The notes under the pieces: generated by a model
The model's database searches: none
Seen by the model: the letters and a program-made list of their open reading frames with translations, nothing else
What the model was told of the DNA's origin: nothing
Translations under genes and position numbers: made by a program
Shown: positions 1 through 64,000 of the stretch, one piece after another
Layout: each line of letters starts with the position of its first letter
Numbering within the stretch: position 1 is the first letter of the stretch
NCBI GenBank assembly: GCA_016125355.1
Contig: WGLX01000008.1
Location: 1 to 64,000 of the forward strand
Direction of reading: 5' to 3'
DNA from: Actinomycetales bacterium
Lineage (GTDB): Bacteria > Actinomycetota > Actinomycetes > S36-B12
Length of the DNA: 64,000 nt

Positions 1-690
1 CCGCGACGCCCCCACAGCCGCGCCGAGGGAGTCGGCCAGCGCCTCGATCACCGAGAAGCCCTCCGCACTGCCCACGCCCCGGCCCCCGGAGACCACGATC
101 GCCGCCTCGGTCAGCTCCGGACGACCGCCCTTGACCGCCGCGGTGCGACCCGTGACCCGCGCCAGCGTCGAGCGTGGGGACACGACGACATCCAGCGCGA
201 CCGGCTCACAGGTCGTGGGGGCCGGCTCCGGGGCGATCGCGTTGCCGCGCACGGTGATGATCGGGGTGCCATGCGTGACCCGCGAGTGGACCACCGTCGA
301 CCCGCCGAACACCGACTGCGTGGCCACCAGGTCCGCAGACACGTTCACCGCATCCGTGATGATCCCTGACGTGGTCTTGACGGCCAACCGTGCCGCCGCC
401 TCCTTGCCATCCGCCGTCGACGGGATCAGGACCGCCGCGGCCTCGGTCTCCACCATGGCCGCCGCGAGGGCATCGGCCACGGGAGCCACGGGATGGTCCG
501 CAGGAACCTCGGCCACCAGAACTCTCGCGGCGCCGTACTCGCCGAGCGTGGCCACGGCCGCATCGCCCGGGGCGCCGTCCAGCCATATCGCCACCGGGGT
601 GCCGAGGCGACGCGCCAACGTCAGCAGCTCGAGAGTCGACTTCTTGACCGCGCCATCCTTGGCCTCGGCGAGGACCAGCACATCAGCCAT
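1..690 (-). CDS. etfA: Electron transfer flavoprotein subunit alpha (partial, C-terminus cut by window edge)
   Basis: FAD-carrying subunit of the electron transfer flavoprotein, which takes electrons from acyl-CoA dehydrogenases and passes them to the quinone pool. The 230 residues in the window begin MADVLVLAEAKDGAVKK, the usual EtfA N-terminal domain, and reach the start of the FAD domain (GGRGVGSAEGF). About 90 C-terminal residues lie outside. The ATG is preceded by AGGAG and lies 12 bases after the etfB stop, so the two form one operon behind the motif-1 promoter upstream of etfB. The two acyl-CoA dehydrogenases near 34-36 kb are plausible clients (inference). Confidence 0.95.
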   Translation of the reverse strand, partial: MADVLVLAEAKDGAVKKSTLELLTLARRLGTPVAIWLDGAPGDAAVATLGEYGAARVLVAEVPADHPVAPVADALAAAMVETEAAAVLIPSTADGKEAAARLAVKTTSGIITDAVNVSADLVATQSVFGGSTVVHSRVTHGTPIITVRGNAIAPEPAPTTCEPVALDVVVSPRSTLARVTGRTAAVKGGRPELTEAAIVVSGGRGVGSAEGFSVIEALADSLGAAVGASR

Positions 691-702
691 GTCCGGATCT
701 CC

Positions 703-1482
703 TTAGATGAACTTCTGCTCGGTGAGGAAGCCGGCGATCTTCATGCCGCCGTCGCCCTCGTCGGTCACGACCGTGCCGGCCGCCTTCGGGGGCCGCGCCG
801 CGAAGTCCTGCACGGCACTCCAGGATCCCGACGTGCCGACGGTCGCCGCTTCGAGACCGGTGTCGGCGACCGACAGCGTCTCGACCGGCTTCTTCTTGGC
901 GGCCATGATCCCCTTGAACGACGGGTACCTGGGCTCGTTGATCTTCTCCACGACGCTCACCACGGCCGGTGTCGACGCCGTGACCGTGGCGTGGCCGTCC
1001 TCGGTCACGCGCTCGATCGTCACCTGGGAGCCGTCGACCTCCACGGAGGAGGCGAAGGTCAGCTGGGCCCAGCCGAGCCGCTCGGCCACCATGGCCGGCA
1101 CCACGGACATGCGCGCATCCGTCGACTCCGACCCGAACACCACCAGATCAAACCCGCGGTCCTTGAGGACGGCGGCGATGACGGCGCTCGTCGCCAGGGC
1201 GTCCGAACCGGCCAGATCGGCGTCCGTCACCTGGATCCCGGAGTCGGCGCCCATGCTCAGCGCCTTGCGGACCGTCTCCGCGGCGCGCTCCGGGCCCATC
1301 GAGACCACGACGACCTCACCGCCATGCGCCTCGACCAGCTTCAGCGACTCCTCCACCGCGTACTCGTCCAGCTCGTTCATCACCCCATCCGCCGAGTCGC
1401 GGTCCAGCAGCGAGTCCTCCGGACGCAGGCGCTTCTCCGCCCAGGTGTCCGGCACCTGCTTCACACACACAGCGATCTTCAT
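703..1482 (-). CDS. etfB: Electron transfer flavoprotein subunit beta
   Basis: AMP-binding small subunit of ETF, 259 residues, the normal family length. It begins MKIAVCVKQVPDTWAEK, the hallmark EtfB N-terminus, and carries the signature region with GSESTDARMSVVPAMVAERLG around residues 110-135. The ATG has a strong GAGGAGG ribosome site 5 bases upstream. It is first in the etfB-etfA operon; its upstream region is shared with the divergent transketolase pair and holds a copy of motif 1. Function is firm at family level; the specific dehydrogenases it serves are inferred. Confidence 0.96.
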   Translation of the reverse strand: MKIAVCVKQVPDTWAEKRLRPEDSLLDRDSADGVMNELDEYAVEESLKLVEAHGGEVVVVSMGPERAAETVRKALSMGADSGIQVTDADLAGSDALATSAVIAAVLKDRGFDLVVFGSESTDARMSVVPAMVAERLGWAQLTFASSVEVDGSQVTIERVTEDGHATVTASTPAVVSVVEKINEPRYPSFKGIMAAKKKPVETLSVADTGLEAATVGTSGSWSAVQDFAARPPKAAGTVVTDEGDGGMKIAGFLTEQKFI

Positions 1483-1555
1483 CCAGTCCTCCTCGGGACC
1501 AGGTCGGCGTCGTCGAGCGACAAGTTGGCGAACCGCGGGTATTCTTGCGCATCGG

Positions 1556-1571
1556 ACTATATGGTGTCCAA
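1556..1571 (-). promoter_or_regulatory. Motif-1 promoter/operator copy (site A) upstream of etfB
   Basis: Minus-strand reading TTGGACACCATATAGT: a TTGGAC(N)CCA block joined to a -10-like TATAGT, 74 bases upstream of the etfB ATG. It is one base shorter than the best copies. The same region is upstream of the divergent transketolase gene, so it may control both. Confidence 0.6.
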
Positions 1572-1598
1572 GTATTTTCCACCACAGTCGGGAGAGTC

Positions 1599-2405
1599 AT
1601 GCCCACCGAGTTGGCCCGCCAGGCCCGGCGCAGTGCGCTGGCCATGTGCTCGCGGTCCGGGGCGTCCCACATCGGGGCCGCCCTCTCCGTCATCGACATC
1701 CTGTCCGTCCTGTACGGCGAGGTGGCCGACGTGAGCCCGCATCGCACCGAGGACCCGTCCCGGGACATCGTCCTGGTCTCCAAGGGACACTCGGCCTCGG
1801 GCGTGTACGCCGTCATGGCGCACGCCGGCTACTTCCCGGTCGAGTGGCTGGACGACTACTACCTCGACGGATCGCACCTCGGCGGGCACGTGACGGCCCA
1901 CGGGATCCCCGGCGTCGAGCTGTCGACCGGCGCGCTCGGCCACGCCCTCCCCTTCGGAGTCGGTCGCGCCATCGCCGACAAGCTCGACGGCATCGACCGC
2001 CGCATCTTCGTCGTCCTGTCCGACGGCGAGTGCGCGGAGGGCAGCAACTGGGAGGCAGCCCTGATGGCGGCCCACCACGCACTCCGCAACGTCACGGTGA
2101 TCGTCGACCGCAATGGCCTGCAGATCCTCGGGCGCACCGAGGACGTGCTGGGCCTCGAGCCGTTCGCCGACAAGTGGCGGGCCTTCGGCTGGGAGGTCGA
2201 GGAGGTGGAAGGCCACGACCACGGGGAGCTCGGCAGGGCGCTGCACACCCGCTCACAGCGGCCCCGCGCCATCATCGCGAACACCACGAAGGGCAAGGGC
2301 GTGGACTTCATGGAGGATCGGGTCGAGTGGCACACCCTGGTCCCCAACGACGAGCACCTCGTCACGGCCCTGGCGCAACTCGAGACGAATACGACGGAGG
2401 CCTGA
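1599..2405 (+). CDS. Transketolase, N-terminal (TPP pyrophosphate-binding) subunit
   Basis: First half of a split transketolase, 268 residues. The thiamine pyrophosphate/Mg motif is visible as SDGE at 141-144 with the paired Asn at 172 (VDRNG), and KGH at 62-64 matches the substrate/TPP-contacting segment. The ATG is chosen over an upstream in-frame ATG at 1545 because it has GGGAG just before it and gives the family N-terminus. The C-terminal half follows 3 bases downstream and a crotonase overlaps that, so the three are cotranscribed. Split transketolases occur both in pentose metabolism and in specialised pathways; placement beside a crotonase and ETF suggests a specialised role (inference). 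Confidence 0.9.
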   Translation: MPTELARQARRSALAMCSRSGASHIGAALSVIDILSVLYGEVADVSPHRTEDPSRDIVLVSKGHSASGVYAVMAHAGYFPVEWLDDYYLDGSHLGGHVTAHGIPGVELSTGALGHALPFGVGRAIADKLDGIDRRIFVVLSDGECAEGSNWEAALMAAHHALRNVTVIVDRNGLQILGRTEDVLGLEPFADKWRAFGWEVEEVEGHDHGELGRALHTRSQRPRAIIANTTKGKGVDFMEDRVEWHTLVPNDEHLVTALAQLETNTTEA

Positions 2406-2408
2406 CCG

Positions 2409-3335
2409 ATGCGCGATGCCTTCGTCCGGAAGCTGACCGAGGAGGCCGAGACCAACGAGGACGTCATGCTCCTCGTGGGCGACCTCGGTTTCGGGGTCGT
2501 CGCCGCTTTCGGCGACGCCTACCCCAAGCAGTTCCTCAACTGCGGCGTCGCCGAGCAGTCCATGGTCGGCGTCGCTGCCGGCCTGGCGGCCTCGGGCCGA
2601 CGTCCCTTCGTCTACTCGATCTCCAACTTCCCCAGCCTGCGTCCCCTCGAGCAGATCCGCAACGACGTCTGCTACCACGGCCTCGGCGTCACCCTCGTGG
2701 CCGTGGGCACGGGCCTTGCCTACGGCGCCCTCGGCTACACCCACCACGGTGTCGAGGACATGTCCATCCTGCGCTCCCTGCCCGGGATGCGGGTCTACAC
2801 GCCCGCCGACGCCCTCGAGTGCGCGGCGGCTGTCGATGAGATCCTCGCGGACCCGTCCCCGGCCTACCTGCGGCTGGGCAAGAACAAGGAGCCGCTCATG
2901 CACGATGAGCAGCCGGACCTGTCGACCGGAGCCCCGCTCCTCATCCGGGAGGGCACCGACGTCACCGTCATCGCGGCGGGACCGATCATCACCCAGGCCC
3001 TGGCCGTCGCGGAGGAGCTGGAGCCGGAGGGTGTCTCGGTCCGCGTGCTCACCTGCCCCGTGATCAAGCCGCTCAACGCCGAGGCCGTGCATGCTGCCGC
3101 CACTGGCACGGCCGGCATCGTCACCCTCGAGGAGCACACCGTCCTCGGCGGATTCGGCAGCGCGGTCCTCGAGGGCTTCGCCCTCCAGGGCTACCGCACG
3201 CCGGTCCTCCCGCTCGGGCTCGCCGACGCCGCGACGCACATCATCGGCGGCCAGGAGTGGATCCGCGAGCGCGCGGGACTCAGCACTGATCACGTGCGGT
3301 CCAGCGTGGCCGCCTTCGCCAGGAGGAACGCATGA
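2409..3335 (+). CDS. Transketolase, C-terminal (pyrimidine-binding) subunit
   Basis: Second half of the split transketolase, 308 residues. It has the catalytic Glu of the TPP pyrimidine domain (GVAEQSM, Glu49), a domain rich in YTPAD and LRLGKNKEP-type segments, and the C-terminal transketolase domain that starts near residue 175. It must pair with the preceding N-terminal subunit to build a complete active site. It overlaps the next gene by 4 bases (ATGA), a sign of translational coupling. Also resembles the C-terminal halves of deoxyxylulose-phosphate synthase-like proteins, so the two-carbon donor cannot be named from sequence. Confidence 0.9.
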   Translation: MRDAFVRKLTEEAETNEDVMLLVGDLGFGVVAAFGDAYPKQFLNCGVAEQSMVGVAAGLAASGRRPFVYSISNFPSLRPLEQIRNDVCYHGLGVTLVAVGTGLAYGALGYTHHGVEDMSILRSLPGMRVYTPADALECAAAVDEILADPSPAYLRLGKNKEPLMHDEQPDLSTGAPLLIREGTDVTVIAAGPIITQALAVAEELEPEGVSVRVLTCPVIKPLNAEAVHAAATGTAGIVTLEEHTVLGGFGSAVLEGFALQGYRTPVLPLGLADAATHIIGGQEWIRERAGLSTDHVRSSVAAFARRNA

Positions 3336-4219
3336 GCAGCGACGTCACCGAGTACCAGACCCTCCGCTACGAGGTGGCCGACGGCATCCTCACGCTCTGG
3401 CTCGACCGGCCCGACCACATGAATGCCTTCACGGTCACCATGGCCAACGAGTTGGAAGCGGCCTTCGGCCGCGCCAGCATCGATGATGACGTCGCCGCCA
3501 TCGTGGTCACGGGAACGGGACGGGCGTTCTGCGCGGGCATGGACCTCTCGGTGCCCGGCAACGTCTTCGGCCTCGATGAGTCCCAGCACCCGACCATGGC
3601 GGACATGGTCGACCGGTTCGAGGACCCGGCCATCGTCGCCGGTGTCCGCGACACCGGTGGACGCGTGTCGCTGTCCATCTACCGCTGCACCAAGCCGGTC
3701 ATCGCCGCCATCAACGGGGCAGCCGTGGGCATCGGCGCCACGATGACCCTGCCCATGGATGTGCGCATCGCCTCCGAGAAGGCGCGGATCGGCCTGGTGT
3801 TCGGCCGACTGGGCATCGTTCCCGAGGCGTGCTCCACGTGGTTCCTTCCGCGGGTCGTCGGCATGAGCCGGGCGCTGGAGCTCGTCTACTCCGCGGACAT
3901 CCTCGACGCCCCGCAGGCCCTGGAGTACGGGCTCGTCCGCGAGGTCGTCGCTCCCGACGACCTGCTGCCCACCGCGTACGCACTCGCCCAGAGGTTCGTG
4001 CACGGCAAGTCCCAGGTCGCCACGGCCCTCATGCGACAGATGCTCTACCGCAACAGCGCGCAGCCGGATCCGGTCACGGCCCATCGGGTGGAGTCCCTGG
4101 CGATGTTCTACGCGAGCATCAGTGACGGCAAGGAGGGGGTGACCGCGTTCCTCGAGAAGCGGCCCGCACAGTTTCCCGGGCGCACCTCGACGGATATGCC
4201 GCCGTTCTATCCCTGGTGA
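3332..4219 (+). CDS. Enoyl-CoA hydratase/isomerase (crotonase) family protein
   Basis: Crotonase-fold acyl-CoA enzyme, 295 residues. The oxyanion-hole segments are visible as GRAFCAGMDLS (about residue 65) and NGAAVGIGATMTLPMD (about 130), and an acidic residue sits in GIVPEACSTW where hydratases carry a catalytic Glu. The C-terminus (MPPFYPW) is typical of actinobacterial hydratases of this group. It overlaps the transketolase C-subunit by 4 bases, so a CoA-thioester step is coupled to a TPP-dependent step in this operon. Hydratase, isomerase or retro-aldol activity cannot be told apart here. Confidence 0.88.
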   Translation: MSSDVTEYQTLRYEVADGILTLWLDRPDHMNAFTVTMANELEAAFGRASIDDDVAAIVVTGTGRAFCAGMDLSVPGNVFGLDESQHPTMADMVDRFEDPAIVAGVRDTGGRVSLSIYRCTKPVIAAINGAAVGIGATMTLPMDVRIASEKARIGLVFGRLGIVPEACSTWFLPRVVGMSRALELVYSADILDAPQALEYGLVREVVAPDDLLPTAYALAQRFVHGKSQVATALMRQMLYRNSAQPDPVTAHRVESLAMFYASISDGKEGVTAFLEKRPAQFPGRTSTDMPPFYPW

Positions 4220-4247
4220 CCCGCCGGGCGCCGCCCGCAGGTTTGCG

Positions 4248-4775
4248 TCAGTGGTGACTCAGCGAGGACTTGACGGCCACCACCGCGAGTGCGACGACGA
4301 GCACGGCCAGCCCCGCAAGGACACTGACCGGCCACGACCGGCCACGCAGCCGCCCCACCCGGACGCCGGCCAGCGCCGGCAGCGCCGAGAGCAGCACGAG
4401 GGCGCCAGTCACAGCAGCCTGGCCGTCGAGTAGGACGAGGGGCAGGGAGGCCACCACTGCGGCGAAGGCACCGCCGGCCACCTGGGCGCCGGCCTCTCGC
4501 GCCGCCGATGCAGGCGAGACACCCGTCTGCTCCGCCAGCTGCGCGGCGAGCCGGAACGCCACCCAGTGCGCGAGCGTCAGCCCCACGGCAGTCCCGAGAA
4601 GGACGCTGAGCAGTGCCCAGCCCGTCGGGAGCCGATGCTCGGGCAGTGCGACCAGCACGGCCATGAGCACCAACGCCATGTACAGCGCGGCGGAAGCGAA
4701 CTCCCGGAAGGCCGCGCGGGACTCGAGATCCCCTCGCAGACCAGCAGCCCGGGAATCCGTTGAGGAGCGGGGCAC
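4248..4775 (-). CDS. Hypothetical integral membrane protein
   Basis: 175 residues with no family I recognise. After a charged N-terminal stretch of about 25 residues there are four to five hydrophobic segments (about residues 30-45, 52-70, 98-115, 120-138 and 150-168), ending KSSLSHH. The GTG start sits 9 bases after the thiolase stop and has only a weak GGGG ribosome site, so it is probably read through from the thiolase transcript. A transport or permease-accessory role is possible but not supported by any motif. Confidence 0.65.
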   Translation of the reverse strand: MPRSSTDSRAAGLRGDLESRAAFREFASAALYMALVLMAVLVALPEHRLPTGWALLSVLLGTAVGLTLAHWVAFRLAAQLAEQTGVSPASAAREAGAQVAGGAFAAVVASLPLVLLDGQAAVTGALVLLSALPALAGVRVGRLRGRSWPVSVLAGLAVLVVALAVVAVKSSLSHH

Positions 4776-4784
4776 GCCCCGAGA

Positions 4785-5972
4785 CTAGCTCGCGGGGGTC
4801 GTGAAGACGATGGCCTCGCCCTGGCCGCCGCCACCGCAGAGCGCCACAGCGCCGTTGCCGCCGCCTCGGTTCTTCAGCTCGTACGCGGCCGAGAGCAGGA
4901 TGCGTGCCCCGCTCATGCCGACCGGATGCCCGACCGCGATGGCACCGCCGTGGACGTTGACCTTGTCCGGGTCGAGGCCGAGCTCGCGCATCGAGGCGAT
5001 GCCCACGCTGGCGAACGCCTCATTGATCTCCACGATGTCCAGGTCGCTCGCGCTGAGTTCGCCGTCGCGCTTGAGGGCGTCCTTGATGGCGTTGGCGGGC
5101 TGGAGGAGGAGGGAGGGGTCCGGGCCGGCCACCTCGCCATGCGCGCGGATCTCGGCGATCCAGGAGAGCCCGTGCTGCTCGGCCCACTCCTTGCTGGTGA
5201 CGATCAGCGCCGCCGCTCCGTCGGAGAGCTGGGAGGCGTTGCCGGCCGTGATCGCGCCGTCCTTGTTGAAGGCCGGGCGCAGGCCGCCGAGTGACTCACT
5301 GCTGGTGCCCGGGCGGATGCCCTCGTCCTCGGTCACCGTGACGGCGCCCTTCCGGGTCTTCACCTCGACGGGGACGATCTCCTCGGCGAAGCGGCCGGAC
5401 TCGGTGGCCTCCGCGGCCAGCTGATGCGAGCGGGCGGCGAACGCGTCCTGCTCCTCGCGGGTGATGCCGTAGGGCTCGCCGTACTTCTCCGTCGCCGCAC
5501 CCATGGAGATCGCATCGAAGGCGCAGACGAGCGCGTCCTGGTCGAGGATGTCGGCCGCGACCGTGTTGCCGTACTTGTAGCCCTGGCGAGCTCCCATGAG
5601 CACATGGGGGGCGCCGGTCATCGACTCCATGCCACCGGCGACGACGACCTGGTGCTGGCCGCTGCGGATCATCTGGTCCGCCATCGCGACGGCGACCAGG
5701 CCGGAGAGGCAGAGCTTGTTGACCGTCACCGCGGGCACCGTCATGGGCAGGCCCGCTGCCGCGGCCGCCTGTCGCGCCGGGTTGGGGCCGGCACCTGCCT
5801 GGAGCACCTGCCCGAACACGACCGCGTCGACCTGATCGGGGGCGACCCCGGCCCGATCGAGTGCCCCCTTGATCGCCACGGCGCCGAGGTCGACCGCGGT
5901 GAGGGAGCTGAAGGCCCCGAGCAGCTTGCCGATCGGGGTGCGGGCTCCATCGATGATGACGGACGTGGTCAC
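4785..5972 (-). CDS. Acetyl-CoA C-acetyltransferase (thiolase)
   Basis: Thiolase that condenses or cleaves acyl-CoA units, 395 residues, the normal length for biosynthetic/degradative type II thiolases. The nucleophile Cys88 lies in VNKLCLSGL, His349 in AVGHPVGMSG and the second Cys379 in ALCGGGGQGEA, the full catalytic set. The GTG start follows GAGGAG. Its promoter region contains motif-1 site B, so it belongs with the catabolic regulon of this window. The membrane protein gene follows closely. Substrate chain length cannot be read from sequence. Confidence 0.95.
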   Translation of the reverse strand: MTTSVIIDGARTPIGKLLGAFSSLTAVDLGAVAIKGALDRAGVAPDQVDAVVFGQVLQAGAGPNPARQAAAAAGLPMTVPAVTVNKLCLSGLVAVAMADQMIRSGQHQVVVAGGMESMTGAPHVLMGARQGYKYGNTVAADILDQDALVCAFDAISMGAATEKYGEPYGITREEQDAFAARSHQLAAEATESGRFAEEIVPVEVKTRKGAVTVTEDEGIRPGTSSESLGGLRPAFNKDGAITAGNASQLSDGAAALIVTSKEWAEQHGLSWIAEIRAHGEVAGPDPSLLLQPANAIKDALKRDGELSASDLDIVEINEAFASVGIASMRELGLDPDKVNVHGGAIAVGHPVGMSGARILLSAAYELKNRGGGNGAVALCGGGGQGEAIVFTTPAS

Positions 5973-6024
5973 GGTTTCTCCTCACGAAGTGGCTGAGGTG
6001 AGGGTACCGTGTCCTTGGGCGTCA

Positions 6025-6041
6025 TGTATACGGACGTCCTA
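6025..6041 (-). promoter_or_regulatory. Motif-1 promoter/operator copy (site B) upstream of thiolase
   Basis: Minus-strand reading TAGGACGTCCGTATACA: palindromic GGACGTCC followed by a -10-like TATACA, 53 bases upstream of the thiolase GTG. The divergent SDR gene begins 48 bases away on the other side. Confidence 0.6.
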
Positions 6042-6088
6042 GCAAATCTGGACCCCCTGGTCCCGCCCGCAGAGCCCCGGAGGAAGCC

Positions 6089-6844
6089 ATGGCCGAGTCG
6101 CGCGTCGCTGTCGTCACGGGGGCGGGTACCGGCATCGGCGCCGCGTGCGCGACCGCCCTCGCCCCGAGCTGCGGGCGCGTGGTGCTCCTGGGCCGGAGGT
6201 TCGAGAAGCTGGAGGGCGTCGCCGCCGACCTCCGCTCGGCCCACCCGGGTCTCGTGGTGGACACCCGTTCCGTCGATGTCTCTGACGTCGACGCGGTCTC
6301 CGCGTTCGCCGAGTGGGTCGCCACCGAGCTCGGCCGCGTCGACGTGCTCGTCAACAACGCGGGGTCGCCACAGCCGAAGGGCGCCGTCACGCTGAGGGAG
6401 ATCGCGGAGGCGTGGGAGTCCACGTTCCGAGCCAACGCGCTGAGCGTGGTGCTCATGACCGAGGCCCTCAAGCCGATCCTCGCGCGACCCGGCGGGCGCA
6501 TCGTCACCATCGGTTCGTTCGCCGCGCAGCTCGGCACGGGCAGCCCGGCCTACGCCTCCGCCAAGGGGGCGATCGAGGTCTACACCGTCACGCTGATGCG
6601 CGAGCTCGGCGAGGCGGGCATCACCGCCAACGTCGTCGCGCCGGGCTACACGGCGGGCACGGAGCTGCTGACTGGGCGCATCACCCCGGAGCGCCACGAG
6701 CGCCTGCTTGCGGGCAACGCGTCCCGCCGCCCGGGCACGCCCGAGGAGATCGCGAGCGCGGTCGCCTACCTCGCGTCGCCGCCGGCAGGTTTCATCAACG
6801 GACAGGTGCTTACCGCCAACGGCGGCACCTTCCTGCCCGGCTGA
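6089..6844 (+). CDS. Short-chain dehydrogenase/reductase
   Basis: NAD(P)-dependent oxidoreductase of the classical SDR family, 251 residues. The Rossmann motif TGAGTGIG is at 10-17, NNAG at 89-92, and the catalytic Ser143, Tyr155 and Lys159 are present (YASAKG). It starts at an ATG with GGAGGAA 6 bases upstream. It shares its upstream region with the divergent thiolase and is followed 55 bases later by a SnoaL-like gene, probably one operon. Likely oxidises or reduces a hydroxyl or keto group of a pathway intermediate; substrate unknown. Confidence 0.92.
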   Translation: MAESRVAVVTGAGTGIGAACATALAPSCGRVVLLGRRFEKLEGVAADLRSAHPGLVVDTRSVDVSDVDAVSAFAEWVATELGRVDVLVNNAGSPQPKGAVTLREIAEAWESTFRANALSVVLMTEALKPILARPGGRIVTIGSFAAQLGTGSPAYASAKGAIEVYTVTLMRELGEAGITANVVAPGYTAGTELLTGRITPERHERLLAGNASRRPGTPEEIASAVAYLASPPAGFINGQVLTANGGTFLPG

Positions 6845-6899
6845 GCCGGCCACTGCCCCCCCACCCCCCCCACCCGCCCACCATGGACCGAGGAGAGCA

Positions 6900-7322
6900 A
6901 TGAGCGAGTTCGACGAGACCGACCTGGCCCGGATCGAGGTGGCCACCCGGCTCTTCGCTGCGTGGTCCAGCGGGGACCTCGATGCACCCAGGGCGTACCT
7001 GACGGAGGATCCCGTCCTGTGGGACAGCGTCGGCGGGCTGAAGGAGGGCTGGGAGGCGATCCGGGAGTACTTCGGGCACGGCCTCGAGCGGTACCCCGAC
7101 CTCGCCCTCGTGCCGACCGGCGAGTTCTGGGCGCGTCCGGATGGCCTGGCCCTGCAGTGGGAGATGAGCGCGAGCGTCGTCGACGACTCCATGGGGGCGG
7201 AGCACGTGGGCAAGACGTGGAAGGTCCCCGGCCTGTCCTTCCTGGTGTTCGACGGCATGAGGGTCTCCGCCGAGTACGACTACCACGACAAGGGCGCCCG
7301 CCAGCGCTCCCTAGAGCCCTAG
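6900..7322 (+). CDS. SnoaL-like (NTF2-fold) protein
   Basis: 140-residue protein of the NTF2/SnoaL-like fold, a small cone-shaped barrel used by polyketide cyclases, dehydratases, isomerases and ring-hydroxylase beta subunits. Visible family features are the helical start (IEVATRLFAAWSSGDLDAPRAYLTEDPVLWDS) split across residues 12-44, and the later strands ending VSAEYDYHDKGAR. The ATG has AGGAG upstream. It follows the SDR in the same direction. No catalytic residue can be assigned with confidence. It is one of six SnoaL-like genes here. Confidence 0.8.
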   Translation: MSEFDETDLARIEVATRLFAAWSSGDLDAPRAYLTEDPVLWDSVGGLKEGWEAIREYFGHGLERYPDLALVPTGEFWARPDGLALQWEMSASVVDDSMGAEHVGKTWKVPGLSFLVFDGMRVSAEYDYHDKGARQRSLEP

Positions 7323-7334
7323 CCCTCACCACCG

Positions 7335-7537
7335 ACGAGTTGAACCGCTTCCCGGCTCAAATCTGCAGATTTGAGCCGGGATCGCGGCAAGACCGTCGAT
7401 TTGGACCGCTCGCAGCTCCGCAGCGGCTACGTCGACGTCCGAGCGGTTCGAATCTGCAGTTTTCGGCTGAAAGCGGTGCAGTTCTGCAGATTTGAGCCGG
7501 GAAGCGGTTCAACTCTGCGGGAGGCGGTTCAACTCGT
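7335..7537. repeat. Nested inverted repeats with a perfect 30-bp palindrome between convergent genes
   Basis: A perfect 30-bp palindrome occupies 7351-7380 (arms CCCGGCTCAAATCTG and its complement). A perfect 29-bp inverted repeat joins 7339-7367 to 7485-7513, and a 14-bp one joins 7335-7348 (ACGAGTTGAACCGC) to 7524-7537. The centre holds further CTGCAG-containing pieces. The right edge includes the TetR stop codon. It looks like a structured intergenic element or bidirectional terminator, not coding sequence. Confidence 0.8.
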
Positions 7538-8095
7538 GGGGTGCCAGCGGTGGAGCAAGTCACCGGTCAGGTCATCCACCTGGCGGTTCGTGATGCGGAC
7601 CTGACGGACCAGCCGGCGGTACAGGAACGGCGCCACCATGTCCTCGACGCAGCCCTGCACATCAAGGGCGGGGTCGATCCAGCCCTCCCGCTGCCCCCGT
7701 CGCACGATGGCGCCGGCCCGGGACCGCGTCGGGGAGAACGCGCGCGCATGGACCTCGGCGAAGGCGGTGTCACGCGTGGACCCGTCCACGAGGGCGACCA
7801 GGACGGCGAGATAGACCCTGTCGTTCAGCCGTTCGGCGTAATCCGCCAGATAGGCCCGCAGGGCGACGTCGGCCGCACCCTCGAACTCCACCTCGTCCCG
7901 GTGCATGAGCTCGTCGAACACCTCGCAGGCGAGGTCGGCAAGATCGGGCCAGTTGCGGTAGATCGTGCTCCGCGAGATGCCCGACTCAGCCGCAAGGCGA
8001 TCCACGGTCAGCCCGCCCAGCCCCTCAGCGAGCAGCACCTCGCAGACGGCCGCGTGGACCGCCCCCCGCGTGCGCACGAAGCGCGCATCGGTCAT
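7529..8095 (-). CDS. TetR-family transcriptional regulator
   Basis: 188-residue regulator. The N-terminal helix-turn-helix is clear: a first helix with VHAAVCEVLLAEGLGGLTVDRLAAE and the recognition part ESGISRSTIYRNWP at about residues 31-48, matching the TetR_N pattern. The rest is a divergent ligand-binding domain. The ATG overlaps the upstream kinase gene stop (ATGA), so it is the last gene of an epimerase-kinase-regulator operon and probably responds to that pathway's intermediate. It is one of two regulators in the window and a candidate to bind motif 1 or the palindrome upstream of the epimerase (inference). Confidence 0.9.
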   Translation of the reverse strand: MTDARFVRTRGAVHAAVCEVLLAEGLGGLTVDRLAAESGISRSTIYRNWPDLADLACEVFDELMHRDEVEFEGAADVALRAYLADYAERLNDRVYLAVLVALVDGSTRDTAFAEVHARAFSPTRSRAGAIVRRGQREGWIDPALDVQGCVEDMVAPFLYRRLVRQVRITNRQVDDLTGDLLHRWHPTS

Positions 8096-9300
8096 GCGTC
8101 GATGATCTCGCCGAGCTGATGGAGCGACCTCAACGAGACCGCCACGCCGATCGCCAGCTGATCGGCGGTGCGCCGCGGTCCCTTCTCGAACACGGTCCGC
8201 GCCGTGAGGTTGACGCACGCGCCGCGCAGGTGCATGAAGGCAAGCCAGGTACGCCACTGCTCCTCGGAGTACCGGACTCCCGCGACGGACGCGAGGCGGC
8301 TCTTCCACGCCTCGGCATCCATGATCCGTCGGCCGCGGATCATGGCGAGATAGGCCCAGTCCTCGGCGGCGTCGCCCACGTGGGCGAACTCCCAGTCGAT
8401 GGTCGTCAGGCCACGATCGGCGTCGAACAGCGCATTGCCGGGGCCGGCATCACCGTGCACGATGACCGACGGCCCCGTGGGGCGCAGGTGCTCGTGCAGC
8501 CAGTCGGCGGCCCGCTCCACCAGCGGGATCTCCGGCGAGTGGGCCCGGTACATCGAGCGCCAGTATTCGATGTTGTCGGAGACGACCTCCTCGGCGCTGC
8601 GCCCGGACGGGTCCATCACGCCGACGGGCACGTCGTGGAGCGCGACGACGGAGCGGATGATGTCGTCCAGCCCCCGGTCGTCCAGGCGGACGACGCCGGG
8701 GACCTCCTCCATGACGAAGAACGGCTCCCCCAGCACCTCCCCGGTGTCCTCCACCGCGAGGACCTCGGGAACGGAGAACCCCGCACCGAGCAGGGCCCGC
8801 ATCGAGCGCACTTCGGTCGCCGTATCGGTTCCGAACATGCCGCCCTGCTCGATCCGGACGATGACGCGCCGGTCCCGCCCACCCTGTCGCAGCCGCACCC
8901 GCCACATGCGACGCGAGAACCCGCCGCCGATGACCGTGGCCTCGACGATCTCCACCGGCTCTCCGGCCTGACCTTCGAGCCACTCGGACAGGCGGGACCG
9001 GTCGTCCGGCTCGACCTCGACGACGGCGTGCTCGATGCTGGTGTCGTGGCTCGTGAAGGCCGCCATCAGCGGAGCCGCGGCAGCCACGTCCTCGGACACC
9101 CACGACCGCAGCTCACCGAGGGAGACATCCCGCTGGGCCATGACCGCCCGCCGAGCCGGCCACGGGTCGTCCCCTCGACCCTCGAGGTACTCCTGCACCC
9201 TCGCCCACTGCGCGGCGGAGCCGAGGCTGTCGTCGCGGAGGCCCTCGACGATCGCGGAGGCGATCACCTGCTCCGGGACGTACGCGGGGATCTCGCCCAT
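8092..9300 (-). CDS. Phosphotransferase of the aminoglycoside-kinase (APH/choline kinase) fold with N-terminal extension
   Basis: 402 residues. The C-terminal two thirds is an APH-fold kinase: a Gly-rich start (VIGGGFSRRMWRVRL), the catalytic loop HGDAGPGN, and the metal-binding Asp in TTIDWEFAHVGD. About 110 residues precede it (PEQVIASAIVEGL onward) and match nothing I recognise; a related role may be played by the separate 149-aa partner of the second kinase at 12 kb. Such proteins phosphorylate small-molecule hydroxyls with ATP. It overlaps the epimerase upstream and the TetR gene downstream, so the three are tightly coupled. Substrate unknown. Confidence 0.85.
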   Translation of the reverse strand: MGEIPAYVPEQVIASAIVEGLRDDSLGSAAQWARVQEYLEGRGDDPWPARRAVMAQRDVSLGELRSWVSEDVAAAAPLMAAFTSHDTSIEHAVVEVEPDDRSRLSEWLEGQAGEPVEIVEATVIGGGFSRRMWRVRLRQGGRDRRVIVRIEQGGMFGTDTATEVRSMRALLGAGFSVPEVLAVEDTGEVLGEPFFVMEEVPGVVRLDDRGLDDIIRSVVALHDVPVGVMDPSGRSAEEVVSDNIEYWRSMYRAHSPEIPLVERAADWLHEHLRPTGPSVIVHGDAGPGNALFDADRGLTTIDWEFAHVGDAAEDWAYLAMIRGRRIMDAEAWKSRLASVAGVRYSEEQWRTWLAFMHLRGACVNLTARTVFEKGPRRTADQLAIGVAVSLRSLHQLGEIIDA

Positions 9301-10298
9301 CACGCGCGCAGGGCCGCGGCGACCTCGGCCTCCAGGGCGAAGTCGTAGCCGGCGCCCCAGACGGGGTCGGACAGCTGGTCGGGAGCATCGACGAGCGGCG
9401 AGGCGAGGAACCACTCGTACGTCTGCTCGTAGCCGCGACGGATCCCGCGCTCGACGGTCAGGCCGAGCGCCGCCGCCTTCGCGACGGAGAGGACCCCGTG
9501 GTGCTTGATGCCGAACAGGTGCCCGTAGAGGGGCTTCGCCTCCGTGAACCCGGTCGGCACCTCGACGAGGTCCGGCTCCACGTCCACGATGTCAGCCAGC
9601 AGCCGGGTCCATGCCCGTGACGACGCCCCCTGACCGGTGATGTTGACGATCTCACCGGCCGCGGCGGGAAGCTGCGCCATCTCGCGCAGGTTGAGGCACA
9701 GATCATCGACGTGGCCGTAGCTCGTCGTGACCAGCCCCTCGTGCGGCAGGAGGATCGGCAGTCCGCGCCGCAGGCGCAGGAACATCGCGGTCTCCATGTC
9801 GTGGATGTTGTTGTCCGGACCGTAGATGGCCGCGGGCCGAGCGATGGAGCCGGGGAATCCCGTCGCACGGTGCCGCTCGAGGATGGCCCGCTCCGCGTGC
9901 GCCTTGAAGCCGCCGTACGTCGTGACGGGGTCGGACGTCCACGGCGCGTCCTCCGTCCACGGCATGACGCCACTGGGCTCGTACGCCATGATCGACGACA
10001 CGAAGACGTAGGCACCAACGCTCCCATCGAGCAGGCCGAGCAGGTCCTCGAACTCGCCGCCTCCTGCGGCCATGACGAACCCGGACACGTCGATCACGGC
10101 ATCCCACTCCGTGCCCCCGAGTGCGGCCCGCATGGACTCGGTGCTGGTGCGGTCGCCGACGATGCGGCTGACGCCTTCCGGCAGGCTGGAGGCCGTCCTT
10201 CCGCGGTTGAGTACGGCGACATCGTGCCCCTCGCCGACGAGGAGATCGACCATGCGCCGACCGACGAACGTGCTGCCACCGAGGATGAGGGTTTTCAC
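9300..10298 (-). CDS. NAD-dependent epimerase/dehydratase (extended SDR)
   Basis: 332 residues with an extended-SDR Rossmann start (MKTLILGGSTFVGRRMVDLL) and a YGGFK active-site segment matching the YxxxK pattern. Enzymes of this family epimerise, dehydrate or reduce sugars and other carbonyl compounds using NAD(P). It starts at GTG with no ribosome site; a TATAGG -10 box 9 bases upstream suggests a leaderless transcript. It is first in an operon with a kinase and TetR regulator and is divergent from the CrtC-like operon. Confidence 0.85.
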   Translation of the reverse strand: MKTLILGGSTFVGRRMVDLLVGEGHDVAVLNRGRTASSLPEGVSRIVGDRTSTESMRAALGGTEWDAVIDVSGFVMAAGGGEFEDLLGLLDGSVGAYVFVSSIMAYEPSGVMPWTEDAPWTSDPVTTYGGFKAHAERAILERHRATGFPGSIARPAAIYGPDNNIHDMETAMFLRLRRGLPILLPHEGLVTTSYGHVDDLCLNLREMAQLPAAAGEIVNITGQGASSRAWTRLLADIVDVEPDLVEVPTGFTEAKPLYGHLFGIKHHGVLSVAKAAALGLTVERGIRRGYEQTYEWFLASPLVDAPDQLSDPVWGAGYDFALEAEVAAALRA

Positions 10299-10306
10299 GT
10301 GCCGAC

Positions 10307-10324
10307 CCTATAGGACATTTTGTC
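10307..10324 (-). promoter_or_regulatory. Promoter with GACAaaaTGTC palindrome upstream of the epimerase
   Basis: On the minus strand GACAAAATGTC is followed directly by TATAGG, a -10-like box whose start point would fall at or within a few bases of the epimerase GTG. The palindrome sits where a repressor would block the promoter and lies between the two divergent kinase-containing operons. Autoregulation by the TetR protein of this operon is a reasonable guess. Confidence 0.45.
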
Positions 10325-10357
10325 TCATAACTAGGCCGATGCCGCTAGGCTGCGAGC

Positions 10358-11482
10358 ATGAGCGACGCCGGACGCCTGACGTGGATGGACGAGTACCCCC
10401 GCCACCAGGTCGGAGGCACCTTCGACAGCGTGGTCAGCGACTCCGTGCACTGGAATGACGGCTTCTACTTCACTCTCGGCGACGAGGCCACCGGGGCCTC
10501 GCTCTTCGCAGCCCTTCGCCTGTACGCCAACACCGATGTCATGGACGGATTCGCGGTCGCATCTGTCGATGGCCGCCAGCACAACATGCGATGGTCCCGC
10601 CGGCTGCGCCCGCGGATCGACGACCTCGCCGTCGGACCGCTGCGCCTCGACATCGTCGAGCCGCTCAGCCGGCTGCGCCTCACCGCCACGGACAACCCGT
10701 ACGGGATCACCTTCGATCTCGACTGGCTCGGGTTGCACGAGCCCTACCTGGAGGACCGCATCGTGCGCTACTCCGGTGGGCGCAAGGTCTACGACCGGAC
10801 CAACTACGACCAGTGCTGCGACGTGTCCGGCACCATCACGGTCGGCGATCGCACCCTCGCCGTCGACCCGTCGACGTGGGTGGGCGTGCGGGACCACTCG
10901 TGGGGCATGGGGCGCACGGGCGGTGCCTCCTCCTCGGCCATCGCGCCCGATGCGGGGCGCGACCCTCGCCGCGGCTTCGCGATGCGGCAGTGGACCATGA
11001 TCCGGATGCCCGACCGCGTCCTGTTCTGGCAGTTCCACCTTCAGCACGACGGCAGCTTCGAGCCACTGGAGGCCGTGGTGATCCCCCGGGACGGCAGCCC
11101 CGCCTGGCGGTACGTCGATGCGCAGGCGGACGCCGTGCGCGCGGGCGAGTCGCCGCGGGCGCTCTCCAGCCGGGTCGACCTGACCCGCCCCGATGGCAGC
11201 ATCGATCGGTACGAGCTCACCGCCGTGGGCGCCCCGGTGTACCTGCAGGGCGGCGGCTACCACGACGGATTCGCCGATCGGCAGGGGCGCGGTGTCTTCC
11301 GCGGGGAGGAGCACCACGAGGGCGAGGTCTGGGACGTCTCTCATCCCGTGGACGTCGGCGATCCCGCCGGATGGTTCCGCCAGCGTCCCGATGCGTGGGC
11401 CGAGCAGTTCGCCACCTGCGTCAACCTCGACGATGCCGACGACCGGGGATTCGGCCACCTGGAGTGCGTCCTCGCGCCATGA
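10358..11482 (+). CDS. CrtC-like (carotenoid hydratase/lipocalin-like fold) protein, probable DUF7064/7065 type
   Basis: 374 residues. The region DPSTWVGVRDHSWGMGR (about 168-185) matches the conserved W-x-DHSWG segment of hydroxyneurosporene synthase-like (CrtC) proteins and the actinobacterial families built on that two-domain lipocalin-like fold. The protein has no signal peptide or membrane segment. It is first in a four-gene operon and overlaps the next gene by 4 bases. Members found next to kinases and SnoaL-like proteins have no established reaction; hydration or isomerisation of a terpenoid-like lipid is only a guess. Confidence 0.7.
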   Translation: MSDAGRLTWMDEYPRHQVGGTFDSVVSDSVHWNDGFYFTLGDEATGASLFAALRLYANTDVMDGFAVASVDGRQHNMRWSRRLRPRIDDLAVGPLRLDIVEPLSRLRLTATDNPYGITFDLDWLGLHEPYLEDRIVRYSGGRKVYDRTNYDQCCDVSGTITVGDRTLAVDPSTWVGVRDHSWGMGRTGGASSSAIAPDAGRDPRRGFAMRQWTMIRMPDRVLFWQFHLQHDGSFEPLEAVVIPRDGSPAWRYVDAQADAVRAGESPRALSSRVDLTRPDGSIDRYELTAVGAPVYLQGGGYHDGFADRQGRGVFRGEEHHEGEVWDVSHPVDVGDPAGWFRQRPDAWAEQFATCVNLDDADDRGFGHLECVLAP

Positions 11483-11988
11483 CCGATCGAGATCCGGAGG
11501 TCCAGCGCCTGCTGGACGAGAGCGACCTGCGCGCCCTGTCCGCGACGTACATGCGCGGACTCGACCGGCTCGACGAGAGCCTCGTCCGCTCCGTCTTCGC
11601 CGACGAAGCGACGACGCACTACGGGTCCTTCACCGGCGGACCGGACGAGATGGCCGCGATGGCGATGCGCGCGCTGACCGCCTACCGCACCACCCAGCAC
11701 CTGCTCGGCCAGATCAACCTCCGCATCGACGGGGACGAGGCGACGGGTGAGGTGTACTTCCAGGCCTTCCACCAGCATGCCACCGAGGACTTCGACCGCT
11801 TCATCTGCGGTCGCTACGTCGACCGCTACCGCAGGCGCGATGGGGGGTGGCTCATGACCCACCGCACCGAGGTCGTCGACTGGACCCGCACCGAGCCGAT
11901 CGCCGACGACTACTTCACCCTCCGCCCGCACACCGTGCGCGGCACTCGCGACACAACCGACCTGAGCTACCGACCGGAAGAGGCATAG
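11479..11988 (+). CDS. SnoaL-like (NTF2-fold) protein
   Basis: 169 residues, SnoaL_4-type: it opens with an LLDESDLRALSATYMRGLDRLDE helix pair (residues 11-33), then THYGSFTG and QHLLGQINLRI strands, and the RYVDRYRRRDGGWLMTHR segment near 112-129 that is typical of ring-hydroxylase-associated NTF2-fold proteins. It overlaps the gene before it by 4 bases and the kinase after it by 1 base. Likely a small catabolic dehydratase, isomerase or non-catalytic partner; catalytic residues cannot be assigned. Confidence 0.82.
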   Translation: MTDRDPEVQRLLDESDLRALSATYMRGLDRLDESLVRSVFADEATTHYGSFTGGPDEMAAMAMRALTAYRTTQHLLGQINLRIDGDEATGEVYFQAFHQHATEDFDRFICGRYVDRYRRRDGGWLMTHRTEVVDWTRTEPIADDYFTLRPHTVRGTRDTTDLSYRPEEA

Positions 11989-13019
11989 TGGACGCAGACC
12001 GTCTCCAGGAGTTCCTGACCGCCGTCGAGCCGGACCGCGGACCCTCCGTCGTCAGCGCCGAGCCGATCCCCGGGGGCTACAGCCGCGACACCGTGATCGC
12101 CGAGGTCCGATGGGCGGACGGCAGTACGGAGAGGCTGGTCCTCCGCGGCGACCCGGCGGTCGAGGAGTCGGTGTTCCGCAGCGATCGCGACCGGGAGTGG
12201 ACGCTGCTCAACGCGCTCGCTGATGTGCCGTACCTCCGCATCCCGCGACCGCGCTACTACGACGCCACGGGTGAGTACCTCGGCACCAAGTGCATCATCT
12301 CGGAGGCCATCCCGACGCAGTCGATGCAGGCGTTCCTCGAGTCCGGTCCCGATCTCGACAAGGCGCGCGAGGACTTCATCGGCATCGTTGCCAGCATCCA
12401 CACCACCCCGGTCGATGCCATCGCCGGCACTGTCGAGGAGCCGGCGAGCTGGGACGCTCACATCGAGGCGCTGATGGGCATCTACGACCGCATCCTGGAG
12501 AAGGCGGCGGTCAACGGCGACAGCGACCCCGTGCTGAGGTACGTGCGCAGGAAGATGCGCGCCAATCGTCCTCCCGCGGTGCCCCTCGGCCTCGTGCACG
12601 GAGATGCCCAGCCCGGCAACTTCCTGCTCCCCGAGGGAGAGGACGCGGTCATCATCGACTGGGAGTTCGGTCACATCGGCGACCCCCGCCAGGACCTCGG
12701 GTACTACCTGCAGATCCCGATGCCGCCCCACCTCTACCACCCGGATCCGGAAGGCTTCCTCGCGATCTACCGGGAGAAGACCGGCTACACCGAGGAGCAG
12801 GTCAACCCGGACATCGTCCGGTACTTCATGCTGCTCGGCATGGTCCACCTTCTCGAGCAGATGATCGATGCCGCCGAGGCTGTGGCGCGCGGCGAGCACC
12901 GCGGCATCCTCGGCTCCTACCTGCTCGGGTCGATCACCCACTTCCGCAACCTGTTCCTGGGCATCTGCCTGGACCTGCCCTACTCCCCCACGACCACCGC
13001 GCAGGAGGCGACGCCGTGA
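11988..13019 (+). CDS. Phosphotransferase of the aminoglycoside-kinase (APH) fold
   Basis: 343 residues, kinase of the APH fold: Gly-rich loop (IPGGYSRDTVIAEVRW, 26-41), catalytic HGDAQPGN and metal-binding IIDWEFGHIGDP. It starts at a GTG that shares one base with the stop of the SnoaL-like gene. Proteins of this group in actinobacteria often sit beside acyl-CoA dehydrogenases or lipid catabolism genes and are annotated only as phosphotransferases. It is followed with a 4-base overlap by a 149-aa helical protein that is probably its partner. The paralogue at 8-9 kb is in the divergent operon. Confidence 0.88.
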   Translation: MDADRLQEFLTAVEPDRGPSVVSAEPIPGGYSRDTVIAEVRWADGSTERLVLRGDPAVEESVFRSDRDREWTLLNALADVPYLRIPRPRYYDATGEYLGTKCIISEAIPTQSMQAFLESGPDLDKAREDFIGIVASIHTTPVDAIAGTVEEPASWDAHIEALMGIYDRILEKAAVNGDSDPVLRYVRRKMRANRPPAVPLGLVHGDAQPGNFLLPEGEDAVIIDWEFGHIGDPRQDLGYYLQIPMPPHLYHPDPEGFLAIYREKTGYTEEQVNPDIVRYFMLLGMVHLLEQMIDAAEAVARGEHRGILGSYLLGSITHFRNLFLGICLDLPYSPTTTAQEATP

Positions 13020-13465
13020 ACATCCGCCCGTCCACACCGCAGGTCCTGCGCGATCTCGCCGAGGAGCTGAACCGCGAGGTCATGCCGCTGCTCACCGACT
13101 CAACAGACCAGATCCGGCTGCATATGATCATGGCCGTCCTCGGGCAGTGCGCCGTGCGCGCCGGCTCAGAGATCGACCTCATGAAGCTCGAAACGGCGGA
13201 CTACCGCGCCTACAGCGATGCCGTGGCGACGGTGACCGGCGACCGGGCTGTGCGAGACGAGACCGAGGCGATCGGCAACGCCGCGGATCTCACGCTCGAG
13301 GCCGTCGTGGCGGAATACACACGGGCCAGTGAGGCCTTTGCCACCGCGTTGGAGGCCGCGATGGACGCGGGTGCGACGGACCTCGTGGAACGCGGCGAGG
13401 AGCTGTTGAGGAAGCGGATCGCGAACGAGCAGCTGATGGCGGAGGTCGCGAGCGCCGGGCGCTGA
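13016..13465 (+). CDS. Small helical protein, probably DUF6285-like, partner of the kinase
   Basis: 149 residues, largely helical with no signal or membrane segment: RPSTPQVLRDLAEELN at the start, a hydrophobic MIMAVLGQCAVRAG helix (about 37-50) and an alanine-rich C-terminal half. The opening resembles DUF6285 proteins, which are known next to phosphotransferases in actinobacteria; I assign this with moderate doubt. The GTG start has GGAGG 6 bases upstream and overlaps the kinase stop by 4 bases (GTGA). A tandem repeat array begins at its stop codon. Confidence 0.6.
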   Translation: MNIRPSTPQVLRDLAEELNREVMPLLTDSTDQIRLHMIMAVLGQCAVRAGSEIDLMKLETADYRAYSDAVATVTGDRAVRDETEAIGNAADLTLEAVVAEYTRASEAFATALEAAMDAGATDLVERGEELLRKRIANEQLMAEVASAGR

Positions 13466-13760
13466 GGAGTGAGGCGTAGCCGAGCCCCGGAAGCGGCCGG
13501 CCATGGGAGCGCCGGACGCTAGTCCAGGGCGGCGGAGGAGTGAGCGGAGCGAGCCCCGGACGCCGCCCGCGTGGGGAGGAGTGAGGCGTAGCCGAGCCCC
13601 GGAAGCGGCCCGCCATGGGAGCGCCGGACGCTAGTCCAGGGCGGCGGAGGAGTGAGCGGAGCGAGCCCCGGACGCCGCCCGCGTGGGGAGGAGTGAGGCG
13701 TAGCCGAGCCCCGGAAGCGGCCGGCCATGGGAGCGCCGGACGCTAGTCCAGGGCGGCGGA
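13464..13760. repeat. 112-bp tandem direct repeat, 2.65 copies
   Basis: Units start at 13464, 13576 and 13688, a constant 112-base period; the third stops after 73 bases. Copies are almost identical; one G/C difference separates copy 2 from copies 1 and 3. Each unit holds two related blocks (GAGGAGTGAGGCGTAGCCGA and GAGGAGTGAGCGGAGCGAGC). The array fills the gap between two convergent genes. Open frames across it are artefacts of the repeat. Confidence 0.92.
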
Positions 13761-13767
13761 CGGTGAC

Positions 13768-14103
13768 CTACCCCTCCAGCGGCACCTGGATGGCGGTGAT
13801 GTACGCCATCGACGGCTGGTGCGTCTGCAGGAAGTCCCGGTGCGTGGGGTGGGCGAGGTAGGCCTCGAAGTCGGCCATGGAGGCGAAGTCCATGGAGACC
13901 ATCCAGGTCGCCGAGACGGGTGCGTTCGGCCTTCGGCCGAGGTCGCGGTGCAGGGATGCGCGAAGGGCATGCGGATGCTCGTCCACCAGACGGTGCAGGT
14001 CGGCCTCCAGCGACCGACGGACGCCGTCGTCGAGGGATGGATCGAGCCGGATGTGCACAACGTGCTGGATCGGTCCGGCTGGGGGCGTGTCGTCAGTGGT
14101 CAT
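13768..14103 (-). CDS. Stress-responsive A/B barrel (Dabb) domain protein
   Basis: 111 residues of the dimeric alpha+beta barrel type: IQHVVHIRLDPSLDDG at the start, ATWMVSMDFASMADFEAYLAHPTH in the middle with the typical F-xx-YL-xHPxH pattern. Such proteins include small cyclases, decarboxylases and stress proteins. The ATG lies 14 bases after the SDR stop, so it is the last gene of the Rieske-isomerase-SnoaL-SDR operon. The ribosome site is weak. Its stop lies 7 bases from the end of the tandem repeat. Confidence 0.8.
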   Translation of the reverse strand: MTTDDTPPAGPIQHVVHIRLDPSLDDGVRRSLEADLHRLVDEHPHALRASLHRDLGRRPNAPVSATWMVSMDFASMADFEAYLAHPTHRDFLQTHQPSMAYITAIQVPLEG

Positions 14104-14117
14104 CCCGGGCGCGACCC

Positions 14118-14912
14118 TCAGTCGATGGGATAGAACTTCGCGGCGCGGTCGGAGAGGACCTCCTTGCCCGCATCCATGATGATGACGGCTCCGTTCATGA
14201 ACCGGCCCTCGTCGCTGCCCAGCCACACGGCCGCATTCGCCATGTCCTCGGGGCGAGGGGCCTTCCCACCGGGGTACTTCGACGACAGGCGTTCGTAGGC
14301 AGCGTCGAGGTTGTCCTTGTCGCCCGTGACGACCGCGGCCGTCAGCGACGACAGCGTCGCGCCCGGGCACAGCACGTTGACGCGGATCCCGCGCGGTGCG
14401 GCCTCGACGGCGACGGACTTGGAGAGCCCGACGACCCCGTGCTTGGCCATCGTGTACACGTGCGGTCCGAGGCCGCCCTGGACTCCCGCGGTGCTGGCCG
14501 TGTTGATGATCGAGCCGTGCCCCTGCTCCTTCATGACCCGCATCGCATGCTTGGTCCCGAGGAACACGCTCGTCGTCAGGATGGCCATGGTGCGTTCGAA
14601 GTCCGCGAGCTCAGTGTCCTGGATCGGCCCGGTGACGCCCGAGATCCCGGCGTTGTTGATCATGATGTCCAGCGCCCCGAAGCGGGAGATGCACAGGTCG
14701 ATGGCGGCAACGATGTCGGCCTCGGACGTCACATCGCACCGCAGGAAGGCCACGGAGTCACCGAGCTCGGCTGCGAGCCGCTCCCCTGCCTCGACGTCGA
14801 TGTCTGCGATGACGCAGCGCGCGCCCTCGGCCACGTAGCGGCGGACGATGCCCTCACCGATGCCCCGCGCGCCGCCGGTGACGACGGCGGCGAGGCCTTC
14901 CATGCGCCCCAT
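14118..14912 (-). CDS. Short-chain dehydrogenase/reductase
   Basis: Classical SDR, 264 residues: TGGARGIG at 12-19, the Asp of VIADIDVEA (about 37) that favours NAD over NADP, NNAG at 86-89, catalytic Ser140, Tyr153 and Lys157. The C-terminus carries EGRFMNGAVIIMDAGKEV, the usual dimer/active-site closing region. It overlaps the SnoaL-like gene upstream (TGATG) and precedes the Dabb gene. Likely a secondary-alcohol dehydrogenase for a product of the Rieske oxygenase that heads the operon (inference). Confidence 0.92.
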   Translation of the reverse strand: MGRMEGLAAVVTGGARGIGEGIVRRYVAEGARCVIADIDVEAGERLAAELGDSVAFLRCDVTSEADIVAAIDLCISRFGALDIMINNAGISGVTGPIQDTELADFERTMAILTTSVFLGTKHAMRVMKEQGHGSIINTASTAGVQGGLGPHVYTMAKHGVVGLSKSVAVEAAPRGIRVNVLCPGATLSSLTAAVVTGDKDNLDAAYERLSSKYPGGKAPRPEDMANAAVWLGSDEGRFMNGAVIIMDAGKEVLSDRAAKFYPID

Positions 14913-15388
14913 CAGTGCCCGTCACTCATCACGAGGCGCTGTATCATGGTCAGGCTCGCCTCATCGCGACCCACGGCGCCGGCAGCGACGATCTCGCGGG
15001 TCATGATCTTCCAGCCCTCCATGCCCTTGTGCCACGTGTCGAGGTAGCGGCCGTGGAGGGTCCACTCGTTGCCCTCGGCGGTGCGGTGCCACGCCGTGAT
15101 GAGGCTCTCGGCCTCGGCGTCGTCGGTGCCGGTGAACGTGATCGAGATGTTGGTGACGGCGTGCGAGGTCTGCACGTACCGGGTGTAGGCGTTGCGCCAG
15201 GCCTCACGCAGTGCGTCGTGGCCCTCGAGCCACGCGTCGCCGCTGAAGCGCACACGGCACTTGGGGTCGAACACCGTGACCTGGGTCTCGATGTCCGCCT
15301 GGTCCGCGGCCTTGGCGTACTTGTACATCAACTGCTCGATGTCGAACCGGTCCGGGAAACGCAGGCCATCGACGCGGTAGCTGGTCAT
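14912..15388 (-). CDS. SnoaL-like (NTF2-fold) protein
   Basis: 158 residues, SnoaL-like: FDIEQLMYKYAKAADQADIE near residues 15-34, the FDPKCRVRFSG strand, HAVTNISITF and the C-terminal GRYLDTWHKGMEGWKIMTRE segment. The layout is close to the other SnoaL-like proteins here and to NTF2-fold partners of ring-hydroxylating enzymes. It is cotranscribed after the Rieske oxygenase and the TIM-barrel isomerase and overlaps the SDR start. No catalytic motif can be named. Confidence 0.82.
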   Translation of the reverse strand: MTSYRVDGLRFPDRFDIEQLMYKYAKAADQADIETQVTVFDPKCRVRFSGDAWLEGHDALREAWRNAYTRYVQTSHAVTNISITFTGTDDAEAESLITAWHRTAEGNEWTLHGRYLDTWHKGMEGWKIMTREIVAAGAVGRDEASLTMIQRLVMSDGH

Positions 15389-15416
15389 GGTTCCTTCTCC
15401 TTCGGTGGGTGGGCGG

Positions 15417-16244
15417 CTAGGCGATCCGACTCGCCTCGAGCACGGAGGCGAGTCCGTCGGCGATCTGCTTCGCCGAGAGGGTCGGGTCCTGGTTGCGGAG
15501 CGTGGTGTTGATGACCTCGAGTGAGAACGCGGAGTCGGGCCGGTGCGCATTCCGGGCCTGGATCAGGCCGACCAGGTCGAACTCGCCCTCCCCGGGAACG
15601 CGTCGGTTGAGCAGGCAGTCCTCGCGGAGGTCCTCGGGGTGCTCGCACTCGATCGTGCCGTCGTTGAACTGGACCGTCGAGATGAACGGCCACAGCCCGT
15701 CGAGGTGCGACAGCGGCAGTCCCATCCGGTACAGGTGCCACACGTCCATGCACATCGACAGGTTGGGTCGATCGGCGCGCAGGATGACGGCCGCGGCATC
15801 CGCCGGGGTCTGCATGTTCGTGAACGGCAGCGGCTCCAGCACGACGTCGACACCCCACGCCGCGAACCGGTCGGCCACCTGGCCCGCGCGCTCGGCGCCC
15901 TCGTCGATCGTCCCGTCGTACGGCCCGATGGCCTGCAGGCGGCTGGGCCGGTAGCGCTCGGCGAGCACCGCGGCGAACTCGACCCGCGGATCCGGTTCGA
16001 CGGTCATGATCCGCACGGCTTCGAGCTCGCTCACCCTCATGCCGCTGTCCTCGACGAGGCGATCCAGCTCACCGAGCTCATGACCCTGCTCGAGCCACTG
16101 GGAGAGCCAGCGGACGCTGAGGCCGACCTCGGTGAAGCCGGCTGACTGGGCCGCCGAGAACCGCTCCTCGAGGGGGACGTCCTCCCCGAGGCAGTTGAAC
16201 GCGAAGGCGAAGTCCGAGATCTCCGGCGGTCGGTTACTCGCCAC
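15417..16244 (-). CDS. Sugar-phosphate isomerase/epimerase-like TIM barrel (AP endonuclease 2 superfamily)
   Basis: 275 residues of the xylose isomerase-like TIM-barrel superfamily. Metal-ligand-like residues appear in DVVLEPLPF (Glu, about 132), MCMDVWHLY (Asp/His, about 165), VQFND (about 190) and a late FSLEVINT Glu. Members epimerise or isomerise sugars, inosose or catabolic keto intermediates. The GTG start lies inside the last 11 bases of the Rieske gene, so the two are coupled. In this setting it may act on a ring-opened or hydroxylated intermediate rather than on a sugar (inference). Confidence 0.82.
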   Translation of the reverse strand: MASNRPPEISDFAFAFNCLGEDVPLEERFSAAQSAGFTEVGLSVRWLSQWLEQGHELGELDRLVEDSGMRVSELEAVRIMTVEPDPRVEFAAVLAERYRPSRLQAIGPYDGTIDEGAERAGQVADRFAAWGVDVVLEPLPFTNMQTPADAAAVILRADRPNLSMCMDVWHLYRMGLPLSHLDGLWPFISTVQFNDGTIECEHPEDLREDCLLNRRVPGEGEFDLVGLIQARNAHRPDSAFSLEVINTTLRNQDPTLSAKQIADGLASVLEASRIA

Positions 16245-17391
16245 CGTTGTCCCGCGCGAGACCCTCGCGGATGACCCGATCGACCTGGTTGTGGAAGAAC
16301 GGGATCTTGCACTCGCGGTCGTTGAAGAAGTTCTCCTTGTAGTACGACGAGCGCGACGCCGCCGCGACGTCCTCCCACGTCCAGACGTCCTCGCCGACGA
16401 CGATCTTCAGGTGATCCCAGTGCCGCTGGGTGCGGGCGAGGTAGTCGGGATCGTCGGACTTGTACCAGAGTTCCCACGTCTCGAACCGCGTCTTGTTGTG
16501 CGCGACCGGCACGGAGCGGAAGAGCTGGAGGTGCTCCGGGTTGTTGTTGAACACGCTGGTCGGGAAGATCGTGTAGTGGCAGATGGCCACGGACTGGTGG
16601 TCCGGGTTCTCCTGCAGCTTGGGCAGCGCACCCTTCAGCGGCACCACCATCATGCAGTGACGGTCGAACTCGAAGATCCGCATCTCACGGCCGTCCTTGA
16701 CGTCCTGCGGCGGGATGTGGTGCAGCGCAGGCGCGTGGTAGAACTCGTTGAACGCGTCGACGACGACCTTCCAGTTGACGTCCACGTACCAGGTGAGCTT
16801 CTCCTTGAGGAACATGTCCTCCATGCGGTAGGCGCCGAGGTCGACGAGAATGTCCTCGCCCAGCCACTCCTTCAGCGGAGGCGCGACGCCGGGACCGGCG
16901 AGGACGCCCCAGACCCAGCCGCCCCACTCGTCGAGCTCGACCTGATGCGCCTGCAGCCCGGCCATCTTGTCCTGGTCGAAGTCCTCGCGGTCGGGGACGC
17001 CGACGACCTTGCCGTCGAAGTCGTAGACCCAGTCGTGCCACGGGCACTTGAAGCGGCGGGCGCACTCGCCGGAGTCACGCACGATGCGGGCCCCGCGGTG
17101 CAGGCAGACGTTGTGGAAGCCGCCGAGGCTCCCGTCCTTCTTGCGGGTGATCACGATGGTCTCGCCGTGACCCTCCCAGACGACGTGGTCACCCGGCTCC
17201 TTGAGCTGCTCCGAGCGGCACATGATCTGCCAGCTGGGGTTGAGCACGTACTTGCGCTCGAGCTCGAAGCGCGCAGGATCGGTGTACCAGGAGGACGGGA
17301 TCGTCTCGGACGTGCCCGGAGTGTTGGGGATCTCCGGGGCGAAGCGCAGGGGGCCATCTCCGCGGGTCGGCGGGACGAAGGGGATCGTCAT
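16234..17391 (-). CDS. Rieske non-heme iron oxygenase alpha subunit (copy A)
   Basis: 385-residue oxygenase that inserts oxygen into a C-H or aromatic bond using electrons from a reductase. The Rieske [2Fe-2S] ligands are Cys96-x-His98 and Cys116-x2-His119 (CLH ... CPWH). The mononuclear iron site is in FNEFYHAPALHH (His219, His224/225). The ATG is preferred over an upstream TTG because GAGAGGA lies 5 bases before it. It heads an operon with a TIM-barrel isomerase, SnoaL-like protein, SDR and Dabb protein. Its promoter carries both regulatory motifs of the region. It is not closely similar to copies B, C and E. Confidence 0.95.
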   Translation of the reverse strand: MTIPFVPPTRGDGPLRFAPEIPNTPGTSETIPSSWYTDPARFELERKYVLNPSWQIMCRSEQLKEPGDHVVWEGHGETIVITRKKDGSLGGFHNVCLHRGARIVRDSGECARRFKCPWHDWVYDFDGKVVGVPDREDFDQDKMAGLQAHQVELDEWGGWVWGVLAGPGVAPPLKEWLGEDILVDLGAYRMEDMFLKEKLTWYVDVNWKVVVDAFNEFYHAPALHHIPPQDVKDGREMRIFEFDRHCMMVVPLKGALPKLQENPDHQSVAICHYTIFPTSVFNNNPEHLQLFRSVPVAHNKTRFETWELWYKSDDPDYLARTQRHWDHLKIVVGEDVWTWEDVAAASRSSYYKENFFNDRECKIPFFHNQVDRVIREGLARDNGGE

Positions 17392-17445
17392 CTGGGGTCC
17401 TCTCGGCAAACGGGGGTGCTCAGGCTGAGCGACGGTTCACCGTAA

Positions 17446-17459
17446 CTTGTCTAGACAAC
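17446..17459. promoter_or_regulatory. Motif-2 (TCTAGA-centred) palindrome upstream of Rieske copy A
   Basis: CTTGTCTAGACAAC, holding the 12-base palindrome TTGTCTAGACAA. On the minus strand it directly follows CAAAGT, which is 17 bases after TTGGAC and can serve as a -10 box, so the palindrome would cover the transcription start. GTCTAGAC is the core of HutC-family (for example DasR) operators. Confidence 0.6.
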
Positions 17460-17469
17460 TTTGGCAACC

Positions 17470-17486
17470 ACTATATGGACGTCCAA
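17470..17486 (-). promoter_or_regulatory. Motif-1 promoter/operator copy (site C) upstream of Rieske copy A
   Basis: Minus-strand reading TTGGACGTCCATATAGT, the best copy of the motif: a 10-base palindrome TGGACGTCCA overlapping a -10-like TATAGT, 79 bases upstream of the ATG. TTGGAC could also serve as the -35 of the CAAAGT box next to the motif-2 site. Confidence 0.65.
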
Positions 17487-17530
17487 GGACCCGATTTCGA
17501 GGCCCGCCGGACCCCCTCAGGATGCACCCG

Positions 17531-18166
17531 TCAGGCGAATCTGACCAGGGTGACGGCGACCGCCGAGAAGTGGGCCACGAAGGCGGCCAGCGTGAACGAG
17601 TGGAAGACCTCATGGAAGCCGAACCACTGCGGGTTCAGCCGCGGCCACTTCGTCGCGTAGACGGCGGCGCCGAGCGTGTAGAGGACGCCGCCTGCCACGA
17701 TGAGGGCCAGGATCAGCCAGCCCGCGGAGGCGAAGCCGGGCAGGTAGAACAGCGCCGCCCAGCCGAGTGCCACGTAGATGGGCACGTAGACCCACCTCGG
17801 CGCGCTGAGCCAGAAGTTCCGGATGAGCACCCCGGCGAGGGCGCCAGCCCAGACCACGGAGAGCAGGACGCGTGCCTGACCGGCCGGCAGGAGGAGCAGC
17901 GACAGCGGCGTATAGGTGCCGGCGATGATCAGGAAGATGTTCGTGTGGTCGAGCCGGCGGAGCATGGCCTTGGTGGGCGGCAGCCAGGTACCGAGGTGGT
18001 AGGTCGCCGAGGTCGTGAAGAGGACCACGCTGGTGACCGCGAAGAGGGCCGCGCCGATGCGGGCGGCCGGCGAGGACGCGAGAAGGATGAGGATGATGCC
18101 GCCCACCAGCGCGAGTGGCGCTGCGACGGCGTGGAGGACTCCCCGCAGGCGCGGCTTCTCGTCCAT
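17531..18166 (-). CDS. Hemolysin III / PAQR-family membrane protein
   Basis: 211 residues with seven hydrophobic segments, the size and layout of bacterial hemolysin III (YqfA/HlyIII) proteins. The conserved metal-site residues are visible: SATYHLG (first His), LDHTNIF (Asp-His) and HEVFHSFTLAAFVAHF near the C-terminus. The ATG has GAGGGAG upstream. It stands alone behind a clear inverted-repeat operator and differs in theme from its catabolic neighbours; a membrane-lipid or stress role is likely. Confidence 0.9.
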   Translation of the reverse strand: MDEKPRLRGVLHAVAAPLALVGGIILILLASSPAARIGAALFAVTSVVLFTTSATYHLGTWLPPTKAMLRRLDHTNIFLIIAGTYTPLSLLLLPAGQARVLLSVVWAGALAGVLIRNFWLSAPRWVYVPIYVALGWAALFYLPGFASAGWLILALIVAGGVLYTLGAAVYATKWPRLNPQWFGFHEVFHSFTLAAFVAHFSAVAVTLVRFA

Positions 18167-18178
18167 GGTGTCTCCCTC

Positions 18179-18216
18179 GTAACCTACGTATCCGTAGGTT
18201 ACGCCACCGTAGGTTA
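18179..18216. promoter_or_regulatory. Operator-like inverted repeat with a third half-site upstream of hemolysin III
   Basis: GTAACCTACG and CGTAGGTTAC form perfect 10-base arms separated by 4 bases (18179-18202). A third copy of the half-site, CCGTAGGTTA, follows at 18207-18216. It begins 12 bases upstream of the hlyIII ATG and lies between the reductase gene end and that start. The shape is typical of a TetR-family operator; the cognate regulator is not evident here. Confidence 0.7.
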
Positions 18217-18240
18217 GAAGCAAAACCCGGCGCGCCGCGG

Positions 18241-19197
18241 CTACAGGTCGAGCACCAGCCGATCCCCGCGGCAGCGGGAGACGCACGGCATCATGTAGAT
18301 GCCCTCCTCCTTGTCCTCGTCGGTCAGCAGCGAGTCGCGGTGCACGATCTCCCCTTCGATGACCTTGGTCTCGCAGGTTCCGCACACTCCCTCGGCGCAG
18401 GACGTCATGATGCGGACCCCGCTCGCCAGCAGCACCTCGACGATGCTCTTGTCCCGGGGCACGGTGAACTCCTCGCCCGTGCTGTTGACGACGACCGTGA
18501 ACTCGTGGTCGCCGGGGTCGCCCTCGGTGTCGACGGCCTTCGCGGAGAACCGCTCCACGTGCGGTGCAGGCCGCCCGAGCTCCGCGCACGTCGCCTCGAC
18601 CGCGGAGATCAGCGGCTCGGGGCCGCAGCAGTACACCGCGGCTTCCGCCGGGGCCTCCCGCAGGATCTGCTCGAGCGGCAGGAGTCCCTTCTCGTCGTCC
18701 GGCCAGATGTGCACGCCGAGGGCTTCGAGCTTGTCTCGGAAGGCCATCGAGGAGCGGGTACGGCCGCCGTACCAGAACGTCCACGGTGCGCCCTTGTCGA
18801 AGATCACCTCGCCGAGCATGGGGACCATCGGGGTGACCCCGATCCCGCCCGCGATGAAGACGTACGACGGTGCGTCCACCAGCGGGAAGTGGTTGCGCGG
18901 CCCCCGCGTCTTGACCGCATCGCCCACCTTGATGTGGTCGTGGATCCACGACGAGCCGCCGCGGCTGTGCGGCTCCTTCAGCACGGCGATGCGCCAGGTG
19001 TCCGCCTGGTAGTGACTGCACAGGGAGTACTGCCGCTCGACGCCGTTCTCGAGCTGCACGTCGATGTGCGCACCGGGATCCCACGCCGGCAGCCGCTCCC
19101 CCGTGGGAGCGCCCAGCCGGATGGTGACGACGCCGTCGGCCTCCTCCACCCGCTCGATGACGACCAGGTCCCGGTACTCCTCGTAGACGTACGGCAT
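18241..19197 (-). CDS. Rieske-system ferredoxin-NAD(P)H reductase (phthalate dioxygenase reductase type)
   Basis: 318 residues in the order FMN/FAD-binding barrel, NAD-binding domain, C-terminal plant-type [2Fe-2S] ferredoxin. The flavin motif is RQYSLCS (about 55), the NAD motif GGIGVTPM (about 119) and the cluster ligands SCAEGVCGTC plus a later Cys (MMPCVSRC). Such proteins pass electrons from NAD(P)H directly to oxygenases. It is the only reductase in the window and no separate ferredoxin is seen, so it may serve all five Rieske oxygenases (inference). It follows a PEP-utilising gene by 2 bases, an unusual partner. Confidence 0.95.
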   Translation of the reverse strand: MPYVYEEYRDLVVIERVEEADGVVTIRLGAPTGERLPAWDPGAHIDVQLENGVERQYSLCSHYQADTWRIAVLKEPHSRGGSSWIHDHIKVGDAVKTRGPRNHFPLVDAPSYVFIAGGIGVTPMVPMLGEVIFDKGAPWTFWYGGRTRSSMAFRDKLEALGVHIWPDDEKGLLPLEQILREAPAEAAVYCCGPEPLISAVEATCAELGRPAPHVERFSAKAVDTEGDPGDHEFTVVVNSTGEEFTVPRDKSIVEVLLASGVRIMTSCAEGVCGTCETKVIEGEIVHRDSLLTDEDKEEGIYMMPCVSRCRGDRLVLDL

Positions 19198-19199
19198 GG

Positions 19200-20951
19200 C
19201 TAGACGGTAACCGCTAGCGGCACGGAGTCGACAGTGACCGTCCCCGCAGAGCCGTCGACGGTCACCTGCATGCCATCGGACAGTTGCGTCGTGCCCGTCG
19301 TGACGGAGAGGACGGAGGGGATGCCCAGTTCACGGCTAACCACCACGGCGTGCGAGTTCATCGCGCCGACATCGACCACGACCGCCCCCGCGATGAGGAA
19401 CAGCGGTGTCCACGCGGCGTCCGTGAACGGCGCGACCAGCACGTCGCCCGGCTCCAGCTTGGCCATGTCGGACGGCTCATGGACAACGCACACCCGGCCC
19501 GTGTACCGCCCGGCGCCACCTCCGAGGCCCGAGAGCACCTCGCCCTCGCGCAGCGGGGGCATCGAGCGCTCGGTCCGCCGCGTCCACTGGCTCAGCGGCA
19601 GCGGATCCGAGGCGATGATGAACGGCGGATCGAGCTCATAGAGCTCCTCGTAGTCGGCCAGCCGCTGGGCGATGACGTCCCGGTACGACGCGGGATCGGC
19701 CACGTAGTCGTCGAGCTCGGAGGAGAGCAGCATCATGACGTCCTCCGGCCGGCCGTACAGTCCGGCCTCCACTCCGCGCCGGCCGAGTTCGCGGATGGTC
19801 ATCCGGACCTCGTTGATGACGGCCACGCAGGTGGCCTTGGTCCGCTCCCGGGCGGGCACGCACAGGGACGTGGACGCCAGGGCCATCTCCAAGGTGGCGA
19901 GCGCCTCGTCGTTGCCGGCCAGCGCCTCCCGAAGCCGGTCTGCGGCCGCCAGCCGTCGGGCCTCGAGGCGCTCATGCCGAGCCTCGGGCGAATCGGCATC
20001 GGACGCCTTGCGGATGCCGGCCACCAGCTTGAGGGGTTGCCGCGGATCGGCCTCCCAGGACAGCGCGTGGATGTCCCATTCATTCGGGCCCCGCGAGCCC
20101 GACTCGCGGAGGAACGCCGCGAAGGACTCCGCATAGGCACGGGTGTCGTCGGTCTGCGGATCCGCGATGGCCGCCAATACCGCCTCCGGCCCTTCGTCGA
20201 ACAGCGCGGTGAGCTCGGCCGAGGCATTCGCCTCCCGGGACAGGCGCCACAGCCCCCACGACGGGGACGCGGAGTCGACATCACCCAGTCCGGAGATCAG
20301 CTCCAGCTGCCATTCGGGATGCCCGACCGAGGCGCAGAGCCCGGCCAGGATGCCTGGCCCCAGGGTGGAGGCGAGGCTCGAGTAGTCGTGCCGGGCGAAG
20401 CCGTTGTCGAGCTCCCAGGCGAAGGATCGGGCCCGGGTGACGAGCTCGGCGTCGGAGAGCGCGGTGAGGTCGGGGCGGTCCTGCGCCAACCGCGCGGTAC
20501 GAGCCCGGTCCTCATCGATCTCCTCGAACGAGCTGCGGCCGAGGATCTCGCCGATGGTGGCCGCTGCCTTGGCGGACAGCTCCGGGTTCACGTCGTCCGG
20601 GTGCGCCTGGTAGGGCGGAGTGTCGGGGTGGGAGCCGAGCAGGCCGGCGTCGAACTCGTCGAGGTCGGCACCCAGCCGGAGGCCGAGCAGCCGCATGTGC
20701 GAGAGGTTGAGGTAGAAGTAGCCACCGAAGATGCCGACCATCGGGATCTTCGGCGGGGTGTTGAACTCGTCGGGGCCGTAGATCCCGAACTCGACGAAGC
20801 CCCGGTACCACCCGGGCAGCAGGCCCTCCTCGAACACGAGGGTCCAGCCGAGCGGGCTGGCCGGATCTGGCAGCACCTCGCCGGCATTCGCCCGCGTGTA
20901 GTAGGGCAGGCGCTCGTTGCGCTCCCAGTCGACCAGCCAGCTGTCAACCAC
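19200..20951 (-). CDS. PEP-utilising phosphotransferase-like protein 1 (substrate domain plus phosphohistidine domain, no ATP-grasp)
   Basis: 583 residues. The C-terminal 95 are a PEP-utiliser swivelling domain with the catalytic His534 in GAMNSHAVVVSRELGIP. The rest (from LPYYTRANAGEVLPDPASP) resembles the middle, substrate-binding domain of rifampin phosphotransferase and the large subunit of phenylphosphate synthase. The ATP-grasp domain that normally charges the His is absent. The GTG at 20951 is preferred to the one at 20960 because AGGAG lies 7 bases before it and the start then matches the two paralogues. It follows an SDR and precedes the ferredoxin reductase in one operon. Confidence 0.82.
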   Translation of the reverse strand: MVDSWLVDWERNERLPYYTRANAGEVLPDPASPLGWTLVFEEGLLPGWYRGFVEFGIYGPDEFNTPPKIPMVGIFGGYFYLNLSHMRLLGLRLGADLDEFDAGLLGSHPDTPPYQAHPDDVNPELSAKAAATIGEILGRSSFEEIDEDRARTARLAQDRPDLTALSDAELVTRARSFAWELDNGFARHDYSSLASTLGPGILAGLCASVGHPEWQLELISGLGDVDSASPSWGLWRLSREANASAELTALFDEGPEAVLAAIADPQTDDTRAYAESFAAFLRESGSRGPNEWDIHALSWEADPRQPLKLVAGIRKASDADSPEARHERLEARRLAAADRLREALAGNDEALATLEMALASTSLCVPARERTKATCVAVINEVRMTIRELGRRGVEAGLYGRPEDVMMLLSSELDDYVADPASYRDVIAQRLADYEELYELDPPFIIASDPLPLSQWTRRTERSMPPLREGEVLSGLGGGAGRYTGRVCVVHEPSDMAKLEPGDVLVAPFTDAAWTPLFLIAGAVVVDVGAMNSHAVVVSRELGIPSVLSVTTGTTQLSDGMQVTVDGSAGTVTVDSVPLAVTV

Positions 20952-21046
20952 CGTCGTCACTCCTGTGCAGTATCGGGTCCGGACATTCGTGCGCCGCCGG
21001 GCCCAGGGAACGTCCGGCGGCGCACGAGCTCATGAGTTGGGTCGAC

Positions 21047-21829
21047 TTAGTAGGGCACCGTGCCCGCGTCCACGTTGTACAGCGTGCCGGTCATGCCGTT
21101 GCCGAGCGGTCCGGCGAGCAGGAGGGCCATGCCGGCCACCTGCTCAACGGTGTTGAGCTCCTTGGTCATCGTGTCCTGCGCGAACTCGTCGAGGAACTGC
21201 TCGTAGGTGATGCCGGCCGCCTCCGCGACCTGGGCGCCGGCCTCCTGCATGAGCTCGGTCTCGATCGGGCCGGGGCAGATCGCGTTGCAGCGGATGCCCT
21301 GCAGGGCGTACTCGGCGGCGGTGGCCTTGGTCAGGCCGTTCATGGCGTGCTTGCCCATGATGTAGTGGCTGACGGCCATCTTCGAGGCGTGCTTGCCCTC
21401 GATGGACGAGATGTTGATGATGCGGCCGTACTGCTGCGGCAGCATGTACTTCAGGGCGCGCTTGGTCGCCCAGAAGGCCGAGGCGCAGTTCCAGTCGAAC
21501 GCCTTCTGCCACGCCTCGTTGCTGAGCGAGTCGATCATCGCCCAGCCGTCCGAGCCGCCGGCCGCGTTGACGAGGATGTCCACGGTGCCGTACTTCTCGG
21601 CGGCGAAGTCCACGAGCGCATCCACCTGGTCGGCGTGCAGCACGTCGGTCGCCTTGAAGGCAGCGCGGTCGCCGGCATTGAGCCGCTCCAGCGCATGGGC
21701 GCCCTTCTCCTCGGACCGGTTGCCGATCACGACCGACGCGCCCTCATCGACGAAAGCCTTGGCGATGGCGAACCCGATTCCGGTGCTGCCTGCGGTGATG
21801 ACCGCGACCTTGCCGTCCAACGAACCCAT
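21047..21829 (-). CDS. Short-chain dehydrogenase/reductase
   Basis: Classical SDR, 260 residues: the glycine motif is TAGSTGIG (12-19), the usual NNAG reads NAAG (88-91), and catalytic Ser141/142, Tyr156 and Lys160 are present. It ends YNVDAGTVPY. The ATG follows GGAGACCTC. It is first in an operon with PEP-utilising protein 1 and the ferredoxin reductase, behind motif-1 site I. It probably oxidises or reduces the hydroxyl/keto group of an intermediate handled by the phosphotransferase (inference). Confidence 0.92.
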   Translation of the reverse strand: MGSLDGKVAVITAGSTGIGFAIAKAFVDEGASVVIGNRSEEKGAHALERLNAGDRAAFKATDVLHADQVDALVDFAAEKYGTVDILVNAAGGSDGWAMIDSLSNEAWQKAFDWNCASAFWATKRALKYMLPQQYGRIINISSIEGKHASKMAVSHYIMGKHAMNGLTKATAAEYALQGIRCNAICPGPIETELMQEAGAQVAEAAGITYEQFLDEFAQDTMTKELNTVEQVAGMALLLAGPLGNGMTGTLYNVDAGTVPY

Positions 21830-21915
21830 GAGGTCTCCTGCCTGTCCGAGGGCGGCCGGGGCACCGCCGTGCCGATATCTCACACCAGCCGGAGGGCAAC
21901 GTCAATGGAAATCGG

Positions 21916-21931
21916 AAAGTAGGTCGTCCAA
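21916..21931 (-). promoter_or_regulatory. Motif-1 promoter/operator copy (site I) upstream of the SDR-PEP1-reductase operon
   Basis: Minus-strand reading TTGGACGACCTACTTT: TTGGACG(A)CC joined to a -10-like TACTTT, 87 bases upstream of the SDR ATG and just after the stop of the upstream SnoaL-like gene. Confidence 0.55.
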
Positions 21932-21967
21932 ATTGTTTGCCGGGGCCGGTCGGAGACCCCGCGGACG

Positions 21968-22441
21968 TCAGGCCCGGTAGCTGAAGGCCAGCCGCGTGCG
22001 TCGGTGCGCGAAGCGCCATCCATCTTCGGTGCGCACGAACCGGTCGACGTACTCCCCGATGTGGCGGACCGGTCCGATGGGGGCGACCACGCGGTCGAGG
22101 TCGGCCGCCGCATCGACGGGATGGTCGAAGTAGTGGCGGTAGTTCATGAAGTAGGTCAGGCCCTCGGCGTGATAGGCGTCCGTCAGCGTGATGTCCGTGT
22201 TCGTGCAGATGTGCCGGGCGAGCCAGGTGTCACCCGTGAGGTGCTCTGCGATTCCCGTCCTCAGCTCATCGCGCCCGCGAAGGGCGATCCCGGCGGCCGG
22301 GAACTCCCAGATCCCGTCCTCGGCGAACAGCTCCCAGACCAGCTCCGGGTGCCCCAGATCGATCAGGTGCGTGTACCTGACGACCAGGCTTGTGCAGTTG
22401 TGCACATCGACGAGCTGCGTCGGGGATTCGATGTCCCGCAC
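21968..22441 (-). CDS. SnoaL-like (NTF2-fold) protein
   Basis: 157 residues, SnoaL_4-like: helix VRYTHLIDLGHPELVWELF (about 21-39), EDGIWEFPAAG strand, and the closing GEYVDRFVRTEDGWRFAHRRTRL segment (about 128-150). The GTG start has GGGGAGG 8 bases upstream and lies 22 bases after the stop of Rieske copy B, so the two are one operon. Pairing of an NTF2-fold protein with an alpha-type Rieske subunit recalls beta subunits of ring hydroxylases, but the sequence is SnoaL-like rather than a clear beta subunit. Confidence 0.82.
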   Translation of the reverse strand: MRDIESPTQLVDVHNCTSLVVRYTHLIDLGHPELVWELFAEDGIWEFPAAGIALRGRDELRTGIAEHLTGDTWLARHICTNTDITLTDAYHAEGLTYFMNYRHYFDHPVDAAADLDRVVAPIGPVRHIGEYVDRFVRTEDGWRFAHRRTRLAFSYRA

Positions 22442-22463
22442 CCGTGATCCTCCCCGGCTCGGC

Positions 22464-23711
22464 CTAGGCCTCGCGCGGAAGCGGGTAGCCCGGCTGGTGG
22501 TTCTCCTTCATCAGCCGGTTGATGGTCTTGTGGGCGTACTGAACGCCCGGCTCGTTGCGCCCGTAGATCTGGGTGGTCCCGGACATGTTGCTCACGCCCT
22601 TCTGGACGCCGTAGCCGGTGAGGTAGTCCTCCTCGTAGGTCACGTCGTAGAAGAAGTCACGGAAGGTCTCCAGGTCCGCCCGGTTCTCCTCCGTGATCGG
22701 CTTGCGGGTGAGGACCCGCTGCTCGGTCATGGACTCGCCCACCGTCTTGCCCGGCAGGACGAACGCGCAGGTCATGCGCTCGCGCCATCCGCCCGCGAAC
22801 GACATCCCGGGGAACAGCCAGATGATGGAGCCGACGTGGGAGGACGGGTCGAGGGACTCGATGTCCTCGTCGATGTCCTTCTCCAGCGTGCGCAGCGCGA
22901 AGGCCACCCGTTCGTGGGCGCCGAAGCCGTCGAAGATCGCGGTGTTGCTGAGGTTGGTCTTGAACACGGTGTTCGGGTGCAGCGAGGCGAAGTGGTAGCC
23001 CTCGAGGAAGCCCTCGATCACCACCTTCCAGTTCGGCCCGGGCATCTGCCGTGACGAGAAGACGTAGCACTCGTCGAGCTTCAGCGCCTCGAGGACCGGC
23101 TTGAAGTCCCCCAGCCACGAGTCGATGTCGATCTCGAGGTCCGGCGTGAGGCAGACGAAGATCAGCCCGGCGGCCTCGGCGACCGGCAGCTGGACCAGGC
23201 CGCGCTCGGACTTGTCGAACTCGCCGAAGGTCGACTCGCCGTAGATGCCGCGGAGCTCGCCGTTCATCCCGTACGACCATGCGTGGTACGGGCAGGTCAG
23301 GGCCCGGGACTCGCCGTACCCGTCGCCGCAGATGAGCGCCCCGCGATGGCGGCAGATGTTGAGCATCGCATGGACCTCGCCCTTGGCGTCACGGGTGATG
23401 ATGACCGGCACACCCGCCGCGTCCATGGCCTTGTAGGTGTTCTTGCCGGGGAGCTCGGCCGAGAGGGCCAGCGGCAGCGGGATGCGCTTGAAGAGCAGGT
23501 CGATCTCCGCCTTGAACAACTCCTCGTCGTAGTAGTTCTCGACGGGCTCGTACCAGTTGTCGTCGGCCTGGTCCGTGGTCTTGTTGCGCACGTGCTCGGC
23601 CAGTCGGATCATCATGCGGACTGCCTCCTCGCGCGCCTCGCCGTCGAGGACGGGACTCGCGACGTACTCGGGCAGGACCTCCGGCTGCAGGACGGGGGCG
23701 ATCTCGTTCAC
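22464..23711 (-). CDS. Rieske non-heme iron oxygenase alpha subunit (copy B)
   Basis: 415 residues. Rieske ligands Cys120-x-His122 and Cys140-x2-His143 (CRHRG ... CPYH); mononuclear iron ligands in EGYHFASLH (His240, His245). The first 95 residues, including EAREEAVRMMIRLAEH and KRIPLPLALSAEL, are shared with copies C and E, so these three form a paralogous set. GTG start with GGAG 7 bases upstream. A canonical promoter (TTGACT, 17 bases, CATAGT) lies upstream with a motif-2 palindrome over its start region. Likely a hydroxylase of an alicyclic or aromatic substrate; specificity unknown. Confidence 0.95.
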   Translation of the reverse strand: MNEIAPVLQPEVLPEYVASPVLDGEAREEAVRMMIRLAEHVRNKTTDQADDNWYEPVENYYDEELFKAEIDLLFKRIPLPLALSAELPGKNTYKAMDAAGVPVIITRDAKGEVHAMLNICRHRGALICGDGYGESRALTCPYHAWSYGMNGELRGIYGESTFGEFDKSERGLVQLPVAEAAGLIFVCLTPDLEIDIDSWLGDFKPVLEALKLDECYVFSSRQMPGPNWKVVIEGFLEGYHFASLHPNTVFKTNLSNTAIFDGFGAHERVAFALRTLEKDIDEDIESLDPSSHVGSIIWLFPGMSFAGGWRERMTCAFVLPGKTVGESMTEQRVLTRKPITEENRADLETFRDFFYDVTYEEDYLTGYGVQKGVSNMSGTTQIYGRNEPGVQYAHKTINRLMKENHQPGYPLPREA

Positions 23712-23754
23712 GGGGACTCCAGGGTCGAGGCGTGCGCGCCCGCGCGGGCGCCCA

Positions 23755-23795
23755 GTCGTCTAGATAACTATGGTGCCCCGACTATCGGAAGTCAA
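23755..23795 (-). promoter_or_regulatory. Promoter with motif-2 operator upstream of Rieske copy B
   Basis: On the minus strand: -35 TTGACT (23795-23790), 17-base spacer, -10 CATAGT (23772-23767), then the motif-2 site GTCGTCTAGATAAC as read on the plus strand (23755-23768), overlapping the end of the -10 box. The arrangement fits a repressor covering the start point. The gene starts 43 bases downstream. Confidence 0.65.
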
Positions 23796-23808
23796 TGCAA
23801 TGGGGCGC

Positions 23809-25068
23809 CTACTCGATGACCCGGGGCTTGGCGTACCCCTCCTGCCAGTTCTCGTCGATGAGCCGATTGATCGTCCGGTGGAGGTACTGCACGCCGATCT
23901 CATTGCGGCCGAAGACCTGCGTGTGCCCGCCCGTCGCCCGCACGCCGGCCTGGACGCCGTACTGGGTGAGGTAGTCCTCGTTGTAGACGACGTCGTAGAA
24001 CCAGTCGCGCATCACCTCGAGGTCGTGCTGGACATCGTCGGTGATCTGGTGCCGGACCACGATCCGGTGCTCGGTGATCGACTCGTCGACCTTGGTGGTG
24101 GGCAGGCACAGCGCCACGGTCATCCGCTGGCGCCAGCCGCCCGCGATGGAGAAGCCCGGGAAGGTCCAGTAGATAGGCCCGACATGGTGCGAGGGATCCC
24201 ACTCGTCCTCCGGCGCGTCGGTGACGTCGTCGATGGTGCGGAGCGCGAAGCCCAGTCGTTCGTGGGCGCCGTAGCCGTCGAACACCATCGTGTTGCCGTG
24301 GTTCACCTTGAAGACGGTGTTGGGGTGGGTCGCGGCGAAGTGGTAAGCCTCGAGGTAGCCCTCGATGGTGGCCTTCCAGTTCGGCCCCGGCATCATCCGC
24401 GAGGAGAACACATGGCACTCGTCCAGCTTGAGGTGGGCCAGCTGCTCCCCCCATTCCCCCAGCCACGAGTCGATGTCCATCTCCAGTCCCGGGGTCAGGC
24501 AGACGAAGATCACGCCGTGCCGCTCGGCCACCGGGAGCTGGATGAGCCCACGCTTCTCCCGATCGATGTCCCCGAAGGTGGACTCGCCGTAGACGCCCCG
24601 AAGCTCGCCATCCATGCCGAAGGACCAGGCGTGATAGGGACAGGTCAGGGCCCGGGCCGAACCCCGCCCCTCACAGAGGAGCGCGCCACGGTGGCGGCAC
24701 ACGTTGAGCATGGCGTGCACCTCGCCGGTGGCGTCCCGGGTCATCACGACCGGGACCCCCACCGCCTCGATCGCCTTGTACGAGTTCTTGCCGACCAGTT
24801 CCGCGGAGAGCGCCAGCGGCAGCGGGATGCGCTTGAAGATGAGGTCCACCTCGGCTCGGAAGACATCCTCGTCGAGGTAGTTGTCGATCGGCTCCTCCAT
24901 CGTGGAGTCCGCCTGATCCGTGGTCCTGCGCTCGAGGTGGGCCACGAGCCGGCGCATCATCCCCAGGGCCTGCTCACGCGCCTCCCCGTCGAGGACGTCG
25001 CTGCGCAACCACTGCGGGACCTCCCGCTCGAGCTCGAGGTCCTGCTCCTCAGCGATCAACTCGGTCAT
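23809..25068 (-). CDS. Rieske non-heme iron oxygenase alpha subunit (copy C)
   Basis: 419 residues, close paralogue of copy B along its length. Rieske ligands Cys124-x-His126 and Cys143-x2-His146 (CRHRG ... CPYH); iron site in EAYHFAATH. The ATG at 25068 with GGGAG upstream is chosen over a GTG 18 bases earlier. Its stop lies within the promoter region of copy B, so the two are separate transcripts. Tandem B and C suggest a duplication followed by specialisation for successive or alternative hydroxylations. Electrons probably come from the reductase at 18.2 kb. Confidence 0.95.
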   Translation of the reverse strand: MTELIAEEQDLELEREVPQWLRSDVLDGEAREQALGMMRRLVAHLERRTTDQADSTMEEPIDNYLDEDVFRAEVDLIFKRIPLPLALSAELVGKNSYKAIEAVGVPVVMTRDATGEVHAMLNVCRHRGALLCEGRGSARALTCPYHAWSFGMDGELRGVYGESTFGDIDREKRGLIQLPVAERHGVIFVCLTPGLEMDIDSWLGEWGEQLAHLKLDECHVFSSRMMPGPNWKATIEGYLEAYHFAATHPNTVFKVNHGNTMVFDGYGAHERLGFALRTIDDVTDAPEDEWDPSHHVGPIYWTFPGFSIAGGWRQRMTVALCLPTTKVDESITEHRIVVRHQITDDVQHDLEVMRDWFYDVVYNEDYLTQYGVQAGVRATGGHTQVFGRNEIGVQYLHRTINRLIDENWQEGYAKPRVIE

Positions 25069-25109
25069 GCCGGCTCCCGGGGTCACTCGATCGGGCCGCG
25101 GGCCCGAAA

Positions 25110-25123
25110 GTCATCTAGATGAC
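25110..25123. promoter_or_regulatory. Motif-2 palindrome upstream of Rieske copy C
   Basis: GTCATCTAGATGAC, a perfect 14-base palindrome 41 bases upstream of the ATG. The promoter boxes next to it are weak (TCAGGT at the -10 position), unlike those of copies B and E. Confidence 0.6.
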
Positions 25124-25174
25124 CTGAGGCTAGGGCGAAGGTGACCGGTGCGTGGTGGGCCGAAGGTCCCGAGT

Positions 25175-25233
25175 TCAGCCGCCGGGCAGCGAAGACGTGG
25201 CCGGCGCGTCAGCCGCCGGGCAGCAAAGAGGTG
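25175..25233. repeat. Short direct repeat duplicating the 3' end of the phosphatase gene
   Basis: TCAGCCGCCGGGCAGC followed by (G/A)AAGA occurs at 25175 and again at 25209, an offset of 34 bases. The second copy contains the stop codon and last residues (LLPGG) of the histidine phosphatase, the first lies just beyond it. It looks like a small local tandem duplication. Confidence 0.6.
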
Positions 25234-25838
25234 TGCTGGGCACGGGCATCTACCGGCTCGTTGATGCTCACGAGGACGATTCGGCCGTCGGGCCACACCT
25301 GCACGCGCGAGATCGAGGCATAGCCGGGGTTGAAGAAGAAGCGGCGAGGGCTGCCCACCACCTCCGCGAGGAAGGTGTTCGTCGCACCACCATGGCTGAC
25401 GGCGACGATGCGCTCGCCCTGGTGGTCCAGGCCGATGCGTCGGATGGTGGCGACCATGGTGGCGCGCAGCTCCTCCGCGTTGTGCGGGGGCACGAAGCCT
25501 TCCTCGAAGCGCCCCTCGAGGAAGGCGATCAGCCGCGACGGGTCGGCGAGGTTCTCGGTTCCGGCGTAGTGGGTGGCATTCGACTTCCACTCGCGCAGGC
25601 CCTCGTCGATCCGCACCTCCAGGCCGCGGGCCGCGGCCAGCGGAGCCGCCGTCTCGGCAGCCCGCTTCAGGTGACTGGAGTAGACGGCAGCGAGCGGCAC
25701 CCCCTCGAGGTGCTCGACGAGCGCCTGGGACTGCAGGCGGCCGTCGTCACTCAGCCCGGGGTCGAGGGTGCCGTCGGGCTGCGGCTGGGCATGCCGGACC
25801 AGCAGCACCTCGGCGGGCACCGCGACGGACACCGCCAC
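25209..25838 (-). CDS. Histidine phosphatase (phosphoglycerate mutase-like) family protein
   Basis: 209 residues. The catalytic phosphohistidine motif is LLVRHAQPQPDG (His16), with a second His in IVAVSHGGATN and the acid in LREWKSN. The family removes phosphate from small molecules or proteins. It starts at a GTG sharing one base with the aldehyde dehydrogenase stop and is the last gene of the SnoaL-PTP-aldehyde dehydrogenase-phosphatase operon. With RHA rather than RHG, it follows the broad-specificity phosphatase branch rather than glycolytic mutases. It may hydrolyse phosphorylated pathway intermediates (inference). Confidence 0.88.
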   Translation of the reverse strand: MAVSVAVPAEVLLVRHAQPQPDGTLDPGLSDDGRLQSQALVEHLEGVPLAAVYSSHLKRAAETAAPLAAARGLEVRIDEGLREWKSNATHYAGTENLADPSRLIAFLEGRFEEGFVPPHNAEELRATMVATIRRIGLDHQGERIVAVSHGGATNTFLAEVVGSPRRFFFNPGYASISRVQVWPDGRIVLVSINEPVDARAQHTSLLPGG

Positions 25839-27295
25839 TAGACGGTCTGCCCGAAGCTGCCGAGGTCGTCCGCAGACGGGAACTGCATGCTGAGCAGTTC
25901 GAAGTACTCGAGCAGGCCGTGGTGGCCGAGCTCGCGGCCGACGCCGGACTGTTTGAAGCCGCCGAACGGTGCCTTCGCGTTGAAGCGGCCGCCGTTGATG
26001 GCCACCTGCCCGGTCCGCAGCCGACGGGCGATCGAGACAGCGGTCGGGATGTCCTCGGCGAACACCGCGCCGGAGAGCCCGTAGTCGTTGTCATTGGCGA
26101 TGGCGATGCCCTGCTCGATGCCCTCGTCGTAGGCCACGATCGACAGGACCGGGCCGAAGATCTCCTCCTGGACGATCGTCGCGCCCGGATCCAGCCGGCT
26201 GAAGACGGTCGGCTTCACGAAGTAGCCTCGGTCGAGGCCGTCGACCCGACCGGGGCCGCCGGCGATGAGGGTGCCCTCCTCCAGGCCCATGTCGACGTAC
26301 TTGCTCACCGTCCGGTACTGGGCTGCGGAGGCCACCGGGCCGATGTCGACCCCATCGTCGAGGGGGTTGCCGACGGTCATGGCCCCGACCAGGGCCGCCA
26401 CCCGCTCCTCGACCTCGGCCAGGAGGGACTGCGGGACGATCAGGCGCGTCGTCGCGGAGCAGGTCTGCCCGTTGTTCACGAAGCAACCGCGAACGGCGGC
26501 CGCCATCGCGGCATCCAGGTCGGCGCCCTCGGCGAGGAGGAAGGCCGACTTGCCGCCGAGCTCGAGGGCCACCTTCTTCACCGTGCCCGCGGCCGCGCGG
26601 GCCACCTGCACCCCGGCCCCGGTGGATCCGGTGAGGCTGACCATGTCGACCTGCGGGTGCGAGGAGAGCAGGTCGCCCACGAGCGCGCCGCGTCCGGAGA
26701 CCAGGTTGAAGGCTCCGGCCGGCAGGCCCAGACCGTCGACGATGTCGGCGAGGATGAACGTGGCGAGAGGCGCGACGCTGCTCGGCTTGACCACCACGGG
26801 GCAGCCGGCGGCGAGCGCCGGGCCGACCTTGGCGGCGAGCTGGTAGAGCGGGTAGTTCCAGGGCGTGATGGCGCCGACGACGCCGGCCGGCACCCGGATG
26901 ATCATCGAGTTGCCGACCCGCTCCTCCGCCGGCAGCTCACGCGCCGCCTCGGCGATGGTCTCGAACACCGTCGCCGCGAGGCCGACCTGCACCCGGAGGG
27001 AACTCGGCATCGGCGTGCCGACCTCCTGCGCCATGATGCGGGCGAGCTCGTCCTCGCGCTCGCGGAGGCCCGCGGCGATCGCGGTGACGATGTCGGCGCG
27101 GTCCGAGATGGGCATCTCCGCCAGGAGGTCGGCCGAACGGCGAGCCGCCAGGATGGCCCGCTCCGCGTCGGTCACGTCACCGGCTGGGACGGTCCCGATG
27201 ATGTCCTCGGTGGCCGCCTCGTCGACGGTGATGACCTCGTCGGACGTGGGGGCCACCCACTGTCCGTCGATGTAGAGCTCTCGACGCTCGATCAC
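25838..27295 (-). CDS. Aldehyde dehydrogenase family protein
   Basis: NAD(P)-dependent oxidation of an aldehyde to an acid, 485 residues, normal length. All key residues are visible: Asn147 in TPWNYPL, Lys170 in VVKPSS, Glu245 in LELGGKS and the nucleophile Cys279 in [11 protein letters not shown]. The C-terminal [14 protein letters not shown] motif is present. GTG start overlapping the upstream tyrosine-phosphatase stop (GTGA). It lies between two phosphatase genes, which suggests that an aldehyde is formed from or protected as a phosphorylated compound (inference). Confidence 0.95.
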
Positions 27296-28035
27296 GCTTC
27301 CTCCAGCAGTAGTTCTCGAAGGGTCTCGACGGTTGCCTCGTCGACGTTCAGGCTGCGGACGTACCCCGGCAGTCCGCCGTACTTCACATCCACCTCGGCC
27401 AGGAACAGCTCCATGGCGCCGCGCGGGGCCCGCAGGTGCTCGACCGGCTGGTTCATCATCGGATGATCCTCGAAGTCCTCACGCGAGCGGAGGTGGTCGA
27501 CGAGGGCGATCACCTCGCTGCCGCTCAGCTCGAAGTCCGCCACGATGTCGGCCTCACTGACCCCCAGCAGCGACAGCAGGATGGCGGCCAGCACGCCCGT
27601 GCGGTCCTTGCCGGCCATGCAGAAGAAGACCGCGGGGTAGGAATCGGCGTCCGCGAGCGCGTGCAGGATCTCGCGCACCGACGGCCCGCCCAGCTCGAGC
27701 ATGTCCTGGAAGACCCCGCTCAGGAAGGTCTCCGGCTTCCCCTTCTTGGCCTCGGCATCGGAGCGCCAGTGGTTCGGGAGGAGCGGAGCGTGGGTGTCAT
27801 TGGTGATGAAGTCGGGGAGGGGAAAGGCGTCGCGCTCGCGGTCGTACCGCAGGTCGACGACGCAGCGGGCCCCGAACTCCCGCCATGCGTCCGCATCGCC
27901 GAGCCGGTGCAGGCTCGACGAGCGGAACAGCATGCCGCGGCGCACGCGGCGACCGTCCGTGCCGGGGAACCCGCCGAGGTCCCGCACGTTGTAGATGCCG
28001 CCGAGGTCGACCTTCCGGGTGCTCGCCGTCGTCAT
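27292..28035 (-). CDS. Tyrosine-protein-phosphatase-type enzyme (Y_phosphatase3 family)
   Basis: 247 residues. The N-terminus LGGIYNVRDLGGFPG and the P-loop CMAGKDRTG (Cys139, Arg145; pattern Cx5R[ST]) place it in the LipA/PtpB-like phosphatase family, whose members act on phosphotyrosine, phosphoinositides or small phosphomonoesters. Overlaps on both sides (4 bases each) couple it to a SnoaL-like gene and the aldehyde dehydrogenase. Membership in a catabolic operon makes a small-molecule phosphatase more likely than a signalling one. A paralogue is cut by the right window edge. Confidence 0.9.
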   Translation of the reverse strand: MTTASTRKVDLGGIYNVRDLGGFPGTDGRRVRRGMLFRSSSLHRLGDADAWREFGARCVVDLRYDRERDAFPLPDFITNDTHAPLLPNHWRSDAEAKKGKPETFLSGVFQDMLELGGPSVREILHALADADSYPAVFFCMAGKDRTGVLAAILLSLLGVSEADIVADFELSGSEVIALVDHLRSREDFEDHPMMNQPVEHLRAPRGAMELFLAEVDVKYGGLPGYVRSLNVDEATVETLRELLLEEA

Positions 28036-28568
28036 CCCGGGTACCCGGGGAAGGCACGCTCGTAGTCGGGGAGCTCCGCGACGCTGCTGGCGCGCCCCGG
28101 CCAGCGCTTCCTCTCACGCTGCTGCATGCCGTCGGCCGCACGATCGGCGAGCGTCATGCCGTAGACGGAGAGCACGGTGCGGCGGCCGAAGCGCCACCGT
28201 CCGTCCTCGCGCCGGTAGTCATCCAGGTACCGGATCGACGTGCTGATGGTCAGCTCGTCATTGCCGAGCTCGGCGTAGCCGATGACCGTTCCCCGTGCGT
28301 GGTCGTCATCGTCGATCTCGACGCTCACGCCATGGGGGTCATGCCAGGTCCAGGTGAAGGGAGCGTGCTTGACCTTGAAGTTCTCGACCACGGCCGCCCG
28401 ACCGACCGTGGTGCTGTGCGGCGAGCCGAAGACGCCGTCGGTGGTGAAGAGCTCGCCGAGGGCGTCCCATTGGGCGTCGTCGAGAAGCGTGGCGTAGTTC
28501 ACCACGAGGTCGTTGATGGCGAAGCGGTCCTCGAGGCGGCGCACCCGAAGTTCGAGGTCGTCAGACAC
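28032..28568 (-). CDS. SnoaL-like (NTF2-fold) protein
   Basis: 178 residues, SnoaL_4-like: RLEDRFAINDLVVNYATLLDD split around residues 11-31, LFTTDGVFGSP, and STSIRYLDDYRREDGRWRFGRRTV (about 113-136). It is the first gene of the SnoaL-PTP-aldehyde dehydrogenase-phosphatase operon. The GTG has no clear ribosome site and follows a -10-like TACAGT by 11 bases, so the transcript may have a very short leader or none. Function is probably a small cyclase, dehydratase or partner protein. Confidence 0.82.
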   Translation of the reverse strand: MSDDLELRVRRLEDRFAINDLVVNYATLLDDAQWDALGELFTTDGVFGSPHSTTVGRAAVVENFKVKHAPFTWTWHDPHGVSVEIDDDDHARGTVIGYAELGNDELTISTSIRYLDDYRREDGRWRFGRRTVLSVYGMTLADRAADGMQQRERKRWPGRASSVAELPDYERAFPGYPG

Positions 28569-28579
28569 TCGGCCACCAT

Positions 28580-28595
28580 ACTGTAGGAAGACCAA
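28580..28595 (-). promoter_or_regulatory. Motif-1-like promoter copy (site J) upstream of the SnoaL-PTP-ALDH operon
   Basis: Minus-strand reading TTGGTCTTCCTACAGT: a degenerate TTGGnCnTCC block joined to TACAGT, 12 bases from the GTG. It also lies 73 bases upstream of the divergent GntR gene, so that regulator could be under the same control. Confidence 0.45.
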
Positions 28596-28667
28596 AGAAA
28601 CTACCGGCCCGGCAGCGATCTGCGAGCCCACCGAGAATCCTGAGCCCACGCCCGGTAACGTCCCGGC

Positions 28668-29393
28668 ATGGCCGAGATGCCGCTGTACGAGCGCGTGCGA
28701 CAGGCGATCGTGTCGTCGATCGCCGACGGCACGTACCTGCCCGGGGACCGGCTGCCCAGTGAGGCCCGCCTCGCGGAGGAGCTGGGCGTCAATCGGCTCA
28801 CCGTGCGCCGCGCCATCGAGGAGCTCGCCCGCGCGGGCGTCGTCGAGTCCCGGCAGGGATCCGGCACCTACGTATCCGCACCGATCGTCCGCCTGCCGCT
28901 GTCCCAGCGGCTGTCCACCGACTCCCTGGTGGCCGGCATCACGGCGCAGATCTCCGAGCACGGCTACACCTACGAGGACGTGCTGCTCCGGGCCGTCAAG
29001 GTCCCGGCGGGGCGCCTCAACGCCACCCTGGAGCTGCCCCCTGGTCCGCTGTGGCGGGTCGACAGCGCCCTCGTGGTCAACGGCACGGCGTGGATGTGGT
29101 CGAGCTCCTGGTTCCCCCGCGACCTGGTGGCCGATCCCGAGGGCAACTGGAGCACCGTGTCGGGCGTCTACGGGCAGGTGAACGCGGCGATCGGCGAGCC
29201 GAAGCCGGTCTGGCGCACCATCTCCGCCGATGCGGCCACGATGCAGGATGCCGAAGTCCTCGGCGTCCGGGTCGGCACCCCGATCCTGGCCCGCGAGGGC
29301 CTGACCGCGAATGCCGCCGGCGACCCGGTGCTGCACGTGTGCCGACGCGCGCGCATGGACCGCGTCAGCTACGTCCTGCGCTACGACGCCTGA
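28668..29393 (+). CDS. GntR-family transcriptional regulator, HutC subfamily
   Basis: 241 residues. The N-terminal winged helix (LYERVRQAIVSSIADGTYL, then LPSEARLAEELGVNRLTVRRAIEEL split over 25-55, closing RQGSGTYV) is a textbook GntR domain. The C-terminal half is a UTRA ligand-binding domain, which in the HutC subfamily senses small catabolites. It is a single gene divergent from the SnoaL-phosphatase operon and is flanked by Rieske genes. HutC-family operators often contain GTCTAGAC-like palindromes, matching motif 2, so this is the leading candidate to control the four Rieske promoters (inference). Confidence 0.92.
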   Translation: MAEMPLYERVRQAIVSSIADGTYLPGDRLPSEARLAEELGVNRLTVRRAIEELARAGVVESRQGSGTYVSAPIVRLPLSQRLSTDSLVAGITAQISEHGYTYEDVLLRAVKVPAGRLNATLELPPGPLWRVDSALVVNGTAWMWSSSWFPRDLVADPEGNWSTVSGVYGQVNAAIGEPKPVWRTISADAATMQDAEVLGVRVGTPILAREGLTANAAGDPVLHVCRRARMDRVSYVLRYDA

Positions 29394-29423
29394 TCCGTCA
29401 CGACCGCGCTACGGCCGACCACG

Positions 29424-30851
29424 CTAGGGCCGGGAGATCCACTCGTCCAGGATGGCGTGGTAGTGCCGGATGCGGTTCTCCTGGTACCGGGCCAGCTGCA
29501 CGCCCGGCGTCCGCATCGACTTCAGTCCCTGCTGGATGAACGGCATGTTGGCCATGTCCTGGTCGAACACCGGGCCGAGCAGGCCGATCTCCTTGATGTC
29601 GGAGAAGGTCTCCCCCGGCTGGAGCCAGCGCGGAGCCGGCGGCTTCGGATGGGAGCCATCGGCCGGCGGCTGGGCGAGCAGGAAGACCTCTGCAATACAG
29701 CGATCGGGATCGTTGCCGTAGGGACGGAAGCGGTAGACCGCGTTGGTGCGCGGCCCGGCGAACACGTAGAAGTTCGGGAAGACGAAGTACTGGATGCCGT
29801 CGAGGAGCTCGCTGTCCGTCCAGTGGTCCTGATCGGAGCCGGACATCTCCTGCAGGGCGGATCGCATCTGCGCGGCCAGCTCGCGCCGTGCGGTCGAACC
29901 TTCCGGGACCTGCGGCGTGCCGTCGTCGCCGGCGGCGAGGTCGCGTCCCTTGCCCTGCGTGTAGAACGCGCGGGTCTCGTAGTACGAGTCCAGCACCTCC
30001 TGCTCGGAGATGTGGTTCGCGATCGTCGGGCTGGGCACGCCCTGCGGCACGATCTGCCGGTTCCAGTTCTCGCCGCGGATGACGTCGTACTGGGTGTTCT
30101 CGTCGCCGAGCCACTCCATCATCTGCGGGTGGGTGGCCAGGGAGTGGAAGCCCTCAATGAAGGCCTCGCCCGCCACCTTCCAGTTGCAGTCGACGATGCC
30201 GCCGAAGTGCGAGTACACGACGCGGTCGTCGTAGTTCCAGCGCTCCCAGTCGTTGAGCATCGTGCCGAGGAAGGCCTCGAGCGGCTCTGCGTTCGGATCC
30301 TGGTTGATGAAGACGAAGCCGTTCCACGTGGCGACCTTGGCCTCAGGGAGCGGGAAGTTGCCCGGGTCGATCTCAGGGAAGTCCCAGGCGCACGGGAGCG
30401 TCTTCATCGAGCCGTCAATGTTCCAGGAGAAGCCGTGGAACGGGCAGCGCAGCTCGCCGACCCGGCCGCCCTCCTGGCGGAGCGCACGACCACGGTGCAG
30501 GCAGACGTTGTAGAGCGCCTTGATGCTGCCATCGTGCTGGCGCATGATGATCAGCTTGTCGTCGGCGATGTCGTACGTGATGTGGTCGCCCGGGTTGGGG
30601 ATGTGGTCCTCGCGGCAGACGAACTGCCAGACCCGCCGCCAGACCTTCTCGACCTCCTTGTCGTGGTACTCCCGCGAGATGTACCTCTCGACGTCGAGTG
30701 GAGCGGTGCCGTAGCTCTCGTTGATGTCGTAGCGCAGGACCGGGGGCACCGGACGGGCATCGTTGTCGAGGTACTCCTGCACGCTCGTGCCCGGCGAGCG
30801 CGGGCTCGGCTCCTCGGTCGACTCGCGCTGAGGGGAGGCCAGTTCAGTCAT
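29424..30851 (-). CDS. Rieske non-heme iron oxygenase alpha subunit (copy D)
   Basis: 475 residues, longer than the other copies. Rieske ligands Cys117-x-His119 and Cys136-x2-His139 (CLHRG ... CPFH); the iron site is in EAFIEGFHSLATHPQ. It carries an N-terminal Pro/Ser-rich extension of about 35 residues and an acidic insertion around residues 290-340. ATG with GAGGAG 8 bases upstream. It stands alone behind motif-1 site H and lacks the TCTAGA palindrome of the other four. It resembles the broad SRPBCC-type aromatic ring hydroxylase group; substrate unknown. Confidence 0.95.
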   Translation of the reverse strand: MTELASPQRESTEEPSPRSPGTSVQEYLDNDARPVPPVLRYDINESYGTAPLDVERYISREYHDKEVEKVWRRVWQFVCREDHIPNPGDHITYDIADDKLIIMRQHDGSIKALYNVCLHRGRALRQEGGRVGELRCPFHGFSWNIDGSMKTLPCAWDFPEIDPGNFPLPEAKVATWNGFVFINQDPNAEPLEAFLGTMLNDWERWNYDDRVVYSHFGGIVDCNWKVAGEAFIEGFHSLATHPQMMEWLGDENTQYDVIRGENWNRQIVPQGVPSPTIANHISEQEVLDSYYETRAFYTQGKGRDLAAGDDGTPQVPEGSTARRELAAQMRSALQEMSGSDQDHWTDSELLDGIQYFVFPNFYVFAGPRTNAVYRFRPYGNDPDRCIAEVFLLAQPPADGSHPKPPAPRWLQPGETFSDIKEIGLLGPVFDQDMANMPFIQQGLKSMRTPGVQLARYQENRIRHYHAILDEWISRP

Positions 30852-30895
30852 GGATATGACTCCTCAAGAAGGGGATGCTCGATTCTGCATCAGCC

Positions 30896-30910
30896 GTTAC
30901 TGAACGTCAA
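30896..30910 (-). promoter_or_regulatory. Motif-1-like promoter copy (site H) upstream of Rieske copy D
   Basis: Minus-strand reading TTGACGTTCAGTAAC, a shortened copy (TTG-ACGTTCA) 45 bases upstream of the ATG. The -10 part is weak. Confidence 0.4.
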
Positions 30911-30975
30911 GTAAAGATACTCAATGTCCGGTGATCCTGCATCGCCGCATCACGGACCTCCGGGGGCGGACACGG

Positions 30976-31009
30976 ACGAGGGCCCGGTCCTCATGGACCG
31001 GGCCCTCGT
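30976..31009. terminator. Strong hairpin terminator after the first substrate-binding protein gene
   Basis: Perfect 15-base stem (ACGAGGGCCCGGTCC and complement) with a 4-base loop, 17 bases beyond the binding-protein stop. It separates that gene from the Rieske copy D promoter. No long T-tract follows, as is common in high-G+C actinobacteria. Confidence 0.85.
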
Positions 31010-31026
31010 TCTCGTGCTGCTTGGGC

Positions 31027-32121
31027 TTACTTCAGGCCCCAGACCTTCTTGAACTGGTTCTGGAAGTCCTTGACGCCGACGTAGTTGCCGTCCTTGTCGA
31101 TGACTGCCGTATTGATGTTCTTCTGGGTCAGGATCTGCGTGGGCAGGTTGCCCTTGTTGAACGGAGTCTTCGTCCAGTAGCGGGCGAAGGAGTCGATCAC
31201 CGAGTAGCCGACGATCGGCAGGGAGTAGCCGGTCCAGGCGTTGGTGGTCTTGTTCTTCAGCGTGGCGATGGCGTCCTTGCCAGCGGTGAGGCCACCGACG
31301 AGCGGAGCCGAACCCGGCTTGGCGCCGACGTTGAACAGGCCCTGCGGAACGCCGATGAAGAAGTCACCGAGGTCGGCCGTGACCATGTTCGTGCCCGGGT
31401 TCGCCTTGTAGACGTTGCCCACCTGCTGCGGCACGCCGGTGGCGAAGTCGAGCTCGTTGTACTTCGTCTTGGCCGTGGGCGACAGCTTCTTCAGGAAGGC
31501 CGCGTAGGCGGTGTCGAAACGCTTGAGGATCGGGTACACCGAGATACCGAACATCTGGACGTTCGGGGTGCCCTTGACGTTGGCGACCGTGAACGCGGCG
31601 ATCATCTGGCCCCAGAGGTCGAGCATCTTCGGGCCCGAGATGTGGGTGTCCTTGACGGCGCCGTACGGACGGCTCATGCACGCCGAGCAGACCATGACGA
31701 TGCCCTTGGACTGCGCCTGCTTGAAGAGGTCACCGTACGAGTCGGACTCCATGCCGGAGATGGCGATGCCGTCCGGCTTCTTGGCGATGGCCTGCTGCAG
31801 GGTCTTGCGCTGGCCCTCGAGGGTGCTCTCGGCCTGCATGGCCTCCATCTTCCAGCCGAGCAGCTTGCCGGCCTGCACGGTGAACTTGTTCAGCGTGATG
31901 GCGGCATCCGTCGCGTTGGTGATGGTGATGATGTACTTGCCCTTGGGGATCGGCTTGGTGATCTTGGTGAAGTTGCCGATCGAGGTGGGGTTCTTGGAGT
32001 ACTTGGCCACGATCCCCTTGGCGACGGTCACGCCATCGGCGGCCGACGCTGCCGGCGCAAGGCCGACTGCGGTCATTGAGGCGGCCGCAACGAGTGCGAC
32101 CGCGGCGATGGTCTTGCGCAT
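31027..32121 (-). CDS. Secreted periplasmic-binding-protein-like substrate-binding protein (sugar-type ABC importer)
   Basis: 364 residues. A Sec signal peptide ends at about ASA/AD (residues 27-28), followed by a type-1 periplasmic binding fold (IAKKPDGIAISGMESDSYG around 112-130). It has no lipobox Cys, unusual for a Gram-positive importer. A Cys-x2-Cys motif (VCSACMS, Cys145 and Cys148) is at the same place as in the neighbouring paralogue. The C-terminus FQNQFKKVWGLK is also shared with it. The matching ATPase and permease are 14 kb away. It has its own motif-1 promoter and terminator. The ligand is probably the pathway substrate rather than a sugar (inference). Confidence 0.85.
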   Translation of the reverse strand: MRKTIAAVALVAAASMTAVGLAPAASAADGVTVAKGIVAKYSKNPTSIGNFTKITKPIPKGKYIITITNATDAAITLNKFTVQAGKLLGWKMEAMQAESTLEGQRKTLQQAIAKKPDGIAISGMESDSYGDLFKQAQSKGIVMVCSACMSRPYGAVKDTHISGPKMLDLWGQMIAAFTVANVKGTPNVQMFGISVYPILKRFDTAYAAFLKKLSPTAKTKYNELDFATGVPQQVGNVYKANPGTNMVTADLGDFFIGVPQGLFNVGAKPGSAPLVGGLTAGKDAIATLKNKTTNAWTGYSLPIVGYSVIDSFARYWTKTPFNKGNLPTQILTQKNINTAVIDKDGNYVGVKDFQNQFKKVWGLK

Positions 32122-32165
32122 GGATCTCTCTTCCAGTCGAGGGTCAGTTGAACCCGAGCGCCGCA

Positions 32166-32184
32166 AAATTACCTGTACGTCCTA
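32166..32184 (-). promoter_or_regulatory. Motif-1 promoter/operator copy (site G) upstream of the first binding-protein gene
   Basis: Minus-strand reading TAGGACGTACAGGTAATTT: TAGGACGTaCA followed after two bases by a -10-like TAATTT, 45 bases upstream of the ATG. Confidence 0.55.
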
Positions 32185-32300
32185 GGAATGGGAAGGGTTT
32201 TCCGAGAATTTTTCTGGGAGATTTCCGCACGCCTCACGCTCTTAGGCAGCCCTAACCCCGGATGAATGGGACGGAAACTGAAGTGCGCATCAAGTTCCAG

Positions 32301-32343
32301 ACGCAGCGGGGGACCCCATCGTGGATGGGGTCCCCCGCTGCGT
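32301..32343. terminator. Strong hairpin terminator after the second substrate-binding protein gene
   Basis: Perfect 20-base stem (ACGCAGCGGGGGACCCCATC and complement) with a 3-base loop, 12 bases beyond the stop codon of the upstream gene. It insulates the two binding-protein genes from each other. Confidence 0.9.
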
Positions 32344-32354
32344 CCGAGCTGGCG

Positions 32355-33671
32355 CTAGCTGACGCCCCAGAGCTTCTTGAACTGGTCCTGGTAGTCCGCG
32401 ATGCCGATGAAGTTGCCGTTGTCGTCGAGGACGGCATCGGCAGCATTGTCGGAGGTGAGGAGCTGGCTCGGCAGCGGGCCGGTAGCCGGCGCATCGCCGC
32501 CGATCAGACGGGCGAACTGGTCGATCACGCGCCAGGCCTCGACCGGCTGGGCGATGGCGATCCACGCCTGCAGGGCGATGGCCTCGTCCGGCGTCCGGCC
32601 GCCCGTGGCCGTGACGGGATCCCCCGAAGCGCCCGCCGAGTCCACCGGCGCGGCGGAGTCCACCGGTGCCGGGGAGGCCTGTGCTGACGCGCCCGGAGAC
32701 ATCTGCGGGGCGGGCGCGGTGCCCTGAAGGGCCGCCAGGGCGGCGATATCGGCCGCCGAGGCGCCGCGGCCGATCACCACGACCGGGTCGAGGAGCAGCG
32801 GATCATTCGCCAGCGAGTCCGCCGACTGGGCGGACAGCTGCCCGGAGTCGAGCAGGGCCCAGGCCCCGAGGGCGGTCGACATCTCGCTGCTGATGAAGTC
32901 GGCGATGGAGGTCGGATCGGTCACGTCGTACATCGTCGGGTCGACGAAGGACTCCGACGTGCCGCAGTTGCGGCACTGGTCGGTGAGGCTGTTGCTGAAC
33001 TCGACGTTGAAGTCGGCGAGCGCGCCACCTGGCAGCGAGAAGACCTGGACGCTGGGATCTTCCCCGGCGTACTGGTTGTTGACGACGTACGAGGCGAGCA
33101 CGTTGCCCCAGATCGTGTTCTGGTCGGTGCTGTCGATGCTCGTGTCGGCCACGCCGTCGATCGGGGCCGAGGAGGAGCAGCCGGTGCACACGACCTGGAT
33201 ACCGGCGGCTTGGGCAGCGGGCAGGTTCTCGGTGATGGCGTCCACCATGTCGCCGGTGATGTGGATCCCGGCCGGCTTCTTGGCCACCGCGTCATCGAAG
33301 GCCGAGGCCATCGAGGTGGGGTCGGCCGGGTCGATGGTGATCGAGTCGACCTTCCAGCCGAGCACGTCCGCTGCCTCGGCCAGCGAGGTCTCGAAGACGC
33401 CCTGGAAGTCCGATCCGTCGGTGAACGAGACGATCGTGGCGCCCTTGGCCGGTGCGGCCGACAAGGGGGCGTCCACCCCGATGGACGTCGGAGCGGCCAG
33501 GGCATCGCTCATCGCCGCCTGGTCCGCAGCGTTGGCGGAGGCGACCGCGGAGTCGATCTGGTCGAACGCACCCGAGGCACCGCCGTAGTTCGGGTCATCC
33601 GCCGGCATCGCGCAGGACGCGAGGGCCAGTGCCGAGGCCGTCAGGGCCGCGGCAAGGAGGGACTTGCGCAT
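32355..33671 (-). CDS. Substrate-binding lipoprotein of a sugar-type ABC importer
   Basis: 438 residues. Lipoprotein signal peptide with lipobox LASC (Cys20), then a type-1 periplasmic binding fold. It is a paralogue of the protein at 31-32 kb: both have a Cys-x2-Cys (here VCTGCSS, Cys162 and Cys165) after the first strand-helix units and the same C-terminal QFKK(V/L)WG motif. This copy adds a second Cys-x2-Cys (CRNCGTSE, 233-236) and an Ala/Pro/Ser-rich linker of about 45 residues before the last domain segment. It has its own motif-1 promoter. It is probably the membrane-anchored binding component for the permease at 45-46 kb (inference). Confidence 0.85.
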   Translation of the reverse strand: MRKSLLAAALTASALALASCAMPADDPNYGGASGAFDQIDSAVASANAADQAAMSDALAAPTSIGVDAPLSAAPAKGATIVSFTDGSDFQGVFETSLAEAADVLGWKVDSITIDPADPTSMASAFDDAVAKKPAGIHITGDMVDAITENLPAAQAAGIQVVCTGCSSSAPIDGVADTSIDSTDQNTIWGNVLASYVVNNQYAGEDPSVQVFSLPGGALADFNVEFSNSLTDQCRNCGTSESFVDPTMYDVTDPTSIADFISSEMSTALGAWALLDSGQLSAQSADSLANDPLLLDPVVVIGRGASAADIAALAALQGTAPAPQMSPGASAQASPAPVDSAAPVDSAGASGDPVTATGGRTPDEAIALQAWIAIAQPVEAWRVIDQFARLIGGDAPATGPLPSQLLTSDNAADAVLDDNGNFIGIADYQDQFKKLWGVS

Positions 33672-33702
33672 GGATCCGCCTTCCACAAGTGAGTGGTCTC
33701 GG

Positions 33703-33721
33703 AATATACCTGAACGTCCAA
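33703..33721 (-). promoter_or_regulatory. Motif-1 promoter/operator copy (site F) upstream of the lipoprotein gene
   Basis: Minus-strand reading TTGGACGTTCAGGTATATT: TTGGACGT(T)CA, two bases, then a -10-like TATATT, 32 bases upstream of the ATG. A divergent acyl-CoA dehydrogenase gene starts 114 bases to the right. Confidence 0.6.
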
Positions 33722-33834
33722 CATTCTGGGACCTTCCCAATGATCTCTGTTTGGTCACGAGTCTGCTCGCGAATGCGGGCTCTGCGGATACACTTTCTGT
33801 TCGTCCACTTCGGAAACTCGATCCACGGAGTCCC

Positions 33835-34929
33835 ATGCCCCGCGACCTGCCGCTGTCCAGCCTGGACGCTGAGGAGCTCGGCGAGCTCCGTCTCACCGTT
33901 CGCGATGCCTCCACGGAGGCCGGCTACCCCGAGCGGGTCCGTGAGCTGGAGGGATCGCCCACCGGCCTGGATGCCGACCTGTGGAAGCTGCTCGCGGAGG
34001 ACATCGGCCTCGCCGGAGTGGGGCTCCCCGAGGAGGTCGGGGGCCTCGGGGGTCTGGCGGAGGTGCTTGCGGTCGCCGAGGAGCTCGGTGCCACGCTGGC
34101 ACCCGTCCCCTTCGTGTCGAGCACGGTGCTGGCGGGCCAGATCCTGGCCGGCTGCGGCTCCGCGGCCGATCCGTACCTGGAGCGAGTGGCGGCCGGGGAG
34201 GTCGCCGGACCGGCCATCACCGATACACGAGGGGTCTGGTCGGCAGACGCCGTGGGCTGCACGTCGGACGGCGCCGCGGTCTCCGGGTCGGTGCGCTTCG
34301 TGCCCTTCGGCACCTCAGCCGGCTTCTTCGTGGTCGCCGCTCGCACAGATGCGGGCATCGACGTGTTCGCGGTGGAGGCGGCCGACGCCGAAATCACGCC
34401 CCTCGCCTCGCTGGACTTCTCACGCCCCTCGGCGACCGTCACCTTCGACTCCGCTCCCGCGGTGCGGCTGACGGCCGATGGCGCCGGGCAGGTGGCGGTC
34501 GGCGATGGCGTGGATGTCGCGCTGCTCGCCGTCGCCGCGGACCAGCTCGGTGGCACCCAGCGGTGCTTCGACATGACGCTGGACTACGTGAAGGTGCGTC
34601 GCCAGTTCAACCGGGAGATCGGCAGCTTCCAGGCCATCAAGCACCGCATGGCCGATGCGCTGATGCTCGTGGAGATGGCGCGCTCGGGGCTCGAGCGGAT
34701 CACGTGGGCTCCGGCGGACAACCGCGCCGCGGAGGCCTCGGTCATCAAGGCGTGGGGGTCCGACTCGTACCAGGACCTCGCGGCGGAGGCGATCCAGCTG
34801 CACGGCGGCATCGGCTTCACCTGGGAGCACGACGCCCACCTGTACTTCCGCCGGGCCCGCTACGACGCAGCGTTCCTCGGCGATGCCCCGTACCACCGCG
34901 AGCGGGTGGCCACCCTCCTCGGCTGGTAG
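33835..34929 (+). CDS. Acyl-CoA dehydrogenase family protein (short, partner-type subunit)
   Basis: 364 residues with the acyl-CoA dehydrogenase fold: GLAGVGLPEEVGGLGG near 60, and the C-terminal QLHGGIGFTWEHDAHLYFRRA segment typical of actinobacterial FadE proteins that form mixed alpha-beta dehydrogenases with a second subunit. The ATG with ACGGAG 4 bases upstream is chosen over in-frame starts further up. A full-length dehydrogenase lies convergently next door and is the natural partner. Electrons would go to ETF (etfBA at the left end). Chain or ring substrate is not predictable. Confidence 0.88.
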   Translation: MPRDLPLSSLDAEELGELRLTVRDASTEAGYPERVRELEGSPTGLDADLWKLLAEDIGLAGVGLPEEVGGLGGLAEVLAVAEELGATLAPVPFVSSTVLAGQILAGCGSAADPYLERVAAGEVAGPAITDTRGVWSADAVGCTSDGAAVSGSVRFVPFGTSAGFFVVAARTDAGIDVFAVEAADAEITPLASLDFSRPSATVTFDSAPAVRLTADGAGQVAVGDGVDVALLAVAADQLGGTQRCFDMTLDYVKVRRQFNREIGSFQAIKHRMADALMLVEMARSGLERITWAPADNRAAEASVIKAWGSDSYQDLAAEAIQLHGGIGFTWEHDAHLYFRRARYDAAFLGDAPYHRERVATLLGW

Positions 34930-34938
34930 CTCACAGAT

Positions 34939-35002
34939 CGCCGACTGCTACGGCTTTCGTCACAACGGGCTACCTGTGTGACGAAAGCCGTAGCAGTCGG
35001 CG
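34939..35002. terminator. Bidirectional hairpin between convergent acyl-CoA dehydrogenase genes
   Basis: Perfect 25-base inverted repeat: 34939-34963 pairs with 34978-35002, loop of 14 bases. It starts 9 bases after one stop codon and ends 9 bases before the other, so it can end transcripts from both sides. Confidence 0.85.
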
Positions 35003-35011
35003 GGGTGGTGG

Positions 35012-36265
35012 CTAGGACTTGGCGAGCTGGGAGAAGGGCGCCTTGTCGACGCGCTGCTCCGCCGGCAGGCCCAGCACCCGCTCGCTGATGATGTTGCGCT
35101 GGATCTCGTCCGTGCCGCCGGCCAGGCGGTAGCCCGGGGCCCCGAGCACGTGCTCGGTCCACGCGAACTCGCCCCACTCCCCGGTGTCGGCCACCATCGC
35201 CATGCCCAGCAGGTGCGACGCGCAGTCACCGATCCGGACGAGGTTGTCCGACGCGAGCAGCTTGCCCAGCGACCCGGCCGGGCCGGGCTTGTCGCCCGAC
35301 GCCGTCGCCCGCGCCACCTTGGCCACCATCGCCGCATGCAGCCGCGTGCGGATGTAGACGTCCGCAAGCTCCTGGCGCACCACCGGGTCACCACCGACGC
35401 CGAGATGGCGGGCCAGCTCGACGAGGTCGTCCGCCGTGCCGCCCTTGCGGCGGTGGCCCGAGCCCGACGACGAGCGCTCGAAGCCGAGGGTCGCCTGCGC
35501 CACCTTCCAGCCAGCATCGACGTCGCCGATCCGCAGAGCGTCCGAGACGCGCACCTCGTCGAAGAAGACCTCGTTGAAGGTCGATGGCCCGCTCATCTGG
35601 CGGATGGGGCGGACCTCCACGCCCGAGGCGTCCATGGGCACCAGGAAGGCGGTGATCCCGGCCTGCTTGACGACGTCGGGGTTGGTGCGCGCCAGGAGGA
35701 AGCCGTACTCGGAGAACTGGGCGTTGGAGCTCCAGATCTTCTGCCCGCTGATCACCCAGTCGTCGCCGTCGCGGACCGCCTTCGTGGTCAGGCCGGCGAG
35801 GTCCGAGCCCGCGCCCGGCTCGCTGAACAGCTGGCAGCACAGCATGTCCGTGCGAAGGAACGCGCGTGCGAACCGATCGCGCTGCTCATCGGTGCCGAAC
35901 ACGCTCACCGCCGCACCCACGAGGTTGGTCGTCACGGAGATGATCTCCGACGACGGCGGCACCGCGAACTCGCGCTCCTCGTCGGCGAAGGCCACGGCGT
36001 ACACGCTCGGCAGGCCGGCGCCGCCGTACTCCTCGGGCAGCGCGATCGCGCCGTAGCCCGCGTCGAATCGCTTGCGGCGGTACTCACGCACGCGGTCGAG
36101 GTAGGCGACCTCCTCGTCATGCGACATCGCCAGGAAGATCTGCAGGCGCGGATCGCCGACGCCCCACTCGAAGACCTCCTCGGTCCTCGGCTCGGCAACG
36201 GTCGCCAGCCAGGCGCGCACCTCGGCGCGCCAGGCCTCGAGGTGGGCGGGATCGTGGTCGGCCAC
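35012..36265 (-). CDS. Acyl-CoA dehydrogenase family protein
   Basis: 417 residues, full acyl-CoA dehydrogenase: FALPEEYGGAG-type N-domain segment, QLFSEPGAGSDLAGL (about 140) for FAD/substrate binding, GQKIWSSNA, and the C-terminal GGTDEIQRNIISERVLG. The GTG start follows AAGGAGG. It is the last gene of the operon 71-aa protein, zinc-type reductase, DUF35, thiolase-like, dehydrogenase. Together with the shorter dehydrogenase next door it could form a mixed heterotetramer like those used on steroid side chains (family knowledge; pairing is inference). Confidence 0.92.
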   Translation of the reverse strand: MADHDPAHLEAWRAEVRAWLATVAEPRTEEVFEWGVGDPRLQIFLAMSHDEEVAYLDRVREYRRKRFDAGYGAIALPEEYGGAGLPSVYAVAFADEEREFAVPPSSEIISVTTNLVGAAVSVFGTDEQRDRFARAFLRTDMLCCQLFSEPGAGSDLAGLTTKAVRDGDDWVISGQKIWSSNAQFSEYGFLLARTNPDVVKQAGITAFLVPMDASGVEVRPIRQMSGPSTFNEVFFDEVRVSDALRIGDVDAGWKVAQATLGFERSSSGSGHRRKGGTADDLVELARHLGVGGDPVVRQELADVYIRTRLHAAMVAKVARATASGDKPGPAGSLGKLLASDNLVRIGDCASHLLGMAMVADTGEWGEFAWTEHVLGAPGYRLAGGTDEIQRNIISERVLGLPAEQRVDKAPFSQLAKS

Positions 36266-36285
36266 CGGCCGTCCTCCTTCGTGGG

Positions 36286-37449
36286 TCAGTCGACAGTCAG
36301 CACCGTGCACGCGCTGATGCCCGGTGCTCCGTAGACGTGGGTGAATCCGATGGTCGGGCCGCCGGGCACCTGCTTGCCGTCCGCCCGGCCCTGGAGCTGG
36401 AGGACCACCTCGTGCACCTGCCGCAGGCCGGAGGCGCCCACGGGCTCCCCGTTGGCGAGCAGGCCGCCGTCGGTGTTGACGGGCAGCCGGCCGTCGATGA
36501 GGTAGTCGCCGTTGCGGTACCCCTCCTCCTGGGCACCGTGCTCCACGAGCCCGGTCTCCGCCAGGTGGATGACCTCGGCGCCCGACTCGGTGTCCTGCAG
36601 CTGCGCGACCTGCACGTCGGACGGCATGATCCCGGCCGCGCTGAAGGCCGCCTTCGCCGCATCGATGGACGGGCTGGTGCGCTCGCCGGGCGACAGCCAC
36701 GTGGAGAAGACCTCGAAGGAGCCCGGTCGCCGACCGCGCAGGGCCACCGACGCCAGCCGCACCGGCTTCTCGCAGAGGTCGAACGCGCGCCGGCCCCGGG
36801 CGAGAACGATGGACACCCCGCCGGCATCGGGCGAGCAGAACATGAACCGGGTGAGCGGGTCGTTGATCATGTCGGCGTCGACCGCCTCGTCGACCGTCAC
36901 CGGCTTGCGGCGCCACGCGTACGGGTGCGCTGCCGCGTAGTCGAAGGCCTTCTCGGAGGCGTACCCCAGGGTGCGGGGATCGATGCCGTGCTCATGGAGG
37001 TACCGCTGGATCTTGAGGGCGAAGTACGACGTGGTGACCATCATGCCGGTCTGCCCGTACCAGTCGCCGATGCCGTAGCGGGCCGGCGACGCGTTGAAGG
37101 CCCCGCGCGCGTGGTTGTCGTAGCCGACGACGCAGGCGATGTCGGTGCCCTCGGCGAGCAGGCCGTTGCGGGCCGTCATCAGCGCGACGCCACCCGTGGC
37201 GCACCCGTTCTTCACGGTGACGAACGGCAGCCCGGTCAGGCCGAGACGGGCCACCAGGTTGTCGGGCTTCGTCTCGCCGTTGGTGCCGCCGACGGCGAAG
37301 TCGACGTCCTTCCACGTCAGGCCGCAGTCGGCGAGGGCACCGCGCACCGCCTGTTCGGCGAGGTCGTTGTCCTCGCCGTCGAAGCGGCCGAAGGTGGTCC
37401 GGGCGGCCCCGACGATGTAGATCTCGTCGTCCGCGGCGCGCCCGCTCAT
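36286..37449 (-). CDS. Thiolase-like protein, SCP2-thiolase/Ltp2-like (possible retro-aldolase)
   Basis: 387 residues of the thiolase fold, from the lipid-transfer-protein branch. The nucleophilic Cys is in VKNGCATGG (about 82), and HVYGAPGISACTVLTVD closes the protein. It overlaps a DUF35 gene by 4 bases. In actinobacterial steroid catabolism, Ltp2 works with a DUF35 protein as a retro-aldolase that cleaves a side-chain C-C bond; the same gene pair here, beside acyl-CoA dehydrogenases, suggests an equivalent cleavage (inference). A regular thiolase step is the alternative. Confidence 0.88.
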   Translation of the reverse strand: MSGRAADDEIYIVGAARTTFGRFDGEDNDLAEQAVRGALADCGLTWKDVDFAVGGTNGETKPDNLVARLGLTGLPFVTVKNGCATGGVALMTARNGLLAEGTDIACVVGYDNHARGAFNASPARYGIGDWYGQTGMMVTTSYFALKIQRYLHEHGIDPRTLGYASEKAFDYAAAHPYAWRRKPVTVDEAVDADMINDPLTRFMFCSPDAGGVSIVLARGRRAFDLCEKPVRLASVALRGRRPGSFEVFSTWLSPGERTSPSIDAAKAAFSAAGIMPSDVQVAQLQDTESGAEVIHLAETGLVEHGAQEEGYRNGDYLIDGRLPVNTDGGLLANGEPVGASGLRQVHEVVLQLQGRADGKQVPGGPTIGFTHVYGAPGISACTVLTVD

Positions 37450-37841
37450 GACGTTGCCTCGAATCCGTAGGTCTGCACCGGGGTGTCGCCGTCAGTCCAC
37501 GCCGTGGCGAGCGTCAGCCGCACCGGCTCGCCGATCTGCCAGGTGGTCCTGCCGAGCAGCCAGCCCTCGACGATGACCGGGCCGAGGTCGACGTAGCCGA
37601 TGCTGAACGGCGCGAAGGCGTCCGTGCGGTAGGGCGGCTTCGGCTCGAAGTGCTGCGTCGTCCACGACCACACGACGCCCTCGGTCGGCAGGGCCACCGG
37701 CTGCACGTCGACCCCGGTGCACATCGGACACGAGCCGAGCGCCGGGAACACCGTCGCCCCGCAGTCCGAGCACGCCGAACCCCGCAGGGCCACCGGGTCC
37801 AGGGAGGCGAAGAGGGTCTCGTCGACGACGGTCAGAGGCAT
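37446..37841 (-). CDS. DUF35 OB-fold/zinc-ribbon protein, partner of the thiolase-like enzyme
   Basis: 131 residues. The rubredoxin-like zinc ribbon is clear: CSDCG (24-27) and CPMC (38-41), followed by an OB fold (VWSWTTQHFEPKPPY). DUF35 proteins bind CoA esters or hydratase/thiolase partners. It overlaps the thiolase-like gene by 4 bases, so a complex with that enzyme is likely, as for Ltp2 with the DUF35 part of its hydratase partner in steroid pathways. Confidence 0.92.
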   Translation of the reverse strand: MPLTVVDETLFASLDPVALRGSACSDCGATVFPALGSCPMCTGVDVQPVALPTEGVVWSWTTQHFEPKPPYRTDAFAPFSIGYVDLGPVIVEGWLLGRTTWQIGEPVRLTLATAWTDGDTPVQTYGFEATS

Positions 37842-37850
37842 CCGGGCCGC

Positions 37851-38858
37851 CTACTCGCTGAGCCGGATCAGGGCCTTGCCGAGGTTCGCTCCGTTGAGCA
37901 GCCCCTCCAGGCCGGCACCGGCGTTCTCGATGCCCTCGAAGATCGTGGCGCGATCGACGAGCTCGCCGCTGGCCAGCCAGCCGCTCACCCGGGCCTCGAA
38001 CTCCGGGCGCAGGTCCTCGAAGTCACGGACGATGAACCCGCTGATCGTCACGCGGCGCAGGACGATCTCGATGAGCTCCGCCAGCGACGGCTGGTCCTGG
38101 GATCCGAAGTTGGACACGGCCCCGCACATGCTGATGCGTCCATGGATCTTCATGTTGTGGAAGGCATCGACCATCTGCCAGCCGCCCACGTTGTCGAAGA
38201 ACAGGTCGATGCCGTCCGGTGCCGCATCGCCCAGCGCCTGCCGGACGTTCTCGTTGCGGTAGTCGATGACGTGGTCGAATCCGCACTCCTCGCGCAGCCA
38301 GGCGCACTTCTCCGGCCCGCCGGCGCTGCCGATGACGCGGCCGGCGCCCATGAGGCGGGCGAACTGGCCGGCCATGCTGCCGACCGCACCGCCCGCGCCC
38401 GTGACGAAGACGGTCTCCCCCGGCTGGATCCGCCCGACCGGCAGCAGCCCCGCGTACGCCGTGAAGCCGGTCTGCCCCATCGAGGCGAGCCACGACGCGG
38501 CCGGCGCCTTGTCGAGGTCGCAGATCGTGGCGGCCGAGTCGCTGACGACGGCGTACTCGCGCCAGCCCATGCGATGCCGGACCGTCGCCCCCACGGGGAG
38601 GAGGTCGGACAGGGACTCCTCGACGACGCCGATGGCCGAGCCGTCGAGCGGACCGCCGATCTCGAAGTTCGTCGTGTACTGCTTCTCGCCGGGATCCATG
38701 CGCCCGCGCGTGGACGGGTCCACGCTCATGTACTGGTTGCGCACCAGCGCGGTGCCCGGGGTCAGCTCCGGAAGATCGATGGTGCCCAACGTGAGGGCCT
38801 CGGCCACGGCCGTGCCCTGAGGGCGGTGATCGAGCAGGACGGCGGTCGTCTGCCTCAC
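37851..38858 (-). CDS. Medium-chain dehydrogenase/reductase, leukotriene B4 dehydrogenase/CurA-like enoyl reductase
   Basis: 335 residues, zinc-less MDR: no structural Cys cluster, cofactor loop VTGAGGAVGSMAGQ (about 150), and the NQYMSVDPSTRGRMD segment near residue 40 typical of NADP-dependent alkenal/enone reductases. The GTG start overlaps the 71-aa gene stop by 4 bases (GTGA). It likely reduces an activated C=C bond of an intermediate before CoA-dependent cleavage by the following genes (inference). Confidence 0.9.
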   Translation of the reverse strand: MRQTTAVLLDHRPQGTAVAEALTLGTIDLPELTPGTALVRNQYMSVDPSTRGRMDPGEKQYTTNFEIGGPLDGSAIGVVEESLSDLLPVGATVRHRMGWREYAVVSDSAATICDLDKAPAASWLASMGQTGFTAYAGLLPVGRIQPGETVFVTGAGGAVGSMAGQFARLMGAGRVIGSAGGPEKCAWLREECGFDHVIDYRNENVRQALGDAAPDGIDLFFDNVGGWQMVDAFHNMKIHGRISMCGAVSNFGSQDQPSLAELIEIVLRRVTISGFIVRDFEDLRPEFEARVSGWLASGELVDRATIFEGIENAGAGLEGLLNGANLGKALIRLSE

Positions 38859-39070
38859 GAGTTGGCCTCCCGGAGGGCGCGGGCCTCGGGAGTGCGACCG
38901 ACCCAGCCGGCGGCCTGGAGGTCCACGTCGATGATCTCGCCCTCGAACCAGACGCCGTTGTCGTCGAAGATGCCGTAACGGCCTGTCTCCGGGTCGTCGA
39001 CCCGGACGAGGCCGACCTCGTTGACCGAGTAGTGGAACCCCGAGATCGGGTGCTTGTACACCTTCGCCAT
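38855..39070 (-). CDS. Conserved-looking small protein of unknown function (71 aa)
   Basis: 71 residues: MAKVYKHPISGFHYSVNEVG onward, acidic and Asp-rich in the middle (RVDDPETGRYGIFDDNGVW), no signal, membrane or Cys motif. It has a strong AAGGAG 6 bases before the ATG and a 4-base overlap with the enone-reductase gene, so it is a real first gene of that five-gene operon. I do not recognise the family. A small accessory or stabilising subunit is possible. Confidence 0.75.
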   Translation of the reverse strand: MAKVYKHPISGFHYSVNEVGLVRVDDPETGRYGIFDDNGVWFEGEIIDVDLQAAGWVGRTPEARALREANS

Positions 39071-39171
39071 GCCGACTCCTTGGACGCTCTGGCACATGGG
39101 AACGGATCCAAAGACTACACAACTTGTCACGGTCTACAGTAACTTTCTTTTCCCCGCCTGATCGGAGCCCC

Positions 39172-39726
39172 ATGACGAACCCGCCGAATGCCGCACAGGC
39201 CGCCCTGCCCGGCCGCCTCGTCCAGATCGCCTACCGCGTCCCCGATCTGGAGGCGGCCTGCCACGAGTGGGCGCAGAAGGTCGGGGCCGGGCCGTTCCTG
39301 TGCCGTCCGCACCTGCCGGTGACCGCGACGCACAACGGTGAGCCGGCCGTGTACGACCACTCGGCGGCCTTCGGCCAGTGGGGTCCGGTCATGCTGGAGC
39401 TCATCCAGGTGCACGCATGCGAGCCCGCCGCCATGCAGGAGGTCCTCGAGCACGACCGCGTCGGCCAGCCCAACCACTTCGCCTGCTTCGTGGACGATCT
39501 CGAGGCCGCCAGTGCTGCGCTCGAGGAGCAGGGCATGCCGCTGACCATGGCCCTGGTGTCGTCCAGCGGCATGCAGGTGCACTTCCATGACGCTCGCCAC
39601 GTCGTGGGCGGCGTGCTCGAGCTCTACGTCGGAACACCTCACCTGCAGGGGTTCTACGACAAGGTCGCCGCGATGGCCGACGGCTGGGACGGGTCCGACG
39701 TGGTGCGCTGGATCGAGTCGTCGTGA
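39172..39726 (+). CDS. VOC (glyoxalase/bleomycin-resistance/extradiol dioxygenase) fold protein
   Basis: 184 residues: RLVQIAYRVPDLEAACHEWAQKVGAGPF (start, about 15-42) and NHFACFVDDLEAA (about 102) are the repeating beta-alpha-beta units of the VOC fold, with possible metal ligands His103 and Glu in GGVLELYVG. This group includes epimerases, dioxygenases and isomerases. ATG with CGGAG upstream; overlaps the next gene by 4 bases. It diverges from the 71-aa/enone reductase operon and may share its control region. Reaction not assignable. Confidence 0.85.
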   Translation: MTNPPNAAQAALPGRLVQIAYRVPDLEAACHEWAQKVGAGPFLCRPHLPVTATHNGEPAVYDHSAAFGQWGPVMLELIQVHACEPAAMQEVLEHDRVGQPNHFACFVDDLEAASAALEEQGMPLTMALVSSSGMQVHFHDARHVVGGVLELYVGTPHLQGFYDKVAAMADGWDGSDVVRWIESS

Positions 39727-40058
39727 CCGCCCTCGGGGTGCTGGCGACCCTCGTCGCGCCGACCGGACGGCGCGAGGAGACGCTGGCCGCGATCCAGGCG
39801 CTGCAGACGGCGGCGACCGACGAGCCGGGCACGACGATGTACGCCCTGCACGAGCACCGCGACGAGCCGGGCACGTTCAGCATCATCGAGCGCTACGAGG
39901 ACGAGGCCGCCCTGCAGGCGCATGCGACCAGTTCCGCGATGGCCGCGTTCAGGGCGGCGCTGGCCGACCTCGGCATCCGCCCGACGCTGGTGTTCCTCAC
40001 GCCCATCGACCCGCCCGACCCCCGGGAGCCGCACCCGCTCGCCTTCATGGCCCACTGA
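39723..40058 (+). CDS. Antibiotic biosynthesis monooxygenase (ABM)-like dimeric barrel protein
   Basis: 111 residues: LGVLATLVAPTGRREETLAAIQAL, then TTMYALHEHRDEPGTFSIIERYEDEAAL split over 38-67, and FRAALADLGIRP, the pattern of ABM/YgiN-type small barrels that can be cofactorless quinol monooxygenases or degradative accessory enzymes. GTG start overlapping the VOC stop (GTGA), so the two are coupled. Its stop is followed at once by the hairpin doublet at 40.06 kb. Confidence 0.8.
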   Translation: MTALGVLATLVAPTGRREETLAAIQALQTAATDEPGTTMYALHEHRDEPGTFSIIERYEDEAALQAHATSSAMAAFRAALADLGIRPTLVFLTPIDPPDPREPHPLAFMAH

Positions 40059-40059
40059 C

Positions 40060-40149
40060 TCGTTTCTCCCACGTAGTGGGACAAACGATGCAAACAGGGG
40101 TCGCTACCTCGATTTTGGCTCGTTTGTCCCGCGTAGTGGGACAAACGAG
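40060..40149. repeat. Hairpin doublet (repeat family copy 1) at the 3' end of a histidine phosphatase gene
   Basis: Two hairpins of almost the same sequence: 40060-40072 with 40076-40088 (TCGTTTCTCCCAC, one mismatch) and 40119-40132 with 40136-40149 (CTCGTTTGTCCCGC, one G-T type mismatch), each with loop GTA. A 30-base spacer with GCAAACA and GATTTTG separates them. A second doublet of the same design lies at 58.4 kb, also at the end of a histidine phosphatase gene. Probably a terminator-type or REP-like element. Confidence 0.85.
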
Positions 40150-40797
40150 TTAGCGGTTGGTGCGGAGGCCGGGCTGGCCGAGGAGGTGGGCGTGATCGTT
40201 GAAGGACACCAGCGACAGCCCCCGAGCTCCGGCGACGACCGTCGTGATGGAGGCGTTGACGCTCACCCGGTTCAGGGCGACGACGCCCGCCGCGTCGGCG
40301 CCGAGCAGCCGCCCGACGAGGGCCGCGGTCACGCCGGCCGACGTGGCCACGATGGCATCGGACCCGGGCGCCAGCCCGGCGGCCACTGCGACCAGCGCGT
40401 CGTAGGCCCCATCGACGAAGCCCGCCCAGCGCTCATCCCCCGCCGCGAACCACGCCATCATCACGTCGTCGAGGTGTCGCTGGAACTCATCGGACGACAT
40501 CCCGACGGTCGCGTCGGGACGACCGAGATGCGCATTGACCGCGCCGTGCGCGTCGAACTCGTCGAACCGCGGATCGATCAAGGGATCACCGGGCCGTCCC
40601 ATGGCCGCCGCCGCGATCTGGGCCGTGCTGCGCTGACGCAGCAGCCCACCCGACCAGAAGGCGGGAGCACGCACGCCCCGCCGCCCGAGCTCGTGGCCGG
40701 CCAGTTCCGCCTGGCGTACGCCCAGATCCGACAGCACGTCGTAGTCGTCGGTGCCGAAGCTCGCCTGCCCGTGCCTCAGCAGGTAGATGACCGGCAT
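40150..40797 (-). CDS. Histidine phosphatase (phosphoglycerate mutase-like) family protein
   Basis: 215 residues. The catalytic motif is YLLRHGQASFG (His9), with a second His expected in the C-terminal part, where the usual SHGG is altered to VATSAGVTAAL, so the second catalytic His is not obvious. This is a possible loss or change of activity. It lies 24 bases after the E2 gene in the E1alpha-E1beta-E2 operon, tying a phosphatase to the 2-oxoacid dehydrogenase. Its stop codon lies at the edge of the hairpin doublet. Confidence 0.85.
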   Translation of the reverse strand: MPVIYLLRHGQASFGTDDYDVLSDLGVRQAELAGHELGRRGVRAPAFWSGGLLRQRSTAQIAAAAMGRPGDPLIDPRFDEFDAHGAVNAHLGRPDATVGMSSDEFQRHLDDVMMAWFAAGDERWAGFVDGAYDALVAVAAGLAPGSDAIVATSAGVTAALVGRLLGADAAGVVALNRVSVNASITTVVAGARGLSLVSFNDHAHLLGQPGLRTNR

Positions 40798-40821
40798 GCG
40801 CGCCCCCTCCCGCGAGGACGG

Positions 40822-42204
40822 CTAGGAGACCAGGACCAGCGGACGGGCCAGCAGCTCCGCCACGGTCTGCAGGTACTCGGCGGCGGGCGCGCCGTCCACG
40901 GCGCGGTGGTCGAACGTCAGGCTGAGCGTGAGCACCTGGGTGCGCACCCACGCGTCGCCCTCCCACATGCCCGAGTCACGCAGCCGGCCGACGCCGAGGA
41001 TGCCCACGTTGCCCGGGTTGACCACCGGCGTGAACATGTCGACGCCGTACGTGCCCAGCGACGTGACCGCGAAGGTGCCGCCCTCGAGCTCGTCGAGCCC
41101 GATGGACCCGTTGCGGCACCGCTCCGCAAGGTCGCGCGTCGTGGCGGCGAGCTCCGGCAGGGAGAGTCGGTCGCAGTCGCGGATGACGGGGACCATCAGG
41201 CCCCCGGGGACTGCCACCGCGAGGCCCATGTGGATCCGGCCGAGGAGGTGGATCTCCTTGTCGACGATCGTCGCGTTGAGGATGGGGTGCTGCCGCAGGG
41301 CGAGCGCGGCCGCCCGGACGACGAAGTCGTTGAGGCTCGGAACCGGGACGCCCAGAGCCGCGTACTGCTCCTTCATCTCCGACCGCAGGGCCACAACGGC
41401 GTCCATCCGGACCTCGAACCCGTGCGTCAGCTGGGCCATCTCCGTGAGGCTCTGCTGCATGCGGGCCGCGATCGTGCCCCGCATGCCCTTCATGGGCACG
41501 ATGGATACGGACTCCTGCTCGTAGGTCGCCGGAACCGCGACCGACGAGGACGCCACTGCGGCTGCCGCCGTCTCCTGCGGAGTCGTCGCGGCGGCGCGCA
41601 CATCGCTGCGGGTCACGACCCCGTTGGCCGTCGGGATGCTCGACGGGTCGATCCCGGCCGCACGGGCGTCGCGCCGCACCAGGGGCGAGGTCACCCGGCC
41701 CGGGCCCGCGGGCGTCCTCGGCTCCCGCGCTGCGGCCTCCTCGACGTCCTCCGAGACGATCCGGCCGCCGGGGCCGGTCCCGGTCACCTCGCCCAGGTCG
41801 ACGCCCAGCTCGGCGGCCACTCGCCGCGCGTTCGGGGAGATGAAGACGCGGCCGCCCGCTGAGGCGACCTCGACATCGTCGGCGGCCGCCTTCGTCGTGA
41901 TGACGGTGACCTCCTCCTCGACCTGCACCGCGGCAAGGGCCGGGGCAGCGCCCGACGGGGCGGCCTCCCCGTCCGCGAGCAGCCAGCCGAGCACGGATCC
42001 CGGCTCCAGCGTGGAGCCGTCGGGCACCGCGCGGTGGAGGATCCCCTCGGCCTCCGCCTCGACGTCGACATCGATCTTGTCCGTGGCCAGCCGCAGCAGG
42101 GGCGTCCCGACCGTGATGACGGCGCCGTCCTCGACGAGCCATTCGTCGACGGTGCCCTCCTCCATCGTCAGGCCCAGCTTCGGCAGGAGGATCTCGATGG
42201 CCAC
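40822..42204 (-). CDS. Dihydrolipoamide acyltransferase (E2) of a 2-oxoacid/acetoin-type dehydrogenase complex
   Basis: 460 residues: one N-terminal lipoyl domain with the lipoylated Lys43 (ATDKIDV), then two peripheral-subunit-binding domains (about 120-155, ISPNARRVAAELG; about 170-205, TSPLVRRDARAAG), and the acyltransferase domain ending in TFDHRAVDGAP (His433, Asp437). Two binding domains instead of one is unusual. The GTG start has a strong GGAGGTAA. It follows E1beta by 3 bases. No E3 (lipoamide dehydrogenase) gene is in the window. Confidence 0.93.
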   Translation of the reverse strand: MAIEILLPKLGLTMEEGTVDEWLVEDGAVITVGTPLLRLATDKIDVDVEAEAEGILHRAVPDGSTLEPGSVLGWLLADGEAAPSGAAPALAAVQVEEEVTVITTKAAADDVEVASAGGRVFISPNARRVAAELGVDLGEVTGTGPGGRIVSEDVEEAAAREPRTPAGPGRVTSPLVRRDARAAGIDPSSIPTANGVVTRSDVRAAATTPQETAAAAVASSSVAVPATYEQESVSIVPMKGMRGTIAARMQQSLTEMAQLTHGFEVRMDAVVALRSEMKEQYAALGVPVPSLNDFVVRAAALALRQHPILNATIVDKEIHLLGRIHMGLAVAVPGGLMVPVIRDCDRLSLPELAATTRDLAERCRNGSIGLDELEGGTFAVTSLGTYGVDMFTPVVNPGNVGILGVGRLRDSGMWEGDAWVRTQVLTLSLTFDHRAVDGAPAAEYLQTVAELLARPLVLVS

Positions 42205-42207
42205 GCC

Positions 42208-43194
42208 TTACCTCCGCTCGAGGAGCCGGCGGACGGCCGCCTCGATGCGGGCGGCGTCCGGGACGTACGCGTTCTCCAGCACCGGAGCGTAGGGCACGGG
42301 CGCGAAGGGGGCGGCCAGCCGCGCGACCGGCGCATCGAGGTAGTCGAAGGCCTGCTCCTGGATCTGCGAGGAGATCTCCGCGCCGATGCCGCCGAACTCG
42401 ACGGCCTCGTGCACGATGAGCACCCGGTTCGTCTTCTTCACCGACGCCACGATCGTCTCCGTGTCGAGCGGCTGGACGGAGCGCGGATCGATCAGCTCGA
42501 CGGAGACACCCTGCTTGTCCAGCGCCTCGGCCGCCTTCCGGGCCTCGACCACCATGCGGCCGATCGCGACCACCGTGACATCGTCGCCCTCGGTCACCAC
42601 ATTGGCCTGGCCGAACGGGATCGCGTAGAGCTCCTCCGGAACCTCGCCCTTGACGCCCAGCATCTTCTTGTTGAGCACGACGATGGTCGGGTTGTCGTCG
42701 CGGATGGCGCCGACGATGAGGCCCTTCGCGTCGTACGGGCTAGCTGGCATCGCGACCTTCAGGCCGGGCACGTGCGCCAGCCACGCCTCGAGGCTCTGGC
42801 TGTGCTGAGCCGCAGCGGACATCCCCGCGCCGCCGGCCGTCGTGATCGTCAGCGGCACCGAGACGGCGCCGCCGAACATGTACTTCATCTTCGCGGCCTG
42901 GTTGAAGATCTGGTCCATCGCGACGCCGACGAAGTCCATGAACATCAGGTCGCAGACCGGCCGGAGCCCGCGGGCCGCCGCCCCGACGCCGAGGCCGATG
43001 ATCGCCTGCTCCGCGATGGGCGTGTCCTTGACGCGCCTCTCGCCGAACTCCGCGAGGAGACCGTCGAACATGTGGAAGACGCCGCCATAGCCGGCGACGT
43101 CCTCGCCGATGAGGAACACGTCGGGATCCTCGGCCATGATCTGGTGCATGCCCTCGTTGAAGGCCTTGACGTAGGTCAGTTCACGGGTGGTCAC
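42208..43194 (-). CDS. 2-oxoacid/acetoin-type dehydrogenase E1 component, beta subunit
   Basis: 328 residues, TPP-dependent E1 beta: GEDVAGYGGVFHMFDGL near 30, the catalytic-Glu region DTPIAEQAIIG (about 60), and the C-terminal VHEAVEFGGIGAEISS. It pairs with the alpha subunit upstream (GTG start, GGAAGGA before it). The closest overall pattern is AcoB of acetoin dehydrogenase and related pyruvate or branched-chain dehydrogenases; the alpha-beta-E2 order also fits. The real substrate may be a 2-oxoacid or diketone from the catabolic route (inference). Confidence 0.93.
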   Translation of the reverse strand: MTTRELTYVKAFNEGMHQIMAEDPDVFLIGEDVAGYGGVFHMFDGLLAEFGERRVKDTPIAEQAIIGLGVGAAARGLRPVCDLMFMDFVGVAMDQIFNQAAKMKYMFGGAVSVPLTITTAGGAGMSAAAQHSQSLEAWLAHVPGLKVAMPASPYDAKGLIVGAIRDDNPTIVVLNKKMLGVKGEVPEELYAIPFGQANVVTEGDDVTVVAIGRMVVEARKAAEALDKQGVSVELIDPRSVQPLDTETIVASVKKTNRVLIVHEAVEFGGIGAEISSQIQEQAFDYLDAPVARLAAPFAPVPYAPVLENAYVPDAARIEAAVRRLLERR

Positions 43195-43211
43195 GGAGAG
43201 TCCTTCCGGGC

Positions 43212-44213
43212 TCAGACGGTGTAGACGTCGTCGAGGATGTCGGCGGGGTCGGGGTCGGGGCTGTTGCGGGCGAACTCGATGCCGTCGTTGATCTCCGCCT
43301 CGACCTCGGCCCAGATGCCCTCGAACTCCTCGGCGCTGACCAGGCCGCGCTCGATGCCGATGGTCTCGATGAGCCGGATGGCGTCCCGCGACTTCCACGC
43401 CTCCACCTCGGCGGGGTCGCGGTACGGGATGCGCATGCCCTTGATGCCCTGGTGGTCGAAGAAGCGGTACGTCTTGGCCTCGATGAGCGTCGGGCCCTCA
43501 CCGCGCCGGGCCCGCTCGACGGCCTCGAGGGCGGCCTCCCGAACGGCCAGGGCGTCCATGCCGTCGACGATCACGCCCGGCATGCCGTACGACGCCGCCC
43601 GCTCCGCGATGTCGACCAGCCGCATGTGCCGCTCCTGCGAGGTGAACTCGGCGTAGCCGTTGTTCTCGACGACGAACACGATGGGCAGGTCCCACACGGC
43701 CGCCATGTTGGCCGACTCGTGGAAGGCGCCGATGTTGGTGGCGCCATCACCGAAGAAGGACACCGCCACCCCGCCGTCGCCGCGGTACTGCGACGCGAAG
43801 GCCGCGCCTACGGCGATCGGGATGCCACCGCCGACGATGGCGTTCGCCCCCAGCATGCCGCGGCTCATGTCGACGATGTGCATGGAGCCGCCGCGGCCCT
43901 TGCAGTACCCGGTGGTCTTGGCGTACAGCTCCGCGAACATGGGGCGCAGCTCGGCGCCCTTGGCGATGGCGTGCCCGTGGCCGCGGTGGGTCGAGGTGAT
44001 CTGGTCGTCGTCGGTCAGAACCGCACCGACGCCGGAGGCCACGGCCTCCTGGCCCACGTACAGGTGCAGGAACCCCGGGATCTCCCCGGTCTCCACGAGC
44101 TTGCCGGACGACTCCTCGAAACGCCGGATCCGCACCATCCTGCGGTGCAGGTCGAGCACGACGTCGCGGGTGGCGGGCACGACCTCGTCGATCGCCTCCG
44201 TGGGTGTGGTCAT
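43212..44213 (-). CDS. 2-oxoacid/acetoin-type dehydrogenase E1 component, alpha subunit
   Basis: 333 residues with the TPP motif FFGDGATNIGAFHESANMAA (GDG then Asn, about 155-190) and the HRGHGHAIAKG loop. The start LHRRMVRIRRFEESSGKL and the GFLHLYVGQEAVASG segment match AcoA-type alpha subunits. It opens the E1alpha-E1beta-E2-phosphatase operon behind motif-1 site E and diverges from the ThuA-like gene. Decarboxylates or cleaves its substrate and passes the acyl group to the E2 lipoyl arm. Confidence 0.94.
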   Translation of the reverse strand: MTTPTEAIDEVVPATRDVVLDLHRRMVRIRRFEESSGKLVETGEIPGFLHLYVGQEAVASGVGAVLTDDDQITSTHRGHGHAIAKGAELRPMFAELYAKTTGYCKGRGGSMHIVDMSRGMLGANAIVGGGIPIAVGAAFASQYRGDGGVAVSFFGDGATNIGAFHESANMAAVWDLPIVFVVENNGYAEFTSQERHMRLVDIAERAASYGMPGVIVDGMDALAVREAALEAVERARRGEGPTLIEAKTYRFFDHQGIKGMRIPYRDPAEVEAWKSRDAIRLIETIGIERGLVSAEEFEGIWAEVEAEINDGIEFARNSPDPDPADILDDVYTV

Positions 44214-44260
44214 CGAGGATCTCCGGTTTCGGGGAACGCATCTCCAGTAACGGAACGCAG

Positions 44261-44283
44261 ACTATAGTAACTAGGACGTCCAA
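44261..44283 (-). promoter_or_regulatory. Motif-1 promoter/operator copy (site E) upstream of the E1alpha operon
   Basis: On the minus strand a perfect TTGGACGTCC is followed by TAGTTAC and then TATAGT, either of which could be the -10 element. It lies 48 bases upstream of E1alpha and 24 bases upstream of the divergent ThuA-like gene. Confidence 0.6.
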
Positions 44284-44306
44284 GTAAATCGCTTCGGGAG
44301 ACCGCC

Positions 44307-45152
44307 ATGATCCGTCGCATCCTCGTCATCACCGGCGGCCATCGGGTGGCCCTGGACGACTTCCTCGGCGCCGTCGCCGACATCTGCACCGAACGTGGCT
44401 GGGTGTGGGCCCACGCCACCCAGCCCACAGCACAGCGCTGGCTGACCGACGAGCTCGCCGGGCAGTGGGACGCCATCCTCCTGCACGACATCCCGGGGCT
44501 GCGGCTGAAGCGCGGCACTGAGCCCATTGCCGAGGGCCCCGACGCGCAGACGGCACAGGACGTGGTCAACCTGCTCGACATCGGGCAGGGACTCGTGGTC
44601 CTCCATCACGCCATCTCGGGCTGGCCCGGCTGGGAGGGATGGGCCGAGGTCACCGGGGCACGCTTCCTCTACCGGCCGGGGCGCCTGCGGGGCGAGGACC
44701 TGCCCTCGTCCGGCTACCGGCTGGATCACTTCACGGTCTCGCCCATCGCCGAGCACCCGATCACCGCCGGGGTCGAGCCGTTCGAGGTCGATGACGAGCT
44801 GTACTTCATCCCGGTGCTCAACGACCGCATCACTCCCCTCCTGGAGCAGGACGCCGACATGGACGGGGCCCTGTTCCAGGACACCTGGGACGAGGTCACG
44901 AACGGCACGTCCACCGGCGTCACGTGCGCGGACAGGCCGGCGGACGGGGGCCTGCACGGGGGCAGCCGCCTGCAGGGGTGGGCGTCGACGGCCGGCCGGT
45001 CGCCGGTGGCCACCCTGCTGATGGGAGACGGGCCGAGCACCTTCGCGAACCCGATGTTCCGTCAGCTGCTCGCCAATGCGCTGGAGTGGGTCAGCAGCGA
45101 TGAGGCCCATGCCGAGGCCCAGCAGCACCCCTTCGCGGTGCCCCTCCCCTAG
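44307..45152 (+). CDS. ThuA-like protein (trehalose-utilisation/class I amidotransferase-like fold)
   Basis: 281 residues: RRILVITGGHRVALDDF at the start, LLHDIPGL, and GLVVLHHAISGWPGWEGWAEVTG (about 93-115) match the ThuA family, whose members are linked to sugar or keto-sugar metabolism in other bacteria but have no clear enzyme activity. No catalytic Cys of true amidotransferases is in the usual place. GGGAG lies upstream of the ATG. It is monocistronic and ends at a hairpin terminator facing the ABC permease gene. Confidence 0.85.
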   Translation: MIRRILVITGGHRVALDDFLGAVADICTERGWVWAHATQPTAQRWLTDELAGQWDAILLHDIPGLRLKRGTEPIAEGPDAQTAQDVVNLLDIGQGLVVLHHAISGWPGWEGWAEVTGARFLYRPGRLRGEDLPSSGYRLDHFTVSPIAEHPITAGVEPFEVDDELYFIPVLNDRITPLLEQDADMDGALFQDTWDEVTNGTSTGVTCADRPADGGLHGGSRLQGWASTAGRSPVATLLMGDGPSTFANPMFRQLLANALEWVSSDEAHAEAQQHPFAVPLP

Positions 45153-45167
45153 CGCCCTGACGCCGCA

Positions 45168-45186
45168 CCCCGCTCGTCGAGCGGGG
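45168..45186. terminator. Hairpin between convergent ThuA-like and ABC permease genes
   Basis: CCCCGCTC and GAGCGGGG form an 8-base G+C-rich stem with loop GTC, 16 bases after the ThuA-like stop and 12 before the permease stop. It can serve both directions. Confidence 0.7.
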
Positions 45187-45197
45187 GCGGGGCGGGG

Positions 45198-46199
45198 CTA
45201 CCCGCGTCGACGGGCCGTGCGGGCCGCCAGCGCCATGGCGATGATCAGCGCCGCGCCGTTGAACAGCTGGGTGACGTACGTCGGTGCGCCCGCGAGCTGA
45301 AGGCCGGTCACGCCGGTGGCGAGCAGCAGGATGGCGACGATCGTTCCGAGCACGTTGACGCGACCCGGGCGGATCTGGGTCGCGCCGAGGAAGACCGCCG
45401 AGAAGGCCGGCAGCAGGTAGTTCGCACCCGAGTCGGGAGCGCCGTTCGCGTTCTGCGCAAGGTAGACGATGCCGGCGAAGCTGCAGACAACGGCGGACGC
45501 GATGAACGACAGCATGATGATCCGGCCGACCTTGACGCCGGCGAGCCGCGCCGCCACGGGGTTGCCACCGACGGCGTACAGATAGCGGCCGCCCGGCGTG
45601 TACTCGAGGATCCACCAGATCAGCAGGGCGAGCGCGCCGGCGTAGTACACCGACGCCGAGATACCGAACCACTCCTGCCGGGCGAAGTCCAGGAAGGGGT
45701 AGTAGCCCGCCTCGGGAAGGACGAGCTGGCCACCGCCCGAGATCATGTAAGCGACCGCGGCGAGGATCGAACTCATACCCAGGGTGCCGATGAACGAGTC
45801 GACCTTGAACTTGACGACCACGAGCGAGTTGGCCAGGCCGATGATCACTCCGACGATGAGCGCACCGCCGCAGGCGAAGACGACGCCGCGGTGGTCGAGC
45901 AGCGCCCAGGCGGTGAACACGGCGGACACCGTCAGCGTGCCCGCGATCGTCAGGTCGAAGGCGCCCGCCGCGACCGGCACGATCAGGCCGAGGGCCACGA
46001 TGGTGCTGATCGCCTGGAAGGTCAGGATCGTCTTGAAGTTGTCCCAGTTGAGGAACAGGTCCGGGATCCACAGCGAGAAGATGATGACCAGCACGGCCCA
46101 CACGTAGATGCCGCTGAACCGGTCGAAGCCGAGGTTGATGCGCCGCCTCGGCTTGGTCTCTTCGCCCCCAGGAGCGGGGGCGGTCTGCACGTCGGTCAT
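45198..46199 (-). CDS. ABC transporter permease, ribose/sugar type (RbsC-like)
   Basis: 333 residues with 8-10 hydrophobic segments and the family signature of branched/sugar permeases: DLTIAGTLTVSAVFTAWAL near 85 and TPGGRYLYAVGGNPVAARLAGVKV (about 210-235), the cytoplasmic loop that meets the ATPase. ATG at 46199, 43 bases after the ATPase stop. With the ATPase and the two binding proteins at 31-34 kb it makes a full importer, although the parts are spread over 16 kb. Likely transports the pathway substrate (inference). Confidence 0.93.
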   Translation of the reverse strand: MTDVQTAPAPGGEETKPRRRINLGFDRFSGIYVWAVLVIIFSLWIPDLFLNWDNFKTILTFQAISTIVALGLIVPVAAGAFDLTIAGTLTVSAVFTAWALLDHRGVVFACGGALIVGVIIGLANSLVVVKFKVDSFIGTLGMSSILAAVAYMISGGGQLVLPEAGYYPFLDFARQEWFGISASVYYAGALALLIWWILEYTPGGRYLYAVGGNPVAARLAGVKVGRIIMLSFIASAVVCSFAGIVYLAQNANGAPDSGANYLLPAFSAVFLGATQIRPGRVNVLGTIVAILLLATGVTGLQLAGAPTYVTQLFNGAALIIAMALAARTARRRG

Positions 46200-46242
46200 G
46201 TCATGGACTCCGGTTCGCTTGTGCTGTTTCGTCAGTGGTGGG

Positions 46243-47775
46243 TCAGGCCGCGGGTTCGGTCGGCTCGTTGGCGTCGCGGCCGATGGTCGCGGCGGTGATG
46301 TTGTCCGCGGTGATCTCATTGCCACGGAGGATCTCGGCGACCCGGCCACGCCGCATGATGACCACGCGATCGCACACGCGCACGAGCTCCTCGTGGTCGG
46401 TCGAGCAGACGAGCACCGCCGTGCCCATCGCCGCCGCCTCGTCGACGAGCTTGTGGATGTCGGCCTTGGCACCGACGTCCACGCCCTGGGTGGGCTCATC
46501 CATGATCAGCACCTCGGGCTGCTGGCGCAGCCAACGGGCGAGGATCACCTTCTGCTGGTTTCCGCCGGACAGCTGAGCCATCGTGTACTCGGTCTGGCCG
46601 GCCGGCTTGACCGTCAGCTTGTCGAGCCAGATTCGGACGTCGGCGCGCTCGGGGCGCCGACGCAGGATGCCCATCGTCATGTGCCGGCCCGGGTCGACCA
46701 GCGTGATGTTCTCGCGCAGAGTCTGGTCGATCAGCGAGGCATTGGCGTGCCGCTCGGCCGGCACGAGGGCCACTCCCCGCTCGATGGAGATATCGGGACG
46801 GTTCTGCGGCAGTACCTTGCCGTCCACTGTCACCTCGCCTCCGCGCTCCATGCCACCGAACACGAGCCCGGCCACCGCCTCGCGACCGGACCCGGTGATG
46901 CCGGCCACGCCGACGACCTCGCCGCGGTGCACCTCGAGATCGAGCTTCGCGACCGATCCGCCGGCGACGTCGGTGATCTTGAGGATCTCCGGCCCGTGCT
47001 CGCGGGCATCGGCGGCGTCCTTGTTGTGCTCCTGGAGCTTGCGGCCGACGACCAGCTCGATGAGCTCCTCCTCGGTGAGGCCCTCCACCGGTCGCGTGAC
47101 GATGTGCTTGCCGTCGCGGAGCACCGTGACGGAGTCCGCCATCTCGAAGACCTCGTCGAAGTGGTGGGAGACGAAGAGGACGGCCACGCCGGAATCGGCC
47201 ACGCGCCGCACGAGCTTGTACAGGCGCTGCGCCTCGGCGTTGGGCAGGTTGGCAGTCGGCTCGTCGAGGATGAGCATCTTCACCTCGCTGCCCCGGTCGG
47301 ACATCGCGCGCGCGATCGCGACCGCGGTGCGCTCGGACATCTGCAGGCCCGCGACGGGGATGCGCACGTTGATGTCGTAGCCGAGGTTGGCGAGCGCCTC
47401 CCGTGCGTGCTTGCGCTCCTTGCGCCACCGGATGGTCTTGACCCCGTTGGTGATGTAGCCCTGGCCCATCGCCATGTTGTCCACGGCGTCGAGGTTGCCC
47501 ACGAGGCCGAGGTCCTGGTGGACGAAGCGCAGCCCGATGGCCTCGCTGGAGACCGGATCCTCGAAGGGCAGCGGCTCGCCGCCGACTGTCACCTCGGTCC
47601 CGGGCTCGGGTGCGTGGAAGCCGGCGAGGATCTTGATCAGCGTCGACTTTCCGCAGCCGTTCTGCCCGACGAGCGCGCGGACCTCACCCGGCTCGACGTC
47701 GATGCTGACGTCATTCAGGGCCACCTGCGCGCCGAAGATCTTCGTCGCGTTGCGAACCGACAGCGCCGTGGTCAT
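46243..47775 (-). CDS. ABC transporter ATP-binding protein, sugar type with two nucleotide-binding domains (RbsA-like)
   Basis: 510 residues, two ABC domains in tandem. The first has Walker A VGQNGCGKST, signature MSERTAVAIARAM and Walker B MLILDEPTANLP; the second has the degenerate Walker A of this family (GITGSGREAVAGL), signature LSGGNQQKVILARWL and VLIMDEPTQGVDVGAK. The ATG with GGGAGG 5 bases upstream is preferred over an adjacent GTG. First of the ATPase-permease operon, behind a weak motif-1 copy. Confidence 0.94.
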   Translation of the reverse strand: MTTALSVRNATKIFGAQVALNDVSIDVEPGEVRALVGQNGCGKSTLIKILAGFHAPEPGTEVTVGGEPLPFEDPVSSEAIGLRFVHQDLGLVGNLDAVDNMAMGQGYITNGVKTIRWRKERKHAREALANLGYDINVRIPVAGLQMSERTAVAIARAMSDRGSEVKMLILDEPTANLPNAEAQRLYKLVRRVADSGVAVLFVSHHFDEVFEMADSVTVLRDGKHIVTRPVEGLTEEELIELVVGRKLQEHNKDAADAREHGPEILKITDVAGGSVAKLDLEVHRGEVVGVAGITGSGREAVAGLVFGGMERGGEVTVDGKVLPQNRPDISIERGVALVPAERHANASLIDQTLRENITLVDPGRHMTMGILRRRPERADVRIWLDKLTVKPAGQTEYTMAQLSGGNQQKVILARWLRQQPEVLIMDEPTQGVDVGAKADIHKLVDEAAAMGTAVLVCSTDHEELVRVCDRVVIMRRGRVAEILRGNEITADNITAATIGRDANEPTEPAA

Positions 47776-47821
47776 CACGCCTCCCTCACGATCGGTGGAA
47801 CACTACCTGCCAAGCACCGAA

Positions 47822-47838
47822 ATGCAAGGTCTTCCTAA
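47822..47838 (-). promoter_or_regulatory. Weak motif-1-like copy (site K) upstream of the ABC ATPase
   Basis: Minus-strand reading TTAGGAAGACCTTGCAT, a degenerate version in which the palindrome is lost but GGA-n-n-CC and an adjacent -10-like hexamer remain; 46 bases upstream of the ATG. It closely resembles site L at 61.5 kb (TTGGAAACCCTTGCAA). Confidence 0.35.
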
Positions 47839-47848
47839 TATTTCCCGG

Positions 47849-50395
47849 TCACGAATCGGTACCGGTTACCGCGTGGGCGGCCGCCAGCCGAGCCACCGGG
47901 ATGCGCGTCGACGAGGCGGACACATAGTCGAGTCCGAGCCGCTCGCAGATGGCGATGGAAGCGGGGTCGCCGCCGTGCTCGCCGCAGATGCCCAGCTTGA
48001 TGTCCGGGCGGACCTCCCGGGCTCGCGCCGCGGCGTACTCCATCAGTCCGGCGACGCCGTCCCCATCCAATTCGGCGAACGGGCTCGCGGTCATCAGCCC
48101 CTTCTCCAGGTAGGTGCCGAGCATGCGCCGCTCGACGTCGTCCCGGGAGAAGCCGTAGGTCAGCTGCGTGAGGTCGTTCGTGCCGAAGGAGAGGAACTCG
48201 GCCCACTGCGCGAGCTTGCCCGCCATCATCGCCGCTCGCGGGGTCTCGACCATCGTGCCGATCTTGAACGGGACGACCATGCCGGTCCGCGACGCCACCT
48301 GCTGGTTTACCCGTCGGATGAGCCGGAGGGACATCACCAGCTCCTCCGGGATGGAGACGAGCGGGACCATGACCTCCAGCTGCGGCCGGACATCGTCCTC
48401 GTGGACCACGTCGACCCAGGCGTTGAACAGCCCCTCGACCTGGGCCGGGTAGAGCCCCTCGTGCATCAGTGCGAGGCGCACTCCGCGCACCCCGAGCATG
48501 GGGTTCTCCTCGTGCAGGTGCTCGAGCATGCGGCCCTGCTTCTCGTCCTCGAGCTCGTCGGCACTCGAGGGCAGGAACTCGTGCATCGGGGCGTCGAGCA
48601 GGCGGACCGTGACCGGTCGGTCACCGACCTCGCGCAGGAGCTCACGGAAGTCCTCGCGCTGCGCGACGGCGAGCTCGGCGAGCGCCTTCTCCTCTGTGTC
48701 GACGTCGTGGGAGAGGATGACCGCCCGCACGAAGGGCAGCCGGTCGCCCAGGAACATGTGCTCGGTGCGGCACAGTCCGATGCCCTCGGCGCCATTGTCG
48801 AATGCGACGGATGCGTCGGCCGCGTTGTCGGCATTGGCACGGACGCCCAGGCGACGGGCGTCGTCGGCCCAGCCCAGCAGCGTCGTGAGGCTGGGCGAGG
48901 GCACCGGTCGCTCGATGCGCAGCTCGCCGACATAGGCGACGCCGGAGCTGCCGTCGATGGAGATGAGGTCGCCTTCGGCGAGCACGTGCTCCCCGGCCGA
49001 GATCGTCCGCGCGTCGCGGTCGATGCGCAGGTCGCCGGCACCGCAGATCGCCGGGCGCCCCATGCCGCGGGCCACCACGGCGGCATGGGAGGCCGAGCCG
49101 CCGTTCACGGTCAGGATCCCGGTCGCCGCCATCATGCCCGGCAGGTCGCCCGGGGTCGTCTCGGACATCACGAGGATGGCCTTGTCGCCCGCCTCGGTCA
49201 GCTCGACGGCGGTCTCGCTGTCGAGCGCAATGCGACCCACCGCCGCTCCGGGGGAGGCACCGAGCCCGGTCACGAGCGGGACCTCGTCGCCGGTCAGTTT
49301 CGGCTGCGGGTGGAGGAGCTCGACGACGTGCACGGGGTTGGTCGAGCCGACGGCCGCGGACTCGTCGGTGATGCCCCGGATCGCGAGGTCCACCGCGAGG
49401 CTGGTGGCCACGCGGGCGTTCGGACGGCGCAGCTGCTCGAGCCCCACGAGGGCCAGCCCCTCGGGGCCGTACTCGAAGTCGACCGTCACGGCGCTTCGCA
49501 GTCGTCCCTCCAGCTCGGCCAGCACGCCGGTGAGCATCTCGACGCCGCCGGGCAGCTCGTCGAGGGGATGGCCGTCGACCATGCGCTCGCCCACCATGCG
49601 GAAGCCGTGGTGGAACATGCCGTTCGGCGCGAAGGCTCCCGAGTCCATGTCGCGGGACACGGCGAAGCCGTAGCCCTCGTCATCGTGCTCGGTGACGACG
49701 ATGGTCTCGAGGTGCAGTGCCAGCGGAAGGTCGGCCGGCAGGTTCTGCTTCTTGCGGGCCCGCGCCGCGCGCGGGGAGCTCCACCGGGCGATCATCGCCC
49801 GGGCGCCGAGGGCGACCTGCTGGGAGCGCTTCTCCGGGAACGGCGCGATGCCGCGGGCAGCGCACAGCTCCTTGAAGGGCTCCACCCGCGCGACCGGATC
49901 GGGGTAGTCGAAGTCCAGCGCACCGAGCTCGTCGCTGGGCACCTCGAGGGCGTACTCGGCGATGAAGGTGGCGGTCTTCCACCAGGACGTGGCCAGCGAC
50001 GTGAGCGCGCCCTCGCCGAGTCCGTCAGGGATGACGCTGCGCTTCAGCCCGAGGCAGACCAGATCGGGCGGGAGGCCGGCCGCGTCGACGGGCGCGCTGG
50101 CGCTCAGCCGGAGCAGGATCAGCCCACCGGTCTCCGTGGTGCTGCTGATCTGCCGCCCGGAGATGCTCTCGAGCAGGTTCATGGCGGCCTTGGCCCGATC
50201 GGCCGAGGTGAAGCCGGGCACGTTGGGGACCGGGATGGTCAGGCCGGCGCCGACCGGGAGGCCGAGGCCGGCAAGGGTCTCGAGCTGCACGCCACGCGTG
50301 CACAGGGATCGCTGGTCGAGGCCGCGGGCGAAGCCCTTGCCGAACGGGACGAGGCCGACGTCGTCGATGGGCGACGTCCACGACGCAGGTGTCAC
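47849..50395 (-). CDS. Pyruvate phosphate dikinase-like protein with intact PEP half and divergent ATP half
   Basis: 848 residues, full PPDK length. The swivelling His is His437 in NGGSASHAAVVARG. The PEP/pyruvate barrel is intact: LCRTEHM (541-547), NPMLGVRG, GTMVETPR, FGTNDLTQ and the catalytic Cys804 in GICGEHGGD. The N-terminal ATP-grasp half is recognisable (VDFEYG for the Asp/Glu pair) but the GGKG loop reads CTRG and the usual LQTR reads LEQLR, so ATP use is doubtful. GTG start overlapping the stop of the 204-aa gene (GTGA). It may charge its His from PEP and pass phosphate on (inference). Confidence 0.88.
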   Translation of the reverse strand: MTPASWTSPIDDVGLVPFGKGFARGLDQRSLCTRGVQLETLAGLGLPVGAGLTIPVPNVPGFTSADRAKAAMNLLESISGRQISSTTETGGLILLRLSASAPVDAAGLPPDLVCLGLKRSVIPDGLGEGALTSLATSWWKTATFIAEYALEVPSDELGALDFDYPDPVARVEPFKELCAARGIAPFPEKRSQQVALGARAMIARWSSPRAARARKKQNLPADLPLALHLETIVVTEHDDEGYGFAVSRDMDSGAFAPNGMFHHGFRMVGERMVDGHPLDELPGGVEMLTGVLAELEGRLRSAVTVDFEYGPEGLALVGLEQLRRPNARVATSLAVDLAIRGITDESAAVGSTNPVHVVELLHPQPKLTGDEVPLVTGLGASPGAAVGRIALDSETAVELTEAGDKAILVMSETTPGDLPGMMAATGILTVNGGSASHAAVVARGMGRPAICGAGDLRIDRDARTISAGEHVLAEGDLISIDGSSGVAYVGELRIERPVPSPSLTTLLGWADDARRLGVRANADNAADASVAFDNGAEGIGLCRTEHMFLGDRLPFVRAVILSHDVDTEEKALAELAVAQREDFRELLREVGDRPVTVRLLDAPMHEFLPSSADELEDEKQGRMLEHLHEENPMLGVRGVRLALMHEGLYPAQVEGLFNAWVDVVHEDDVRPQLEVMVPLVSIPEELVMSLRLIRRVNQQVASRTGMVVPFKIGTMVETPRAAMMAGKLAQWAEFLSFGTNDLTQLTYGFSRDDVERRMLGTYLEKGLMTASPFAELDGDGVAGLMEYAAARAREVRPDIKLGICGEHGGDPASIAICERLGLDYVSASSTRIPVARLAAAHAVTGTDS

Positions 50396-51006
50396 GCCCC
50401 GCCACCCGAGACGAGTTGCTCCTCCAGGGCCTCGTCCTCCTGCCGGGTCATGCCGATGGTCAGCAGCAGTTCCTGGTGCAGGTGCATCCAGACCGTGTGG
50501 TACGAGTCGCACAGCGGCGAGGCCAGCCACGCGTCGTCGCCGTCGTCGAGCTTCTCGAGGGCCTCGGTCAGGCGAGGACGGTAGACCGCGATGCCCGGCA
50601 GGTCCTCGGCGAAGCGCTTGATGATCGGGCCGACGGCGTCGTCGATGTCATCGAGCCGGTCGCGGATATCCGCGTCGTAGGACTCGTCCGAGTGGTCATT
50701 GACGCTGCCATCCGGGCGCAGCTGCCAGGCGGTGCAGAGGTCGCGCAGCTGCCGGTTGATGGGCAGGAAGCGGTGGAAGGTGGCCATGATGCGCTCGCGC
50801 TCCGGCGCGTCGTCCGGAAGCCGGAGCAGCTCGGCGACGTAGGCGGTGCCGGCGGGCGTGGGCATCATCATCGGGCCCTTGATGAGGATCAGGCCGGCGT
50901 CAGCGAGTGCCTGCTGCTCGGCGTTCGCCTCGCCACGGGCCATCCCTCGGACGGCCATGCTCACCATGGCGTCCCGCTGCTCGTCCGTCAGGGCCACGTC
51001 AGCCAT
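50392..51006 (-). CDS. Unknown 204-aa protein coupled to the PPDK-like enzyme
   Basis: 204 residues, mostly helical and acidic, no signal or membrane segment. The first 70 residues look like a winged-helix-type module (LTDEQRDAMVSMAVRG, LIKGPMMMPTPAG), followed by helices with FHRFLPINRQLRDLCTAWQL and a C-terminal SYHTVWMHLHQELLLTIGM. I do not recognise the family with certainty. It precedes the PPDK-like gene with a 4-base overlap, so a regulatory or phosphoacceptor partner is plausible. Its ATG lies 58 bases from motif-1 site D. Confidence 0.8.
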   Translation of the reverse strand: MADVALTDEQRDAMVSMAVRGMARGEANAEQQALADAGLILIKGPMMMPTPAGTAYVAELLRLPDDAPERERIMATFHRFLPINRQLRDLCTAWQLRPDGSVNDHSDESYDADIRDRLDDIDDAVGPIIKRFAEDLPGIAVYRPRLTEALEKLDDGDDAWLASPLCDSYHTVWMHLHQELLLTIGMTRQEDEALEEQLVSGGGA

Positions 51007-51063
51007 CGGCTTCCTCCGCGTCTCTCGGTCGCTCCCGTACCCCGGGGTGTCCCGGGCCGAGTA

Positions 51064-51080
51064 ATCATATGGACGTCCAA
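51064..51080 (-). promoter_or_regulatory. Motif-1 promoter/operator copy (site D) upstream of the 204-aa/PPDK operon
   Basis: Minus-strand reading TTGGACGTCCATATGAT: the exact 10-base palindrome TGGACGTCCA overlapping a consensus-like TATGAT -10 box. With site C it defines the motif. The remaining 145 bases to the divergent alcohol dehydrogenase show no further strong signal. Confidence 0.65.
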
Positions 51081-51225
51081 CTATCTCAGATGTGGGGATC
51101 CTATTTCTAGAGATTGCCTCAAGAAACCCCTCCCAATTGGACCCGCCCACGGCTAGCATCCCGGGGCAGCGCCGCACATCCCCGCGCTGCCCGAACCGAC
51201 ACGCCCCGGCTACGAGGAGAGATGC

Positions 51226-52272
51226 ATGAAGGCGGTACTGCTGCCCAACTGGAAGTCCGATCCGCAGATCGTCGAGGTGGAGGAGCCCACCCCGGGGCCG
51301 GGGCAGGTCGTCCTCAAGATCGCCGGCGCAGGCCTGTGCCACAGCGACCTGCACCTGCTGCACGACTTCGAGGAGGGCATGCTGCCGTGGCACGTGCCGT
51401 TCATCCTCGGTCATGAGAACTCGGGCTACGTGCACGCTGTGGGCGAGGGCGTCGACACGGTCCAGGTCGGCCAGGCCATGGCGGTCTTCGGACCGTGGGG
51501 CTGCGGCAAGTGCGACGCCTGCGGACGCGGTCAGGACACCTACTGCATCGCCCCGCTCGACGGCTACGACAGTGCCTTCGGCGGCGGCCTCGGCACCAAC
51601 GGCGGGCAGGCCGAGTACATGCTCGTACCGGACGCCCGCTTCCTCGTGCCGATCCCGGAGGGCATGGACCCGGTGGCGGCGGCCCCGCTGACCGATGCCG
51701 GCCTGACGCCGTACCACGCCGTCAACCTGTCCGTGCACAAGATGGTGCCGGGCTCGAACGTCGTCGTCATCGGTGCGGGCGGCCTCGGCCACATGGGCAT
51801 CCAGATCATCAAGGCGATGACCGCCGCCAACGTCGTGGCCGTCGACGTCAAAGCTGCGGCCCGGGACCTGGCACTCAAGTCCGGTGCCGACGTCGTGCTC
51901 GACGGCGGCGCCGACGACGTCGTCGACCAGATCAAGGAGGCCACCAAGGGCGGCGCCGAGGTCGTCATCGACTTCGTCGGCACGGATGGGACCCTCGCCA
52001 CGGCCGCGGCCTCGTGCAAGTACCAGAGCGACCTCACCCTGGTCGGCGTGGCGGGCGGCAGCTTCGGCTTCAACCTGTACGCCCCGCCCTACGAGACGGC
52101 GATGCGCTCGATCTACTGGGGCACCCGCGCCGAGCTGCGCCAGGTGCTCGCCCTGGCCGGCAAGGGCCTGATCACCCCGGAGTACTCGACGTACTCCCTG
52201 GATGACGCCCTGACCGCCTACGGCGACATGGAGGCCGGGCGGCTCACCGGCCGCGCCGTCATAACCCCGTAA
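51226..52272 (+). CDS. Zinc-dependent alcohol dehydrogenase (medium-chain family)
   Basis: 348 residues. Catalytic zinc ligands Cys38 (GLCHSD) and the HE pair in LGHENSG; four structural-zinc Cys in CGKCDACGRGQDTYC; cofactor motif GAGGLGHMG with an Asp (VAVDVKA) favouring NAD. The ATG lies 5 bases after GAGGAGAG. It is the only plus-strand gene between 45.2 and 61.5 kb and ends at a hairpin facing the molybdopterin enzyme. Likely oxidises an alcohol intermediate or reduces its ketone. Confidence 0.93.
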   Translation: MKAVLLPNWKSDPQIVEVEEPTPGPGQVVLKIAGAGLCHSDLHLLHDFEEGMLPWHVPFILGHENSGYVHAVGEGVDTVQVGQAMAVFGPWGCGKCDACGRGQDTYCIAPLDGYDSAFGGGLGTNGGQAEYMLVPDARFLVPIPEGMDPVAAAPLTDAGLTPYHAVNLSVHKMVPGSNVVVIGAGGLGHMGIQIIKAMTAANVVAVDVKAAARDLALKSGADVVLDGGADDVVDQIKEATKGGAEVVIDFVGTDGTLATAAASCKYQSDLTLVGVAGGSFGFNLYAPPYETAMRSIYWGTRAELRQVLALAGKGLITPEYSTYSLDDALTAYGDMEAGRLTGRAVITP

Positions 52273-52285
52273 GGCCCGTCCCACC

Positions 52286-52344
52286 GAAATCCCACGCCAG
52301 GCGTCGCAAGGCACCCCGTCTTGTGACGCCTGGCGTGGGATTCC
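52286..52344. terminator. Bidirectional hairpin between alcohol dehydrogenase and molybdopterin oxidoreductase genes
   Basis: 25-base inverted repeat with two mismatches, both tolerable as G-U in RNA: 52286-52310 with 52320-52344, loop of 9 bases. The core CCCACGCCAGGCGTC is perfect. It lies 13 bases after one stop and 4 before the other. Confidence 0.8.
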
Positions 52345-52348
52345 GCGT

Positions 52349-54382
52349 TCAGGCGGGGGTGACCTCGACGAGGGTGTCGTGGAACCAGGGCGAGCCGCGG
52401 TCGTCGTCGCCCACGGTCGCGTTGGTCAGGGCGTTGACGGCCCGCCCCTCGGGCGAGCTGCGATGCCACCAGCCGAACGGGATGGCCACCAGCCCGGGCT
52501 GCACGTCGTCGGAGACCTCCGCGGTCAGCGTGAGCGACCCGCGGTCGTTGCGGACCACGACCGGTGACCCGTCGACGATCCCGCGACGGCTCGCGTCGCG
52601 CTCGTGGATCTGCAGCGTCGGCTCGCCCGCGTTGGGCTGATGGGCCGGCAGCCCTCCGTAGCTGGAGTTGAGGAACTTGTTGTGCTGCTTGCGGGACATG
52701 AGCGCGAGCGGGTAGCGATCCTCCTCGACGGAGCCGCCGCCCACGGTCTCGCGACCCGGGCGATGCTCGAGGGCCCCCAACCGCATGGCGGCGACCGGGG
52801 CCCCGGGCAGCGGATCCACGTGCGGACGCACCTCCTCGGGCACCGCCAGCCGTGCCCAGCCCTCCTCGGCCAGACGCTCGTAGGTGATGCCGTCCAGGAA
52901 CGGATGGCCGCTGGCGAGCATGTCGCGGATGAGGTCCTCGTCGCCGCGCTCGAGGACCGGATCCGAGATCCCCAGCTCGCGCGCCAGCCGCCGGGCGAGC
53001 TCGCTGTTGGGCAGCGCCTCCCCCAGCGGTGCGATCGCCGGCCGGTTCAAGGCGAGGTAGAGGTGCCCCCACGGGTCCATCAGGTCCCAGTGCTCGACCT
53101 GCGTGGTCGCGGGCAGCACGAGGTCGGCATACGCGGCCGTATCCGTGACGAACTGGTCGACGACGACCGTGAAGAGGTCCTCGCGCTCCAGCCCCGCCAC
53201 CACGCGATTCTGGTCGGGGAGGATGGCCGCCGGATTCGCGTTGTGGACGAACAGCAGCTCGATCGACGGATCCCCCAGCCGAGGCTCGGTCAGCACCTGG
53301 CCGAGCCGGGCCATGTTGACCAGGCGCCGGGGCAGCCGCTCCGGGGTGGCGAGCGCGAGCCCGGGCCATGAGCTCGTCGACCGCGCGAGACCGCCCCCGA
53401 CTTCGCGCCAGGAGCCCAGGGCCGCGGGCAGCATCGCGATGGCGCGGGCGATCTCCAGGCCGTTCTCGCGGTGCTCGGAGCCGATGAGGGTGCGCAGGAA
53501 GGTCGGCCCCCGAGTCGCCATGCGCTGTGCCAGTGCCTCGATGACCTCCGGGGCGAGACCGGTCGCCGCACCGGCGCGCTCCGGTGCCCACGCGGCGGCG
53601 CTCGACTGCAACTCGTCCCAGCCCGTCGTGCGATCGGCGAGCCAGCCGGGATCCAGCAGGCCGTCCCGATCAAGGACGTGGACGAGGCCGAGCACGAGGG
53701 CGACATCGGAGCCGGGCAGCAGCTGCAGGTGCTCGTCGGCGGCCTTGGCCGTGTCGGTGCGGATCGGATCGATCACGGTGACGTGGGCGCCGGCCGCTCG
53801 CGCCTCCTCGATGAACGGCCACAGGTGGCGGTTCGTGATCCGGGTGTTCGTCCCCCACAGGACGATGGTCCGGGCGTGCCGGATGGCCTCGGGATCCGCG
53901 CTCAGCGGCACGCCGAGCACATCGGCCGCACCCATGCGGGAGGTGGTCCCGCAGATCTCGCCTCGGATGTCGCTCGCCCCGACGAGGTCGAAGAGCCGGT
54001 TGAGCGCCACGCCCATCTGCAGGGCGCCCTGGGTGCCGGCCGACGCGAACTGCAGGATCGCCTCCGCCCGGCCATCGTCGATGAGGCCGCGCATCCGCCC
54101 GGCGATGTCGGCCAGGGCCTCATCCCAGCCGATCGGCTCGAAGGCGCCGCTGCCCTTGGGGCCGGACCGCCGCAACGGCGTCAGCACCCGGTCCGGGTGG
54201 TAGACGCGGTCCAGGAACCGGTTGACCTTCGGGCACAGGGTGCCCCGGGTGAAGGGGTGATCCGCGTTGCCGCGCAGCCGCGTGGCGACGCCGTCCTCGA
54301 CAGTGACCACCCAGGCACAGGTGTCCGGGCAGTCGTGGTGGCAGGCCCCCAGAACCGTGAGCTGCTCGCCGACCCGCGTCAT
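52349..54382 (-). CDS. Molybdopterin-dependent oxidoreductase (DMSO reductase family)
   Basis: 677 residues. The N-terminal [4Fe-4S] ligands are in CHHDCPDTC plus the Cys of GTLCPKV; the MGD-binding segments LWGTNTRITNRH and PATTQVEHWDLMDPWGHLYL and the C-terminal LMSRKQHNKFLNSSYGG / NALTNATVGDD regions are present. Such enzymes transfer oxygen or hydroxyl groups or oxidise C-H bonds with water. No twin-arginine signal is seen, so it is cytoplasmic. It follows PEP-utilising protein 2 by 17 bases, in one operon. Hydroxylation by water or transhydroxylation of a phosphorylated ring is a possible role (inference). Confidence 0.93.
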   Translation of the reverse strand: MTRVGEQLTVLGACHHDCPDTCAWVVTVEDGVATRLRGNADHPFTRGTLCPKVNRFLDRVYHPDRVLTPLRRSGPKGSGAFEPIGWDEALADIAGRMRGLIDDGRAEAILQFASAGTQGALQMGVALNRLFDLVGASDIRGEICGTTSRMGAADVLGVPLSADPEAIRHARTIVLWGTNTRITNRHLWPFIEEARAAGAHVTVIDPIRTDTAKAADEHLQLLPGSDVALVLGLVHVLDRDGLLDPGWLADRTTGWDELQSSAAAWAPERAGAATGLAPEVIEALAQRMATRGPTFLRTLIGSEHRENGLEIARAIAMLPAALGSWREVGGGLARSTSSWPGLALATPERLPRRLVNMARLGQVLTEPRLGDPSIELLFVHNANPAAILPDQNRVVAGLEREDLFTVVVDQFVTDTAAYADLVLPATTQVEHWDLMDPWGHLYLALNRPAIAPLGEALPNSELARRLARELGISDPVLERGDEDLIRDMLASGHPFLDGITYERLAEEGWARLAVPEEVRPHVDPLPGAPVAAMRLGALEHRPGRETVGGGSVEEDRYPLALMSRKQHNKFLNSSYGGLPAHQPNAGEPTLQIHERDASRRGIVDGSPVVVRNDRGSLTLTAEVSDDVQPGLVAIPFGWWHRSSPEGRAVNALTNATVGDDDRGSPWFHDTLVEVTPA

Positions 54383-54399
54383 GGATGCAGCCTAGGCGG

Positions 54400-56115
54400 C
54401 TACACCGTCTCGAGAACCTCAACCGTGCCCTTGGCTCCGTCGACCCGGACGCGGTCGCCCGTCTTGAGCGCCTGGGTGGCACCGACGAGGCCGCCCACGC
54501 AGGGGATGCCGAGCTCGCGGGCCACGATCATGGCGTGCGAGCCCATCGAGCCCGTGTTCACGATCACGCCCGATGCCACGAGGAACAGCGGCGTCCACGA
54601 CGGATCCGTCTGCGGGGCGACGAGGATCTCGCCCGGCTGGAACTCGTCGATCGCATCCGTGCTCAGGACGACCCGGACCGAGCCCTCGACGACGCCCTGT
54701 GAGGACGCCGCCCCGTTGAGCACGTCTCCGGCGTTGGCGCGAGCCGTGCTGCTCGCCCCCTTCCGAGGCAGGTCGGAGATGGAGGGGATCGGCTGGGAGG
54801 CATCGACGAAGGTCGGGATGTCAAGCTCCTGCAGGGCCTTCCAGGCCTGCTCCCGCTCCTTCAGCGCCTCGAGGTAGGACGTGTCCTTGAGCGCCAGGGC
54901 ATCGAGCTCGCTGTCGAGCGCGATGAAGATCTGGCGGGAGTGCTCCAGGATCCCGTCCGCGGCGAGCCGCTCACCGAGCTCGATGAGCGCCATGCGGGCC
55001 TCGTTCATGATCTTGATGCAGGACGACTTGCCACTCTCGCGCCAGCCGGCGAAGCGGCGGGCCGAGCCGATGGCACCGCGGAAGGCCGCCTCCGTGGCGG
55101 CGTCCATGCCCGCCGTCGCCTCGGCCATGGCCCGGTCCGTCTCGGCGGCGTGGGCGGCCTGCTTGGCCGACGGCGACTGGGTGTCGTCGAGCAGTCGCAT
55201 CTTGTCGACGAGGGCGAGGGCCAAGGTCGGCTTGGACTCCCATGACTCCGTGCCGAGGTCCCACTCGGACGGGCCGCGGTAGCCGAACTCGCCGATGAAG
55301 GCGGCGAACTCGCTCCAGAATCCGCCCGCGGCGATCGGGAGCTTCTCGGCGACCTTGTCGACCCCGCTGTCGAAGAGCGCCGTGAGCTCGGGGCTGTTGC
55401 GCACCGTGCGGGACAGGTTCCACAGGGCGTACGTCGGGGCCGCGGACTCCACGTCGCCGGCGTAGCCGAGGATCGTGACCAGCAGGTGGGCCTTCTCGGG
55501 GGGCAGCATCTGGCCCGCGACCGCCGGCCCGAGGGCGGCGTTGGACGAGCCGATCTGCTCCGACCGCCAGGCGAGCCGCTGGTAGGGCATCATCGCCCGC
55601 GCCCGCGCCACGAGCGCGCGGTTGCTCAGCGCCTTGAGGTTGGGTCGGTTCCAGCGGAGGTCGTCGGCGATCGCCTCGTCCTCATCGGCGCCCTCGAACT
55701 TGGTGGTGGACAGCACCCAGGCGGCGCGAGCCGCGCCGCGCTCGGACAGCTCGGGGTTCTGGTCCTCGGGCGAGGACACGTGCGCCGGGGCCCCCGGTGA
55801 GTTGAAGAAGATCGAGTCGATGATCTCGGCGGTCATGCCCTTGCGGATGCCCAGCACACGGACCGAGCTCTGGTTGACGTACAGGTATCCGTAGATGAAG
55901 CCGGCGACGGACGCCTCCTCGGCGAGCTCCTCCGCCGTGAAGCAGACGTCCTCGACGTATCCGGAGGCCCAGCCGGGCAGCACATTCGGGATCCAGCACA
56001 TCGTCGCGCCGAGCGGCGTGATCGGATCGGCCATCACGTCCGCGGCGTTGAGACGGGTGTAGACGGGGAAGCGGGTGCTGGGCTCGGTGTCGGTGAGCCA
56101 GGCCTTCTCGGACAT
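54400..56115 (-). CDS. PEP-utilising phosphotransferase-like protein 2 (substrate domain plus phosphohistidine domain, no ATP-grasp)
   Basis: 571 residues, paralogue of proteins 1 and 3. The N-terminus WLTDTEPSTRFPVYTRLNAADV and the C-terminal swivelling domain with His527 in GSMGSHAMIVARELGIP show the substrate-plus-His layout of phenylphosphate synthase subunit 1 and rifampin phosphotransferase without its ATP-grasp part. The middle domain diverges strongly between the three copies, as expected if each binds a different substrate. It precedes the molybdopterin oxidoreductase. Its upstream region has the palindromic site M. Confidence 0.82.
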   Translation of the reverse strand: MSEKAWLTDTEPSTRFPVYTRLNAADVMADPITPLGATMCWIPNVLPGWASGYVEDVCFTAEELAEEASVAGFIYGYLYVNQSSVRVLGIRKGMTAEIIDSIFFNSPGAPAHVSSPEDQNPELSERGAARAAWVLSTTKFEGADEDEAIADDLRWNRPNLKALSNRALVARARAMMPYQRLAWRSEQIGSSNAALGPAVAGQMLPPEKAHLLVTILGYAGDVESAAPTYALWNLSRTVRNSPELTALFDSGVDKVAEKLPIAAGGFWSEFAAFIGEFGYRGPSEWDLGTESWESKPTLALALVDKMRLLDDTQSPSAKQAAHAAETDRAMAEATAGMDAATEAAFRGAIGSARRFAGWRESGKSSCIKIMNEARMALIELGERLAADGILEHSRQIFIALDSELDALALKDTSYLEALKEREQAWKALQELDIPTFVDASQPIPSISDLPRKGASSTARANAGDVLNGAASSQGVVEGSVRVVLSTDAIDEFQPGEILVAPQTDPSWTPLFLVASGVIVNTGSMGSHAMIVARELGIPCVGGLVGATQALKTGDRVRVDGAKGTVEVLETV

Positions 56116-56182
56116 GCGCCATCCATTCGACTCGGGGAGTAACTCGAGGCGGAGTCTGCCACCACCGCGGGACGATGGCACG

Positions 56183-56200
56183 TTTTATGTGGAAATCCAC
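56183..56200 (-). promoter_or_regulatory. Motif-1-like promoter copy (site M) upstream of PEP-utilising protein 2
   Basis: Minus-strand reading GTGGATTTCCACATAAAA: palindrome TGGATTTCCA in place of TGGACGTCCA, with an adjacent -10-like CATAAA, 67 bases upstream of the ATG. Confidence 0.45.
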
Positions 56201-56204
56201 GGAT

Positions 56205-57044
56205 CTAGGAGGTCAGCGGCGTGCCCGTGACGAAGGAGATGCCGGCCTCGACGTCCCCGGGGGTCCAGGCCGGCCCCACCGGGGAGGCGACGTTCTGCCG
56301 ACCCTCGTCGCTCAGATAGCTCTCCAGAGGGGCGGGGATCGAGGTGCCCCGCACGTCCGGGGCAGCATCCATCAGCCACCGCAGGTGACCGTCCGGACCC
56401 ACGATGTAGACGACGTTCTGATGCTGGACGTCGTACGTGAGCGGCGCTCCCGTGAGCCAGTCGGTGGCCGAGGCGCCGGAAGCCTCATCCGAACGGCCGT
56501 ACGACAGGTGGAAGGCGTTCCAGAACTGGGCGATCTCGTCTGGTGTGCCGCGCAGGAACTCCCAGTTCGGCTGCGCTCCATACATCCCTTGGTAGGCCTT
56601 CAGGTGCGCCCGGTCATCGCGTTCCGGATCGACGGTGACCTCCACGACCTCGACCGAGTCCTGCAGACCCGCCGTATTGACCGCGCGGGTCACGGCGCCG
56701 AGATTCGCCGAGATCAGCGGGCAGACCTCCTGACACAGCGTGAGGTTGGGGCTGACCACCACGGTCTTGCCGGCGAGGGACGCGAGGGTCACCACGTTCC
56801 CGTCCTGGTCGGTCAGCGGCAGGTCCATCGCCGCCGGCGGCAGCACCTGGTCCAACGCGGTGCCGGCGGCAGGGGTGGCTGCCGACGCAGCAGCTCCGTC
56901 GGGCACCTCGACCACAGCTGGCGCGCCCGCGCCAGGTTCGGCATCGCGGCCACAGGCCGCGATGAGGGCACCGGCGAGGACGACGACGAGGACGAGCCCT
57001 GCGGGCCTGCGGATACGGGAACTAACGGAGGGGAAGGGGATCAC
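56205..57044 (-). CDS. SCO1/SenC-like copper-binding lipoprotein
   Basis: 279 residues. Lipoprotein signal (LIAACG, Cys about 31), an Ala/Pro-rich linker, then a thioredoxin-like SCO domain with the copper-binding Cys-x3-Cys (NLTLCQEVCPLIS) and a distal His (DVQHQNVVYIVG). SCO proteins deliver copper to cytochrome oxidase or handle thiol redox. GTG start 34 bases after Rieske copy E, possibly cotranscribed. It does not fit the catabolic theme obviously; a role in supplying copper or redox to an extracytoplasmic enzyme is possible. Confidence 0.88.
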   Translation of the reverse strand: MIPFPSVSSRIRRPAGLVLVVVLAGALIAACGRDAEPGAGAPAVVEVPDGAAASAATPAAGTALDQVLPPAAMDLPLTDQDGNVVTLASLAGKTVVVSPNLTLCQEVCPLISANLGAVTRAVNTAGLQDSVEVVEVTVDPERDDRAHLKAYQGMYGAQPNWEFLRGTPDEIAQFWNAFHLSYGRSDEASGASATDWLTGAPLTYDVQHQNVVYIVGPDGHLRWLMDAAPDVRGTSIPAPLESYLSDEGRQNVASPVGPAWTPGDVEAGISFVTGTPLTS

Positions 57045-57078
57045 CCTTGCAGGGTAAGCCTCCCGGCTGGGGCCGCGG

Positions 57079-58302
57079 TCAGATGGTGCGCTCGCCGTGC
57101 ACCGGCCGACCGTCGAGAAGCCGTGCCAGGGTGTCGTGCGCGTACTGGACCGCTATCTCGTTCCGCCCGATGATCATGTGCTTGTCCGGGATGGACTGCA
57201 GGCCGTTCTGCACGTCGGTCTGGGCGGTGTAGTCCTCGTCGCGGAAGGCCGCGAAGAACCACTCGGCGGTCTTCTCGGCCTCCGTCATCTGCTCCTCGGT
57301 CTGCGGCGGCGTGCGGAGCAGGGTGGTCTGCCAGGTCATCGACTCCCCCCACGAGTCACCCGGAAGCATGATCGAGATGACGGTGCGCTCGCGCATGCCC
57401 CCGGCGATCGACATGCCCGGGAAGATCCAGTACACGAGGCCCATCGCGACCGCCGGGTCCCATTCCTCGCGCGGCTTGTCCATCATCGCGTCGAGGGTCC
57501 GCAGGGCGAACACGTTGCGCACGTGCGGGCCGAACCGGTCATTGGTGGCCCGGTTGGCGTGGTTGGTCAGCGCCACCGTGTTCGGGTGCAGGGCGCCGAA
57601 GTGGTAGCTCTCCAGGTAGCCGTCGAGGGTCACCTTCCAGTTCGGGCCGGGGAGCTCCTTGGTGACGAAGTGCGTGCACTTGTCGAGCTCGAGAGCCTCG
57701 AGGTAGGGCAGCACCGGGCCGAGCCAGGCATCGATGTCCATCTCCCGGCCGGGCGTCAGGCACACGTACACGATCCCCGCCCGTTCCTCGCACGCGAGGC
57801 GCACCAGGCCGTAGTCGTCCTTCTCGAACTCCCCGAAGGTGTCCTCGCCGGGGACGCCGGTCAGCCTTCCCTCGTGGTCGTACGACCACGCGTGGTACTG
57901 GCACACGAAACCACGGCGGGAGTTGCCGCAGCCCTCGGGGACGAGCTTCATCGCGCGGTGCCGGCAGACGTTGAGCATGGCGCGCAAGTGCCCGTCCCGG
58001 CCGCGAACGAGGATGATCTCCTTGCCGACCACGCGCAGCGCCTTGTAGTCGCCGACTTGAGCCACCTCAGCCGAGGTGCACACAGGCAGCGGGATCTTGT
58101 AGAAGACCTCGGTGACCTCGCGCTGCCACTGCTCGGGATCGAGGTAGTACGAGATCGGGATCTCCAGGGGGGCGGCCGCCTGGTCGGTGGTGCCGTTGCG
58201 CAGGTGCTCGACGAGGCGGTCCATGATGGCCATGGCCTCGTCGCGCGTCAGCGCGGCATGGCCGCCGGCCAGGTACTGGGGAACATGGTCGATCGCGGTC
58301 AT
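57079..58302 (-). CDS. Rieske non-heme iron oxygenase alpha subunit (copy E)
   Basis: 407 residues, member of the B/C/E paralogue set (AMAIMDRLVEHLRNGTTDQA, YKIPLPVCTSAEV). Rieske ligands Cys113-x-His115 and Cys134-x2-His137; the second motif is CQYH rather than CPYH. Iron site in ESYHFGALH. The ATG at 58302 with GAGGTG 5 bases upstream is preferred over a GTG two codons earlier. A TTGACG/TAAAGT promoter with a motif-2 palindrome precedes it. Likely hydroxylates a further intermediate of the same substrate class as B and C. Confidence 0.95.
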   Translation of the reverse strand: MTAIDHVPQYLAGGHAALTRDEAMAIMDRLVEHLRNGTTDQAAAPLEIPISYYLDPEQWQREVTEVFYKIPLPVCTSAEVAQVGDYKALRVVGKEIILVRGRDGHLRAMLNVCRHRAMKLVPEGCGNSRRGFVCQYHAWSYDHEGRLTGVPGEDTFGEFEKDDYGLVRLACEERAGIVYVCLTPGREMDIDAWLGPVLPYLEALELDKCTHFVTKELPGPNWKVTLDGYLESYHFGALHPNTVALTNHANRATNDRFGPHVRNVFALRTLDAMMDKPREEWDPAVAMGLVYWIFPGMSIAGGMRERTVISIMLPGDSWGESMTWQTTLLRTPPQTEEQMTEAEKTAEWFFAAFRDEDYTAQTDVQNGLQSIPDKHMIIGRNEIAVQYAHDTLARLLDGRPVHGERTI

Positions 58303-58336
58303 CGGCACCTCGGGGCTCGTGCGGGTGGTCCCGCAA

Positions 58337-58376
58337 GTCGTCTAGATGACTTTAGCCGCCGTCGCCCCCGCGTCAA
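58337..58376 (-). promoter_or_regulatory. Promoter with motif-2 operator upstream of Rieske copy E
   Basis: On the minus strand: -35 TTGACG (58376-58371), 16-base spacer, -10 TAAAGT (58354-58349), then the palindrome GTCGTCTAGATGAC as read on the plus strand (58337-58350), overlapping the -10 end. Same layout as at Rieske copy B. Confidence 0.65.
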
Positions 58377-58384
58377 CCCCCGAC

Positions 58385-58476
58385 TCGTGTCTCCCACGAG
58401 GTGGGACAAACGACGCAAACATCGGGTGAAGGGGCCGTTTTGACTCGTTTCTCCCACTAGGTGGGAGAAACGAGTC
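58385..58476. repeat. Hairpin doublet (repeat family copy 2) at the 3' end of a histidine phosphatase gene
   Basis: Hairpins 58385-58397 with 58401-58413 (two mismatches) and 58442-58457 with 58461-58476 (GACTCGTTTCTCCCAC, perfect). The spacer again contains GCAAACA and GTTTTG. Sequence and design match the doublet at 40.06 kb. The phosphatase stop codon is inside the right arm. Confidence 0.85.
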
Positions 58477-59194
58477 AGTTGGTGTGGATGCCGACGTGCA
58501 GGTGCTGGCGCTCGTTGACCGAATGCACCCGGCGGACCTCGCCCTTGGCCCAGACGGTCGTGATCGAGCAGTGGCTCGGCAGGAAGAACATGTCCTCCTC
58601 GATGCCCAGGATCCAGCCGAGATAGGCGTTGATGACCCCGCCATGGCTGACCAGGACGATGGACTGCCCCTCGAAGTCCGCCACCAGCTGCTCGATGGCA
58701 CCGACGGCGCGCTGGCGGAACTCCGCCGACCCCTCGCCGAACGGCATCTCATCCCACTTCACGAACCGCTCGAAGCGGGCCTCCCGAGCGGCCCAGTCCT
58801 CCGGGTCGATGAGCGTCCGCGGATCGACTCCGTGCTCGAGCTGGTTGAAGGTCTGCACCTCGACCAGCTCCGGCCGGACGATCGGCTCAAGCCCATGCGG
58901 CGCCGCGATGATCCTCGCCGTCTCGATGGCTCGGTTCATCGTGCTGCACGCGACCACATCGACCTCGAAGTCCTCGGCCAGCGTGGCCGAGACCGCCATC
59001 GCCTGGGTCGTGCCGAGGCCGCTCAGCGGCGGGTCGTCCCACTGCTTGGGGTCGTAGTCCGTACCGGACGGGTAGTCCTGCTGGGCATGGCGCACGAGCG
59101 TCAGCCGGGTGACCCCCTCCTCCTCGAGGAAGAGGAACGGGCGGCGGACGGAGAACGGCGGCTCGGGCGACTTCGGCGGGGGCTTGAGCGTCAC
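58475..59194 (-). CDS. Histidine phosphatase (phosphoglycerate mutase-like) family protein
   Basis: 239 residues. Catalytic motif LTLVRHAQQDYP, second His in IVLVSHGGVIN, acid in LVEVQTF. About 25 residues precede the catalytic strand, more than usual; the GTG start is chosen because it overlaps the stop of PEP-utilising protein 3 by 4 bases (GTGA) and no other start fits. Coupling of a phosphatase directly to a phosphotransferase-like protein suggests that it reverses or completes its reaction (inference). It may have broad phosphomonoesterase activity. Confidence 0.88.
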   Translation of the reverse strand: MTLKPPPKSPEPPFSVRRPFLFLEEEGVTRLTLVRHAQQDYPSGTDYDPKQWDDPPLSGLGTTQAMAVSATLAEDFEVDVVACSTMNRAIETARIIAAPHGLEPIVRPELVEVQTFNQLEHGVDPRTLIDPEDWAAREARFERFVKWDEMPFGEGSAEFRQRAVGAIEQLVADFEGQSIVLVSHGGVINAYLGWILGIEEDMFFLPSHCSITTVWAKGEVRRVHSVNERQHLHVGIHTN

Positions 59195-60933
59195 GCCGAC
59201 TCGACGACCCGGACCGCGCCGGTCGATCCGTCGAGCTCGACGGTCGTGCCCGTGGGGAGGACCTGGCTGGCGTTGCGCAGGGAGACCACGCAGGGCACGC
59301 CCAGCTCACGGCTGACGATCACCGCGTGGCTGGCCTGGGCCCCGATCTCGCAGATGACCGCGCTGGCGATCATGAACAGCGGCACCCAGGACGGGTCGGT
59401 CGTCGTGCAGACGAGGATCTCCCCCGGCTCGAGGGAGTCCGCGTCGGCCAGGTCGAGGATCACCCTCGTCTTGGCCGTGACCGTGCCCGGTGAGCCGGGA
59501 ATCCCCGTGAGCTCGGTTCCGACGGCAGCGCCGGCACCGGTGTTCTCGGCGATCCGCTTGCGCGTGGGCCACTCGCTGATCGGCGGGATCGGCACCCCTC
59601 GCTGCACGAGGTACGGCGGCTCCTTGTCGGCCAGGGTCAGCCACTGCCCATGCCGGTCGGCGAGCGTCTCGGTGAACGACGCCGGGTCGGCGAGGAAGGC
59701 GGCGAGCTCCGACTCGAGCAGCTGGAACACGTGCAAGGGATCCTTCAGGTGCCCCCGCTCGTGCATCCTCCGGCCGAGCTCGCGGAACGCGAGCTTGGGC
59801 TCCTGCATGAGCATGACGGTCGCGTTCTTGCCGGCCTCCCGGAAGCGGTAGGACGACTGGCCCGACGCGATCCCGGCGGCCAGCATGCCCGCGCTCGCCT
59901 CATCGCCTGCCACCGCCGCGGTCAGCTCGGCAACGGCCGCCTCACGCTGCTCCGCGCCCTTCGCCGCGCGCGCCGCGGGGGACATCGGATCGTCCTGCCG
60001 GCGCACCCGATCGATCATCTGGTACGCGAGCGTGGGGTTGATCGTCCAGGTCTCAGCACTGATCTCCCACTCGTTGACCCCGCGATGGCCGAACTCCGCG
60101 AGCAGCGAGTCGAAGGCGGCTTTGAACGCCTCGGCGGACGGGTTGGCCGCCAGCCGCTCGGCGATCCCGTCCATGCCCGCGTCGAACTCCGCGGTGAGGG
60201 CCGGGGTGTAGCGGACCATGCGGGACAGCTCCCACACCTTCTCGGGGAGCCCCGCGGAGGCGACGTCACCGAGTGCGGCGAAGATCCTGATGCCCAGCTC
60301 GGGCTTGCCCACTGCGTCCGCGATGCCCTGGACGATCTGGGGGCCGACGGTCGCGCCGATCACGATCTGGGCGTAGATGTCCCAGCCGTACCGCTGCCAG
60401 CGGGCGGAGGTACGGCCGTACTCGACGAGCTCCTCGTCGGAGATGGCGGCCAGGTCAGGGCGGGTGTTGCGCAGGCGACGGCACTCGGCGAGGAAGGACT
60501 CCGTCAGTGCCGCGTGCGCACCGCCGAGGATGGCGCCCATGGACTCGGCGAGCTTGGCCGAGCACTCCTCGTTGTCGTCACGGGGGTCGTGCTGGTACGG
60601 CGGCACGGAGGGGTTCTGGCCGAAGAAGGAGATGTCGATCGCATCAGGTGTGGCCCCCGGCATCCGGTAGCCGAACACCCGGCCCAGCGAGACCTGGTTG
60701 AAGAAGTACCCGCCCCAGTTGCCGTAGGTCTCGGGGATGCTCCAGTCGAACTCGTCCGGGGTGAAGGTTCCCAGCGCGATCCACGCATCCGCCGTGCCCG
60801 GTACGACGCCCTGCTCCCAGGCGAGGGTCCAGTTCAGCGGGGTGAACGGCTCCGGCCCGACCTCGTCCGCGTTGGCCCGGGTGTACAGGGGGAACCGCTC
60901 GCACGGCTCGGTATCGGAGATCCAGGTGTCCAT
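59191..60933 (-). CDS. PEP-utilising phosphotransferase-like protein 3 (substrate domain plus phosphohistidine domain, no ATP-grasp)
   Basis: 580 residues, third member of the set. N-terminus WISDTEPCERFPLYTRANADEV, C-terminal swivelling domain with His536 in GAQASHAVIVSRELGVP. As in the other two, there is no ATP-grasp domain and no PEP barrel, so it must receive phosphate from another protein or be charged by a partner. ATG with AAGGAA 6 bases upstream. Operon order: SnoaL-like, this gene, histidine phosphatase. The related architecture in phenylphosphate synthase phosphorylates a phenolic hydroxyl. Confidence 0.82.
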   Translation of the reverse strand: MDTWISDTEPCERFPLYTRANADEVGPEPFTPLNWTLAWEQGVVPGTADAWIALGTFTPDEFDWSIPETYGNWGGYFFNQVSLGRVFGYRMPGATPDAIDISFFGQNPSVPPYQHDPRDDNEECSAKLAESMGAILGGAHAALTESFLAECRRLRNTRPDLAAISDEELVEYGRTSARWQRYGWDIYAQIVIGATVGPQIVQGIADAVGKPELGIRIFAALGDVASAGLPEKVWELSRMVRYTPALTAEFDAGMDGIAERLAANPSAEAFKAAFDSLLAEFGHRGVNEWEISAETWTINPTLAYQMIDRVRRQDDPMSPAARAAKGAEQREAAVAELTAAVAGDEASAGMLAAGIASGQSSYRFREAGKNATVMLMQEPKLAFRELGRRMHERGHLKDPLHVFQLLESELAAFLADPASFTETLADRHGQWLTLADKEPPYLVQRGVPIPPISEWPTRKRIAENTGAGAAVGTELTGIPGSPGTVTAKTRVILDLADADSLEPGEILVCTTTDPSWVPLFMIASAVICEIGAQASHAVIVSRELGVPCVVSLRNASQVLPTGTTVELDGSTGAVRVVESA

Positions 60934-60987
60934 GGTGTTCCTTCGTTCGTGGTGACGAGTGTCGGTTCGTGGCGACGCGTGATCGGG

Positions 60988-61437
60988 CTAGTGGCCGATG
61001 ACGGCGCGATCGCCCTGCTTCCACATCCGGTCGAGGCGACGGTAGCGAATGCGCCAGCCGTCAGGGGTACGGACCACCCGGTCGGCGTACTCGCCCCCGA
61101 GGAAATAGTGCTTGACGTCCGAGGGCGCGGACTCGCGGATGTGCTGCGAGATCAGGTACGTGCGCACCTCCGCGGTGTCGCCGTCCTCGCTGAACTCGAT
61201 GAGGCTCTTGCCGATGAGGTGCTGGGTGGCGTCGAGGTGCCCGATCGTCCCCTCGATCATGGCCCGGATGTCGGCCGGCCCGACCGGGTGGCCGAGGCCG
61301 CCGGCATCGAACTCCGCATCAGGGGTGAAGATCGAGTCGAGCTCGTCGAAGTTCCGGTAGTCGAGGGCACGCGAGTACCGCGCGAGCAGCTCCTCGATCT
61401 CGATGCGGTCATTGATCTGCTGAAGGTCCAAAGCCAT
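60988..61437 (-). CDS. SnoaL-like (NTF2-fold) protein
   Basis: 149 residues: INDRIEIEELLARYSRALDY (about 8-27), FTPDAEFDAGG, TQHLIGKSLIEF and YADRVVRTPDGWRIRYRRLD (about 116-135), the SnoaL_4 layout seen in the other copies. It opens the operon with PEP-utilising protein 3 and a phosphatase; the next gene begins 54 bases on. The ATG has no clear ribosome site. A motif-1-like sequence lies 31 bases upstream. Role likely the same as in the other operons, as a small accessory enzyme. Confidence 0.82.
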   Translation of the reverse strand: MALDLQQINDRIEIEELLARYSRALDYRNFDELDSIFTPDAEFDAGGLGHPVGPADIRAMIEGTIGHLDATQHLIGKSLIEFSEDGDTAEVRTYLISQHIRESAPSDVKHYFLGGEYADRVVRTPDGWRIRYRRLDRMWKQGDRAVIGH

Positions 61438-61467
61438 GGCGGAGAAACTAGACAGGCACTACGGTTA

Positions 61468-61483
61468 TTGCAAGGGTTTCCAA
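61468..61483 (-). promoter_or_regulatory. Weak motif-1-like copy (site L) upstream of the SnoaL-PEP3-phosphatase operon
   Basis: Minus-strand reading TTGGAAACCCTTGCAA: TTGGA-n-n-CC joined to TTGCAA, similar to site K at the ABC ATPase, 31 bases upstream of the ATG. It also lies in front of the divergent split-barrel gene. Confidence 0.35.
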
Positions 61484-61517
61484 CAATCCGACGACCGACT
61501 ACCTCGTGGAGGACGGC

Positions 61518-62048
61518 ATGGCCGAGCAGGTGAAGAACTGGGAGGACGTGCGGTCCTACTCCCTCGACGACGACGCCGAGCAGCGGCTGTACGACGCCCA
61601 GATCGAGTGCACCCTCATCTGGTCCAGCAAGGACGGCTGGCCGATGGGCGTCATCGTCAACTACATCTTCCGGGAGGGCCGGTTCTGGCTGACCGCGAGC
61701 GAGGAGCGCCCGCGCGTCAACCAGATCCGCAAGGACCCCCGCGTGTGCATCGCCATCTCGTCGAAGGGCTCGGCCATCAAGGAGCGGCAGAGCCTGACGT
61801 ACAAGTGCGAGGCGATCGTCCACAAGGACCGCGAGACCCTCGACCGCATCCTTCCCGAGTTCGCCAGCGCCATGCGGCCGGGTGAGCCGGAGAAGGCGGC
61901 AGCCTTCCTCAAGATGCTCGACTCCCCCGAACGGGTCGTCTTCGAGCTCATCCCCGTCAAGCGGGTCGGCTTCGACAGCGCCAAGATGTGGGCCGCGTCC
62001 GAGGCGGCCCGTCCCAGCGACTCCCCCTCGGCTCCCAGCGGCCACTGA
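61518..62048 (+). CDS. Pyridoxamine 5'-phosphate oxidase-fold (split-barrel flavin/F420) protein
   Basis: 176 residues. LIWSSKDGWPMGVIVNYIF, FWLTASEERPRVNQIRKDPRVCIAIS (about 56-82) form the split beta-barrel seen in PNPOx-like proteins of actinobacteria that bind FMN, F420 or heme. The ATG has GGAGGAC upstream. It diverges from the SnoaL-PEP3 operon and precedes an SDR in the same direction. Likely a small flavin- or F420-dependent reductase; the cofactor cannot be read from sequence. Confidence 0.85.
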   Translation: MAEQVKNWEDVRSYSLDDDAEQRLYDAQIECTLIWSSKDGWPMGVIVNYIFREGRFWLTASEERPRVNQIRKDPRVCIAISSKGSAIKERQSLTYKCEAIVHKDRETLDRILPEFASAMRPGEPEKAAAFLKMLDSPERVVFELIPVKRVGFDSAKMWAASEAARPSDSPSAPSGH

Positions 62049-62091
62049 GCCCCTTCCAGGCCCCACGACACCCCCCCCAGATCGGATTCCC

Positions 62092-62844
62092 ATGCGCTTC
62101 GAGAAAAAGGTCCTCTTCGTCACCGGTGGCGCCAGCGGTATCGGCCGTGCCACCGCCGAGCGCGTGGTCGCCGAAGGGGGACGCGCCGCGCTCGTGGACC
62201 TCGACGGTGCGAAGGCCGTAGCCGTCGCCGAGGAGATCGGCGGCGGCTGCATCGGGCTGGCGGCGAACGTCGCCGACGAGCAGCAGGTCAAGGCCGCCGT
62301 CGACGCCACCGTCGAGCAGCTCGGTGGGATCGACCTGGCCCTGGCAGCCGGCGGCCACGCCGAGTTCGGCCCCACTGCGGACTGGGACTCCGAGCGGTTC
62401 ATGAAGATGCTGAGCGTCCACCTCGGTGGCACCTTCTACGTCTGCAAGCACGTGCTGCCGGCCATGAAGGCGCGAGGCTCTGGCTCGATCGTGACCATCG
62501 CCTCGACGGCGGCGTTCATGGCGAACAACAACAACGTGCCCTACGGCGCGGCCAAGGCCGGGATCACGGGGATCACGCGGCAGCTGATCTTCGAGGCGCT
62601 GCCGGAGGTGCGCATCAACTGCATCGCGCCGGGCAGGACGATCACCGGGATGACGACTCCGCTCATGCTCGCCCGTGGCGGCGACATGGAGAAGGGCGAG
62701 GAGATCTTCGGCGCCGCGATCCCGATGAAGCGCATGGGCACTCCCGACGAGCTCGCCGCCGCGATCTGCTTCTTCCTCAGCGACGATGCCTCGTTCGTGA
62801 CCGGACAGACCCTCGTCGTCGACGGCGGGGAGACCATCTCCTAG
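62092..62844 (+). CDS. Short-chain dehydrogenase/reductase
   Basis: 250 residues: TGGASGIG at 11-18, Asp at 36 (LVDLDG) favouring NAD, catalytic Ser138, Tyr151 and Lys155 (YGAAK). The usual NNAG is replaced by AAGG (85-88), a departure that may alter cofactor or substrate contacts. It closes with SFVTGQTLVVDGGE. It follows the split-barrel protein by 43 bases. Likely an alcohol dehydrogenase or ketoreductase of the pathway. Confidence 0.9.
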   Translation: MRFEKKVLFVTGGASGIGRATAERVVAEGGRAALVDLDGAKAVAVAEEIGGGCIGLAANVADEQQVKAAVDATVEQLGGIDLALAAGGHAEFGPTADWDSERFMKMLSVHLGGTFYVCKHVLPAMKARGSGSIVTIASTAAFMANNNNVPYGAAKAGITGITRQLIFEALPEVRINCIAPGRTITGMTTPLMLARGGDMEKGEEIFGAAIPMKRMGTPDELAAAICFFLSDDASFVTGQTLVVDGGETIS

Positions 62845-62917
62845 GGGTCGCACCATTCCGGTCGCGGCACCGGCGACCCGGTGGCAGCATGGCGGGACCG
62901 ACTCCAGAGAGGTGACC

Positions 62918-63868
62918 ATGCCGCAGCATGAGCAGATCGATCCCGAGTCCCTTGTCCCCTTGGCGGCGCTGTATGAGGTGCTGCCCGGGGGCTTCAACGC
63001 CATCCCGGACATCGTCGCCAGACGCGAAACGCTCTACGGGATGCTTGCCCAGATGACGGCGGATGCGCCGCCGAACCCGAACGTGAACGTCGAGGACATC
63101 ACCATCGCGGGTCCCGCCGGCGATCTGGCCCTTCGCATCTACCGCCCGGTCAGCCCCGCGGCCACCCGCCCAGCCCTGTACTTCATGCACGGCGGGGGCA
63201 TGGTGCTGGGCAACCTGGACACCGACCACGCGGCCGCCATGATCCTCTGCGAGGCGATCGGAGCCGTGATCGTCTCCGTCGACTACCGGCTGGCGCCAGA
63301 GCATCCCTACCCCGCCGGACCGGACGACTGCTTCGCGGGCCTGGTGTGGATGGCCGCCCACGCCGACGAACTGGGCTTCGATCCGACCCGGCTCGCCCTC
63401 TACGGAGGAAGTGCCGGAGGTGGCCTCGCCATCGCAACCGCCATGCGCGCCCGCGATGAGGGCGGCCCGGCCATCCGCTTCGTCATGACGCCTTACCCGA
63501 TGATCGACGACCGCAACGAGACCTCGTCCAGCCAGGCGATCGTCGACGTCGGCATCTGGGACCGCGCCGGCAACGTCGAGGCGTGGGAGTGGTACCTGGG
63601 CGGGCAGGCCGCCGACGGCTATGCCGCCCCGGCCCGCGCCGAGGATCTCTCCGGCCTGCCCCCGACGTTCATCGATGTCGGCGACCAGGACATGTTCTTG
63701 GACGAGGACGTCGCCTTCGCAGAGCGGCTCGACGCCGCAGGCGTGCCGGTGGAGCTGCACGTGTACCCGGGCGCGTACCACGGGTCCGAGGTGTTCGCGC
63801 CGACGGCGCAGCTCAGCGAGCGGATCTGGGCCGCCCGCATCGCCGCGCTCACGGGCGCCCTGCACTGA
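62918..63868 (+). CDS. Alpha/beta hydrolase, hormone-sensitive lipase (HSL) type esterase
   Basis: 316 residues. The HSL oxyanion motif HGGG is in YFMHGGGMVLG (about 90), the nucleophile elbow is GGSAGGG (Ser about 167) instead of the common GDSAG, and the Asp/His pair fits DVGDQDMFLDE and YHGSE near the C-terminus. Such esterases cleave carboxylic esters or lactones of catabolites. ATG at 62918 with GAGAGGTG upstream is preferred over a GTG two codons before. Third in the same-direction run after the split-barrel protein and SDR. Confidence 0.92.
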   Translation: MPQHEQIDPESLVPLAALYEVLPGGFNAIPDIVARRETLYGMLAQMTADAPPNPNVNVEDITIAGPAGDLALRIYRPVSPAATRPALYFMHGGGMVLGNLDTDHAAAMILCEAIGAVIVSVDYRLAPEHPYPAGPDDCFAGLVWMAAHADELGFDPTRLALYGGSAGGGLAIATAMRARDEGGPAIRFVMTPYPMIDDRNETSSSQAIVDVGIWDRAGNVEAWEWYLGGQAADGYAAPARAEDLSGLPPTFIDVGDQDMFLDEDVAFAERLDAAGVPVELHVYPGAYHGSEVFAPTAQLSERIWAARIAALTGALH

Positions 63869-63874
63869 CGACTC

Positions 63875-64000
63875 TCAGGTGAGGAGGTTGGCCCGCAGCC
63901 GGTCGATCTCCTCACCCGTCAGGCCGTGCCCGATGGCCCAGCGCTCCGCCGTGCCGTAGGTCGCGCGGAACCGCGCGAGGAAGTCCCGCATCGTCTCCGG
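63875..64000 (-). CDS. Tyrosine-protein-phosphatase-type enzyme (partial, C-terminal 41 residues only)
   Basis: Only the last 41 residues are in the window: MRDFLARFRATYGTAERWAI and then HGLTGEEIDRLRANLLT. They match the C-terminal tail of the phosphatase at 27.3-28.0 kb (MELFLAEVDVKYGGLPGYVR ... VDEATVETLRELLL), so this is probably a second member of that family. The catalytic part lies beyond the right edge. It is convergent with the esterase, with 6 bases between stop codons. Confidence 0.65.
   Translation of the reverse strand, partial: PETMRDFLARFRATYGTAERWAIGHGLTGEEIDRLRANLLT

Follow-up and report, generated by a model that had tools for sequence, protein, structure and literature searches.

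Active sites of the PPDK relative

The question raised by this locus is what reaction is carried out by a PPDK relative (dPPDK) in which a full PEP/pyruvate site stands beside a replaced ATP/Pi site, and which proteins it serves. The window, i.e., the whole stretch of DNA that was analyzed, is 64 kb long, and the two genes at the center of the question are the following.

47849..50395, minus strand: dPPDK, a PPDK relative of 848 aa (GTG start at 50395, end at 47849)
50392..51006, minus strand: p204, a protein of 204 aa (ATG at 51006 to TGA at 50392)

Three parts were distinguished in dPPDK: a pseudo-ATP-grasp half (residues ~1 to 360), a swivel domain with His437 (~368 to 495), and a PEP/pyruvate barrel (~505 to 845). 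The domains found by Pfam were PF00391 (mobile domain) and PF02896 (PEP barrel), with no others; the scan detected neither the ATP-grasp domain PF01326 (PPDK_N) nor PF05524, the HPr-binding N-terminal domain of enzyme I. The protein scored below the cutoff for both the PPDK equivalog TIGR01828 (635.7 versus 843.45 bits) and NF004531 (124.6 versus 456 bits).

The active sites were compared by aligning dPPDK with the Clostridium symbiosum PPDK and canonical PPDKs, which served as the reference for residue numbering. The window protein differs from them at all six tested ATP/Pi-site residues (K22, R92, D321, E323, Q335, and R337). It has CTRG where PPDK has GGKG, and the remaining five positions are occupied by S, T, D, G, and E, respectively. 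All five tested residues of the PEP/pyruvate site (R561, R617, E745, N768, and C831) are kept, as R543, R598, E717, N740, and C804, and the swivel H455 of PPDK is retained as H437. An earlier reading of the sequence alone had described an intact PEP half with a swivelling His437 and an ATP-grasp half without the GGKG loop and the LQTR motif, and both descriptions agree with the alignment. Among 20 dPPDKs from several families, H455, R561, R617, E745, N768, and C831 are invariant, K22 is exchanged for R or H, and substitutions at R92, D321, E323, Q335, and R337 are general apart from rare single exceptions among distant members. A class of homologs at 40 to 45% identity was considered as further dPPDKs and rejected, as GGKG and LQTR are present and identify them as canonical PPDKs.

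The best sequence matches of dPPDK among known structures were PPDKs, over the whole length of the protein. Its AlphaFold2 model, of moderate quality (pLDDT of 72, pTM of 0.55, poor at ~236 to 340) and not used for details, aligned end to end with PPDK structures 2r82 and 1vbg (Z of ~35, 704 to 711 residues), with an rmsd of 8 to 9 Å over the moving domains. As judged from its residues, dPPDK is a PPDK relative in which the ATP site has been lost while the PEP site and the phosphate-carrying histidine have been kept.

Conservation and selection

Full-length orthologs of dPPDK at 72 to 85% identity were found in the genus and family, and others at 49 to 64% occur elsewhere in the Actinomycetes, including Actinomadura rudentiformis and Goekera deserti. 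In the phylogeny, all tested dPPDKs formed a single clade apart from canonical PPDK (support 100/100). Since this one clade extends across the Actinomycetes, the loss of the ATP site is deduced to be old and shared. Within the genus, dN/dS was 0.09 to 0.22 for the N-terminal half, 0.09 to 0.24 for the swivel, and 0.06 to 0.16 for the barrel, with loci L013, L017, L067, and L068 left out for saturation or frame problems. The orthologs keep an open reading frame through the N-terminal half. The former ATP-grasp half is thus divergent but under purifying selection and is not decaying; the term "decayed" applied to it in the sequence-only reading is contradicted by these data, and a pseudogene is ruled out by the dN/dS values and the conservation.

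The p204 protein

The overlap of p204 with dPPDK is 4 bases long, as had been noted from the sequence, and consists of the shared GTGA. Of 23 loci examined, 22 have p204 immediately upstream of dPPDK, with an overlap of 4 bases in 16 and of 1 base in 2. p204 matched no family in Pfam or NCBIfam, and a sequence search of the PDB with p204 gave none. The structural model was confident (pLDDT of 93.6) and predicted a winged-helix-like N terminus (residues 8 to 61) followed by a helical bundle (68 to 200). Foldseek returned nothing significant with this model, the best match being PadR (E value of 0.39). The invariant residues are N84, C91, W94, Q95, N103, D104, H105, D107, Y110, D111, R131, Y142, S168, Y169, H170, W173, and H177, and the motifs include YHTVWM and NDH.

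Weaker p204-like proteins form a second tier and are present in many more genomes. Most of the second-tier loci examined adjoin a truncated PPDK that has the ATP-grasp motifs intact but lacks a PEP barrel, and the five such proteins scanned all passed NF004531, which, with PRK05878, we take to be the family of VadK (Rv1127c). In one case (locus L099, minus strand, 1486-3501) a VadK-type truncated PPDK with ATP-grasp motifs and swivel is fused to a C-terminal p204-like domain, which thereby occupies the place of the PEP barrel of PPDK. Since many genomes without the HpeH proteins described below have relatives of p204 paired with VadK-type proteins, p204 is not specific to HpeH. From position and size, p204 was inferred to be homologous to Rv1126c; the exact 28-base Rv1127c primer had no match in the retrieved loci.

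Other arrangements of p204-like sequences were also observed. In L126 (minus strand, ~10679-12814), a p204-like domain is fused to an acyl-CoA ligase-like (AMP-binding) protein, and an HpeH-like gene and a VadK-type gene are nearby. An Acidimicrobiia relative with 41% identity (L071, 10001-10537) has no adjoining PPDK, and on the opposite strand, at a distance of ~0.4 kb, there is a swivel-like mobile-domain frame. The p204 loci of L059, L060, L063, L064, and L070 are 72 to 78% identical to the lineage of the window; they come from public MAG records titled Bifidobacterium breve, and the record names look wrong.

HpeH-type subunits and the gene cluster

The three further PEP-utilizer proteins pointed out in the sequence-only reading are real and are listed here as HpeH19, HpeH54, and HpeH59, together with the genes around dPPDK.

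19200-20960, minus strand: HpeH19, orphan HpeH-type subunit with orthologs near dPPDK in distant Actinomycetes
45198-46499, minus strand: ABC transporter permease
46243-47778, minus strand: sugar-type ABC transporter ATPase, directly downstream of dPPDK and conserved in the genus and family
54400-56181, minus strand: HpeH54, orphan HpeH-type subunit (substrate domain and swivel His549) with no adjoining ATP-grasp partner
57079-58308, minus strand: Rieske ring-hydroxylating oxygenase alpha subunit (Rieske57), between HpeH54 and HpeH59 and conserved in the cluster
58475-59194, minus strand: histidine phosphatase superfamily protein, between Rieske57 and HpeH59 and conserved
59191-60933, minus strand: HpeH59, orphan HpeH-type subunit

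All three subunits have the HpeH layout of a substrate domain and a swivel domain with a conserved histidine. No stand-alone ATP-grasp subunit (HpeI) was found in the 64-kb window, and none adjoins these HpeHs in the relatives. In the genus, the gene order is [HpeH59-phosphatase-Rieske57-HpeH54]-p204-dPPDK-ABC. A molybdopterin oxidoreductase gene (52349-54382) is situated between HpeH54 and p204, and several relatives have an FMN-oxidoreductase-like gene instead. Five Rieske oxygenase-type proteins are encoded in the window (16234-17409, 22464-23711, 23809-25086, 29424-30851, and 57079-58308), four of them confirmed by Pfam, and histidine-phosphatase-like genes are located at 25209, 40150, and 58475.

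Weak, classical HpeH matches in the relatives examined were mostly on the same contig as an HpeI. A classical HpeI/HpeH-like pair is also present in the genome of the window (L001, ~6736-9744; G000:C2:138852-141725), from which it follows that ATP-driven and presumed PEP-driven HpeH systems coexist in one genome.

Co-occurrence of dPPDK with HpeH and other phosphate donors

Among 59 relatives, these HpeHs were found in 13 genomes, dPPDK in 14, and both in 13. Among 394 Actinomycetes genomes, dPPDK was found in 13, these HpeHs in 17, and both in 12 (Fisher P value of 3e-18, uncorrected for kinship and partly reflecting shared gene clusters). All 12 genomes in this sample of 394 that have an ortholog of HpeH19 or HpeH54 with at least 49% identity carry dPPDK. 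The five HpeH-bearing genomes without dPPDK belong to one family (f18), and their homologs are at most 42% identical and fall outside the orthologous groups; a pairing without exceptions was nevertheless rejected because of these HpeH-like proteins. Orthologs of dPPDK and HpeH share a contig, with ~7 to 25 kb between them, in Actinomadura rudentiformis, Goekera deserti, a Frankiales MAG, and six further genomes from three families. In two genomes dPPDK was found with no close HpeH, namely, G005, which is a fragmented MAG, and G378. Within the class sample, the dPPDK of G378 (L137) stands alone both in having no adjoining p204 and in occurring in a genome without a close HpeH.

Other donors that might load these HpeHs were searched for. 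No stand-alone HpeI was detected in G014, G020, G031, G223, G303, or G307; PPDK_N had no match at an E value of 1e-10 in G307, which is rated 100% complete; and the search for enzyme I gave nothing in G000, G001, G014, G020, G031, G059, G078, or G223. None of HpeI, PPDK, and enzyme I is common to all of the dPPDK/HpeH genomes examined, and dPPDK is the sole tested donor type that is present in all. In characterized HpeH-type subunits, ATP-dependent activity requires the ATP-grasp subunit HpeI, and the swivel histidine of HpeH is needed; phosphate was moved without HpeI, but slowly (PMC12167813). These HpeHs may also receive phosphate by exchange between phosphorylated substrates, and HpeI could load HpeH where one exists, e.g., on C2 of the genome of the window.

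Proposed mechanism and alternatives

We propose that dPPDK mirrors VadK as a phosphohistidine donor charged by PEP and loads HpeH small-molecule kinases in Rieske-oxygenase catabolic clusters, and we give this proposal an even chance of being correct. dPPDK would no longer use ATP, and the barrel would move the phosphate of PEP to His437 with release of pyruvate; this charging is suggested since the PEP-site residues and the histidine are kept. Phospho-His437 would then hand the phosphate to partner proteins instead of AMP/Pi, the most likely acceptors being the swivel histidines of the orphan HpeH19, HpeH54, and HpeH59. That a PEP-dependent donor feeds these acceptor-type proteins had been suggested from the sequence, and the suggestion is strengthened by the active-site residues, the co-occurrence, and the HpeHs without an adjoining ATP-grasp protein; the step from dPPDK to HpeH itself probably takes place, as we infer from the genomic association. 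A charged HpeH would phosphorylate a small substrate ahead of Rieske oxygenation, and by analogy with the cresol and hydroxyphenylethanone routes a histidine phosphatase would take the phosphate off later, for which the protein at 58475-59194 is a candidate. p204 would serve as an obligate partner from the family that is also found next to VadK-type genes, and would probably dock on the pseudo-ATP-grasp/swivel part of dPPDK. The broader version, in which one donor of dPPDK and p204 charges several interchangeable HpeHs, each with its own substrate, much as many sugar permeases are supplied by enzyme I and HPr, in a PEP-powered branch of the small-molecule dikinases, is put forward more tentatively, at somewhat short of even.

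If the proposal is true, a conserved PEP-driven donor for several acceptor subunits would amount to PTS-like logic outside the PTS, in lineages partly without enzyme I. For VadK, whose partner has been little studied, dPPDK with p204 is a natural mirror image through which the role of that partner becomes testable in harmless bacteria.

A self-contained PEP-dependent kinase would work differently: the N-terminal half and p204 would bind a new acceptor, either a small molecule or a protein, to which the swivel would bring the PEP phosphate, and the HpeHs would be charged elsewhere or work by phosphate exchange. The purifying selection on the conserved N-terminal half implies that it does something, and the dense invariant polar residues of p204 resemble a binding pocket more than a plain scaffold. 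Relatives of p204, moreover, pair with VadK-type proteins, and in one instance are fused to one, where HpeH is absent. This explanation is nonetheless considered unlikely, as it does not account for the presence of dPPDK with every close HpeH ortholog or for the missing HpeI.

In a second alternative, dPPDK would be a VadK-like regulator whose PEP-dependent histidine phosphorylation signals the PEP/pyruvate state and regulates either bound enzymes or the ABC transporter, and substrates would get no phosphate from it. VadK has been reported as a regulatory histidine kinase that autophosphorylates and binds methylcitrate-cycle enzymes, and its operonic partner Rv1126c raised its solubility and was removed by a 2 M NaCl wash (PMC13400623). 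Since VadK is the mirror image of dPPDK, the degenerate regulator offered as a second possibility in the sequence-only reading stays in play, and the p204-like proteins beside VadK-type proteins are consistent with it. A regulator would, however, predict no special tie to HpeH, and the genomes and clusters concerned are tied to HpeH and Rieske oxygenases rather than to one central pathway, so that this role is regarded as quite doubtful.

It is highly improbable that dPPDK still makes or uses ATP as an ordinary PPDK would, through a nucleotide site that has shifted. The overall fold and the ~35% identity to PPDK structures would fit such an enzyme, but the window protein has other residues at all six tested ATP/Pi positions, the clade as a whole has them at nearly all, PF01326 is undetected, and an intact canonical PPDK is already encoded in the same genome (contig C27). 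A decaying, functionless pseudo-enzyme, which the lost ATP-site motifs might suggest, can be dismissed given that the frame is open in the orthologs, that all three parts have dN/dS values well under 1, and that operon and coupling are conserved.

Comparison with known systems

dPPDK resembles PPDK in the order of its three parts, the swivel histidine, and the full PEP/pyruvate site; it differs in the replaced ATP/Pi site, the score below the cutoff, and the ties to p204 and HpeH. To our knowledge, the described small-molecule dikinases of the superfamily (rifampin phosphotransferase, HpeHI, CreHI, and PpsAB) are all ATP driven. HpeH19, HpeH54, and HpeH59 share the layout of substrate domain and swivel histidine with the two-component dikinases HpeHI, CreHI, and PpsAB (PMC12167813), but they are without an adjoining HpeI and have dPPDK as their constant companion.

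The likeness to enzyme I of the PTS that had been drawn from the sequence holds for the chemistry and the barrel. Enzyme I has a PEP barrel and a phosphohistidine domain that passes phosphate to other proteins, as is proposed for dPPDK. The likeness does not extend to the HPr-binding domain of enzyme I, which dPPDK lacks; its N-terminal part is a pseudo-ATP-grasp. The EI-dependent phosphorylation of rifampicin, observed in vitro with a single protein and not detected in vivo, is a precedent for a PEP-derived phosphohistidine reaching a small molecule, with no HpeH or p204 involved (PMC13099321).

VadK resembles dPPDK as a PPDK derivative that has lost one half but kept the swivel histidine, and a p204-like protein is found beside VadK-type genes. 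It differs in that the ATP-grasp half is kept, the PEP barrel is absent, and the activity is ATP dependent, dPPDK having the opposite half. The two thus appear to complement each other as halves of PPDK, each with a partner of the same kind. One sentence of the VadK report mentions full-length mycobacterial PPDKs without kinase motifs, and these may be dPPDKs (PMC13400623). Apart from this sentence, the literature searches returned no PEP-dependent PPDK derivative with HpeH. PPDK derivatives such as VadK and two-component small-molecule dikinases are known; a conserved clade of PEP-only PPDK relatives tied to p204 and orphan HpeH was likewise absent from the literature searched.
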